From the NCBI GenBank assembly GCA_023078555.1, contig CM041197.1:5911810-5975809 (forward strand): a stretch of 64,000 nt of DNA, read 5' to 3'. Within the stretch, counting starts at the first letter, position 1. Each line of letters begins with the position of its first letter. The stretch comes from Ulva prolifera (taxonomy: Eukaryota > Chlorophyta > Ulvophyceae > Ulvales > Ulvaceae). The notes beneath the pieces are model-generated. The model was given only the letters and a program-made list of their open reading frames with translations, made no database searches and had not been told where the DNA came from. A program made the translations under genes and the position numbers. This document shows positions 1 to 64,000 of the stretch, in pieces.

Positions 1-627
1 CTGTCACCTTGAAGTTGAAAAGTTCACAGGTGCTGAATATGTAATGTATTGGCTCATCGAGAAAAGATTTTCCACACGTCGAAGTTGAGTGCTTTACTAC
101 AACACACTATTCACATGACATAGGTGTGTGTGACATTTGCGCACGTCCGTTAAGAGCAACATGCTTCCCTGTCACCTTGATGTTGAAAAGTTCACAGGTG
201 CTAGATATGTAATGTATTGGCTCATCGAGAAAAGATTTTCCACACGTCGAAGTTGAGTGCTTCACTACAACACACTTAACACAAGATATAGGTGTGTGTG
301 ACCTTTGCGCACGTCCGTTAAAGCGCAACCGGCTTCCCTGTCACCTTGAAGTTAAAAAGTTCACAGGTGCTAGATATGTAATGTATTGGCTCATCGAGAA
401 AAGATTTTCCACACGTCGAAGTTGAGTGCTTCACTACAACACACTCTTCACATGACATAGGTGTGTGTGACCTTTGCGCACGTCCGTTAAGAGCAACATG
501 CTTCCCTGTCACCTTGAAGTTGAAAAGTTCACAGGTGTTGAATATGTAATGTATTGGCTCATCGAGAAATGATTTTTCACACGTCGAAGTTAAGTGCTTT
601 ACTACAACAGACTCTACACATAACATA

Positions 628-1840
628 GGTGTGTGTGACCTTTGCGCACGTCCGTTAAAGCGCAACCGGCTTCCCCGTCACCAAGTAGTTGAAAAGTTCA
701 CAGGCGCTGTATATGGCATGCATTTACTCTGCGAGAAGAGAATTCGACACATTGGATCAGAGCGCTACTCTAGAACACACTTATCACAAGACATAGGTGT
801 GTGTGACCTTTGCGCACGTCCGTTAAGAGCAACATGCTTCCCTGTCACCTTGAAGTTGAAAAGTTCACAGGTGCTGGATATGTAATGTATTGGCTCATCG
901 AGAAAAGATTTTCCACACGTCGAAGTTGAGTGCTTTACTGCAACAGACTCTACACATGACATAGGTGTGTGTGACCTTTGCGCACGTCCGTTAAAGCGCA
1001 ACCGGCGTCCCTGTCACCTAGTAGTTGAAAAGTTCACAGGCGCTGTATATGGCATGCATTTACTCAGCGAGAAGAGAATTCGACACATTGGATCAGAGCG
1101 CTGCTCTAGAACACACTTATCACAAGACATAGGTGTGTGTGACCTTTGCGCACGTCCGTTAAGAGCAACATGCTTCCCGGTCACCTTGAAGTTGAAAAGT
1201 TCACAGGTGCTGAATATGTAATGTATTGGCTCATCGAGAAGTAAATTTTCACACGTCGAAGTTAAGTGCTTTACTACAACAGACTCTACACATGACATAG
1301 GTGTGTGTGACCTTTGCGCACGTCCGTTAAAGCGCAACCGGCTTCCCCGTCACCTAGTAGTTGAAAAGTTCACAGGCGCTGTATATGGCATGCATTTACT
1401 CAGCGAGAAGAGAATTCGACACATTGGATCAGAGCGCTTCTCTTAAAAACACTTATCACAAGACATAGGTGTGTGTGACCTTTGCACACGTCCGTTAAGA
1501 GCAACATGCTTCTCTGTCACCTTGAAGTTGAAAAGTTCACAGGTGCTGAATATGTAATGTATTGGCTCATCGAGAAATGATTTTTCACACGTCGAAGTTA
1601 AGTGCTTTACTACAACACACTCTACACATGACATAGGTGTGTGTGACCTTTGCGCACGTCCGTTAAAGCGCAACCGGCGTCCCTGTCACCTAGTAGTTGA
1701 AAAGTTTACAGGCGCTGTATATGGCATGCATTTACTCAGCGACAAGAGAATTCGACACATTGGATCAGAGCGCTACTCTAGAACACACTTATCACAAGAC
1801 ATAGGTGTGTGTGACCTTTGCGCACGTCCGTTATGAGCAA
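628..1840. repeat. 336-bp dimeric higher-order repeat near left edge
   Basis: An ordinary monomer alternates with a divergent monomer. The divergent unit carries GGCATGCATTTACTC, with GCATG starting at 716, 1052, 1388 and 1724, exactly 336 bp apart. These divergent units mostly read CTCTAGAACACAC, while the copies further right read CTCTAAAAAACAC. This stretch also has more private substitutions than the rest of the array, as expected nearer an array edge, although the true edge lies outside the window. Confidence 0.85.
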
Positions 1841-2476
1841 CATGCTTCCCTGTCACCTTGAAGTTGAAAAGTTCACAGGTGCTGAATATGTAATGTATTG
1901 GCTCATCGAGAAAAGATTTTCCACACGTCGAAGTTGAGTGCTTTACTACAACACACTCTTCACATGACATAGGTGTGTGTGACCTTTGCGCACGTCTGTT
2001 AAGAGCAACATGCTTCCCTGTCACCTTGAAGTTGAAAAGTTCACAGGTGATGAATATGACTTGTATTGGCTCATCGAGAAAAGATTTTCCACACGTCGAA
2101 GTTGAGTGCTTTACTGCAACACACTCTTCACATGACATAGGTGTGTGTGACCTTTGCGCACGTCCGTTAAAGCGCAACCGGCTTCCCTGTCACCTTGAAG
2201 TTGAAAAGTTCACAGGTGCTGAATATGAAATGTATTGGCTCAGCGAGAAAAGATTTTCCACACGTCGAAGTTGAGTGCTTTACTACAACACACTCTTCAC
2301 ATGACATAGGTGTGTGTGACCTTTGCGCACGTCCGTTAAGAGCAACATGCTTCCCTGTCACCTTGAAGTTGAAAAGTTCACAGGTGCTGAATATGTAATG
2401 TATTGGCTCATCGAGAAATAATTTTTCAGACGTCGAAGTTGAGTGCTTCACTACACCACACTATTCACATGACATA

Positions 2477-2643
2477 GGTGTGTGTGACCTTTGCGCACGT
2501 CCGTTAAGAGCAACATGCTTCCCTGTCACCTAGTAGTTGAAAAGTTCACAGGCGCTGTATATGGCATGCATTTACACAGCGAGAAGAGAATTCGACACAT
2601 TGGATCAGAGCGCTACTCTAAAAAACACTTATCACAAGACATA
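2477..2643. repeat. Divergent 167-bp satellite subtype (exemplar)
   Basis: The first roughly 60 bp of this unit match ordinary monomers (GGTGTGTGTGACC through CTTCCCTGTCACCT). The rest is strongly diverged: CACCTAGTAGTTG, GGCGCTGTATATGGCATGC, GAGAATTCGACAC, GGATCAGAGCGC. Related units occur near 10232, 11577, 22341, 23686, 24189, 26039, 27888, 28391, 28894, 31586 and 33604 in the left array, and near 47499, 48002, 50358, 52207, 53384, 54224, 55568, 62500 and 63306 in the right array. Where it sits with two ordinary units it gives a 503-bp trimer, for example 28391 to 28894. Confidence 0.88.
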
Positions 2644-3679
2644 GGTGTGTGTGACCTTTGCGCACGTCCGTTAAGAGCAACATGCTTCCCTGTCACCTTG
2701 AAGTTAAAAAGTTCACAGGTGCTGAATATGTAATGTATTGGCTCATCGAGAAAAGATTTTCCACATGTCGAAGTTGAGTGCTTTACTACAACACACTCTT
2801 CACATGACATAGGTGTGTGTGACCTTTGCGCACGTCCGTTAAGAGCAACATGCTTCCCTGTCACCTTGAAGTTGAAAAGTTCACAGGTGCTGAATATGCA
2901 ATGTATTGGCTCAATCGAGAAAAGATTTTCCACACGTCGAAGTTGAGTGCTTTACTACAACACACTCTTCACATGACATAGGTGTGTGTGACCTTTGCGC
3001 ACGTCCGTTAAGAGCAACATGCTTCCCTGTCACCTTGAAGTTGAAAAGTTCACAGGTGCTGAATATGTAATGTATTGGCTCATCGAGAAACGATGTTTCA
3101 GACGTCGAAGTCAAGTGATTTACTACATCACACTCTACACATGACATAGGTGTGTGTGACCTTTGTTCACGTCCGTTAAGAGCAACATGCTTCCCTGTCA
3201 CCTTGAAGTTGAAAAGTTCACAGGTGCTGAATATGTAATGTATTGGCTCATCGAGAAAAGATTTTCCACACGTCGAAGTTGAGTGCTTCACTACAACACA
3301 CTCTTCACATGACATAGGTGTGTGTGACCTTTGCGCACGTCCGTTAAGAGCAACATGCTTCCCTGTCACCTTGAAGTTGAAAAGTTCACAGGTGCGGAAT
3401 ATGTAATGTATGGGCTCATCGAGAAAAGATTTTCCACACGTCGAAGTTGAGTGCTTTACTACAACACACTCTTCACATGACATAGGTGTGTGTGACCTTT
3501 GCGCACGTCTGTTAAGAGCAACATGCTTCCCTGTCACCTTGAAGTTGAAAAGTTCACAGGTGATGAATATGACTTGTATTGGCTCATCGAGAAAAGATTT
3601 TCCACACGTCGAAGTTGAGTGCTTTACTACAACACACTCTTCACATGACATAGGTGTGTGTGACCTTTGCGCACGTCCG

Positions 3680-6600
3680 TTAAAGCGCAACCGGCTTCCC
3701 TGTCACCTTGAAGTTGATAAGTTCACAGGTGCTGAATATGAAATGTATTGGCTCAGCGAGAAAAGATTTTCCACACGTCGAAGTTGAGTGCTTCACTACA
3801 ACACACTCTTCACATGACATAGGTGTGTGTGACCTTTGCGCACGTCCGTTAAGAGCAACATGCTTCCCTGTCACCTTGAAGTTGAAAAGTTCACAGGTGC
3901 TGAATATGTAATGTATTGGCTCATCGAGAAACGATGTTTCAGACGTCGAAGTTAAGTGATTTACTACATCACACTCTACACATGACATAGGTGTGTGTGA
4001 CCTTTGTTCACGTCCGTTAAGAGCAACATGCTTCCCTGTCACCTTGAAGTTGAAAAGTTCACAGGTGCTGAATATGTAATGTATTGGCTCATCGAGAAAA
4101 GATTTTCCACACGTCGAAGTTGAGTGCTTCACTACAACACACTCTTCACATGACATAGGTGTGTGTGACCTTTGCGCACGTCCGTTAAGAGCAACATGCT
4201 TCCCTGTCACCTTGAAGTTGAAAAGTCAACAGGTGCTGAATATGTAATGTATTGGCTCATCGAGAAATGATTTTTCACACGTCGAAGTTGAGTGCTTTAC
4301 TACAACACACTTAACTCAAGATATAGGTGTGTGTGACCTTTGCGCACGTCCGTTAAAGCGCAACCGGGTTCCCTGTCACCTTGAAGTTGAAAAGTTCACA
4401 GGTGCTGAATATGTAATGTTTTGGCTCGTCGAGAAAAGATTTTCCACACGTCGAAGTTGAGTGCTTTACTACAACACACTCTTCACATGACATAGGTGTG
4501 TGTGACCTTTGCGCACGTCCGTTAAGAGCAACATGCTTCCCTGTCACCTTGAAGTTGAAAAGTTCACAGGTGCTGAATATGTAATGTATTGGCTCATCGA
4601 GAAACGATGTTTCAGACGTCGAAGTTAAGTGATTTACTACATCACACTCTACACATGACATAGGTGTGTGTGACCTTTGTTCACGTCCGTTAAGAGCAAC
4701 ATGCTTCCCTGTCACCTTGAAGTTGAAAAGTTCACAGGTTCTGAATATGTAATGTATTGGCTCATCGAGAAAAGATTTTCCACACGTCGAAGTTGAGTGC
4801 TTCACTACAACACACTCTTCACATGACATAGGTGTGTGTGACCTTTGCGCACGTCCGTTAAGAGCAACATGCTTCCCTGTCACCTTGAAGTTGAAAAGTC
4901 AACAGGTGCTGAATATGTAATGTATTGGCTCATCGAGAAATGATTTTTCACACGTCGAAGTTGAGTGCTTTACTACAACACACTTAACTCAAGATATAGG
5001 TGTGTGTGACCTTTGCGCACGTCCGTTAAAGCGCAACCGGGTTCCCTGTCACCTTGAAGTTGAAAAGTTCACAGGTGCTGAATATGTAATGTATTGGCTC
5101 ATCGAGAAAAGATTTTCCACACGTCGAAGTTGAGTGCTTTACTACAACACACTCTTCACATGACATAGGTGTGTGTGACCTTTGCGCACGTCCGTTAAGA
5201 GCAACATGCTTCCCTGTCACCTTGAAGTTGAAAAGTCAACAGGTGCTGAATATGTAATGTATTGGCTCATCGAGAAACGATGTTTCAGACGTCGAAGTTG
5301 AGTGCTTTACTACAACACACTCTACACATGACATAGGTGTGTGTGACCTTTGTTCACGTCCGTTAAGAGCAACATGCTTCCCTGTCACCTTGAAGTTGAA
5401 AAGTTCACAGGTGCTGAATATGAAATGTATTGGCTCAGCGAGAAAAGATTTTCCACACGTCGAAGTTAAGTGATTTACTACATCACACTCTACACATGAC
5501 ATAGGTGTGTGTGACCTTTGTTCACGTCCGTTAAGAGCAACATGCTTCCCTGTCACCTTGAAGTTGAAAAGTTCACAGGTCCTGAATATGTAATGTATTG
5601 GCTCATCGAGAAAAGATTTTCCACACGTCGAAGTTGAGTGCTTCACTACAACACACTCTTCACATGACATAGGTGTGTGTGACCTTTGCGCACGTCCGTA
5701 AAGAGCAACATGCTTCCCTGTCACCTTGAAGTTGAAAAGTCAACATGTGCTGAATATGTAATGTATTGGCTCATCGAGATATGATTTTTCACACGTCGAA
5801 GTTGAGTGCTTTACTACAACACACTTAACTCAAGATATAGGTGTGTGTGACCTTTGCGCACGTCCGTTAAAGCGCAACCGGGTTCCCTGTCACCTTGAAG
5901 TTGAAAAGTTCACAGGTGCTGAATATGTAATGTATTGGCTCATCGAGAAAAGATTTTCCACACGTCGAAGTTGAGTGCTTTACTACAACACACTCTTCAC
6001 ATGACATAGGTGTGTGTGACCTTTGCGCACGTCCGTTAAGAGCAACATGCTTCCCTGTCACCTTGAAGTTGAAAAGTTCACAGGTGCTGAATATGTAATG
6101 TATTGGCTCATCGAGAAACGATGTTTCAGACGTCGAAGTTAAGTGATTTACTACATCACACTCTACACATGACATAGGTGTGTGTGACCTTTGTTCACGT
6201 CCGTTAAGAGCAACATGCTTCCCTGTCACCTTGAAGTTGAAAAGTTCACAGGTGCTGAATATGTAATGTATTGGCTCATCGAGAAAAGATTTTCCACACG
6301 TCGAAGTTGAGTGCTTCACTACAACACACTCTTCACATGACATAGGTGTGTGTGACCTTTGCGCACGTCCGTTAAGAGCAACATGCTTCCCTGTCACCTT
6401 GAAGTTGAAAAGTCAACAGGTGCTGAATATGTAATGTATTGGCTCATCGAGAAATGATTTTTCACACGTCGAAGTTGAGTGCTTTACTACAACACACTTA
6501 ACTCAAGATATAGGTGTGTGTGACCTTTGCGCACGTCCGTTAAAGCGCAACCGGGTTCCCTGTCACCTTGAAGTTGAAAAGTTCACAGGTGCTGAATATG

Positions 6601-7044
6601 AAATGTATTGGCTCAGCGAGAAAAGATTTTCCACACGTCGAAGTTGAGTGCTTTACTACAACACACTCATCACATGACATAGGTGTGTGTGACCTTTGCG
6701 CACGTCCGTTAAGAGCAACATGCTTCCCTGTCACCTTGAAGTTGAAAAGTTCACAGGTGCTGAATATGTAATGTATTGGCTCATCGAGAAACGATGTTTC
6801 AGACGTCGAAGTTAAGTGATTTACTACATCACACTCTACACATGACATAGGTGTGTGTGACCTTTGTTCACGTCCGTTAAAAGCAACATGCTTCCCTGTC
6901 ACCTTGAAGTTGAAAAGTTCACAGGTCCTGAATATGTAATGTATTGGCTCATCGAGAAAAGATTTTCCACACGTCGAAGTTGAGTGCTTTACTACAACAC
7001 ACTTAACTCAAGATATAGGTGTGTGTGACCTTTGCGCACGTCCG
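3680..7044. repeat. 673-bp tetrameric higher-order repeat block
   Basis: Four-monomer units of 673 bp (three of 168 and one of 169) start at 3680, 4353, 5867 and 6540. A 841-bp pentamer lies between 5026 and 5867. Within each unit the order is a 169-bp TTAAAGCGCAACC monomer, an ordinary monomer, a monomer with GATGTTTCAGACG and GATTTACTACATC, and a monomer with GTCAACAGG followed by CTTAACTCAAGATATA. The same tetramer recurs at 14952, 15625, 16298, 19492 and 20165. Confidence 0.85.
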
Positions 7045-10000
7045 TTAAAGCGCAACCGGGTTCCCTGTCACCTTGAAGTTGAAAAGTTCACAGGTGCTGA
7101 ATATGTAATGTATTGGCTCATCGAGAAAAGATTTTCCACACGTCGAAGTTGAGTGCTTTACTACAACACACTCTTCACATGACATAGGTGTGTGTGACCT
7201 TTGCGCACGTCTGTTAAGAGCAACATGCTTCCCTGTCACCTTGAAGTTGAAAAGTTCACAGGTGATGAATATGACTTGTATTGGCTCATCGAGAAAAGAT
7301 TTTCCACACGTCGAAGTTGAGTGCTTTACTGCAACACACTCTTCACATGACATAGGTGTGTGTGACCTTTGCGCACGTCCGTTAAAGCGCAACCGGGTTC
7401 CCTGTCACCTTGAAGTTGAAAAGTTCACAGGTGCTGAATATGTAATGTATTGGCTCATCGAGAAAAGATTTTCCACACGTCGAAGTTGAGTGCTTTACTA
7501 CAACACACTCTTCACATGACATAGGTGTGTGTGACCTTTGCGCACGTCTGTTAAGAGCAACATGCTTCCCTGTCACCTTGAAGTTGAAAAGTTCACAGGT
7601 GATGAATATGAAATGTATTGGCTCAGCGAGAAAAGATTTTCCACACGTCGAAGTTGAGTGCTTTACTACAACACACTCTTCACATGACATAGGTGTGTGT
7701 GACCTTTGCGCACGTCCGTTAAAGCGCAACCGGCTTCCCTGTCACCTTGAAGTTGAAAAGTTCACAGGTGCTGAATATGAAATGTATTGGCTCAGCGAGA
7801 AAAGATTTTCCACACGTCGAAGTTGAGTGCTTTACTACAACACACTCTTCACATGACATAGGTGTGTGTGACCTTTGCGCACGTCCGTTAAGAGCAACAT
7901 GCTTCCCTGTCACCTTGAAGTTGAAAAGTTCACAGGTGCTGAATATGTAATGTATTGGCTCATCGAGAAACGATGTTTCAGACGTCGAAGTTAAGTGATT
8001 TACTACATCACACTCTACACATGACATAGGTGTGTGTGACCTTTGTTCACGTCCGTTAAAAGCAACATGCTTCCCTGTCACCTTGAAGTTGAAAAGTTCA
8101 CAGGTCCTGAATATGTAATGTATTGGCTCATCGAGAAAAGATTTTCCACACGTCGAAGTTGAGTGCTTCACTACAACACACTTAACTCAAGATATAGGTG
8201 TGTGTGACCTTTGCGCACGTCCGTTAAAGCGCAACCGGGTTCCCTGTCACCTTGAAGTTGAAAAGTTCACAGGTGCTGAATATGTAATGTATTGGCTCAT
8301 CGAGAAAAGATTTTCCACACGTCGAAGTTGAGTGCTTTACTACAACACACTCTTCACATGACATAGGTGTGTGTGACCTTTGCGCACGTCTGTTAAGAGC
8401 AACATGCTTCCCTGTCACCTTGAAGTTGAAAAGTTCACAGGTGATGAATATGACTTGTATTGGCTCATCGAGAAAAGATTTTCCACACGTCGAAGTTGAG
8501 TGCTTTACTGCAACACACTCTTCACATGACATAGGTGTGTGTGACCTTTGCGCACGTCCGTTAAAGCGCAACCGGGTTCCCTGTCACCTTGAAGTTGAAA
8601 AGTTCACAGGTGCTGAATATGTAATGTATTGGCTCATCGAGAAAAGATTTTCCACACGTCGAAGTTGAGTGCTTTACTACAACACACTCTTCACATGACA
8701 TAGGTGTGTGTGACCTTTGCGCACGTCTGTTAAGAGCAACATGCTTCCCTGTCACCTTGAAGTTGAAAAGTTCACAGGTGATGAATATGACTTGTATTGG
8801 CTCATCGAGAAAAGATTTTCCACACGTCGAAGTTGAGTGCTTTACTACAACACACTCTTCACATGACATAGGTGTGTGTGACCTTTGCGCACGTCCGTTA
8901 AAGCGCAACCGGCTTCCCTGTCACCTTGAAGTTGAAAAGTTCACAGGTGCTGAATATGAAATGTATTGGCTCAGCGAGAAAAGATTTTCCACACGTCGAA
9001 GTTGAGTGCTTTACTACAACACACTCTTCACATGACATAGGTGTGTGTGACCTTTGCGCACGTCCGTTAAGAGCAACATGCTTCCCTGTCACCTTGAAGT
9101 TGAAAAGTTCACAGGTGCTGAATATGTAATGTATTGGCTCATCGAGAAACGATGTTTCAGACGTCGAAGTTAAGTGATTTACTACATCACACTCTACACA
9201 TGACATAGGTGTGTGTGACCTTTGTTCACGTCCGTTAAAAGCAACATGCTTCCCTGTCACCTTGAAGTTGAAAAGTTCACAGGTCCTGAATATGTAATGT
9301 ATTGGCTCATCGAGAAAAGATTTTCCACACGTCGAAGTTGAGTGCTTCACTACAACACACTCTTCACATGACATAGGTGTGTGTGACCTTTGCGCACGTC
9401 CGTTAAGAGCAACATGCTTCCCTGTCACCTTGAAGTTGAAAAGTCAACAGGTGCTGAATATGTAATGTATTGGCTCATCGAGAAATGATTTTTCACACGT
9501 CGAAGTTGAGTGCTTTACTACAACACACTTAACTCAAGATATAGGTGTGTGTGACCTTTGCGCACGTCCGTTAAAGCGCAACCGGGTTCCCTGTCACCTT
9601 GAAGTTGAAAAGTTCACAGGTGCTGAATATGTAATGTATTGGCTCATCGAGAAAAGATTTTCCACACGTCGAAGTTGAGTGCTTTACTACAACACACTCT
9701 TCACATGACATAGGTGTGTGTGACCTTTGCGCACGTCTGTTAAGAGCAACATGCTTCCCTGTCACCTTGAAGTTGAAAAGTTCACAGGTGATGAATATGA
9801 CTTGTATTGGCTCATCGAGAAAAGATTTTCCACACGTCGAAGTTGAGTGCTTTACTGCAACACACTCTTCACATGACATAGGTGTGTGTGACCTTTGCGC
9901 ACGTCCGTTAAAGCGCAACCGGCTTCCCTGTCACCTTGAAGTTGAAAAGTTCACAGGTGCTGAATATGAAATGTATTGGCTCAGCGAGAAAAGATTTTCC

Positions 10001-11840
10001 ACACGTCGAAGTTGAGTGCTTTACTACAACACACTCATCACATGACATAGGTGTGTGTGACCTTTGCGCACGTCCGTTAAGAGCAACATGCTTCCCTGTC
10101 ACCTTGAAGTTGAAAAGTTCACAGGTGCTGAATATGTAATGTATTGGCTCATCGAGAAATAATTTTTCAGACGTCGAAGTTGAGTGCTTCACTACACCAC
10201 ACTATTCACATGACATAGGTGTGTGTGACCTTTGCGCACGTCCGTTAAGAGCAACATGCTTCCCTGTCACCTTGAAGTTGAAAAGTTCACAGGCGCTGTA
10301 TATGGCATGCATTTACACTGCGAGAAGAGAATTCGACACATTGGATCAGAGCGCTACTCTAAAAAACACTTATCACAAGACATAGGTGTGTGTGACCTTT
10401 GCGCACGTCCGTTAAGAGCAACATGCTTCCCTGTCACCTTGAAGTTGAAAAGTTCACAGGTGCTGAATATGTAATGTATTGGCTCATCGAGAAACGATGT
10501 TTCAGACGTCGAAGTTAAGTGATTTACTACATCACACTCTACACATGACATAGGTGTGTGTGACCTTTGTTCACGTCCGTTAAAAGCAACATGCTTCCCT
10601 GTCACCTTGAAGTTGAAAAGTTCACAGGTCCTGAATATGTAATGTATTGGCTCATCGAGAAAAGATTTTCCACACGTCGAAGTTGAGTGCTTCACTACAA
10701 CACACTCTTCACATGACATAGGTGTGTGTGACCTTTGCGCACGTCCGTTAAGAGCAACATGCTTCCCTGTCACCTTGAAGTTGAAAAGTCAACAGGTGCT
10801 GAATATGTAATGTATTGGCTCATCGAGAAATGATTTTTCACACGTCGAAGTTGAGTGCTTTACTACAACACACTTAACTCAAGATATAGGTGTGTGTGAC
10901 CTTTGCGCACGTCCGTTAAAGCGCAACCGGGTTCCCTGTCACCTTGAAGTTGAAAAGTTCACAGGTGCTGAATATGTAATGTATTGGCTCATCGAGAAAA
11001 GATTTTCCACACGTCGAAGTTGAGTGCTTTACTACAACACACTCTTCACATGACATAGGTGTGTGTGACCTTTGCGCACGTCTGTTAAGAGCAACATGCT
11101 TCCCTGTCACCTTGAAGTTGAAAAGTTCACAGGTGATGAATATGACTTGTATTGGCTCATCGAGAAAAGATTTTCCACACGTCGAAGTTGAGTGCTTTAC
11201 TGCAACACACTCTTCACATGACATAGGTGTGTGTGACCTTTGCGCACGTCCGTTAAAGCGCAACCGGCTTCCCTGTCACCTTGAAGTTGAAAAGTTCACA
11301 GGTGCTGAATATGAAATGTATTGGCTCAGCGAGAAAAGATTTTCCACACGTCGAAGTTGAGTGCTTTACTACAACACACTCATCACATGACATAGGTGTG
11401 TGTGACCTTTGCGCACGTCCGTTAAGAGCAACATGCTTCCCTGTCACCTTGAAGTTGAAAAGTTCACAGGTGCTGAATATGTAATGTATTGGCTCATCGA
11501 GAAATAATTTTTCAGACGTCGAAGTTGAGTGCTTCACTACACCACACTATTCACATGACATAGGTGTGTGTGACCTTTGCGCACGTCCGTTAAGAGCAAC
11601 ATGCTTCCCTGTCACCTAGTAGTTGAAAAGTTCACAGGCGCTGTATATGGCATGCATTTACACAGCGAGAAGAGAATTCGACACATTGGATCAGAGCGCT
11701 ACTCTAAAAAACACTTATCACAAGACATACGTGTGTGTGACCTTTGCGCACGTCCGTTAAGAGCAACATGCTTCCCTGTCACCTTGAAGTTGAAAAGTTC
11801 ACAGGTGCTGAATATGTAATGTATTGGCTCATCGAGAAAC
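5026..11840. repeat. Large intra-array duplication, copy 1
   Basis: The ordered series of monomer subtypes here recurs at 18483-23940. The offset changes in steps: 13457 bp at 5026, 13625 bp at 5867-7045, 12446 bp at 8224-8898 and 12109 bp at 9908-11577. The steps mean that whole monomers were gained or lost in one copy after duplication, about 1179 bp (7 units) near 7.4-8.2 kb and 337 bp (2 units) near 9.6 kb. A shorter part (12261-13400) also matches 18483-19622 at offset 6222. Confidence 0.8.
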
Positions 11841-14800
11841 GATGTTTCAGACGTCGAAGTTAAGTGATTTACTACATCACACTCTACACATGACATAGGT
11901 GTGTGTGACCTTTGTTCACGTCCGTTAAGAGCAACATGCTTCCCTGTCACCTTGAAGTTGAAAAGTTCACAGGTGCTGAATATGTAATGTATTGGCTCAT
12001 CGAGAAAAGATTTTCCACACGTCGAAGTTGAGTGCTTCACTACAACACACTCTTCACATGACATAGGTGTGTGTGACCTTTGCGCACGTCCGTTAAGAGC
12101 AACATGCTTCCCTGTCACCTTGAAGTTGAAAAGTCAACAGGTGCTGAATATGTAATGTATTGGCTCATCGAGAAATGATTTTTCACACGTCGAAGTTGAG
12201 TGCTTTACTACAACACACTTAACTCAAGATATAGGTGTGTGTGACCTTTGCGCACGTCCGTTAAAGCGCAACCGGGTTCCCTGTCACCTTGAAGTTGAAA
12301 AGTTCACAGGTGCTGAATATGTAATGTATTGGCTCATCGAGAAAAGATTTTCCACACGTCGAAGTTGAGTGCTTTACTACAACACACTCTTCACATGACA
12401 TAGGTGTGTGTGACCTTTGCGCACGTCCGTTAAGAGCAACATGCTTCCCTGTCACCTTGAAGTTGAAAAGTCAACAGGTGCTGAATATGTAATGTATTGG
12501 CTCATCGAGAAACGATGTTTCAGACGTCGAAGTTGAGTGCTTTACTACAACACACTCTACACATGACATAGGTGTGTGTGACCTTTGTTCACGTCCGTTA
12601 AGAGCAACATGCTTCCCTGTCACCTTGAAGTTGAAAAGTTCACAGGTGCTGAATATGAAATGTATTGGCTCAGCGAGAAAAGATTTTCCACACGTCGAAG
12701 TTGAGTGCTTTACTACAACACACTCTTCACATGACATAGGTGTGTGTGACCTTTGCGCACGTCCGTTAAGAGCAACATGCTTCCCTGTCACCTTGAAGTT
12801 GAAAAGTTCACAGGTGCTGAATATGTAATGTATTGGCTCATCGAGAAACGATGTTTCAGACGTCGAAGTTAAGTGATTTACTACATCACACTCTACACAT
12901 GACATAGGTGTGTGTGACCTTTGTTCACGTCCGTTAAGAGCAACATGCTTCCCTGTCACCTTGAAGTTGAAAAGTTCACAGGTCCTGAATATGTAATGTA
13001 TTGGCTCATCGAGAAAAGATTTTCCACACGTCGAAGTTGAGTGCTTCACTACAACACACTCTTCACATGACATAGGTGTGTGTGACCTTTGCGCACGTCC
13101 GTAAAGAGCAACATGCTTCCCTGTCACCTTGAAGTTGAAAAGTCAACATGTGCTGAATATGTAATGTATTGGCTCATCGAGAAATGATTTTTCACACGTC
13201 GAAGTTGAGTGCTTTACTACAACACACTTAACTCAAGATATAGGTGTGTGTGACCTTTGCGCACGTCCGTTAAAGCGCAACCGGGTTCCCTGTCACCTTG
13301 AAGTTGAAAAGTTCACAGGTGCTGAATATGTAATGTATTGGCTCATCGAGAAAAGATTTTCCACACGTCGAAGTTGAGTGCTTTACTACAACACACTTAA
13401 CTCAAGATATACGTGTGTGTGACCTTTGCGCACGTCCGTTAAGAGCAACATGCTTCCCTGTCACCTTGAAGTTGAAAAGTTCACAGGTGCTGAATATGTA
13501 ATGTATTGGCTCATCGAGAAACGATGTTTCAGACGTCGAAGTTAAGTGATTTACTACATCACACTCTACACATGACATAGGTGTGTGTGACCTTTGTTCA
13601 CGTCCGTTAAAAGCAACATGCTTCCCTGTCACCTTGAAGTTGAAAAGTTCACAGGTGCTGAATATGTAATGTATTGGCTCATCGAGAAAAGATTTTCCAC
13701 ACGTCGAAGTTGAGTGCTTCACTACAACACACTCTTCACATGACATAGGTGTGTGTGACCTTTGCGCACGTCCGTTAAGAGCAACATGCTTCCCTGTCAC
13801 CTTGAAGTTGAAAAGTCAACAGGTGCTGAATATGTAATGTATTGGCTCATCGAGAAATGATTTTTCACACGTCGAAGTTGAGTGCTTTACTGCAACACAC
13901 TCTTCACATGACATAGGTGTGTGTGACCTTTGCGCACGTCCGTTAAAGCGCAACCGGCTTCCCTGTCACCTTGAAGTTGAAAAGTTCACAGGTCCTGAAT
14001 ATGTAATGTATTGGCTCATCGAGAAAAGATTTTCCACACGTCGAAGTTGAGTGCTTCACTACAACACACTCTTCACATGACATAGGTGTGTGTGACCTTT
14101 GCGCACGTCCGTTAAGAGCAACATGCTTCCCTGTCACCTTGAAGTTGAAAAGTTCACAGGTGCTGAATATGTAATGTATTGGCTCATCGAGAAAAGATTT
14201 TCCACACGTCGAAGTTGAGTGCTTTACTACAACACACTCATCACATGACATAGGTGTGTGTGACCTTTGCGCACGTCCGTTAAGAGCAACATGCTTCCCT
14301 GTCACCTTGAAGTTGAAAAGTTCACAGGTGCTGAATATGTAATGTATTGGCTCATCGAGAAACGATGTTTCAGACGTCGAAGTTAAGTGATTTACTACAT
14401 CACACTCTACACATGACATAGGTGTGTGTGACCTTTGTTCACGTCCGTTAAGAGCAACATGCTTCCCTGTCACCTTGAAGTTGAAAAGTTCACAGGTGTT
14501 GAATATGTAATGTATTGGCTCATCGAGAAAAGATTTTCCACACGTCGAAGTTGAGTGCTTCACTACAACACACTCTTTACATGACATAGGTGTGTGTGAC
14601 CTTTGCGCACGTCCGTTAAGAGCAACATGCTTCCCTGTCACCTTGAAGTTGAAAAGTTCACAGGTGCTGAATATGTAATGTATTGGCTCATCGAGAAACG
14701 ATGTTTCAGACGTCGAAGTTGAGTGCTTCACTACAACACACTCTTCACATGACATAGGTGTGTGTGACCTTTGCGCACGTCCGTTAAGAGCAACATGCTT

Positions 14801-17800
14801 CCCTGTCACCTTGAAGTTGAAAAGTCAACAGGTGCTGAATATGTAATGTATTGGCTCATCGAGAAATGATTTTTCACACGTCGAAGTTGAGTGCTTTACT
14901 ACAACACACTTAACTCAAGATATAGGTGTGTGTGACCTTTGCGCACGTCCGTTAAAGCGCAACCGGGTTCCCTGTCACCTTGAAGTTGAAAAGTTCACAG
15001 GTGCTGAATATGAAATGTATTGGCTCAGCGAGAAAAGATTTTCCACACGTCGAAGTTGAGTGCTTTACTACAACACACTCATCACATGACATAGGTGTGT
15101 GTGACCTTTGCGCACGTCCGTTAAGAGCAACATGCTTCCCTGTCACCTTGAAGTTGAAAAGTTCACAGGTGCTGAATATGTAATGTATTGGCTCATCGAG
15201 AAACGATGTTTCAGACGTCGAAGTTAAGTGATTTACTACATCACACTCTACACATGACATAGGTGTGTGTGACCTTTGTTCACGTCCGTTAAGAGCAACA
15301 TGCTTCCCTGTCACCTTGAAGTTGAAAAGTTCACAGGTGCTGAATATGTAATGTATTGGCTCATCGAGAAAAGATTTTCCACACGTCGAAGTTGAGTGCT
15401 TCACTACAACACACTCTTTACATGACATAGGTGTGTGTGACCTTTGCGCACGTCCGTTAAGAGCAACATGCTTCCCTGTCACCTTGAAGTTGAAAAGTCA
15501 ACAGGTGCTGAATATGTAATGTATTGGCTCATCGAGAAATGATTTTTCACACGTCGAAGTTGAGTGCTTTACTACAACACACTTAACTCAAGATATAGGT
15601 GTGTGTGACCTTTGCGCACGTCCGTTAAAGCGCAACCGGGTTCCCTGTCACCTTGAAGTTGAAAAGTTCACAGGTGCTGAATATGTAATGTATTGGCTCA
15701 TCGAGAAAAGATTTTCCACACGTCGAAGTTGAGTGCTTTACTACAACACACTCTTCACATGACATAGGTGTGTGTGACCTTTGCGCACGTCCGTTAAGAG
15801 CAACATGCTTCCCTGTCACCTTGAAGTTGAAAAGTTCACAGGTGCTGAATATGTAATGTATTGGCTCATCGAGAAACGATGTTTCAGACGTCGAAGTTAA
15901 GTGATTTACTACATCACACTCTACACATGACATAGGTGTGTGTGACCTTTGTTCACGTCCGTTAAGAGCAACATGCTTCCCTGTCACCTTGAAGTTGAAA
16001 AGTTCACAGGTGCTGAATATGTAATGTATTGGCTCATCGAGAAAAGATTTTCCACACGTCGAAGTTGAGTGCTTCACTACAACACACTCTTCACATGACA
16101 TAGGTGTGTGTGACCTTTGCGCACGTCCGTTAAGAGCAACATGCTTCCCTGTCACCTTGAAGTTGAAAAGTCAACAGGTGCTGAATATGTAATGTATTGG
16201 CTCATCGAGAAATGATTTTTCACACGTCGAAGTTGAGTGCTTTACTACAACACACTTAACTCAAGATATAGGTGTGTGTGACCTTTGCGCACGTCCGTTA
16301 AAGCGCAACCGGGTTCCCTGTCACCTTGAAGTTGAAAAGTTCACAGGTGCTGAATATGTAATGTATTGGCTCATCGAGAAAAGATTTTCCACACGTCGAA
16401 GTTGAGTGCTTTACTACAACACACTCTTCACATGACATAGGTGTGTGTGACCTTTGCGCACGTCCGTTAAGAGCAACATGCTTCCCTGTCACCTTGAAGT
16501 TGAAAAGTCAACAGGTGCTGAATATGTAATGTATTGGCTCATCGAGAAACGATGTTTCAGACGTCGAAGTTGAGTGCTTTACTACAACACACTCTACACA
16601 TGACATAGGTGTGTGTGACCTTTGTTCACGTCCGTTAAGAGCAACATGCTTCCCTGTCACCTTGAAGTTGAAAAGTTCACAGGTGCTGAATATGAAATGT
16701 ATTGGCTCAGCGAGAAAAGATTTTCCACACGTCGAAGTTGAGTGCTTTACTACAACACACTCTTCACATGACATAGGTGTGTGTGACCTTTGCGCACGTC
16801 CGTTAAGAGCAACATGCTTCCCTGTCACCTTGAAGTTGAAAAGTTCACAGGTGCTGAATATGTAATGTATTGGCTCATCGAGAAACGATGTTTCAGACGT
16901 CGAAGTTAAGTGATTTACTACATCACACTCTACACATGACATAGGTGTGTGTGACCTTTGTTCACGTCCGTTAAGAGCAACATGCTTCCCTGTCACCTTG
17001 AAGTTGAAAAGTTCACAGGTCCTGAATATGTAATGTATTGGCTCATCGAGAAAAGATTTTCCACACGTCGAAGTTGAGTGCTTCACTACAACACACTCTT
17101 CACATGACATAGGTGTGTGTGACCTTTGCGCACGTCCGTAAAGAGCAACATGCTTCCCTGTCACCTTGAAGTTGAAAAGTTCACAGGTGCTGAATATGTA
17201 ATGTATTGGCTCAGCGAGAAAAGATTTTCCACACGTCGAAGTTGAGTGCTTTACTACAACACACTCATCACATGACATAGGTGTGTGTGACCTTTGCGCA
17301 CGTCCGTTAAGAGCAACATGCTTCCCTGTCACCTTGAAGTTGAAAAGTTCACAGGTGCTGAATATGTAATGTATTGGCTCATCGAGAAACGATGTTTCAG
17401 ACGTCGAAGTTAAGTGATTTACTACATCACACTCTACACATGACATAGGTGTGTGTGACCTTTGTTCACGTCCGTTAAGAGCAACATGCTTCCCTGTCAC
17501 CTTGAAGTTGAAAAGTCAACAGGTGCTGAATATGTAATGTATTGGCTCATCGAGAAACGATGTTTCAGACGTCGAAGTTGAGTGCTTTACTACAACACAC
17601 TCTACACATGACATAGGTGTGTGTGACCTTTGTTCACGTCCGTTAAGAGCAACATGCTTCCCTGTCACCTTGAAGTTGAAAAGTTCACAGGTGCTGAATA
17701 TGTAATGTATTGGCTCATCGAGAAACGATGTTTCAGACGTCGAAGTTAAGTGATTTACTACATCACACTCTACACATGACATAGGTGTGTGTGACCTTTG

Positions 17801-18482
17801 TTCACGTCCGTTAAGAGCAACATGCTTCCCTGTCACCTTGAAGTTGAAAAGTTCACAGGTGCTGAATATGTAATGTATTGGCTCATCGAGAAAAGATTTT
17901 CCACACGTCGAAGTTGAGTGCTTTACTACAACACACTCATCACATGACATAGGTGTGTGTGACCTTTGCGCACGTCCGTTAAGAGCAACATGCTTCCCTG
18001 TCACCTTGAAGTTGAAAAGTTCACAGGTGCTGAATATGTAATGTATTGGCTCATCGAGAAACGATGTTTCAGACGTCGAAGTTAAGTGATTTACTACATC
18101 ACACTCTACACATGACATAGGTGTGTGTGACCTTTGTTCACGTCCGTTAAGAGCAACATGCTTCCCTGTCACCTTGAAGTTGAAAAGTTCACAGGTGCTG
18201 AATATGTAATGTATTGGCTCATCGAGAAAAGATTTTCCACACGTCGAAGTTGAGTGCTTCACTACAACACACTCTTTACATGACATAGGTGTGTGTGACC
18301 TTTGCGCACGTCCGTTAAGAGCAACATGCTTCCCTGTCACCTTGAAGTTGAAAAGTCAACAGGTGCTGAATATGTAATGTATTGGCTCATCGAGAAATGA
18401 TTTTTCACACGTCGAAGTTGAGTGCTTTACTACAACACACTTAACTCAAGATATAGGTGTGTGTGACCTTTGCGCACGTCCG

Positions 18483-21400
18483 TTAAAGCGCAACCGGGTT
18501 CCCTGTCACCTTGAAGTTGAAAAGTTCACAGGTGCTGAATATGTAATGTATTGGCTCATCGAGAAAAGATTTTCCACACGTCGAAGTTGAGTGCTTTACT
18601 ACAACACACTCTTCACATGACATAGGTGTGTGTGACCTTTGCGCACGTCCGTTAAGAGCAACATGCTTCCCTGTCACCTTGAAGTTGAAAAGTCAACAGG
18701 TGCTGAATATGTAATGTATTGGCTCATCGAGAAACGATGTTTCAGACGTCGAAGTTGAGTGCTTTACTACAACACACTCTACACATGACATAGGTGTGTG
18801 TGACCTTTGTTCACGTCCGTTAAGAGCAACATGCTTCCCTGTCACCTTGAAGTTGAAAAGTTCACAGGTGCTGAATATGAAATGTATTGGCTCAGCGAGA
18901 AAAGATTTTCCACACGTCGAAGTTGAGTGCTTTACTACAACACACTCTTCACATGACATAGGTGTGTGTGACCTTTGCGCACGTCCGTTAAGAGCAACAT
19001 GCTTCCCTGTCACCTTGAAGTTGAAAAGTTCACAGGTGCTGAATATGTAATGTATTGGCTCATCGAGAAACGATGTTTCAGACGTCGAAGTTAAGTGATT
19101 TACTACATCACACTCTACACATGACATAGGTGTGTGTGACCTTTGTTCACGTCCGTTAAGAGCAACATGCTTCCCTGTCACCTTGAAGTTGAAAAGTTCA
19201 CAGGTCCTGAATATGTAATGTATTGGCTCATCGAGAAAAGATTTTCCACACGTCGAAGTTGAGTGCTTCACTACAACACACTCTTCACATGACATAGGTG
19301 TGTGTGACCTTTGCGCACGTCCGTAAAGAGCAACATGCTTCCCTGTCACCTTGAAGTTGAAAAGTCAACATGTGCTGAATATGTAATGTATTGGCTCATC
19401 GAGAAATGATTTTTCACACGTCGAAGTTGAGTGCTTTACTACAACACACTTAACTCAAGATATAGGTGTGTGTGACCTTTGCGCACGTCCGTTAAAGCGC
19501 AACCGGGTTCCCTGTCACCTTGAAGTTGAAAAGTTCACAGGTGCTGAATATGTAATGTATTGGCTCATCGAGAAAAGATTTTCCACACGTCGAAGTTGAG
19601 TGCTTTACTACAACACACTCTTCACATGACATAGGTGTGTGTGACCTTTGCGCACGTCCGTTAAGAGCAACATGCTTCCCTGTCACCTTGAAGTTGAAAA
19701 GTTCACAGGTGCTGAATATGTAATGTATTGGCTCATCGAGAAACGATGTTTCAGACGTCGAAGTTAAGTGATTTACTACATCACACTCTACACATGACAT
19801 AGGTGTGTGTGACCTTTGTTCACGTCCGTTAAGAGCAACATGCTTCCCTGTCACCTTGAAGTTGAAAAGTTCACAGGTGCTGAATATGTAATGTATTGGC
19901 TCATCGAGAAAAGATTTTCCACACGTCGAAGTTGAGTGCTTCACTACAACACACTCTTCACATGACATAGGTGTGTGTGACCTTTGCGCACGTCCGTTAA
20001 GAGCAACATGCTTCCCTGTCACCTTGAAGTTGAAAAGTCAACAGGTGCTGAATATGTAATGTATTGGCTCATCGAGAAATGATTTTTCACACGTCGAAGT
20101 TGAGTGCTTTACTACAACACACTTAACTCAAGATATAGGTGTGTGTGACCTTTGCGCACGTCCGTTAAAGCGCAACCGGGTTCCCTGTCACCTTGAAGTT
20201 GAAAAGTTCACAGGTGCTGAATATGAAATGTATTGGCTCAGCGAGAAAAGATTTTCCACACGTCGAAGTTGAGTGCTTTACTACAACACACTCATCACAT
20301 GACATAGGTGTGTGTGACCTTTGCGCACGTCCGTTAAGAGCAACATGCTTCCCTGTCACCTTGAAGTTGAAAAGTTCACAGGTGCTGAATATGTAATGTA
20401 TTGGCTCATCGAGAAACGATGTTTCAGACGTCGAAGTTAAGTGATTTACTACATCACACTCTACACATGACATAGGTGTGTGAGACCTTTGTTCACGTCC
20501 GTTAAAAGCAACATGCTTCCCTGTCACCTTGAAGTTGAAAAGTTCACAGGTCCTGAATATGTAATGTATTGGCTCATCGAGAAAAGATTTTCCACACGTC
20601 GAAGTTGAGTGCTTTACTACAACACACTTAACTCAAGATATAGGTGTGTGTGACCTTTGCGCACGTCCGTTAAAGCGCAACCGGGTTCCCTGTCACCTTG
20701 AAGTTGAAAAGTTCACAGGTGCTGAATATGTAATGTATTGGCTCATCGAGAAAAGATTTTCCACACGTCGAAGTTGAGTGCTTTACTACAACACACTCTT
20801 CACATGACATAGGTGTGTGTGACCTTTGCGCACGTCTGTTAAGAGCAACATGCTTCCCTGTCACCTTGAAGTTGAAAAGTTCACAGGTGATGAATATGAC
20901 TTGTATTGGCTCATCGAGAAAAGATTTTCCACACGTCGAAGTTGAGTGCTTTACTGCAACACACTCTTCACATGACATAGGTGTGTGTGACCTTTGCGCA
21001 CGTCCGTTAAAGCGCAACCGGGTTCCCTGTCACCTTGAAGTTGAAAAGTTCACAGGTGCTGAATATGTAATGTATTGGCTCATCGAGAAAAGATTTTCCA
21101 CACGTCGAAGTTGAGTGCTTTACTACAACACACTCTTCACATGACATAGGTGTGTGTGACCTTTGCGCACGTCTGTTAAGAGCAACATGCTTCCCTGTCA
21201 CCTTGAAGTTGAAAAGTTCACAGGTGATGAATATGACTTGTATTGGCTCATCGAGAAAAGATTTTCCACACGTCGAAGTTGAGTGCTTTACTACAACACA
21301 CTCTTCACATGACATAGGTGTGTGTGACCTTTGCGCACGTCCGTTAAAGCGCAACCGGCTTCCCTGTCACCTTGAAGTTGAAAAGTTCACAGGTGCTGAA

Positions 21401-23940
21401 TATGAAATGTATTGGCTCAGCGAGAAAAGATTTTCCACACGTCGAAGTTGAGTGCTTTACTACAACACACTCTTCACATGACATAGGTGTGTGTGACCTT
21501 TGCGCACGTCCGTTAAGAGCAACATGCTTCCCTGTCACCTTGAAGTTGAAAAGTTCACAGGTGCTGAATATGTAATGTATTGGCTCATCGAGAAACGATG
21601 TTTCAGACGTCGAAGTTAAGTGATTTACTACATCACACTCTACACATGACATAGGTGTGTGTGACCTTTGTTCACGTCCGTTAAAAGCAACATGCTTCCC
21701 TGTCACCTTGAAGTTGAAAAGTTCACAGGTCCTGAATATGTAATGTATTGGCTCATCGAGAAAAGATTTTCCACACGTCGAAGTTGAGTGCTTCACTACA
21801 ACACACTCTTCACATGACATAGGTGTGTGTGACCTTTGCGCACGTCCGTTAAGAGCAACATGCTTCCCTGTCACCTTGAAGTTGAAAAGTCAACAGGTGC
21901 TGAATATGTAATGTATTGGCTCATCGAGAAATGATTTTTCACACGTCGAAGTTGAGTGCTTTACTACAACACACTTAACTCAAGATATAGGTGTGTGTGA
22001 CCTTTGCGCACGTCCGTTAAAGCGCAACCGGGTTCCCTGTCACCTTGAAGTTGAAAAGTTCACAGGTGCTGAATATGTAATGTATTGGCTCATCGAGAAA
22101 AGATTTTCCACACGTCGAAGTTGAGTGCTTTACTACAACACACTCATCACATGACATAGGTGTGTGTGACCTTTGCGCACGTCCGTTAAGAGCAACATGC
22201 TTCCCTGTCACCTTGAAGTTGAAAAGTTCACAGGTGCTGAATATGTAATGTATTGGCTCATCGAGAAATAATTTTTCAGACGTCGAAGTTGAGTGCTTCA
22301 CTACACCACACTATTCACATGACATAGGTGTGTGTGACCTTTGCGCACGTCCGTTAAGAGCAACATGCTTCCCTGTCACCTTGAAGTTGAAAAGTTCACA
22401 GGCGCTGTATATGGCATGCATTTACACAGCGAGAAGAGAATTCGACACATTGGATCAGAGCGCTACTCTAAAAAACACTTATCACAAGACATAGGTGTGT
22501 GTGACCTTTGCGCACGTCCGTTAAGAGCAACATGCTTCCCTGTCACCTTGAAGTTGAAAAGTTCACAGGTGCTGAATATGTAATGTATTGGCTCATCGAG
22601 AAACGATGTTTCAGACGTCGAAGTTAAGTGATTTACTACATCACACTCTACACATGACATAGGTGTGTGTGACCTTTGTTCACGTCCGTTAAAAGCAACA
22701 TGCTTCCCTGTCACCTTGAAGTTGAAAAGTTCACAGGTCCTGAATATGTAATGTATTGGCTCATCGAGAAAAGATTTTCCACACGTCGAAGTTGAGTGCT
22801 TCACTACAACACACTCTTCACATGACATAGGTGTGTGTGACCTTTGCGCACGTCCGTTAAGAGCAACATGCTTCCCTGTCACCTTGAAGTTGAAAAGTCA
22901 ACAGGTGCTGAATATGTAATGTATTGGCTCATCGAGAAATGATTTTTCACACGTCGAAGTTGAGTGCTTTACTACAACACACTTAACTCAAGATATAGGT
23001 GTGTGTGACCTTTGCGCACGTCCGTTAAAGCGCAACCGGGTTCCCTGTCACCTTGAAGTTGAAAAGTTCACAGGTGCTGAATATGTAATGTATTGGCTCA
23101 TCGAGAAAAGATTTTCCACACGTCGAAGTTGAGTGCTTTACTACAACACACTCTTCACATGACATAGGTGTGTGTGACCTTTGCGCACGTCTGTTAAGAG
23201 CAACATGCTTCCCTGTCACCTTGAAGTTGAAAAGTTCACAGGTGATGAATATGACTTGTATTGGCTCATCGAGAAAAGATTTTCCACACGTCGAAGTTGA
23301 GTGCTTTACTGCAACACACTCTTCACATGACATAGGTGTGTGTGACCTTTGCGCACGTCCGTTAAAGCGCAACCGGCTTCCCTGTCACCTTGAAGTTGAA
23401 AAGTTCACAGGTGCTGAATATGAAATGTATTGGCTCAGCGAGAAAAGATTTTCCACACGTCGAAGTTGAGTGCTTTACTACAACACACTCATCACATGAC
23501 ATAGGTGTGTGTGACCTTTGCGCACGTCCGTTAAGAGCAACATGCTTCCCTGTCACCTTGAAGTTGAAAAGTTCACAGGTGCTGAATATGTAATGTATTG
23601 GCTCATCGAGAAATAATTTTTCAGACGTCGAAGTTGAGTGCTTCACTACACCACACTATTCACATGACATAGGTGTGTGTGACCTTTGCGCACGTCCGTT
23701 AAGAGCAACATGCTTCCCTGTCACCTAGTAGTTGAAAAGTTCACAGGCGCTGTATATGGCATGCATTTACACAGCGAGAAGAGAATTCGACACATTGGAT
23801 CAGAGCGCTACTCTAAAAAACACTTATCACAAGACATACGTGTGTGTGACCTTTGCGCACGTCCGTTAAGAGCAACATGCTTCCCTGTCACCTTGAAGTT
23901 AAAAAGTTCACAGGTGCTGAATATGTAATGTATTGGCTCA
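18483..23940. repeat. Large intra-array duplication, copy 2
   Basis: Second copy of the subtype series at 5026-11840. Corresponding units are nearly identical by eye. One visible difference is CTGCGAG near 10318 against CAGCGAG at the equivalent place near 22427. Its first 0.9 kb is also repeated 2185 bp upstream (16298-17160). The similarity ends near 23940, where the right flank changes to trimer-type units. Confidence 0.8.
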
Positions 23941-25209
23941 TCGAGAAAAGATTTTCCACACGTCGAAGTTGAGTGCTTTACTACAACACACTCTTCACAT
24001 GACATAGGTGTGTGTGACCTTTGCGCACGTCCGTTAAGAGCAACATGCTTCCCTGTCACCTTGAAGTTGAAAAGTTCACAGGTGCTGAATATGTAATGTA
24101 TTGGCTCATCGAGAAATAATTTTTCAGACGTCGAAGTTGAGTGCTTCACTACACCACACTATTCACATGACATAGGTGTGTGTGACCTTTGTGCACGTCC
24201 GTTAAGAGCAACATGCTTCCCTGTCACCTAGTAGTTGAAAAGTTCACAGGCGCTGTATATGGCATGCATTTACACAGCGAGAAGAGAATTCGACACATTG
24301 GATCAGAGCGCTACTCTAAAAAACACTTATCACAAGACATAGGTGTGTGTGACCTTTGCGCACGTCCGTTAAGAGCAACATGCTTCCCTGTCACCTTGAA
24401 GTTAAAAAGTTCACAGGTGCTGAATATGTAATGTATTGGCTCATCGAGAAAAGATTTTCCACACGTCGAAGTTGAGTGCTTTACTACAACACACTCTTCA
24501 CATGACATAGGTGTGTGTGACCTTTGCGCACGTCCGTTAAGAGCAACATGCTTCCCTGTAACCTTGAAGTTGAAAAGTTCACAGGTGCTGAATATGTAAT
24601 GTATTGGCTCAATCGAGAAAAGGTTTTCCACACGTCGAAGTTGAGTGCTTTACTACAACACACTCTTCACATGACATAGGTGTGTGTGACCTTTGCGCAC
24701 GTCCGTTAAGAGCAACATGCTTCCCTGTCACCTTGAAGTTGAAAAGTTCACAGGTGCTGAATATGTAATGTATTGGCTCATCGAGAAATGATTTTTCAGA
24801 CGTCGAAGTTAAGTGATTTACTACATCACACTCTACACATGACATAGGTGTGTGTGACCTTTGCGCACGGCCGTTAAGAGCAACATGCTTCCCTGTCACC
24901 TTGAAGTTGAAAAGTTCACAGGTGCTGAATATGTAATGTATTGGCTCATCGAGAAAAGATTTTCCACACGTCGAAGTTGAGTGCTTCACTACAACACACT
25001 CTTCACATGACATAGGTGTGTGTGACCTTTGCGCACGTCCGTTAAGAGCAACATGCTTCCCTGTCACCTTGAAGTTGAAAAGTCAAAAGGTGCTGAATAT
25101 GTAATGTATTGGCTCATCGAGAAATGATTTTTCACACGTCGAAGTTGAGTGCTTTACTACAACACACTTAACTCAAGATATAGGTGTGTGTGACCTTTGC
25201 GCACGTCCG

Positions 25210-28200
25210 TTAAAGCGCAACCGGGTTCCCTGTCACCTTGAAGTTGAAAAGTTCACAGGTGCTGAATATGTAATGTATTGGCTCATCGAGAAAAGATTTT
25301 CCACACGTCGAAGTTGAGTGCTTTACTACAACACACTCTTCACATGACATAGGTGTGTGTGACCTTTGCGCACGTCTGTTAAGAGCAACATGCTTCCCTG
25401 TCACCTTGAAGTTGAAAAGTTCACAGGTGATGAATATGACTTGTATTGGCTCATCGAGAAAAGATTTTCCACACGTCGAAGTTGAGTGCTTTACTACAAC
25501 ACACTCTTCACATGACATAGGTGTGTGTGACCTTTGCGCACGTCTGTTAAGAGCAACATGCTTCCCTGTCACCTTGAAGTTGAAAAGTTCACAGGTGATG
25601 AATATGACTTGTATTGGCTCATCGAGAAAAGATTTTCCACACGTCGAAGTTGAGTGCTTTACTACAACACACTCTTCACATGACATAGGTGTGTGTGACC
25701 TTTGCGCACGTCCGTTAAAGCGCAACCGGGTTCCCTGTCACCTTGAAGTTGAAAAGTTCACAGGTGCTGAATATGAAATGTATTGGCTCAGCGAGAAAAG
25801 ATTTTCCACACGTCGAAGTTGAGTGATTTACTACATCACACTCTACACATGACATAGGTGTGTGTGACCTTTGCGCACGGCCGTTAAGAGCAACATGCTT
25901 CCCTGTCACCTTGAAGTTGAAAAGTTCACAGGTGCTGAATATGTAATGTATTGGCTCATCGAGAAAAGATTTTTCAGACGTCGAAGTTGAGTGCTTCACT
26001 ACACCACACTATTCACATGACATAGGTGTGTGTGACCTTTGCGCACGTCCGTTAAGAGCAACATGCTTCCCTGTCACCTAGTAGTTGAAAAGTTCACAGG
26101 CGCTGTATATGGCATGCATTTACACAGCGAGAAGAGAATTCGACACATTGGATCAGAGCGCTACTCTAAAAAACACTTATCACAAGACATACGTGTGTGT
26201 GACCTTTGCGCACGTCCGTTAAGAGCAACATGCTTCCCTGTCACCTTGAAGTTAAAAAGTTCACAGGTGCTGAATATGTAATGTATTGGCTCATCGAGAA
26301 AAGATTTTCCACACGTCGAAGTTGAGTGCTTTACTACAACACACTCTTCACATGACATAGGTGTGTGTGACCTTTGCGCACGTCCGTTAAGAGCAACATG
26401 CTTCCCTGTCACCTTGAAGTTGAAAAGTTCACAGGTGCTGAATATGTAATGTATTGGCTCATCGAGAAATAATTTTTCAGACGTCGAAGTTGAGTGCTTT
26501 ACTACACCACACTATTCACATGACATAGGTGTGTGTGACCTTTGCGCACGTCCGTTAAGAGCAACATGCTTCCCTGTCACCTTGAAGTTGAAAAGTTCAC
26601 AGGTGCTGAATATGTAATGTATTGGCTCATCGAGAAATGATTTTTCAGACGTCGAAGTTAAGTGATTTACTACATCACACTCTACACATGACATAGGTGT
26701 GTGTGACCTTTGCGCACGGCCGTTAAGAGCAACATGCTTCCCTGTCACCTTGAAGTTGAAAAGTTCACAGGTGCTGAATATGTAATGTATTGGCTCATCG
26801 AGAAAAGATTTTCCACACGTCGAAGTTGAGTGCTTCACTACAACACACTCTTCACATGACATAGGTGTGTGTGACCTTTGCGCACGTCCGTTAAGAGCAA
26901 CATGCTTCCCTGTCACCTTGAAGTTGAAAAGTCAAAAGGTGCTGAATATGTAATGTATTGGCTCATCGAGAAATGATTTTTCACACGTCGAAGTTGAGTG
27001 CTTTACTACAACACACTTAACTCAAGATATAGGTGTGTGTGACCTTTGCGCACGTCCGTTAAAGCGCAACCGGGTTCCCTGTCACCTTGAAGTTGAAAAG
27101 TTCACAGGTGCTGAATATGTAATGTATTGGCTCATCGAGAAAAGATTTTCCACACGTCGAAGTTGAGTGCTTTACTACAACACACTCTTCACATGACATA
27201 GGTGTGTGTGACCTTTGCGCACGTCTGTTAAGAGCAACATGCTTCCCTGTCACCTTGAAGTTGAAAAGTTCACAGGTGATGAATATGACTTGTATTGGCT
27301 CATCGAGAAAAGATTTTCCACACGTCGAAGTTGAGTGCTTTACTACAACACACTCTTCACATGACATAGGTGTGTGTGACCTTTGCGCACGTCTGTTAAG
27401 AGCAACATGCTTCCCTGTCACCTTGAAGTTGAAAAGTTCACAGGTGATGAATATGACTTGTATTGGCTCATCGAGAAAAGATTTTCCACACGTCGAAGTT
27501 GAGTGCTTTACTACAACACACTCTTCACATGACATAGGTGTGTGTGACCTTTGCGCACGTCCGTTAAAGCGCAACCGGGTTCCCTGTCACCTTGAAGTTG
27601 AAAAGTTCACAGGTGCTGAATATGAAATGTATTGGCTCAGCGAGAAAAGATTTTCCACACGTCGAAGTTGAGTGATTTACTACAACACACTCATCACATG
27701 ACATAGGTGTGTGTGACCTTTGCGCACGTCCGTTAAGAGCAACATGCTTCCCTGTCACCTTGAAGTTGAAAAGTTCACAGGTGCTGAATATGTAATGTAT
27801 TGGCTCATCGAGAAAAGATTTTTCAGACGTCGAAGTTGAGTGCTTCACTACACCACACTATTCACATGACATAGGTGTGTGTGACCTTTGCGCACGTCCG
27901 TTAAGAGCAACATGCTTCCCTGTCACCTAGTAGTTGAAAAGTTCACAGGCGCTGTATATGGCATGCATTTACACAGCGAGAAGAGAATTCGACACATTGG
28001 ATCAGAGCGCTACTCTAAAAAACACTTATCACAAGACATACGTGTGTGTGACCTTTGCGCACGTCCGTTAAGAGCAACATGCTTCCCTGTCACCTTGAAG
28101 TTAAAAAGTTCACAGGTGCTGAATATGTAATGTATTGGCTCATCGAGAAAAGATTTTCCACACGTCGAAGTTGAGTGCTTTACTACAACACACTCTTCAC

Positions 28201-28299
28201 ATGACATAGGTGTGTGTGACCTTTGCGCACGTCCGTTAAGAGCAACATGCTTCCCTGTCACCTTGAAGTTGAAAAGTTCACAGGTGCTGAATATGTAAT
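25210..28299. repeat. 1849-bp tandem block pair
   Basis: Subtype order from 25210 to about 26450 repeats from 27059 to about 28299 at a constant offset of 1849 bp (11 monomers plus one base). Both copies begin with two consecutive monomers carrying the GATGAATATGACTTG variant and include a divergent 167-bp unit at 26039 and 27888. A longer-range match of 23.8-25.5 kb with 28.5-30.2 kb lies at offset 4705. Confidence 0.75.
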
Positions 28300-30925
28300 G
28301 TATTGGCTCATCGAGAAATAATTTTTCAGACGTCGAAGTTGAGTGCTTCACTACACCACACTATTCACATGACATAGGTGTGTGTGACCTTTGTGCACGT
28401 CCGTTAAGAGCAACATGCTTCCCTGTCACCTAGTAGTTGAAAAGTTCACAGGCGCTGTATATGGCATGCATTTACACAGCGAGAAGAGAATTCGACACAT
28501 TGGATCAGAGCGCTACTCTAAAAAACACTTATCACAAGACATAGGTGTGTGTGACCTTTGCGCACGTCCGTTAAGAGCAACATGCTTCCCTGTCACCTTG
28601 AAGTTAAAAAGTTCACAGGTGCTGAATATGTAATGTATTGGCTCATCGAGAAAAGATTTTCCACACGTCGAAGTTGAGTGCTTTACTACAACACACTCTT
28701 CACATGACATAGGTGTGTGTGACCTTTGCGCACGTCCGTTAAGAGCAACATGCTTCCCTGTCACCTTGAAGTTGAAAAGTTCACAGGTGCTGAATATGTA
28801 ATGTATTGGCTCATCGAGAAATAATTTTTCAGACGTCGAAGTTGAGTGCTTCACTACACCACACTATTCACATGACATAGGTGTGTGTGACCTTTGTGCA
28901 CGTCCGTTAAGAGCAACATGCTTCCCTGTCACCTAGTAGTTGAAAAGTTCACAGGCGCTGTATATGGCATGCATTTACACAGCGAGAAGAGAATTCGACA
29001 CATTGGATCAGAGCGCTACTCTAAAAAACACTTATCACAAGACATAGGTGTGTGTGACCTTTGCGCACGTCCGTTAAGAGCAACATGCTTCCCTGTCACC
29101 TTGAAGTTAAAAAGTTCACAGGTGCTGAATATGTAATGTATTGGCTCATCGAGAAAAGATTTTCCACACGTCGAAGTTGAGTGCTTTACTACAACACACT
29201 CTTCACATGACATAGGTGTGTGTGACCTTTGCGCACGTCCGTTAAGAGCAACATGCTTCCCTGTAACCTTGAAGTTGAAAAGTTCACAGGTGCTGAATAT
29301 GTAATGTATTGGCTCAATCGAGAAAAGGTTTTCCACACGTCGAAGTTGAGTGCTTTACTACAACACACTCTTCACATGACATAGGTGTGTGTGACCTTTG
29401 CGCACGTCCGTTAAGAGCAACATGCTTCCCTGTCACCTTGAAGTTGAAAAGTTCACAGGTGCTGAATATGTAATGTATTGGCTCATCGAGAAATGATTTT
29501 TCAGACGTCGAAGTTAAGTGATTTACGACATCACACTCTACACATGACATAGGTGTGTGTGACCTTTGCGCACGGCCGTTAAGAGCAACATGCTTCCCTG
29601 TCACCTTGAAGTTGAAAAGTTCACAGGTGCTGAATATGTAATGTATTGGCTCATCGAGAAAAGATTTTCCACACGTCGAAGTTGAGTGCTTCACTACAAC
29701 ACACTCTTCACATGACATAGGTGTGTGTGACCTTTGCGCACGTCCGTTAAGAGCAACATGCTTCCCTGTCACCTTGAAGTTGAAAAGTCAAAAGGTGCTG
29801 AATATGTAATGTATTGGCTCATCGAGAAATGATTTTTCACACGTCGAAGTTGAGTGCTTTACTACAACACACTTAACTCAAGATATAGGTGTGTGTGACC
29901 TTTGCGCACGTCCGTTAAAGCGCAACCGGGTTCCCTGTCACCTTGAAGTTGAAAAGTTCACAGGTGCTGAATATGTAATGTATTGGCTCATCGAGAAAAG
30001 ATTTTCCACACGTCGAAGTTGAGTGCTTTACTACAACACACTCTTCACATGACATAGGTGTGTGTGACCTTTGCGCACGTCTGTTAAGAGCAACATGCTT
30101 CCCTGTCACCTTGAAGTTGAAAAGTTCACAGGTGATGAATATGACTTGTATTGGCTCATCGAGAAAAGATTTTCCACACGTCGAAGTTGAGTGCTTTACT
30201 ACAACACACTCTTCACATGACATAGGTGTGTGTGACCTTTGCGCACGTCCGTTAAAGCGCAACCGGCTTCCCTGTCACCTTGAAGTTGAAAAGTTCACAG
30301 GTGCTGAATATGAAATGTATTGGCTCAGCGAGAAAAGATTTTCCACACGTCGAAGTTGAGTGCTTTACTACAACACACTCTTCACATGACATAGGTGTGT
30401 GTGACCTTTGCGCACGTCCGTTAAGAGCAACATGCTTCCCTGTCACCTTGAAGTTGAAAAGTTCACAGGTGCTGAATATGTAATGTATTGGCTCATCGAG
30501 AAACGATGTTTCAGACGTCGAAGTTAAGTGATTTACTACATCACACTCTACACATGACATAGGTGTGTGTGACCTTTGCGCACGTCCGTTAAAGCGCAAC
30601 CGGGTTCCCTGTCACCTTGAAGTTGAAAAGTTCACAGGTGCTGAATATGTAATGTATTGGCTCATCGAGAAAAGATTTTCCACACGTCGAAGTTGAGTGC
30701 TTTACTACAACACACTCTTCACATGACATAGGTGTGTGTGACCTTTGCGCACGTCTGTTAAGAGCAACATGCTTCCCTGTCACCTTGAAGTTGAAAAGTT
30801 CACAGGTGATGAATATGACTTGTATTGGCTCATCGAGAAAAGATTTTCCACACGTCGAAGTTGAGTGCTTTACTACAACACACTCTTCACATGACATAGG
30901 TGTGTGTGACCTTTGCGCACGTCCG

Positions 30926-33900
30926 TTAAAGCGCAACCGGGTTCCCTGTCACCTTGAAGTTGAAAAGTTCACAGGTGCTGAATATGAAATGTATTGGCTC
31001 AGCGAGAAAAGATTTTCCACACGTCGAAGTTGAGTGCTTTACTACAACACACTCTTCACATGACATAGGTGTGTGTGACCTTTGCGCACGTCCGTTAAGA
31101 GCAACATGCTTCCCTGTCACCTTGAAGTTGAAAAGTTCACAGGTGCTGAATATGTAATGTATTGGCTCATCGAGAAACGATGTTTCAGACGTCGAAGTTA
31201 AGTGATTTACTACATCACACTCTACACATGACATAGGTGTGTGTGACCTTTGTTCACGTCCGTTAAGAGCAACATGCTTCCCTGTCACCTTGAAGTTGAA
31301 AAGTTCACAGGTCCTGAATATGTAATGTATTGGCTCATCGAGAAAAGATTTTCCACACGTCGAAGTTGAGTGCTTCACTACAACACACTCTTCACATGAC
31401 ATAGGTGTGTGTGACCTTTGCGCACGTCCGTTAAGAGCAACATGCTTCCCTGTCACCTTGAAGTTGAAAAGTTCACAGGTGCTGAATATGTAATGTATTG
31501 GCTCATCGAGAAATAATTTTTCAGACGTCGAAGTTGAGTGCTTCACTACACCACACTATTCACATGACATAGGTGTGTGTGACCTTTGCGCACGTCCGTT
31601 AAGAGCAACATGCTTCCCTGTCACCTAGTAGTTGAAAAGTTCACAGGCGCTGTATATGGCATGCATTTACACAGCGAGAAGAGAATTCGACACATTGGAT
31701 CAGAGCGCTACTCTAAAAAACACTTATCACAAGACATAGGTGTGTGTGACCTTTGCGCACGTCCGTTAAGAGCAACATGCTTCCCTGTCACCTTGAAGTT
31801 AAAAAGTTCACAGGTGCTGAATATGTAATGTATTGGCTCATCGAGAAAAGATTTTCCACACGTCGAAGTTGAGTGCTTTACTACAACACACTCTTCACAT
31901 GACATAGGTGTGTGTGACCTTTGCGCACGTCCGTTAAGAGCAACATGCTTCCCTGTAACCTTGAAGTTGAAAAGTTCACAGGTGCTGAATATGTAATGTA
32001 TTGGCTCAATCGAGAAAAGGTTTTCCACACGTCGAAGTTGAGTGCTTTACTACAACACACTCTTCACATGACATAGGTGTGTGTGACCTTTGCGCACGTC
32101 CGTTAAGAGCAACATGCTTCCCTGTCACCTTGAAGTTGAAAAGTTCACAGGTGCTGAATATGTAATGTATTGGCTCATCGAGAAATGATTTTTCAGACGT
32201 CGAAGTTAAGTGATTTACAACATCACACTCTACACATGACATAGGTGTGTGTGACCTTTGCGCACGGCCGTTAAGAGCAACATGCTTCCCTGTCACCTTG
32301 AAGTTGAAAAGTTCACAGGTGCTGAATATGTAATGTATTGGCTCATCGAGAAAAGATTTTCCACACGTCGAAGTTGAGTGCTTCACTACAACACACTCTT
32401 CACATGACATAGGTGTGTGTGACCTTTGCGCACGTCTGTTAAGAGCAACATGCTTCCCTGTCACCTTGAAGTTGAAAAGTTCACAGGTGATGAATATGAC
32501 TTGTATTGGCTCATCGAGAAAAGATTTTCCACACGTCGAAGTTGAGTGCTTTACTACAACACACTTAACTCAAGATATAGGTGTGTGTGACCTTTGCGCA
32601 CGTCCGTTAAAGCGCAACCGGGTTCCCTGTCACCTTGAAGTTGAAAAGTTCACAGGTGCTGAATATGTAATGTATTGGCTCATCGAGAAAAGATTTTCCA
32701 CACGTCGAAGTTGAGTGCTTTACTACAACACACTCTTCACATGACATAGGTGTGTGTGACCTTTGCGCACGTCTGTTAAGAGCAACATGCTTCCCTGTCA
32801 CCTTGAAGTTGAAAAGTTCACAGGTGATGAATATGACTTGTATTGGCTCATCGAGAAAAGATTTTCCACACGTCGAAGTTGAGTGCTTTACTACAACACA
32901 CTCTTCACATGACATAGGTGTGTGTGACCTTTGCGCACGTCCGTTAAAGCGCAACCGGCTTCCCTGTCACCTTGAAGTTGAAAAGTTCACAGGTGCTGAA
33001 TATGAAATGTATTGGCTCAGCGAGAAAAGATTTTCCACACGTCGAAGTTGAGTGCTTTACTACAACACACTCTTCACATGACATAGGTGTGTGTGACCTT
33101 TGCGCACGTCCGTTAAGAGCAACATGCTTCCCTGTCACCTTGAAGTTGAAAAGTTCACAGGTGCTGAATATGTAATGTATTGGCTCATCGAGAAACGATG
33201 TTTCAGACGTCGAAGTTAAGTGATTTACTACATCACACTCTACACATGACATAGGTGTGTGTGACCTTTGTTCACGTCCGTTAAGAGCAACATGCTTCCC
33301 TGTCACCTTGAAGTTGAAAAGTTCACAGGTCCTGAATATGTAATGTATTGGCTCATCGAGAAAAGATTTTCCACACGTCGAAGTTGAGTGCTTCACTACA
33401 ACACACTCTTCACATGACATAGGTGTGTGTGACCTTTGCGCACGTCCGTTAAGAGCAACATGCTTCCCTGTCACCTTGAAGTTGAAAAGTTCACAGGTGC
33501 TGAATATGTAATGTATTGGCTCATCGAGAAATAATTTTTCAGACGTCGAAGTTGAGTGCTTCACTACACCACACTATTCACATGACATAGGTGTGTGTGA
33601 CCTTTGCGCACGTCCGTTAAGAGCAACATGCTTCCCTGTCACCTAGTAGTTGAAAAGTTCACAGGCGCTGTATATGGCATGCATTTACACAGCGAGAAGA
33701 GAATTCGACACATTGGATCAGAGCGCTACTCTAAAAAACACTTATCACAAGACATAGGTGTGTGTGACCTTTGCGCACGTCCGTTAAGAGCAACATGCTT
33801 CCCTGTCACCTTGAAGTTAAAAAGTTCACAGGTGCTGAATATGTAATGTATTGGCTCATCGAGAAAAGATTTTCCACACGTCGAAGTTGAGTGCTTTACT

Positions 33901-35368
33901 ACAACACACTCTTCACATGACATAGGTGTGTGTGACCTTTGCGCACGTCCGTTAAGAGCAACATGCTTCCCTGTAACCTTGAAGTTGAAAAGTTCACAGG
34001 TGCTGAATATGTAATGTATTGGCTCAATCGAGAAAAGGTTTTCCACACGTCGAAGTTGAGTGCTTTACTACAACACACTCTTCACATGACATAGGTGTGT
34101 GTGACCTTTGCGCACGTCCGTTAAGAGCAACATGCTTCCCTGTCACCTTGAAGTTGAAAAGTTCACAGGTGCTGAATATGTAATGTATTGGCTCATCGAG
34201 AAATGATTTTTCAGACGTCGAAGTTAAGTGATTTACTACATCACACTCTACACATGACATAGGTGTGTGTGACCTTTGCGCACGGCCGTTAAGAGCAACA
34301 TGCTTCCCTGTCACCTTGAAGTTGAAAAGTTCACAGGTGCTGAATATGTAATGTATTGGCTCATCGAGAAAAGATTTTCCACACGTCGAAGTTGAGTGCT
34401 TCACTACAACACACTCTTCACATGACATAGGTGTGTGTGACCTTTGCGCACGTCCGTTAAGAGCAACATGCTTCCCTGTCACCTTGAAGTTGAAAAGTCA
34501 AAAGGTGCTGAATATGTAATGTATTGGCTCATCGAGAAATGATTTTTCACACGTCGAAGTTGAGTGCTTTACTACAACACACTTAACTCAAGATATAGGT
34601 GTGTGTGACCTTTGCGCACGTCCGTTAAAGCGCAACCGGGTTCCCTGTCACCTTGAAGTTGAAAAGTTCACAGGTGCTGAATATGTAATGTATTGGCTCA
34701 TCGAGAAAAGATTTTCCACACGTCGAAGTTGAGTGCTTTACTACAACACACTCTTCACATGACATAGGTGTGTGTGACCTTTGCGCACGTCTGTTAAGAG
34801 CAACATGCTTCCCTGTCACCTTGAAGTTGAAAAGTTCACAGGTGATGAATATGACTTGTATTGGCTCATCGAGAAAAGATTTTCCACACGTCGAAGTTGA
34901 GTGCTTTACTACAACACACTCTTCACATGACATAGGTGTGTGTGACCTTTGCGCACGTCCGTTAAAGCGCAACCGGCTTCCCTGTCACCTTGAAGTTGAA
35001 AAGTTCACAGGTGCTGAATATGAAATGTATTGGCTCAGCGAGAAAAGATTTTCCACACGTCGAAGTTGAGTGCTTTACTACAACACACTCTTCACATGAC
35101 ATAGGTGTGTGTGACCTTTGCGCACGTCCGTTAAGAGCAACATGCTTCCCTGTCACCTTGAAGTTGAAAAGTTCACAGGTGCTGAATATGTAATGTATTG
35201 GCTCATCGAGAAACGATGTTTCAGACGTCGAAGTTAAGTGATTTACTACATCACACTCTACACATGACATAGGTGTGTGTGACCTTTGTTCACGTCCGTT
35301 AAGAGCAACATGCTTCCCTGTCACCTTGAAGTTGAAAAGTTCACAGGTCCTGAATATGTAATGTATTG
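30926..35368. repeat. 2018-bp tandem block, two copies plus a third cut by the insertion
   Basis: Twelve-monomer blocks start at 30926 and 32944, and a third starts at 34962 and stops after 407 bp where foreign DNA begins at 35369. Subtype markers keep the 2018-bp offset throughout, for example the divergent unit at 31586 and 33604. The insertion target TATTG at 35364-35368 corresponds to the intact TATTG at 33346-33350, so the second copy shows the uninterrupted form of the target. Confidence 0.85.
35364..35368. repeat. Left target-site duplication TATTG
   Basis: The last five satellite bases before the inserted block. They reappear directly after it at 46568-46572. The ordinary monomer has a single TATTG in the context AATGTATTGGCTC, so one copy is extra. 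A 6-bp reading (GTATTG) is possible only if the right terminal G is counted as flank, which makes the inverted repeats unequal. Confidence 0.9.
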
Positions 35369-35388
35369 CACTAGCACGACTGAACACT
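35369..35388 (+). repeat. Left terminal inverted repeat
   Basis: Starts CACTAGCACGACTG and ends GAACACT. It matches the reverse complement of 46548-46567 at 19 of 20 positions, differing only at position 12 (C here, T there). Beyond 20 bp the two ends share only a loose TTATAGGG / TTAAACAGGG resemblance. Confidence 0.92.
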
Positions 35389-35710
35389 TCTTATAGGGAC
35401 CTCAATCAGTCACCTTGATAGGAACCCCCTTAGCAACTCGACCTCACTCTCCAGTGCTCACAGTGGCAAGGACGGATTCGGGCACAGCTGTCACTGAAAC
35501 GTTCTCCATCCGAGGAGGTGTGACGGGCCTGCGAAGGAGATCACTAGACCAACTCGCCGACGCAAGTGTGAGTAAAAGTGGTACAGCAGCAGCGGACCAT
35601 AATACCAAACACATGCCAAGCTACCACTTGCATGAAAACATCCCGATGCTATGGGGTAATCACACATTACATATACATTGCTTGACAATACCTTAACATT
35701 AAAAACTGAA
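35389..35710. other. Left subterminal region, no gene recognised
   Basis: Just inside the left end are AGGGACCTC, TAGGAACCCCC and CTCGACCTCAC, resembling in reverse orientation the GAGGTCC-type motifs near the right end. The remainder up to the hairpin has short open frames on both strands but none that I recognise. Subterminal motifs of this kind bind transposase or accessory protein in CACTA elements; that role here is inference. Confidence 0.45.
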
Positions 35711-35757
35711 AGTGTGCTTGCACCACCGCGCATCATTCGCGGTGCTGCAAGCACACT
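35711..35757. other. Strong hairpin, 20-bp stem and 7-base loop
   Basis: The arm AGTGTGCTTGCACCACCGCG (35711-35730) pairs with 35738-35757 at 19 of 20 positions around the loop CATCATT. The stem is GC-rich and would be very stable in RNA or single-stranded DNA. It lies between the left subterminal motifs and the first longer open frames. No poly-T tract follows, and the stem is shorter than most microRNA precursors, so the function is unknown. Confidence 0.8.
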
Positions 35758-35775
35758 GCCTGAACATGAGACCAT

Positions 35776-36138
35776 ATGACCATACACTCACATGACATGC
35801 GGACACATACATTCAATGGACATCATGCTTGTGGGAAGTTTCTACAAGGTGGGGTTAGTATGGAAACACGTGGGCATGTTATGGACTTGTGCAATGCATT
35901 TCGAGGCCAGATTGCATCGCCTGCAACGCCACCGCACATGCATGGCCATGCAGGGGATACGATGGTATACCATCCTATCACGGGAGACAAGGGAGGCTGC
36001 ACCGCTGCACAGTTGACACCAGTTGTTCAGCGGCTGTTGGCTGCGCACAATGCGGTAATGATTGTGTGTCCCTCGTTTGCTACATTCCGGTTTGTGGCAG
36101 GAGTGTGGCGGTGTCTGGCACAAAGCGCAAGGCCCTAG
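35776..36138 (+). other. Unrecognised 120-codon open frame
   Basis: An open frame from ATG at 35776 to a stop at 36138. Its second half (ending around VVQRLLAAHNAVMIV and CPSFATFRFVAG) has protein-like composition, but no family is recognised. A 151-codon frame overlaps it in another phase (35889-36344). Both lengths are near what chance gives in several kilobases at this base composition. Two perfect 14-bp palindromes lie within it. Confidence 0.15.
35939..35974. repeat. Two adjacent perfect 14-bp palindromes
   Basis: TGCATGGCCATGCA at 35939-35952 and GATGGTATACCATC at 35961-35974 are each perfectly self-complementary and lie 8 bp apart. The second recurs at 44681-44694 in the other flank, at the centre of a much longer palindrome. 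Both could be protein-binding sites; no binding protein is known. Confidence 0.8.
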
Positions 36139-36210
36139 AAGTCAACAATTGCAGGAGCGACCAGCAGCTACTGCCTTCCGCCCTGGCCATTCAGGTGACT
36201 CTTCAGATAA

Positions 36211-36817
36211 ACTTGTTTTTACCAGAGGCGCACGAAGGCAAAGGTTGGCAAACTGAAGGGGGCGCTGAGCGGTCACGGCACATGGCGTGCCGTCACGAAT
36301 GGACCTGGGGCTGCGACAGACACGGCAGGCAAGCGCACACGTAGAAGAAGAAAACCTCTAGAATCCATGGCTCAATTATGCACGGCTTGGCCCCGACTTC
36401 AGCCGCTGCATGGTGCACCGCCGCTTGACGTCGTCCGCAGCCGAGCGACAGCAAGTCCAGAGACAACAGAAGTCGAGGCTTACGCAGGTACATTATTGAT
36501 CGTTATAGATATAAGATTAGCTACACATAACTGTATCGTGATTGGGCTGGCGCATTGTCCGAGTCTCACGGTCAACAGCTCGTCGTACTGCCTTACACTG
36601 CGCTTCGCAGGCAAAAGGTATTGCAGGTCCAGAAGATGCTCGTATAGCTTGGATTGAAATAGCAAATGTGAGATCGCGTGTGAGAGAAGCAATTTGGACT
36701 GCAAACCGCCCGCCTGGCCCGAATTACGACCATTGCGCAGCGTGTCTACAGGCATCCAATGCAGAGCAGACCAGCGGTATTCTCAGGTTCAGCATCGTGA
36801 AGAGCTGGGTTACATGA
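36211..36817 (+). CDS. Candidate small spliced gene of the element, hypothetical
   Basis: The frame containing ATG at 36367 is open from 36211 to 36657. Upstream of that ATG it reads a basic stretch, KRTRRRRKPLES, resembling a nuclear localisation signal. An acceptor-like TTGTTTTTACCAG precedes it at about 36225. A GT-AG intron at 36488-36578 (donor CAG/GTACAT, acceptor GTCAACAG) would join codon 41 in phase to a frame ending at 36817, giving 119 residues from ATG 36367 or more if exon sequence starts upstream. The second part includes VRSRVREAIWTANRPPGPNY and CAACLQAS. An AATAAA lies at 37105. No domain is recognised. Without splicing the frame ends at 36657 (96 codons from ATG). Coding status is uncertain, since such lengths can occur by chance. 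Confidence 0.22.
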
Positions 36818-37104
36818 ACCAGACAACGGAAAAACACGCAAGAGTGTGGTTGTGGCTGCATGGGGCCCTGCTGCTTGTGCCGTTGTCTCAGTTCCAGCTC
36901 TGCTTTAGTGCGATCGCGACTACACGATCAATTTCTACGCATAACGCATGCGAGCTCCGCACGTCATTGCACCATTGCATATACATGTGTTGGTGATGGC
37001 ATTGACAACGCTGCCAATGGAAACATGCCGCGCGTGGGAGATACCCATGCTGCCACCAGCACGCTTGCTCGCCTTTGATCAGCCGGAACTACTAAAAATG
37101 TGGC
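36818..37104 (+). other. Segment after the candidate gene, no gene recognised
   Basis: Two overlapping forward frames cross this stretch (36694-36996 and 36860-37078), of 100 and 72 codons, neither with a recognisable domain. They could be decayed coding sequence, 3' untranslated sequence or chance. Confidence 0.2.
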
Positions 37105-37110
37105 AATAAA
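37105..37110 (+). promoter_or_regulatory. Possible poly(A) signal AATAAA
   Basis: AATAAA in the context TGGCAATAAAGCAAG, about 290 bp after the stop of the candidate spliced frame and 27 bp after the stop at 37078. The hexamer is the standard metazoan cleavage signal and is common by chance, so support is weak. Confidence 0.2.
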
Positions 37111-37505
37111 GCAAGTATGCAATCCTGAAGGCTGCTAATTATTCACTATCATCACTACCATCTGCCTTATGTGTCAACAAACAGGGTCACATGTGGCCAT
37201 GAACGTGTACCAAATTATCAGGCTCAGCATGGCTTTTACAGCAATTACTGCTGGCATGCCAACCAACACAGCATTCCCGATAATTACGAATGTCATGATG
37301 CAACAAAATTGGTGCCGTAGCTGGCCGACACCTGCTAATGCCAGCGTAGCCGGAGGGTCTACATCACTGCACGTGCCCTCACCGCTCTTACAGCTCGGAC
37401 GAAGTATGCACTGATACAGCAAGCCGGCTACAGGGCCAGCAACGCACAAAGCATATCCAGAGTCGAATACAAACGGCCTGCCAAGATATGTGCACTGCAC
37501 GTGGG
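37111..37505. other. Unique spacer before the minisatellite
   Basis: Non-repetitive sequence without a recognised gene. A 126-codon reverse frame (37174-37554) runs from the first minisatellite unit into this spacer and is probably incidental. The minisatellite begins abruptly at the shared word CCACCCACCCCTCG. Confidence 0.5.
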
Positions 37506-40500
37506 ACCACCCACCCCTCGCTGTCAGAACAGTGCTGCTCCTCAGCAATTGCACTGAGTGCTTGCTGGTGTGCCTTCACAGAATTCTGCATCACCGCACC
37601 ACCCACCCCTCGCTGTCAGAACAGTGCTGCTCCACAGCAATTGCACTGAGTGCTTGCTGGTGTGCCTTCACAGAATTCTGCATCACCGCACCACCCACCC
37701 CTCGCTGTCAGAACAGTGCTACTCCACAGCAATTGCACTGAGTGCTTGCTGGTGTGCCTTCACAGAATTCTGCATCACCGCACCACCCACCCCTCGCTGT
37801 CAGAACAGTGCTGCTCCTCAGCAATTGCACTGAGTGCTTGCTGGTGTGCCTTCACAGAATTCTGCATCACCGCACCACCCACCCCTCGCTGTCAGAACAG
37901 TGCTACTCCACAGCAATTGCACTGAGTGCTTGCTGGTGTGCCTTCACAGAATTCTGCATCACCGCACCACCCACCCCTCGCTGTCAGAACAGTGCTGCTC
38001 CTCAGCAATTGCACTGAGTGCTTGCTGGTGTGCCTTCACAGAATGCTGCATCACCGCACCACCCACCCCTCGCTGTCAGAACAGTGCTGCTCCACAGCAA
38101 TTGCACTGCGTGCTTGCTGGTGTGCCTTCACAGAATGCTGCATCGCCGCACCACCCACCCCTCGATGGCAGAACAGTGCTGCTCCACAGCAATTGCACTG
38201 CGTGCTTGCTGGCGTGCCTTCACAGAATTCTGCATCCCCGCACCACCCACCCCCCGCTGTCAGAACAGTGCTGCTCCTCAGCAATTGCACTGAGTGCTTG
38301 CTGGTGTGCCTTCACAGAATGCTGCATCGCCGCACCACCCACCCCTCGCTTTCAGAACAGTGCTGCTCCACAGCAATTGCACTGCGTGCTTGCTGGTGTG
38401 CCTTCACAGAATGCTGCATCGCCGCACCACCCACCCCTCGCTTTCAGAACAGTGCTGCTCCACAGCAATTGCACTGCGTGCTTGCTGGTGTGCCTTCACA
38501 GAATGCTGCATCGCCGCACCACCCACCCCTCGATGGCAGAACAGTGCTGCTCCACAGCAATTGCACTGCGTGCTTGCTGGCGTGCCTTCACAGAATGCTG
38601 CATCGCCGCACCACCCACCCCTCGCTTTCAGAACAGTGCTGCTCCACAGCAATTGCACTGCGTGCTTGCTGGTGTGCCTTCACAGAATGCTGCATCGCCG
38701 CACCACCCACCCCTCGCTGTCAGAACAGTGCTGCTCCACAGCAATTGCACTGCGTGCTTGCTGGTGTGCCTTCACAGAATGCTGCATCGCCGCACCACCC
38801 ACCCCTCGATGGCAGAACAGTGCTGCTCCACAGCAATTGCACTGCGTGCTTGCTGGTGTGCCTTCACAGAATGCTGCATCGCCGCACCACCCACCCCTCG
38901 ATGGCAGAACAGTGCTGCTCCACAGCAATTGCACTGCGTGCTTGCTGGCGTGCCTTCACAGAATGCTGCATCGCCGCACCACCCACCCCTCGCTGTCAGA
39001 ACAGTGCTGCTCCACAGAAATTGCACTGAGTGCTTGCTGGCGTGCCTTCACAGAATGCTGCATCACCGCACCACCCACCCCTCGCTGTCAGAACAGTGCT
39101 GCTCCTCAGCAATTGCACTGAGTGCTTGCTGGTGTGCCTTCACAGAATGCTGCATCACCGCACCACCCACCCCTCGCTGTCAGAACAGTGCTGCTCCACA
39201 GCAATTGCACTGCGTGCTTGCTGGTGTGCCTTCACAGAATGCTGCATCGCCGCACCACCCACCCCTCGATGGCAGAACAGTGCTGCTCCACAGCAATTGC
39301 ACTGCGTGCTTGCTGGCGTGCCTTCACAGAATTCTGCATCCCCGCACCACCCACCCCCCGCTGTCAGAACAGTGCTGCTCCTCAGCAATTGCACTGAGTG
39401 CTTGCTGGTGTGCCTTCACAGAATGCTGCATCGCCGCACCACCCACCCCTCGCTGTCAGAACAGTGCTACTCCACAGCAATTGCACTGAGTGCTTGCTGG
39501 TGTGCCTTCACAGAATTCTGCATCACCGCACCACCCACCCCTCGCTGTCAGAACAGTGCTGCTCCTCAGCAATTGCACTGAGTGCTTGCTGGTGTGCCTT
39601 CACAGAATTCTGCATCACCGCACCACCCACCCCTCGCTGTCAGAACAGTGCTACTCCACAGCAATTGCACTGAGTGCTTGCTGGTGTGCCTTCACAGAAT
39701 TCTGCATCACCGCACCACCCACCCCTCGCTGTCAGAACAGTGCTGCTCCTCAGCAATTGCACTGAGTGCTTGCTGGTGTGCCTTCACAGAATGCTGCATC
39801 ACCGCACCACCCACCCCTCGCTGTCAGAACAGTGCTGCTCCACAGCAATTGCACTGCGTGCTTGCTGGTGTGCCTTCACAGAATGCTGCATCGCCGCACC
39901 ACCCACCCCTCGATGGCAGAACAGTGCTGCTCCACAGCAATTGCACTGCGTGCTTGCTGGCGTGCCTTCACAGAATTCTGCATCGCCGCACCACCCACCC
40001 CTCGCTGTCAGAACAGTGCTGCTCCTCAGCAATTGCACTGAGTGCTTGCTGGTGTGCCTTCACAGAATTCTGCATCACCGCACCACCCACCCCTCGCTGT
40101 CAGAACAGTGCTGCTCCACAGCAATTGCACTGAGTGCTTGCTGGTGTGCCTTCACAGAATTCTGCATCACCGCACCACCCACCCCTCGCTGTCAGAACAG
40201 TGCTACTCCACAGCAATTGCACTGAGTGCTTGCTGGTGTGCCTTCACAGAATTCTGCATCACCGCACCACCCACCCCTCGCTGTCAGAACAGTGCTGCTC
40301 CTCAGCAATTGCACTGAGTGCTTGCTGGTGTGCCTTCACAGAATTCTGCATCACCGCACCACCCACCCCTCGCTGTCAGAACAGTGCTACTCCACAGCAA
40401 TTGCACTGAGTGCTTGCTGGTGTGCCTTCACAGAATTCTGCATCACCGCACCACCCACCCCTCGCTGTCAGAACAGTGCTGCTCCTCAGCAATTGCACTG

Positions 40501-42300
40501 AGTGCTTGCTGGTGTGCCTTCACAGAATGCTGCATCACCGCACCACCCACCCCTCGCTGTCAGAACAGTGCTGCTCCACAGCAATTGCACTGCGTGCTTG
40601 CTGGTGTGCCTTCACAGAATGCTGCATCGCCGCACCACCCACCCCTCGATGGCAGAACAGTGCTGCTCCACAGCAATTGCACTGCGTGCTTGCTGGCGTG
40701 CCTTCACAGAATTCTGCATCCCCGCACCACCCACCCCCCGCTGTCAGAACAGTGCTGCTCCTCAGCAATTGCACTGAGTGCTTGCTGGTGTGCCTTCACA
40801 GAATGCTGCATCGCCGCACCACCCACCCCTCGCTTTCAGAACAGTGCTGCTCCACAGCAATTGCACTGCGTGCTTGCTGGTGTGCCTTCACAGAATGCTG
40901 CATCGCCGCACCACCCACCCCTCGCTTTCAGAACAGTGCTGCTCCACAGCAATTGCACTGCGTGCTTGCTGGTGTGCCTTCACAGAATGCTGCATCGCCG
41001 CACCACCCACCCCTCGATGGCAGAACAGTGCTGCTCCACAGCAATTGCACTGCGTGCTTGCTGGCGTGCCTTCACAGAATTCTGCATCCCCGCACCACCC
41101 ACCCCCCGCTGTCAGAACAGTGCTGCTCCTCAGCAATTGCACTGAGTGCTTGCTGGTGTGCCTTCACAGAATGCTGCATCGCCGCACCACCCACCCCTCG
41201 CTTTCAGAACAGTGCTGCTCCACAGCAATTGCACTGCGTGCTTGCTGGTGTGCCTTCACAGAATGCTGCATCGCCGCACCACCCACCCCTCGCTGGCAGA
41301 ACAGTGCTGCTCCACAGCAATTGCACTGCGTGCTTGCTGGCGTGCCTTCACAGAATGCTGCATCGCCGCACCACCCACCCCTCGCTGTCAGAACAGTGCT
41401 GCTCCACAGAAATTGCACTGAGTGCTTGCTGGCGTGCCTTCACAGAATGCTGCATCACCGCACCACCCACCCCTCGCTGTCAGAACAGTGCTGCTCCTCA
41501 GCAATTGCACTGAGTGCGTGCTGGTGTGCCTTCACAGAATGCTGCATCACCGCACCACCCACCCCTCGCTGTCAGAACAGTGCTGCTCCACAGCAATTGC
41601 ACTGCGTGCTTGCTGGTGTGCCTTCACAGAATGCTGCATCGCCGCACCACCCACCCCTCGATGGCAGAACAGTGCTGCTCCACAGCAATTGCACTGCGTG
41701 CTTGCTGGCGTGCCTTCACAGAATTCTGCATCCCCGCACCACCCACCCCCCGCTGTCAGAACAGTGCTGCTCCTCAGCAATTGCACTGAGTGCTTGCTGG
41801 TGTGCCTTCACAGAATGCTGCATCGCCGCACCACCCACCCCTCGCTTTCAGAACAGTGCTGCTCCACAGCAATTGCACTGCATGCTTGCTGGTGTGCCTT
41901 CACAGAATGCTGCATCGCCGCACCACCCACCCCCCGCTGTCAGAACAGTGCTGCTCCACAGCAATTGCACTGCGTGCTTGCTGGTGTGCCTTCACAGAAT
42001 GCTGCATCGCCGCACCACCCACCCCTCGATGGCAGAACAGTGCTGCTCCACAGCAATTGCACTGCGTGCTTGCTGGCGTGCCTTCACAGAATTCTGCATC
42101 CCCGCACCACCCACCCCCCGCTGTCAGAACAGTGCTGCTCCTCAGCAATTGCACTGAGTGCTTGCTGGTGTGCCTTCACAGAATTCTGCATCACCGCACC
42201 ACCCACCCCTCGCTGTCAGAACAGTGCTGCTCCACAGCAATTGCACTGAGTGCTTGCTGGTGTGCCTTCACAGAATTCTGCATCACCGCACCACCCACCC
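37506..42300. repeat. 92-bp minisatellite, about 52 units
   Basis: Tandem 92-bp units built around GCACTGAGTGCTTGCTGG, CCTTCACAGAATTCTGC, ACCACCCACCCCTCGC and CAGAACAGTGCTGC. Diagnostic variants are GAATTC/GAATGC, ATCACCG/ATCGCCG/ATCCCCG, CTGTCAG/CTTTCAG/GATGGCAG, CTCCTCAG/CTCCACAG and ACTGAGTG/ACTGCGTG. Variant order repeats at larger scale: the same three-unit pattern starts at 38018, 39122, 40502 and 41514 (12, 15 and 11 units apart), and 37926-39029 resembles 40410-41513 at 27 units. Since 92 is not divisible by 3, one frame rotates through three phases; ACTGCGTG removes the only frequent TGA, so forward frames up to 551 codons appear (37834-39489). No protein is called. Confidence 0.95.
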
Positions 42301-42352
42301 CCCTCCCCCTCTGCATGCAGTGCTGCTCTACAGCATTACACTCTGCCTTGCA
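42301..42352. repeat. Degenerate terminal unit of the minisatellite
   Basis: After the last regular unit the sequence still resembles it: CAGTGCTGCTCTACAGC matches CAGTGCTGCTCCACAGC, and ACACTCTGCCTTGC resembles CACTGAGTGCTTGC. Edge units of tandem arrays commonly decay because they escape homogenisation. Confidence 0.7.
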
Positions 42353-42524
42353 TTTGCAGCCTGGAATGGTGAGCACTGTTCGGATTTACATCGATTGTGA
42401 GATACATGGCCCTGCTGGTGTATATGAGCCTCACCTCGAGGTGATCTTTGTCTTGTCAGCGGCGTCTTGTGCAGTGGTAGTCCAGCTGCGCACGTGCGGG
42501 TTTGTTCAGGATATCACGCCGTAG
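42353..42524 (+). other. Open frame running out of the minisatellite
   Basis: The frame open through the final minisatellite units continues into unique sequence to the TAG at 42524, reading MVSTVRIYIDCEIHGPAGVY and further hydrophobic residues (VIFVLSAASCAVVVQL). An acceptor-like TTGCATTTGCAG ends at 42360 just before it, so an independent exon is possible. No family is recognised. Confidence 0.2.
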
Positions 42525-43440
42525 GTACTGGTAGGTGGGAGCACCCACCCACAGCATGTGCGGCGTTGCGCCGGCTCGGCCATGCCTTGAAATTTGTTGT
42601 TGTGACGCAGTGCAGCTTGCCAAGCGTTTGCATGGTGTACAACCCTCACTTGCACAACACATGCTCATTAGCACTGGCCGCAGTCCAGTGAATCAATCTT
42701 CGAGGTGATCACACCATGGCGTGCACGGTCGAGCCTGAGCATAGCTGCTGTTGGCCATGCATGTTTTTATTAGCTGACGTCAGGGTACCCTTTCCAGTCA
42801 ACATATGTGGCGTTGCCCACGTCAACAGGTATCCCTGATTCCTTTTCAGCTGAGACGTGCTCAGCCGGAGAATGTGGAGGTGTTCGTACAAGGGACGCTG
42901 CAGAGCTCTGCATGCCACACGTCGTCGGTGGCTACAGGGGCTTTGCCACCGGCGCGAGATCACTGCTTCTGCAGCTTGCACAATCAACATGCGCGCATTC
43001 TTAGCCGGGATTCCATTTGGCATGTATCATTTAATAACGTTAGTCCATGTATTGGCTCGTAACACCTGAGCCGGAGCCATACTTGGCGGCTGCTGGTCCC
43101 ATGCCCATTACAGGCGCACCTGGATTGCAGCGCCATTAGTTATGACTTGATAGATGCAATTGTAGTTATTAATTTGATCTGTATCCAACATGGGGCTTGC
43201 CGTTGTCTGTCGCTTTGTTTCAAGCGTTGTTGACCATCGCGACCTGCACAGCTCGATCAGCTCTGCGCAAGGATGCCTAAGAAGGCCAGCATGACATGTA
43301 TACACGGTGCGTCTTTATCTTGTTTTGCGTTTTAACTTAATTCACAATGGTGCTTTGCTTGCCTTCTGAGAGGCCTGCGATCGTGCGGCGCTGCCTTGCC
43401 GTGCACGGGAGAGTCTGTTTGTTTTTTTTCCTGATGGTAC
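42525..43440. other. Unique region with short unassigned open frames
   Basis: The longest forward frame is 42805-43062 (85 codons, including VEVFVQGTLQSSACHTSS). Another ends at 42691 and reads LKFVVVTQC and CMVYNPHLHN. GTGCGGCGTTGC (42557-42568) and TATGTGGCGTTGC (42804-42816) are similar words 250 bp apart and may be decayed repeats. None matches a family I know, and the lengths do not exceed chance expectation. Confidence 0.2.
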
Positions 43441-44128
43441 TACATGAATATCAGTAATGTGTGGCAGACTTTATGTCCAACAACGCCTGGTGTTGACGGT
43501 CGTGTGCTGACAACCGAACGCCTCCGGTCTATGCGGTCCAACGAGACGATTGACAGAATGCGCATTGACGCAGGTGCTCCATTGAATCGCCACTACTCGT
43601 CACATAAGATGCACAGTCAACGAGTCATGGACGTTTACGAAGTGACATGTTGGTACGTGCTTGCGCTCATACCCGCTGTTCGATAAGAGCTGGAACAACG
43701 GTGAGGTGAATTCGGAGCTGCTTTACCGCACCCTGCGTCGGCGTATGACATTGTTGCTCTGTCCACCCAGGTAATGGTACTGCTGTAGACGAGTTTGCAT
43801 CTGCTGCAGCGTTTCGCTTAAGATTCTTCAAAGTTCTTGACGTTGTTACATGATATCCGAGGTAGTTGACGACGAAGGCCATGTGGATATGTGCGCGCAA
43901 ATGCATGCATATTGTGATGACGCCCTTGTTCATTCCGATGTGACCTGCACGCTGCAGCAGCAGCTGCGCTACGTGGGAACCCCCCCCCCCGAAAAGCGCG
44001 ATTTCTGGGCTGGCCAGATCACCGTCACGCTGGTGCTAAATTCTCTCGTTTTTTCTATCAAATATCCCAATAATCACGTTCTTCAGGGGTGTATGAAGAC
44101 AGTTTCGCGAAATGTGGGCGGTAGGTGA
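43441..44128. other. Unique region with competing open frames on both strands
   Basis: Forward frames at 43444-43686 (80 codons, LRSMRSNETIDRMRIDAGAP) and 43850-44128 (92 codons) overlap reverse frames at 43667-43933 and 44058-44486. Composition does not favour one strand clearly. It could be decayed element coding sequence, but no transposase motif was identified. Confidence 0.18.
43966..43986 (+). repeat. Perfect 21-bp inverted repeat, left arm
   Basis: GCGCTACGTGGGAAC followed by C residues. It is an exact reverse complement of 44627-44647, 682 bp overall from arm to arm. The C run extends to 43990, making eleven C in a row. The pair could mark a small nested element or a decayed hairpin; no convincing target duplication flanks it. 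Confidence 0.8.
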
Positions 44129-44626
44129 GCTTATGAAACTGAACAGACCACCGATTAGCAGCAATCGGGCATGGCACATGTCGTGACGCCTGCGATCGCA
44201 AACGTATCGACCCCAGGAGACCTCTGCATACACTAAATTGCAGTATGCAGGCCTCAGGTTGGCCGATGCGCAACCGGGGCGACGGACTTGCACTTGCTGC
44301 ATTGCTACTGCATTCGGATGACGCAATGTTGCGATGATCGTCCATCCGGGCCGCGTGACTTGGCAGGACAACGCGAGCGATGCACGAATACATTTTGAAC
44401 AAAAACAAACGTGTTTGCCGCAGCCTGTGGGCGCGTTGGGGCTCGATACATGGCGTGCACCGTGTCCGCCCCACCATTAAAGGCACGCGTGCCCCTCACA
44501 CGCCGGGCCGTCACGCGGACACCTGTCATCATACACCTCCGCGTTTTGGTCAGTAATGACGCATTCGGGCGTCGATAGGCCGTCACGACGCGTGATCAGG
44601 CAATGTTACGGCCACCCCATGATTCC
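44129..44626. other. Interior of the 21-bp inverted repeat pair, no gene recognised
   Basis: About 500 bp between the last forward frame and the right arm. Reverse frames of 142 (44058-44486), 111 (44036-44371) and 93 codons (44305-44586) overlap here in different phases. None has a recognised domain. Confidence 0.35.
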
Positions 44627-44647
44627 GGGGGGGTTCCCACGTAGCGC
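44627..44647 (-). repeat. Perfect 21-bp inverted repeat, right arm
   Basis: Seven G followed by TTCCCACGTAGCGC, the exact reverse complement of 43966-43986. It ends 10 bp before a long palindrome. Confidence 0.8.
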
Positions 44648-44657
44648 GCGCTGACAA

Positions 44658-44717
44658 TGATGTGTCCACAAGTGCATCAGGATGGTATACCATCCTAATG
44701 CACTTGTGGTCACATCA
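44658..44717. repeat. 60-bp near-perfect palindrome
   Basis: Centred on GGTATACC (44684-44691). The left arm, including CCACAAGTGCATCAGGATGG, pairs with the right arm including CCATCCTAATGCACTTGTGG. Of 30 possible base pairs, 28 form, with mismatches at 44677/44698 and 44665/44710. There is effectively no spacer, so it would extrude as a cruciform or fold into a tight RNA hairpin. The central 16 bp also occur at 35961-35976. Confidence 0.88.
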
Positions 44718-46160
44718 GTTCCCCCGACGTCTCCACTTGACACCAGTTGGCTGCTTAGCACCGGCAGTGACTGTATTTTAACCTGCCCCACACCATGCGA
44801 GCTTGATCAGTGTGATCCATTGAAATATGCAGTCATTGTCAGTCATGTTGCCCTTGCATGTATGCCTTTCTGAAGCAAGTTAATATTTCTGTAGTACCAG
44901 GCTGCTATATATTTCTCCACTGCCTCATCTCACAGACTTTATGACCATGCAGGCATATCAGACAATGTCAAGGAATTACAAAATGCCGTGCCAAGTGTAG
45001 ATCTATTCAAAGCTGTACAGAGTCTGCCTCTAAGGCTAAAATATGATCATTCCCGCTGCGGTATGCAAAGCTCTCATACTGATCTTGATTTGCACATGCT
45101 ACACATGCACTTCGATGCATTGCAAAATGCGAATCATGCTATCTAGGTGCATGTTTCTGATGTCAACACATTGTCTTTGGGCCTGCACATGCAGATGTGG
45201 TGCATTGTGAGTTCATGGCATGCGTTGCCTTTGCACTAGCATAATTACATCTCAGAGTGTTCTTGGCCTGATTGCTGGTGTGGTGTTGATGCTGCCCGCC
45301 TCGCCACCTGTATTCTTGGAAAACCTCTTGAAGTGTCATTCTCAACCTGAAAGTGTGTGGTGTTTCACATGCCAAGAGTGCCCAAAGTCAGTCCTTTGCA
45401 TGCCCATACCAGATTCGTAACAGAATTTTTGGCATGCAGATGAATTAGGAATGTGAAGAAGCGCCTGGGACTGCACACGTCACACAACAATGGTTATATT
45501 TTTTAAAGAGCCATCTCAGATCTGACATTATGCGGTATGTTTCGTGTGATGTTAAGAATCCCACTTGGCCACTGTCTAGTGAATTGTATTGCATGCGAAA
45601 TTGTGCAGAGCCTGTTGTTGTGGCGAGCTGTCTAGTTATGTGAACATGATTCTTATGCAGGCTTTGACTATATTTGATGTCTGCGCTGAAGAGAGGCTGT
45701 GGAGCCAGAGACAAGCAAGTGAAGTATTTCAGTCACATTACAGAATGGTCCTATGGATGTGAGATGAGACTGCAGTGGGGTGGACTGGGAAATTGCAGTT
45801 TAACTGCGGGCTCCTTTAGGATGCAAGTCAGGCGCCAATACTTGTGCATTTTTGTATGTTTTAAGAGGCTCCAGTATGCGTCTTCAAGCGGGGAGACTTT
45901 ACTTTTAGGGGTCCTTGGCGCTCGATGTAACATATGGCCACATAATCCGTGCGTAGAGATGGAATTGACTGTATATTGTGCTTCATGTCCTTGATACATG
46001 TTCCCATCCAGTTCTGACTTTTCTACCTGTGATACACAGCGATGTCGGCATGAGTGGTGTGTTTGAGACACAATGTTCTATGCATCCACACAATGGAATT
46101 GCATCTACTTATTGCGGCCTCGTGCCACACCGGCCTGGTGCCACCCCGTCCACATAGACT
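44718..46160. other. AT-richer unique region, no gene recognised
   Basis: A 63-codon forward frame (44682-44873) starts in the palindrome. A 106-codon frame lies at 45674-45994, overlapped by a reverse frame of equal length at 45751-46071. Neither is recognised. The words GCATGC and TGCATG are frequent. I see no further repeat or RNA gene. Confidence 0.4.
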
Positions 46161-46547
46161 GCCTAGGAGGTCATTGCATGATCAATCTGGATCACCATGG
46201 ACCACACGAGTTCACGTTTGCTCCATAGCTGATCCTCAGCGAGGCCCTAGGTAGTCACTAGGAGCCCCTCAATGCCCAAACCTGCTTTCTCGCAACCTCT
46301 AGGCGGTCCTTAGCCAATCACTGGCGAAGATGACCAGGTGATGACCAGGTGCGGAGTCTGCAAGGACCGGCAGGGGACTCCCTGCAACATCATATGCTAA
46401 GGATGTGTCATCCGTGCTCTTACGAGGTCCCCAATCCATCACTACTAGGTCCTCCAGGCTTCATCAACAACTCATTATACGGTCGTACGCGAGCTCCTAG
46501 TGACCTGATGAGGACTGTGTAGAGACTGTGTAACCCCCTGTTTAATG
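46161..46547. repeat. Right subterminal repeat region
   Basis: Short motifs of the GAGGTCC type recur in both orientations: TAGGAGGTC (46164), GCGGTCCT (46303), AAGGACC (46362), GAGGTCC (46424), TAGGTCCTCC (46446) and AGGAC (46511). The 12-mer GTCACTAGGAGC at 46254-46265 appears inverted at 46493-46504 and contains the terminal CACTAG. Two 11-bp tandem pairs lie at 46329-46350 (GATGACCAGGT) and 46513-46534 (GACTGTGTAGA / GACTGTGTAAC). Clusters like this are characteristic of the ends of CACTA elements. Confidence 0.7.
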
Positions 46548-46567
46548 AGTGTTCAATCGTGCTAGTG
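46548..46567 (-). repeat. Right terminal inverted repeat
   Basis: Reads AGTGTTCAATCGTGCTAGTG, the reverse complement of the left end with one difference. It is followed directly by TATTG and normal satellite. Confidence 0.92.
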
Positions 46568-46572
46568 TATTG
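46568..46572. repeat. Right target-site duplication TATTG
   Basis: First five satellite bases after the element, identical to 35364-35368. The satellite continues GGCTCATCGAG in the phase expected from the left side. Confidence 0.9.
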
Positions 46573-49500
46573 GCTCATCGAGAAAAGATTTTCCACACGT
46601 CGAAGTTGAGTGCTTCACTACAACACACTCTTCACATGACATAGGTGTGTGTGACCTTTGCGCACGTCCGTTAAGAGCAACATGCTTCCCTGTCACCTTG
46701 AAGTTAAAAAGTCAACAGGTGCTGAATATGTAATGTATTGGCTCATCGAGAAATGATTTTTCACACGTCGAAGTTGAGTGCTTTACTACAACACATTTAA
46801 CTCAAGATATAGGTGTGTGTGACCTTTGCGCACGTCCGTTAAAGCGCAACCGGGTTCCCTGTCACCTTGAAGTTGAAAAGTTCACAGGTGCTGAATATGT
46901 AATGTATTGGCTCATCGAGAAAAGATTTTCCACACGTCGAAGTTGAGTGCTTTACTACAACACACTCTTCACATGACATAGGTGTGTGTGACCTTTGCGC
47001 ACGTCTGTTAAGAGCAACATGCTTCCCTGTCACCTTGAAGTTGAAAAGTTCACAAGTGATGAATATGACTTGTATTGGCTCATCGAGAAAAGATTTTCCA
47101 CACGTCGAAGTTGAGTGCTTTACTGCAACACACTCTTCACATGACATAGGTGTGTGTGACCTTTGCGCACGTCTGTTAAGAGCAACATGCTTCCCTGTCA
47201 CCTTGAAGTTGAAAAGTTCACAGGTGATGAATATGACTTGTATTGGCTCATCGAGAAAAGATTTTCCACACGTCGAAGTTGAGTGCTTTACTACAACACA
47301 CTCTTCACATGACATAGGTGTGTGTGACCTTTGCGCACGTCCGTTAAGAGCAACATGCTTCCCTGTCACCTTGAAGTTGAAAAGATCACAGGTGCTGAAT
47401 ATGTAATGTATTGGCTCATCGAGAAATATTTTTTCAGACGTCGAAGTTGAGTGCTTCACTACACCACACTATTCACATGACATAGGTGTGTGTGACCTTT
47501 GCGCACGTCCGTTAAGAGCAACATGCTTCCCTGTCACCTAGTAGTTGAAAAGTTCACAGGCGCTGTATATGGCATGCATTTACACAGCGAGAAGAGAATT
47601 CGACACATTGGATCAGAGCGCTACTCTAAAAAACACTTATCACAAGACATAGGTGTGTGTGACCTTTGCGCACGTCCGTTAAGAGCAACATGCTTCCCTG
47701 TCACCTTGAAGTTAAAAAGTTCACAGGTGCTGAATATGTAATGTATTGGCTCATCGAGAAAAGATTTTCCACACGTCGAAGTTGAGTGCTTTACTACAAC
47801 ACACTCTTCACATGACATAGGTGTGTGTGACCTTTGCGCACGTCCGTTAAGAGCAACATGCTTCCCTGTCACCTTGAAGTTGAAAAGTTCACAGGTGCTG
47901 AATATGTAATGTATTGGCTCATCGAGAAATAATTTTTCAGACGTCGAAGTTGAGTGCTTCACTACACCACACTATTCACATGACATAGGTGTGTGTGACC
48001 TTTGCGCACGTCCGTTAAGAGCAACATGCTTCCCTGTCACCTAGTAGTTGAAAAATTCACAGGCGCTGTATATGGCATGCATTTACACAGCGAGAAGAGA
48101 ATTCGACACATTGGATCAGAGCGCTACTCTAAAAAACACTTATCACAAGACATAGGTGTGTGTGACCTTTGCGCACGTCCGTTAAGAGCAACATGCTTCC
48201 CTGTAACCTTGAAGTTGAAAAGTTCACAGGTGCTGAATATGTAATGTATTGGCTCAATCGAGAAAAGGTTTTCCACACGTCGAAGTTGAGTGCTTTACTA
48301 CAACACACTCTTCACATGACATAGGTGTGTGTGACCTTTGCGCACGTCCGTTAAGAGCAACATGCTTCCCTGTCACCTTGAAGTTGAAAAGTTCACAGGT
48401 GCTGAATATGTAATGTATTGGCTCATCGAGAAATGATTTTTCAGACGTCGAAGTTAAGTGATTTACTACATCACACTCTACACATGACATAGGTGTGTGT
48501 GACCTTTGCGCACGGCCGTTAAGAGCAACATGCTTCCCTGTCACCTTGAAGTTGAAAAGTTCACAGGTGCTGAATATGTAATGTATTGGCTCATCGAGAA
48601 AAGATTTTCCACACGTCGAAGTTGAGTGCTTCACTACAACACACTCTTCACATGACATAGGTGTGTGTGACCTTTGCGCACGTCCGTTAAGAGCAACATG
48701 CTTCCCTGTCACCTTGAAGTTGAAAAGTCAACAGGTGCTGAATATGTAATGTATTGGCTCATCGAGAAATGATTTTTCACACGTCGAAGTTGAGTGCTTT
48801 ACTACAACACACTTAACTCAAGATATAGGTGTGTGTGACCTTTGCGCACGTCCGTTAAAGCGCAACCGGGTTCCCTGTCACCTAAAAGTTAAAAAGTTCA
48901 CAGGTGCTGAATATGTAATGTATTGGCTCATCGAGAAATGATTTTCCACACGTCGAAGTTGAGTGCTTTACTACAACACACTCTTCACATGACATAGGTG
49001 TGTGTGACCTTTGCGCACGTCCGTTAAGAGCAACATGCTTCCCTGTCACCTTGAAGATGAAAAGTTCACAGGTGCTGAATATGTAATGTATTGGCTCATC
49101 GAGAAACGATGTTTCAGACGTCGAAGTTAAGTGATTTACTACATCACACTCTACACATGACATAGGTGTGTGTGACCTTTGTTCACGTCCGTTAAGAGCA
49201 ACATGCTTCCCTGTCACCTTGAAGTTGAAAAGTTCACAGGTGATGAATATGACTTGTATTGGCTCATCGAGAAAAGATTTTCCACACGTCGAAGTTGAGT
49301 GCTTTACTGCAACACACTCTTCACATGACATAGGTGTGTGTGACCTTTGCGCACGTCCGTTAAAGCGCAACCGGCTTCCCTGTCACCTTGAAGTTGAAAA
49401 GTTCACAGGTGCTGAATATGAAATGTATTGGCTCAGCGAGAAAAGATTTTCCACACGTCGAAGTTGAGTGCTTTACTACAACACACTCTTCACATGACAT

Positions 49501-52500
49501 AGGTGTGTGTGACCTTTGCGCACGTCCGTTAAGAGCAACATGCTTCCCTGTCACCTTGAAGTTGAAAAGTCAACAGGTGCTGAATATGTAATGTATTGGC
49601 TCATCGAGAAATGATTTTTCACACGTCGAAGTTGAGTGCTTTACTACAACACACTTAACTCAAGATATAGGTGTGTGTGACCTTTGCGCACGTCCGTTAA
49701 AGCGCAACCGGGTTCCCTGTCACCTTGAAGTTGAAAAGTTCACAGGTGCTGAATATGTAATGTATTGGCTCATCGAGAAAAGATTTTCCACACGTCGAAG
49801 TTGAGTGCTTTACTACAACACACTCTTCACATGACATAGCTGTGTGTGACCTTTGCGCACGTCTGTTAAGAGCAACATGCTTCCCTGTCACCTTGAAGTT
49901 GAAAAGTTCACAGGTGATGAATATGACTTGTATTGGCTCATCGAGAAAAGATTTTCCACACGTCGAAGTTGAGTGCTTTACTGCAACACACTCTTCACAT
50001 GACATAGGTGTGTGTGACCTTTGCGCACGTCCGTTAAAGCGCAACCGGCTTCCCTGTCACCTTGAAGTTGAAAAGTTCACAGGTGCTGAATATGAAATGT
50101 ATTGGCTCAGCGAGAAAAGATTTTCCACACGTCGAAGTTGAGTGCTTTACTACAACACACTCTTCACATGACATAGGTGTGTGTGACCTTTGCGCACGTC
50201 CGTTAAGAGCAACATGCTTCCCTGTCACCTTGAAGTTGAAAAGTTCACAGGTGCTGAATATGTAATGTATTGGCTCATCGAGAAATAATTTTTCAGACGT
50301 CGAAGTTGAGTGCTTCACTACACCACACTATTCACATGACATAGGTGTGTGTGACCTTTGCGCACGTCCGTTAAGAGCAACATGCTTCCCTGTCACCTAG
50401 TAGTTGAAAAGTTCACAGGCGCTGTATATGGCATGCATTTACACAGCGAGAAGAGAATTCGACACATTGGATCAGAGCGCTACTCTAAAAAACACTTATC
50501 ACAAGACATAGGTGTGTGTGACCTTTGCGCACGTCCGTTAAGAGCAACATGCTTCCCTGTCACCTTGAAGTTAAAAAGTTCACAGGTGCTGAATATGTAA
50601 TGTATTGGCTCATCGAGAAACGATGTTTCAGACGTCGAAGTTAAGTGATTTACTACATCACACTCTACACATGACATAGGTGTGTGTGACCTTTGTTCAC
50701 GGCCGTTAAGAGCAACATGCTTCCCTGTCACCTTGAAGTTGAAAAGTTCACAGGTGCTGAATATGTAATGTATTGGCTCATCGAGAAAAGATTTTCCACA
50801 CGTCGAAGTTGAGTGCTTCACTACAACACACTCTTCACATGACATAGGTGTGTGTGACCTTTGCGCACGTCCGTTAAGAGCAACATGCTTCCCTGTCACC
50901 TTGAAGATGAAAAGTTCACAGGTGCTGAATATGTAATGTATTGGCTCATCGAGAAAAGATTTTCCACACGTCGAAGTTGAGTGCTTTACTACAACACACT
51001 CTTCACATGACATAGGTGTGTGTGACCTTTGCGCACGTCCGTTAAGAGCAACATGCTTCCCTGTCACCTTGAAGTTGAAAAGTTCACAGGTGCTGAATAT
51101 GTAATGTATTGGCTCAATCGAGAAAAGATTTTTCAGACGTCGAAGTTAAGTGATTTACTACATCACACTCTACACATGACATAGGTGTGTGTGACCTTTG
51201 CGCACGGCCGTTAAGAGCAACATGCTTCCCTGTCACCTTGAAGTTGAAAAGTTCACAGGTGCTGAATATGTAATGTATTGGCTCATCGAGAAACGATGTT
51301 TCAGACGTCGAAGTTAAGTGATTTACTACATCACACTCTACACATGACATAGGTGTGTGTGACCTTTGTTCACGGCCGTTAAGAGCAACATGCTTCCCTG
51401 TCACCTTGAAGTTGAAAAGTCAACAGGTGCTGAATATGTAATGTATTGGCTCATCGAGAAACGATGTTTCAGACGTCGAAGTTAAGTGATTTACTACATC
51501 ACACTCTACACATGACATAGGTGTGTGTGACCTTTGTTCACGGCCGTTAAGAGCAACATGCTTCCCTGTCACCTTGAAGTTGAAAAGTTCACAGGTGCGG
51601 AATATGTAATGTATTGGCTCATCGAGAAAAGATTTTCCACACGTCGAAGTTGAGTGCTTTACTACAACACACTTAACTCAAGATATAAGTGTGTGTGACC
51701 TTTGCGCACGTCCGTTAAAGCGCAACCGGGTTCCCTGTCACCTTGAAGTTGAAAAGTTCACAGGTGCTGAATATGTAATGTATTGGCTCATCGAGAAAAG
51801 ATTTTCCACACGTCGAAGTTGAGTGCTTTACTACAACACACTCTTCACATGACATAGCTGTGTGTGACCTTTGCGCACGTCTGTTAAGAGCAACATGCTT
51901 CCCTGTCACCTTGAAGTTGAAAAGTTCACAGGTGATGAATATGAAATGTATTGGCTCAGCGAGAAAAGATTTTCCACACGTCGAAGTTGAGTGCTTTACT
52001 ACAACACACTCTTCACAAGACATAGGTGTGTGTGACCTTTGCGCACGTCCGTTAAGAGCAACATGCTTCCCTGTCACCTTGAAGTTAAAAAGTTCACAGG
52101 TGCTGAATATGTAATGTATTGGCTCATCGAGAAAAGATTTTCCACACGTCGAAGTTGAGTGCTTTACTACAACACACTCTTCACATGACATAGGTGTGTG
52201 TGACCTTTGCGCACGTCCGTTAAGAGCAACATGCTTCCCTGTCACCTAGTAGTTGAAAAGTTCACAGGCGCTGTATATGGCATGCATTTACACAGCGAGA
52301 AGAGAATTCGACACATTGGATCAGAGCGCTACTCTAAAAAACACTTATCACAAGACATAGGTGTGTGTGACCTTTGCGCACGTCCGTTAAGAGCAACATG
52401 CTTCCCTGTCACCTTGAAGTTGAAAAGTTCACAGGTGCTGAATATGTAATGTATTGGCTCAATCGAGAAAAGATTTTTCAGACGTCGAAGTTAAGTGATT

Positions 52501-53635
52501 TACTACAACACACTCTACACATGACATAGGTGTGTGTGACCTTTGCGCACGGCCGTTAAGAGCAACATGCTTCCCTGTCACCTTGAAGTTGAAAAGTTCA
52601 CAGGTGCTGAATATGTAATGTATTGGCTCATCGAGAAACGATGTTTCAGACGTCGAAGTTAAGTGATTTACTACATCACACTCTACACATGACATAGGTG
52701 TGTGTGACCTTTGTTCACGTCCGTTAAGAGCAACATGCTTCCCTGTCACCTTGAAGATGAAAAGTTCACAGGTGCTGAATATGTAATGTATTGGCTCATC
52801 GAGAAACGATGTTTCAGACGTCGAAGTTAAGTGATTTACTACATCACACTCTACACATGACATAGGTGTGTGTGACCTTTGTTCACGGCCGTTAAGAGCA
52901 ACATGCTTCCCTGTCACCTTGAAGTTGAAAAGTCAACAGGTGCTGAATATGTAATGTATTGGCTCATCGAGAAATGATTTTTCACACGTCGAAGTTGAGT
53001 GCTTTACTACAACACACTCTTCACATGACATAGGTGTGTGTGACCTTTGCGCACGTCCGTTAAGAGCAACATGCTTCCCTGTAACCTTGAAGTTGAAAAG
53101 TTCACAGGTGCTGAATATGTAATGTATTGGCTCAATCGAGAAAAGGTTTTCCACACGTCGAAGTTGAGTGCTTTACTACAACACACTCTTCACATGACAT
53201 AGGTGTGTGTGACCTTTGCGCACGTCCGTTAAGAGCAACATGCTTCCCTGTCACCTTGAAGTTGAAAAGTTCACAGGTGCTGAATATGTAATGTATTGGC
53301 TCATCGAGAAATAATTTTTCAGACGTCGAAGTTGAGTGCTTCACTACACCACACTATTCACATGACATAGGTGTGTGTGACCTTTGCGCACGTCCGTTAA
53401 GAGCAACATGCTTCCCTGTCACCTAGTAGTTGAAAAGTTCACAGGCGCTGTATATGGCATGCATTTACACAGCGAGAAGAGAATTCGACACATTGGATCA
53501 GAGCGCTACTCTAAAAAACACTTATCACAAGACATAGGTGTGTGTGACCTTTGCGCACGTCCGTTAAGAGCAACATGCTTCCCTGTCACCTTGAAGTTGA
53601 AAAGTTCACAGGTGCTGAATATGTAATGTATTGGC

Positions 53636-56323
53636 TCAATCGAGAAAAGATTTTTCAGACGTCGAAGTTAAGTGATTTACTACATCACACTCTACACATG
53701 ACATAGGTGTGTGTGACCTTTGCGCACGGCCGTTAAGAGCAACATGCTTCCCTGTCACCTTGAAGATGAAAAGTTCACAGGTGCTGAATATGTAATGTAT
53801 TGGCTCATCGAGAAACGATGTTTCAGACGTCGAAGTTAAGTGATTTACTACATCACACTCTACACATGACATAGGTGTGTGTGACCTTTGTTCACGTCCG
53901 TTAAGAGCAACATGCTTCCCTGTCACCTTGAAGTTGAAAAGTTCACAGGTGCTGAATATGTAATGTATTGGCTCATCGAGAAAAGATTTTCCACACGTCG
54001 AAGTTGAGTGCTTCACTACAACACACTCTTCACATGACATAGGTGTGTGTGACCTTTGCGCACGTCCGTTAAGAGCAACATGCTTCCCTGTCACCTTGAA
54101 GTTGAAAAGTCAACAGGTGCTGAATATGTAATGTATTGGCTCATCGAGAAATGATTTTTCACACGTCGAAGTTGAGTGCTTTACTACACCACACTATTCA
54201 CATGACATAGGTGTGTGTGACCTTTGCGCACGTCCGTTAAGAGCAACATGCTTCCCTGTCACCTAGTAGTTGAAAAGTTCACAGGCGCTGTATATGGCAT
54301 GCATTTACACAGCGAGAAGAGAATTCGACACATTGGATCAGAGCGCTACTCTAAAAAACACTTATCACAAGACATAGGTGTGTGTGACCTTTGCGCACGT
54401 CCGTTAAGAGCAACATGCTTCCCTGTCACCTTGAAGTTAAAAAGTTCACAGGTGCTGAATATGTAATGTATTGGCTCATCGAGAAACGATGTTTCAGACG
54501 TCGAAGTTAAGTGATTTACTACATCACACTCTACACATGACATAGGTGTGTGTGACCTTTGTTCACGGCCGTTAAGAGCAACATGCTTCCCTGTCACCTT
54601 GAAGTTGAAAAGTTCACAGGTGCTGAATATGTAATGTATTGGCTCATCGAGAAAAGATTTTCCACACGTCGAAGTTGAGTGCTTCACTACAACACACTCT
54701 TCACATGACATAGGTGTGTGTGACCTTTGCGCACGTCCGTTAAGAGCAACATGCTTCCCTGTCACCTTGAAGATGAAAAGTTCACAGGTGCTGAATATGT
54801 AATGTATTGGCTCATCGAGAAAAGATTTTCCACACGTCGAAGTTGAGTGCTTTACTACAACACACTCTTCACATGACATAGGTGTGTGTGACCTTTGCGC
54901 ACGTCCGTTAAGAGCAACATGCTTCCCTGTCACCTTGAAGTTGAAAAGTTCACAGGTGCTGAATATGTAATGTATTGGCTCAATCGAGAAAAGATTTTTC
55001 AGACGTCGAAGTTAAGTGATTTACTACATCACACTCTACACATGACATAGGTGTGTGTGACCTTTGCGCACGGCCGTTAAGAGCAACATGCTTCCCTGTC
55101 ACCTTGAAGATGAAAAGTTCACAGGTGCTGAATATGTAATGTATTGGCTCATCGAGAAACGATGTTTCAGACGTCGAAGTTAAGTGATTTACTACATCAC
55201 ACTCTACACATGACATAGGTGTGTGTGACCTTTGTTCACGTCCGTTAAGAGCAACATGCTTCCCTGTCACCTTGAAGTTGAAAAGTTCACAGGTGCTGAA
55301 TATGTAATGTATTGGCTCATCGAGAAAAGATTTTCCACACGTCGAAGTTGAGTGCTTCACTACAACACACTCTTCACATGACATAGGTGTGTGTGACCTT
55401 TGCGCACGTCCGTTAAGAGCAACATGCTTCCCTGTCACCTTGAAGTTGAAAAGTCAACAGGTGCTGAATATGTAATGTATTGGCTCATCGAGAAATGATT
55501 TTTCACACGTCGAAGTTGAGTGCTTTACTACACCACACTATTCACATGACATAGGTGTGTGTGACCTTTGCGCACGTCCGTTAAGAGCAACATGCTTCCC
55601 TGTCACCTAGTAGTTGAAAAGTTCACAGGCGCTGTATATGGCATGCATTTACACAGCGAGAAGAGAATTCGACACATTGGATCAGAGCGCTACTCTAAAA
55701 AACACTTATCACAAGACATAGGTGTGTGTGACCTTTGCGCACGTCCGTTAAGAGCAACATGCTTCCCTGTCACCTTGAAGTTAAAAAGTTCACAGGTGCT
55801 GAATATGTAATGTATTGGCTCATCGAGAAACGATGTTTCAGACGTCGAAGTTAAGTGATTTACTACATCACACTCTACACATGACATAGGTGTGTGTGAC
55901 CTTTGTTCACGGCCGTTAAGAGCAACATGCTTCCCTGTCACCTTGAAGTTGAAAAGTTCACAGGTGCTGAATATGTAATGTATTGGCTCATCGAGAAAAG
56001 ATTTTCCACACGTCGAAGTTGAGTGCTTCACTACAACACACTCTTCACATGACATAGGTGTGTGTGACCTTTGCGCACGTCCGTTAAGAGCAACATGCTT
56101 CCCTGTCACCTTGAAGATGAAAAGTTCACAGGTGCTGAATATGTAATGTATTGGCTCATCGAGAAAAGATTTTCCACACGTCGAAGTTGAGTGCTTTACT
56201 ACAACACACTCTTCACATGACATAGGTGTGTGTGACCTTTGCGCACGTCCGTTAAGAGCAACATGCTTCCCTGTCACCTTGAAGTTGAAAAGTTCACAGG
56301 TGCTGAATATGTAATGTATTGGC
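53636..56323. repeat. 1344-bp octameric higher-order repeat, two copies
   Basis: Two consecutive eight-monomer units (53636-54979 and 54980-56323) show the same subtype order, including the divergent unit at 54224 and 55568. The length is exactly 8 x 168 because one 167-bp and one 169-bp unit cancel. A similar order is found around 50358-51067. Confidence 0.82.
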
Positions 56324-56996
56324 TCAATCGAGAAAAGATTTTTCAGACGTCGAAGTTAAGTGATTTACTACATCACACTCTACACATGACATATGTGTGT
56401 GTGACCTTTGCGCACGGCCGTTAAGAGCAACATGCTTCCCTGTCACCTTGAAGTTGAAAAGTTCACAGGTGCTGAATATGTAATGTATTGGCTCATCGAG
56501 AAACGATGTTTCAGACGTCGAAGTTAAGTGATTTACTACATCACACTCTACACATGACATAGGTGTGTGTGACCTTTGTTCACGGCCGTTAAGAGCAACA
56601 TGCTTCCCTGTCACCTTGAAGTTGAAAAGTCAACAGGTGCTGAATATGTAATGTATTGGCTCATCGAGAAACGATGTTTCAGACGTCGAAGTTAAGTGAT
56701 TTACTACATCACACTCTACACATGACATAGGTGTGTGTGACCTTTGTTCACGTCCGTTAAGAGCAACATGCTTCCCTGTCACCTTGAAGATGAAAAGTTC
56801 ACAGGTGCTGAATATGTAATGTATTGGCTCATCGAGAAAAGATTTTCCACACGTCGAAGTTGAGTGCTTTACTACAACACACTCTTCACATGACATAGGT
56901 GTGTGTGACCTTTGCGCACGTCCGTTAAGAGCAACATGCTTCCCTGTCACCTTGAAGTTGAAAAGTTCACAGGTGCTGAATATGTAATGTATTGGC

Positions 56997-59688
56997 TCAA
57001 TCGAGAAAAGATTTTTCAGACGTCGAAGTTAAGTGATTTACTACATCACACTCTACACATGACATAGGTGTGTGTGACCTTTGCGCACGGCCGTTAAGAG
57101 CAACATGCTTCCCTGTCACCTTGAAGTTGAAAAGTTCACAGGTGCTGAATATGTAATGTATTGGCTCATCGAGAAACGATGTTTCAGACGTCGAAGTTAA
57201 GTGATTTACTACATCACACTCTACACATGACATAGGTGTGTGTGACCTTTGTTCACGGCCGTTAAGAGCAACATGCTTCCCTGTCACCTTGAAGTTGAAA
57301 AGTCAACAGGTGCTGAATATGTAATGTATTGGCTCATCGAGAAACGATGTTTCAGACGTCGAAGTTAAGTGATTTACTACATCACACTCTACACATGACA
57401 TAGGTGTGTGTGACCTTTGTTCACGTCCGTTAAGAGCAACATGCTTCCCTGTCACCTTGAAGATGAAAAGTTCACAGGTGCTGAATATGTAATGTATTGG
57501 CTCATCGAGAAACGATGTTTCAGACGTCGAAGTTAAGTGATTTACTACATCACACTCTACACATGACATAGGTGTGTGTGACCTTTGCGCACGGCCGTTA
57601 AGAGCAACATGCTTCCCTGTCACCTTGAAGTTGAAAAGTTCACAGGTGCTGAATATGTAATGTATTGGCTCATCGAGAAACGATGTTTCAGACGTCGAAG
57701 TTAAGTGATTTACTACATCACACTCTACACATGACATAGGTGTGTGTGACCTTTGTTCACGTCCGTTAAGAGCAACATGCTTCCCTGTCACCTTGAAGAT
57801 GAAAAGTTCACAGGTGCTGAATATGTAATGTATTGGCTCATCGAGAAACGATGTTTCAGACGTCGAAGTTAAGTGATTTACTACATCACACTCTACACAT
57901 GACATAGGTGTGTGTGACCTTTGTTCACGGCCGTTAAGAGCAACATGCTTCCCTGTCACCTTGAAGTTGAAAAGTCAACAGGTGCTGAATATGTAATGTA
58001 TTGGCTCATCGAGAAATGATTTTTCACACGTCGAAGTTGAGTGCTTTACTACAACACACTCTTCACATGACATAGGTGTGTGTGACCTTTGCGCACGTCC
58101 GTTAAGAGCAACATGCTTCCCTGTAACCTTGAAGTTGAAAAGTTCACAGGTGCTGAATATGTAATGTATTGGCTCAATCGAGAAAAGGTTTTCCACACGT
58201 CGAAGTTGAGTGCTTTACTACAACACACTCTTCACATGACATAGGTGTGTGTGACCTTTGCGCACGTCCGTTAAGAGCAACATGCTTCCCTGTCACCTTG
58301 AAGTTGAAAAGTTCACAGGTGCTGAATATGTAATGTATTGGCTCAATCGAGAAAAGATTTTTCAGACGTCGAAGTTAAGTGATTTACTACATCACACTCT
58401 ACACATGACATAGGTGTGTGTGACCTTTGCGCACGGCCGTTAAGAGCAACATGCTTCCCTGTCACCTTGAAGTTGAAAAGTTCACAGGTGCTGAATATGT
58501 AATGTATTGGCTCATCGAGAAACGATGTTTCAGACGTCGAAGTTAAGTGATTTACTACATCACACTCTACACATGACATAGGTGTGTGTGACCTTTGTTC
58601 ACGGCCGTTAAGAGCAACATGCTTCCCTGTCACCTTGAAGTTGAAAAGTCAACAGGTGCTGAATATGTAATGTATTGGCTCATCGAGAAACGATGTTTCA
58701 GACGTCGAAGTTAAGTGATTTACTACATCACACTCTACACATGACATAGGTGTGTGTGACCTTTGTTCACGTCCGTTAAGAGCAACATGCTTCCCTGTCA
58801 CCTTGAAGATGAAAAGTTCACAGGTGCTGAATATGTAATGTATTGGCTCATCGAGAAACGATGTTTCAGACGTCGAAGTTAAGTGATTTACTACATCACA
58901 CTCTACACATGACATAGGTGTGTGTGACCTTTGCGCACGGCCGTTAAGAGCAACATGCTTCCCTGTCACCTTGAAGTTGAAAAGTTCACAGGTGCTGAAT
59001 ATGTAATGTATTGGCTCATCGAGAAACGATGTTTCAGACGTCGAAGTTAAGTGATTTACTACATCACACTCTACACATGACATAGGTGTGTGTGACCTTT
59101 GTTCACGTCCGTTAAGAGCAACATGCTTCCCTGTCACCTTGAAGATGAAAAGTTCACAGGTGCTGAATATGTAATGTATTGGCTCATCGAGAAACGATGT
59201 TTCAGACGTCGAAGTTAAGTGATTTACTACATCACACTCTACACATGACATAGGTGTGTGTGACCTTTGTTCACGGCCGTTAAGAGCAACATGCTTCCCT
59301 GTCACCTTGAAGTTGAAAAGTCAACAGGTGCTGAATATGTAATGTATTGGCTCATCGAGAAATGATTTTTCACACGTCGAAGTTGAGTGCTTTACTACAA
59401 CACACTCTTCACATGACATAGGTGTGTGTGACCTTTGCGCACGTCCGTTAAGAGCAACATGCTTCCCTGTAACCTTGAAGTTGAAAAGTTCACAGGTGCT
59501 GAATATGTAATGTATTGGCTCAATCGAGAAAAGGTTTTCCACACGTCGAAGTTGAGTGCTTTACTACAACACACTCTTCACATGACATAGGTGTGTGTGA
59601 CCTTTGCGCACGTCCGTTAATAGCAACATGCTTCCCTGTCACCTTGAAGTTGAAAAGTTCACAGGTGCTGAATATGTAATGTATTGGC
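56997..59688. repeat. 1346-bp octameric higher-order repeat, two copies
   Basis: Units 56997-58342 and 58343-59688 match in subtype order over nearly their whole length. They lack the divergent 167-bp monomer and are made mostly of GATGTTTCAGACG monomers, some with CGCACGGCCG. Confidence 0.8.
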
Positions 59689-62500
59689 TCATCGAGAAAA
59701 GATTTTCCACACGTCGAAGTTGAGTGCTTTACTACAACACACTCTTCACATGACATAGGTGTGTGTGACCTTTGCGCACGTCCGTTAAGAGCAACATGCT
59801 TCCCTGTCACCTTGAAGTTGAAAAGTTCACAGGTGCTGAATATGTAATGTATTGGCTCAATCGAGAAAAGATTTTTCAGACGTCGAAGTTAAGTGATTTA
59901 CTACATCACACTCTACACATGACATAGGTGTGTGTGACCTTTGCGCACGGCCGTTAAGAGCAACATGCTTCCCTGTCACCTTGAAGATGAAAAGTTCACA
60001 GGTGCTGAATATGTAATGTATTGGCTCATCGAGAAACGATGTTTCAGACGTCGAAGTTAAGTGATTTACTACATCACACTCTACACATGACATAGGTGTG
60101 TGTGACCTTTGTTCACGTCCGTTAAGAGCAACATGCTTCCCTGTCACCTTGAAGTTGAAAAGTTCACAGGTGCTGAATATGTAATGTATTGGCTCATCGA
60201 GAAAAGATTTTCCACACGTCGAAGTTGAGTGCTTCACTACAACACACTCTTCACATGACATAGGTGTGTGTGACCTTTGCGCACGTCCGTTAAGAGCAAC
60301 ATGCTTCCCTGTCACCTTGAAGTTGAAAAGTCAACAGGTGCTGAATATGTAATGTATTGGCTCATCGAGAAATGATTTTTCACACGTCGAAGTTGAGTGC
60401 TTTACTACAACACACTTAACTCAAGATATAGGTGTGTGTGACCTTTGCGCACGTCCGTTAAAGCGCAACCGGGTTCCCTGTCACCTTGAAGTTGAAAAGT
60501 TCACAGGTGCTGAATATGTAATGTATTGGCTCATCGAGAAAAGATTTTCCACACGTCGAAGTTGAGTGCTTTACTGCATCACACTCTACACATGACATAG
60601 GTGTGTGTGACCTTTGCGCACGGCCGTTAAGAGCAACATGCTTCCCTGTCACCTTGAAGTTGAAAAGTTCACAGGTGCTGAATATGTAATGTATTGGCTC
60701 ATCGAGAAACGATGTTTCAGACGTCGAAGTTAAGTGATTTACTACATCACACTCTACACATGACATAGGTGTGTGTGACCTTTGTTCACGTCCGTTAAGA
60801 GCAACATGCTTCCCTGTCACCTTGAAGATGAAAAGTTCACAGGTGCTGAATATGTAATGTATTGGCTCATCGAGAAACGATGTTTCAGACGTCGAAGTTA
60901 AGTGATTTACTACATCACACTCTACACATGACATAGGTGTGTGTGACCTTTGTTCACGGCCGTTAAGAGCAACATGCTTCCCTGTCACCTTGAAGTTGAA
61001 AAGTCAACAGGTGCTGAATATGTAATGTATTGGCTCATCGAGAAATGATTTTTCACACGTCGAAGTTGAGTGCTTTACTACAACACACTCTTCACATGAC
61101 ATAGGTGTGTGTGACCTTTGCGCACGTCCGTTAAGAGCAACATGCTTCCCTGTAACCTTGAAGTTGAAAAGTTCACAGGTGCTGAATATGTAATGTATTG
61201 GCTCAATCGAGAAAAGGTTTTCCACACGTCGAAGTTGAGTGCTTTACTACAACACACTCTTCACATGACATAGGTGTGTGTGACCTTTGCGCACGTCCGT
61301 TAAGAGCAACATGCTTCCCTGTCACCTTGAAGTTGAAAAGTTCACAGGTGCTGAATATGTAATGTATTGGCTCATCGAGAAAAGATTTTCCACACGTCGA
61401 AGTTGAGTGCTTTACTACAACACACTCTTCACATGACATAGGTGTGTGTGACCTTTGCGCACGTCCGTTAAGAGCAACATGCTTCCCTGTCTCCTTGAAG
61501 TTGAAAAGTTCACAGGTGCTGAATATGTAATGTATTGGCTCAATCGAGAAAAGATTTTTCAGACGTCGAAGTTAAGTGATTTACTACATCACACTCTACA
61601 CATGACATAGGTGTGTGTGACCTTTGCGCACGGCCGTTAAGAGCAACATGCTTCCCTGTCACCTTGAAGATGAAAAGTTCACAGGTGCTGAATATGTAAT
61701 GTATTGGCTCATCGAGAAACGATGTTTCAGACGTCGAAGTTAAGTGATTTACTACATCACACTCTACACATGACATAGGTGTGTGTGACCTTTGTTCACG
61801 TCCGTTAAGAGCAACATGCTTCCCTGTCACCTTGAAGTTGAAAAGTTCACAGGTGCTGAATATGTAATGTATTGGCTCATCGAGAAAAGATTTTCCACAC
61901 GTCGAAGTTGAGTGCTTCACTACAACACACTCTTCACATGACATAGGTGTGTGTGACCTTTGCGCACGTCCGTTAAGAGCAACATGCTTCCCTGTCACCT
62001 TGAAGTTGAAAAGTCAACAGGTGCTGAATATGTAATGTATTGGCTCATCGAGAAATGATTTTTCACACGTCGAAGTTGAGTGCTTTACTACAACACACTT
62101 AACTCAAGATATAGGTGTGTGTGACCTTTGCGCACGTCCGTTAAAGCGCAACCGGGTTCCCTGTCACCTTGAAGTTGAAAAGTTCACAGGTGCTGAATAT
62201 GTAATGTATTGGCTCATCGAGAAAAGATTTTCCACACGTCGAAGTTGAGTGCTTTACTGCAACACACTCTTCACATGACATAGCTGTGTGTGACCTTTGC
62301 GCACGTCTGTTAAGAGCAACATGCTTCCCTGTCACCTTGAAGTTGAAAAGTTCACAGGTGATGAATATGACTTGTATTGGCTCATCGAGAAAAGATTTTC
62401 CACACGTCGAAGTTGAGTGCTTTACTGCAACACACTCTTCACATGACATAGGTGTGTGTGACCTTTGCGCACGTCCGTTAAAGCGCAACCGGCTTCCCTG
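59321..62500. repeat. 1683-bp block repeated in tandem
   Basis: The subtype order from 59321 recurs from 61004 at offset 1683 (ten monomers plus three bases), and 59857 corresponds to 61540. Single-base differences are visible, such as TTAATAGC at 59618 in one copy. The second copy departs from the pattern near 62.2 kb, where ACATAGCTGTG and GATGAATATGACTTG units enter. Confidence 0.75.
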
Positions 62501-62885
62501 TCACCTAGTAGTTGAAAAATTCACAGGCGCTGTATATGGCATGCATTTACACAGCGAGAAGAGAATTCGACACATTGGATCAGAGCGCTACTCTAAAAAA
62601 CACTTATCACAAGACATAGGTGTGTGTGACCTTTGCGCACGTCCGTTAAGAGCAACATGCTTCCCTGTCACCTTGAAGTTAAAAAGTTCACAGGTGCTGA
62701 ATATGTAATGTATTGGCTCATCGAGAAAAGATTTTCCACACGTCGAAGTTGAGTGCTTTACTACAACACACTCTTCACATGACATAGGTGTGTGTGACCT
62801 TTGCGCACGTCCGTTAAGAGCAACATGCTTCCCTGTCACCTTGAAGTTGAAAAGTTCACAGGTGCTGAATATGTAATGTATTGGC

Positions 62886-64000
62886 TCAATCGAGAAAAGA
62901 TTTTTCAGACGTCGAAGTTAAGTGATTTACTACATCACACTCTACACATGACATAGGTGTGTGTGACCTTTGCGCACGGCCGTTAAGAGCAACATGCTTC
63001 CCTGTCACCTTGAAGTTGAAAAGTTCACAGGTGCTGAATATGTAATGTATTGGCTCATCGAGAAACGATTTTTCAGACGTCGAAGTTAAGTGATTTACTA
63101 CATCACACTCTACACATGACATAGGTGTGTGTGACCTTTGTTCACGTCCGTTAAGAGCAACATGCTTCCCTGTCACCTTGAAGTTGAAAAGTTCACAGGT
63201 GCTGAATATGTAATGTATTGGCTCATCGAGAAATAATTTTTCAGACGTCGAAGTTGAGTGCTTCACTACACCACACTATTCACATGACATAGGTGTGTGT
63301 GACCTTTGCGCACGTCCGTTAAGAGCAACATGCTTCCCTGTCACCTAGTAGTTGAAAAGTTCACAGGCGCTGTATATGGCATGCATTTACACAGCGAGAA
63401 GAGAATTCGACACATTGGATCAGAGCGCTACTCTAAAAAACACTTATCACAAGACATAGGTGTGTGTGACCTTTGCGCACGTCCGTTAAGAGCAACATGC
63501 TTCCCTGTCACCTTGAAGTTAAAAAGTTCACAGGTGCTGAATATGTAATGTATTGGCTCATCGAGAAAAGATTTTCCACACGTCGAAGTTGAGTGCTTTA
63601 CTACAACACACTCTTCACATGACATAGGTGTGTGTGACCTTTGCGCACGTCCGTTAAGAGCAACATGCTTCCCTGTCACCTTGAAGTTGAAAAGTTCACA
63701 GGTGCTGAATATGTAATGTATTGGCTCAATCGAGAAAAGATTTTTCAGACGTCGAAGTTAAGTGATTTACTACATCACACTCTACACATGACATAGGTGT
63801 GTGTGACCTTTGCGCACGGCCGTTAAGAGCAACATGCTTCCCTGTCACCTTGAAGTTGAAAAGTTCACAGGTGCTGAATATGTAATGTATTGGCTCATCG
63901 AGAAACGATTTTTCAGACGTCGAAGTTAAGTGATTTACTACATCACACTCTACACATGACATAGGTGTGTGTGACCTTTGTTCACGTCCGTTAAGAGCAA
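62886..64000. repeat. 840-bp pentameric higher-order repeat, running off the window
   Basis: The unit 62886-63725 repeats from 63726 to the end. The preceding divergent units near 62500 and 63306 fit the same 840-bp offset. Confidence 0.75.

Follow-up and report, generated by a model that had tools for sequence, protein, structure and literature searches.

CACTA transposons of plants are defined by terminal inverted repeats that begin with CACT(A/G) and by a 3-bp target site (PMC4423477, Table 1), and the assignment of elements to EnSpm has relied on CAC..GTG ends together with 3-bp duplications (PMC12730594). The Jozin CACTA elements of Chenopodium captured a 171-bp satellite array, and the one described is a CACTA-like element of 16.5 kb with a 5.5-kb array of 32.5 monomers (PMC8978399). 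The Tnat transposons of Arabidopsis carry tandem repeats of 60 or 240 bp at their centre (cited in PMC10794571), and the foldback transposon Tetris of Drosophila virilis is a DNA transposon tied to satellite DNA, for which, according to the title of the paper, it was a source of building blocks (PMC4079207).

A 64,000-nucleotide stretch of the Ulva prolifera genome, hereafter the window, was found to contain an 11,199-bp element (35369-46567), a piece of mobile DNA inside a 168-bp satellite. With a probability of roughly 0.87, we interpret it as a non-autonomous DNA transposon of the CACTA type (EnSpm-like) that recently inserted into the satellite by cut and paste. The element differs from the plant CACTA/EnSpm elements covered by PMC4423477 in that no transposase was detected in it and its target duplication is 5 bp, while its supposed coding relatives are too diverged to reach the Pfam cut-offs of Transposase_21 or DUF4218. 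It differs from the Jozin element described in PMC8978399, which includes coding sequence, and the unit number of its internal array varies between 8 and 52 from one near-identical copy to another. Like the Tnat transposons, it carries tandem repeats internally. In contrast to Tetris, no free array of the 92-bp internal repeat was present among the genome matches listed.

An insertion and its empty site in the 168-bp satellite

Read as inverted repeats, the terminal 20 bases at either end of the element agree at 19 of 20 positions (CACTAGCACGAYTGAACACT), and TATTG, the longest flush direct repeat at this copy, abuts the element on both sides (Table 1). For one pair of sites, the chance of an inverted match of 19/20 or better combined with a flush 5-mer is approximately 5e-14. 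When the flanks (100 bp per side) were joined with a single TATTG, the resulting sequence was identical over 200/200 positions to the array both 2018 bp (33251-33450) and 4036 bp upstream, which bears out the claim of the earlier note that removal of the block restores a normal monomer, as the end comparison did for the intactness of both termini and both TATTG copies. The joined site also matched at 199/199 in four further places in the window, and hence the register of the empty counterpart cannot be read from the 200-bp match by itself. The register was instead provided by a 3-kb alignment at an offset of 2018 that spans the insertion point (30511-33583 against 32529-35601, in coordinates of the empty site) with an identity of 99.2%, and the counterpart proposed earlier was thereby confirmed. 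Taken as a whole, the evidence supports a real and intact transposon insertion with an empty counterpart in the array.

Table 1. Features of the element and of the surrounding satellite, in window positions.
Feature	Position	Strand	Remark
Left flanking array of the 168-bp satellite	1..35368	+	
Second intact counterpart of the target, 4036 bp upstream	31328..31332	+	31233-31432, 200/200
Intact target counterpart at 2018 bp upstream	33346..33350	+	Empty site TGTATTGGCTC
Left target duplication TATTG, 5 bp	35364..35368		
Left terminal inverted repeat CACTAGCACGACTGAACACT	35369..35388	+	
Left unique arm, 2137 bp	35369..37505	+	98.4-99.6% identity to five other full-length copies
Imperfect hairpin, 23 nt, in left arm	35711..35757	+	91% complementary, 1 nt between arms
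92-bp minisatellite	37506..42301	+	52 units in window copy
Right unique arm, 4266 bp	42302..46567	+	97.9-99.7% identity to five other copies
0.68-kb repeat between 21-nt perfect inverted repeats	43966..44647	+	
Near-perfect palindrome, 60 bp	44658..44717	+	30-nt arms, 93%
Right terminal inverted repeat CACTAGCACGATTGAACACT	46548..46567	-	Read on - strand
Right target duplication TATTG	46568..46572		
Right flanking array of the 168-bp satellite	46568..64000	+	Orientation as on left

The mismatches within the 3-kb alignment were partly clustered, which hints at gene conversion. The earlier dating of the insertion to a time after the 2018-bp duplication is plausible and probably correct, but its basis is a single duplicated stretch, the one with these clustered mismatches. 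The arms of the element occur only once in the window, consistent with the earlier suggestion that it was not copied with the array. However, this is no general rule: elsewhere on this chromosome, at C2:12.06-12.10 Mb, three copies of a related element stand approximately 16.75 kb apart and share the duplication AGT, and this element seems to have been co-amplified with its array.

Satellite arrays are difficult to assemble, and the element could in principle have been wrongly joined to the satellite by the assembly. However, the duplication is flush with the exact family ends, the monomer is restored on rejoining, and the window copy has nine alignment columns of private variants and a minisatellite map of its own. 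Furthermore, all six full-length copies identified in the genome share the same end bases, each with its own flush direct repeat, which makes a misassembly very unlikely, and it was rejected.

Within the element, the 0.68-kb repeat has separate genome matches at C7:3442143 (95%), C1:9816956 (93%), and C1:8905476 (86%, part), and it is perhaps a small nested element. A search of 35300-46700 against Rfam at the gathering threshold gave no result, and a search for four TTTAGGG units found none. A sub-terminal motif had four matches with up to three mismatches, where 6.4 were expected by chance; two of its matches were exact, one near each element end, and the motif had been derived from those two. 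Candidate sub-terminal repeats numbered 24 pairs at the right end against a mean of 10.5 (0/40 shuffles reached 24) and 11 pairs at the left end against 10.2 (16/40 shuffles). The right-end excess does not establish sub-terminal repeats, since one of three interior controls was also in excess (29 against 12.2, 0/40).

Family members and their target duplications

A search of the 88.9-Mb genome, in which chlorophyll a/b-binding genes mark a photosynthetic eukaryote, identified five other full-length copies on four contigs, with unique arms 97.9-99.7% identical to those of the window copy, as well as a diverged relative on C1. The arms of the window copy differ from those of the five by 15, 18, 22, 22, and 69 substitutions per approximately 6,400 aligned bases. 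Copies with different ends had been named in the earlier note as grounds for refutation; none was found, as all six full-length copies have the same first and last bases in different flanks, with CACTAGCACGAYTGAACAC at both ends. Two right ends were found to occur without a left end, at C5:7664157-7664362 (206 bp, 99.5%) and C4:3181390-3181538 (149 bp, 96%).

The genome check on whether other copies carry 5-bp duplications, as proposed in the earlier note, gave a different answer. The five other full-length copies are flanked by AGT, ATA, ACG, CCA, and CGA, related elements by TGA (the C1 relative), CAT (a 20.5-kb element on C9), and AGT (the C2 trio, counted as a single event), and a nested element with CACTA ends by GCC. 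A 3-bp duplication was therefore found in nine of nine other insertion events, and the window copy is an exception whose 5-bp duplication is not family-wide.

These duplications bear on a second assignment, in which the element is Transib-like, with CAC ends, and belongs to a family that regularly duplicates 5 bp of its target. Transib makes 5-bp target duplications, and the TATTG of the window copy together with the CAC termini agrees with this. According to PMC12730594, duplications in the wider CMCT group span 2 to 5 bp. However, 3-bp duplications were observed at 5/5 other full-length copies and at 4/4 related or nested events, and the open frames of the C9 element are TNP2-like in appearance, with motifs read by eye. 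The Transib assignment is very unlikely and was rejected, as the 5-bp duplication occurs in the window copy and in 0/9 other events. By comparison, the CACTAG termini and 3-bp duplications fit CACTA/EnSpm: ends of the CACT(A/G) and CAC..GTG form were found in 6/6 full-length copies, and 3-bp duplications hold at the family level, with the window copy at 5 bp. Our verdict on the family is that it is recently active, non-autonomous, and CACTA-like. It is a new family within a well-known type of transposon, and no claim is made that it is absent from the literature.

The 92-bp minisatellite and tandem arrays

The size differences among copies stem mainly from the 92-bp minisatellite, a component on which the earlier note was silent. 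Four of the other copies contain 8, 31, 37, and 37 units; the fifth, enlarged by a nested insertion, has 16 and 6.4 units flanking it. Array lengths in five copies all equal 12 modulo 92, that is, they differ by whole units. The unit has at least 86 matches in the genome. Of the 86 listed, 84 fall in the six full-length copies, one in the C1 relative, and one, a weak match, elsewhere. Internal arrays were present in all three element kinds that were read fully, with units of 92 bp in the window family and of 97 and 175 bp in the C9 and nested elements.

The element may alternatively be seen as part of the history of the satellites, by seeding or preferring tandem repeats, a reading compatible with the CACTA-type assignment. 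By their 1.5-kb flanks, three of the six full-length copies (the window copy, C10, and C2b) lie in tandem arrays. The same holds for the C2 trio and for the right flank at C4:9426282, and the internal arrays likewise favour this reading. However, within the flanks read, no array surrounds the other three copies or the relatives on C1 and C9, and no free 92-bp array is among the matches listed, on which ground the idea that the 92-bp unit seeded satellites was rejected. The reading as a whole is unlikely, and a satellite preference of the family is unproven. A broader version, distinctly unlikely, would have a CACTA-type lineage in which hypervariable tandem arrays are a regular cargo and satellite arrays a preferred landing site, with exchange of repeats between transposon and satellite; the 5-bp duplication would then stem from a target cut of another geometry in satellite chromatin.

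Putative coding relatives and a possible course of transposition

No Pfam family was found at E 0.1 in the six-frame translations of the left or the right arm (0 families in 12 translations), and the open frames of the C9 element had no tblastn match inside the window element; their sole match falls in DNA flanking the C4a copy. The element is therefore at most non-autonomous.

The C9 element (C9:2443759-2464296) is related to the right end of the window element, with 68% identity over approximately 0.3 kb. Its minus strand contains a row of open frames in which a DG motif, D-x-PAR, and CDKC were read by eye, suggestive of a putative spliced TNP2-like gene. Of motif I as given in PMC1636069, DG was present and the F/Y and WP were absent; CxxC was present. 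A CACTA/EnSpm transposase is expected to have C(2)C, and also H(3-4)H, in the interval from the second D to the last E; in the C9 frames, CDKC stands after the D-x-PAR stretch. A 150-aa frame, a putative exon of this gene, matched at 150 scored places of 208 candidates, some of the lower-scoring places being fragments of one gene, and the top 49 had 66-100% identity across most of its length.

When two stretches of the C9 element were searched against Pfam in three minus-strand frames, no transposase family was found, only sub-threshold zinc fingers. The Transposase_21 profile (PF02992) had no match in the genome and was also silent in all 14 control genomes, so its result is uninformative. 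DUF4218 (PF13960), the partner domain in plant CACTA transposases, was matched at 60 genome places, all below the cut-off (best 25.0 bits against 27); these are possibly chance matches, as one of the 14 controls, an archaeon, also had a match below the cut-off. Half of the places (30/60, counted by eye) overlap matches of the 150-aa frame. The one member read of a second coding group (L068, partly N) had only DUF4218, at E 0.11, and an unrelated weak match. Among the elements read, none was coding with exact CACTAGCACGA ends, and the C5 and C4 stretches with a right end only, read for a coding partner, contained no frame of the C9 type.

We infer that a TNP2-like transposase from coding relatives of the C9 kind would bind the shared terminal sequence, excise the element, and reinsert it into a target cut with a stagger that is usually 3 bp. 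For the window copy, the stagger may have been 5 bp; alternatively, it may have been 3 bp, with two filler nucleotides added that match by chance. After insertion, the minisatellite would grow or shrink by slippage or unequal exchange, accounting for most size differences.

The element is biologically standard, and the 5-bp duplication and the recurrent copies in arrays raise small questions. The locus offers a cleanly inserted transposon within a satellite in which the empty site is still intact, the minisatellite maps of six near-identical copies show the speed of array change relative to point mutation, and the C9 coding relative may lead to the transposase of the lineage.

Insertion and empty site in the satellite

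The block inserted in the 168-bp satellite of the window (contig C2, 5911810-5975809) belongs to a non-autonomous CACTA-like family and represents a recent, clean insertion. It is flanked by TATTG on either side. When the block and one TATTG were deleted in silico, the 200 bp around the junction matched 31233-31432 and 33251-33450 exactly, and over 199 bp they were also identical to four more places. In the rejoined array, 30511-33583 aligned with 32529-35601 at an offset of 2018 and 99.2% identity, with the insertion point spanned. Because the rejoined site matches the array and this alignment crosses the insertion point, the element coordinates and preserved empty site proposed in an earlier note, made from the sequence alone, were right.

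The earlier note had also placed the insertion after the 2018-bp amplification. Both upstream counterparts of the target are without the insertion, and the window copy carries nine private variants in 6.4 kb (0.14%), compared with a difference of 0.8% between the 2018-bp copies, although rates may differ. Hence, an insertion postdating the duplication is favored, with the caveat that differences between the 2018-bp copies fall in clusters, as gene conversion would leave them.

A 20-mer from approximately 96% of the window monomers had 3049 genome matches, which share one strand and correspond to approximately 534 kb of satellite. Among the matches listed, all places were on C2 from 5,479,462 on, likely representing one large 168-bp satellite array. 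Inside the array as listed, 5.8 kb without the 20-mer (C2:5492768-5498583) is perhaps another insertion. The host assembly is 88.9 Mb in size and included 38 chlorophyll a/b-binding family matches, the best of which led to chloroplast chlorophyll a-b binding and light-harvesting proteins in PDB. The host is a photosynthetic eukaryote with chlorophyll a/b, perhaps a green alga, or else another alga with these pigments.

Locations of the satellite, the element, and its relatives (C1 to C10, contigs of the same assembly)
Feature	Location	Length (bp)	Remarks
168-bp satellite	window 1-35368 and 46568-64000		single orientation by three common 22-mers
Inserted block (full-length window copy)	window 35369-46567	11,199	ends are inverted repeats, 19/20
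Full-length copy	C10	9279	
Full-length copy	C7	9824	
Full-length copies, two	C4	9841 and 7157	
Full-length copy	C2:6150415-6170711 (6.15 Mb)	20,297	
Diverged relative	C1	4329	81-89% identical in parts
Partial right end	C5:7664157-7664362	206	99.5%; adjoins unrelated DNA
Partial right end	C4	149	
Coding relative, CACTAGCAGGA group	C9:2443759-2464296	20,538	97-bp array, 14.6 units

Family members and their target duplications

Probes from the element ends matched the genome at seven places for the left end and nine for the right, and six full-length copies were found, including that of the window. The unique arms around the central minisatellite are 97.9-99.7% identical between the window copy and its five siblings, with 15, 18, 22, 22, and 69 substitutions over approximately 6,400 aligned bases. 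No left end was found within the 19 kb read at the right end on C5, which is either a truncated end or part of an element with a different interior. About 90 bp past the end of one C4 copy (C4a), a transposase-like fragment with one stop was observed (C4:7983071-7983394); this copy apparently inserted into or next to another transposon. Elsewhere on C4 (3170600-3200599), two open frames, seen in part, have a FRALLHGTKKPxKYP stretch in common that is looser in a third, and these may perhaps form a local gene family.

Based on 1.5-kb flanks, three of the six full-length copies lie in tandem arrays (168 bp in the window, 180 bp on C10, and 168/334 bp at C2 6.15 Mb) and three outside; no preference for arrays is claimed on these counts.

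The siblings are flanked by duplications of AGT, ATA, ACG, CCA, and CGA, the C1 relative by TGA, the C9 relative by CAT, and an element nested in the C2 6.15 Mb copy by GCC. In addition, three related elements with CACTAGCAGGA ends, of which the ends were read, occur at 16.75-kb steps in a 20/40-bp tandem array (C2:12061064-12104429). All three have the same AGT duplication, and with the regular steps this suggests one insertion event, the element seemingly amplified along with its array. Counting this trio once, the duplication was exactly 3 bp in all nine events, and among the insertions examined only the window copy had 5 bp. The 5-bp duplications that the earlier note proposed to look for at other copies were thus absent, which does not refute the insertion itself. 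At the window, the cut may have been wider, or a 3-bp duplication may have joined with two matching nucleotides.

Element content and the 92-bp minisatellite

The arms gave no protein family in 12 six-frame translations, and the element no Rfam family. The central 92-bp minisatellite comprises 52 units in the window copy and 8, 31, 37, and 37 units in four siblings, with a remainder of always 12 bases. In the C2 6.15 Mb copy, the array is broken up by the 11,646-bp nested element. This has CACTACAAGAAACC ends, their CACTACAAGAAA being a classical CACTA end, and contains 35.6 units of a 175-bp array. Unit maps revealed shared blocks at the start between the window and C7 copies, and at both start and end between C10 and C4a; they were otherwise rearranged, though substitution differences in the arms are below 0.4% among the window copy and these four siblings. 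The unit is found almost only in this family: of at least 86 genome matches, a lower bound given the repeats, 84 were in the six full-length copies, one in the C1 relative, and one was weak.

The right arm also includes a repeat of 0.68 kb whose ends form a perfect 21-nt inverted pair (window 43966-44647), with separate copies of 86-95% identity elsewhere in the genome, and near-perfect hairpins occur in the arms at 35711-35757 and 44658-44717.

Candidate source of transposase

A genome search for the element ends with up to three mismatches returned 75 matches, compared with 49 for the reversed pattern, indicating that many weak end matches arose by chance. The search exposed the second group with CACTAGCAGGA ends, whose C9 member has a row of open frames on the minus strand. 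One frame reads LTFGLFIDG...LAFIDGPKEPTN and the following one ADTPAR...GCDKC; we read these as a putative DD part of an EnSpm transposase from a TNP2-like gene, a comparison made by eye and based in part on the motif description in PMC1636069. The F/Y and WP of that motif are absent from the C9 frame. Pfam identified no transposase in these frames, and a C2H2-like zinc finger in this relative was below threshold.

A 150-aa frame downstream in the same gene had 150 scored places among 208 genome candidates. Some of these matches were equal in score and identity on different contigs, and therefore several lineages may be recently active. A DUF4218 search gave 60 places, all below the cut-off, as was a match in one of 14 controls; 30 of the 60, counted by eye, overlap places of the 150-aa frame.

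One end of the C9 relative is 68% identical to the right end of the family over approximately 0.3 kb. The non-autonomous copies could be cross-mobilized by a C9-type element, or by a closer, unseen coding element. The insertion in the window is ordinary as a kind, and its details are instructive.
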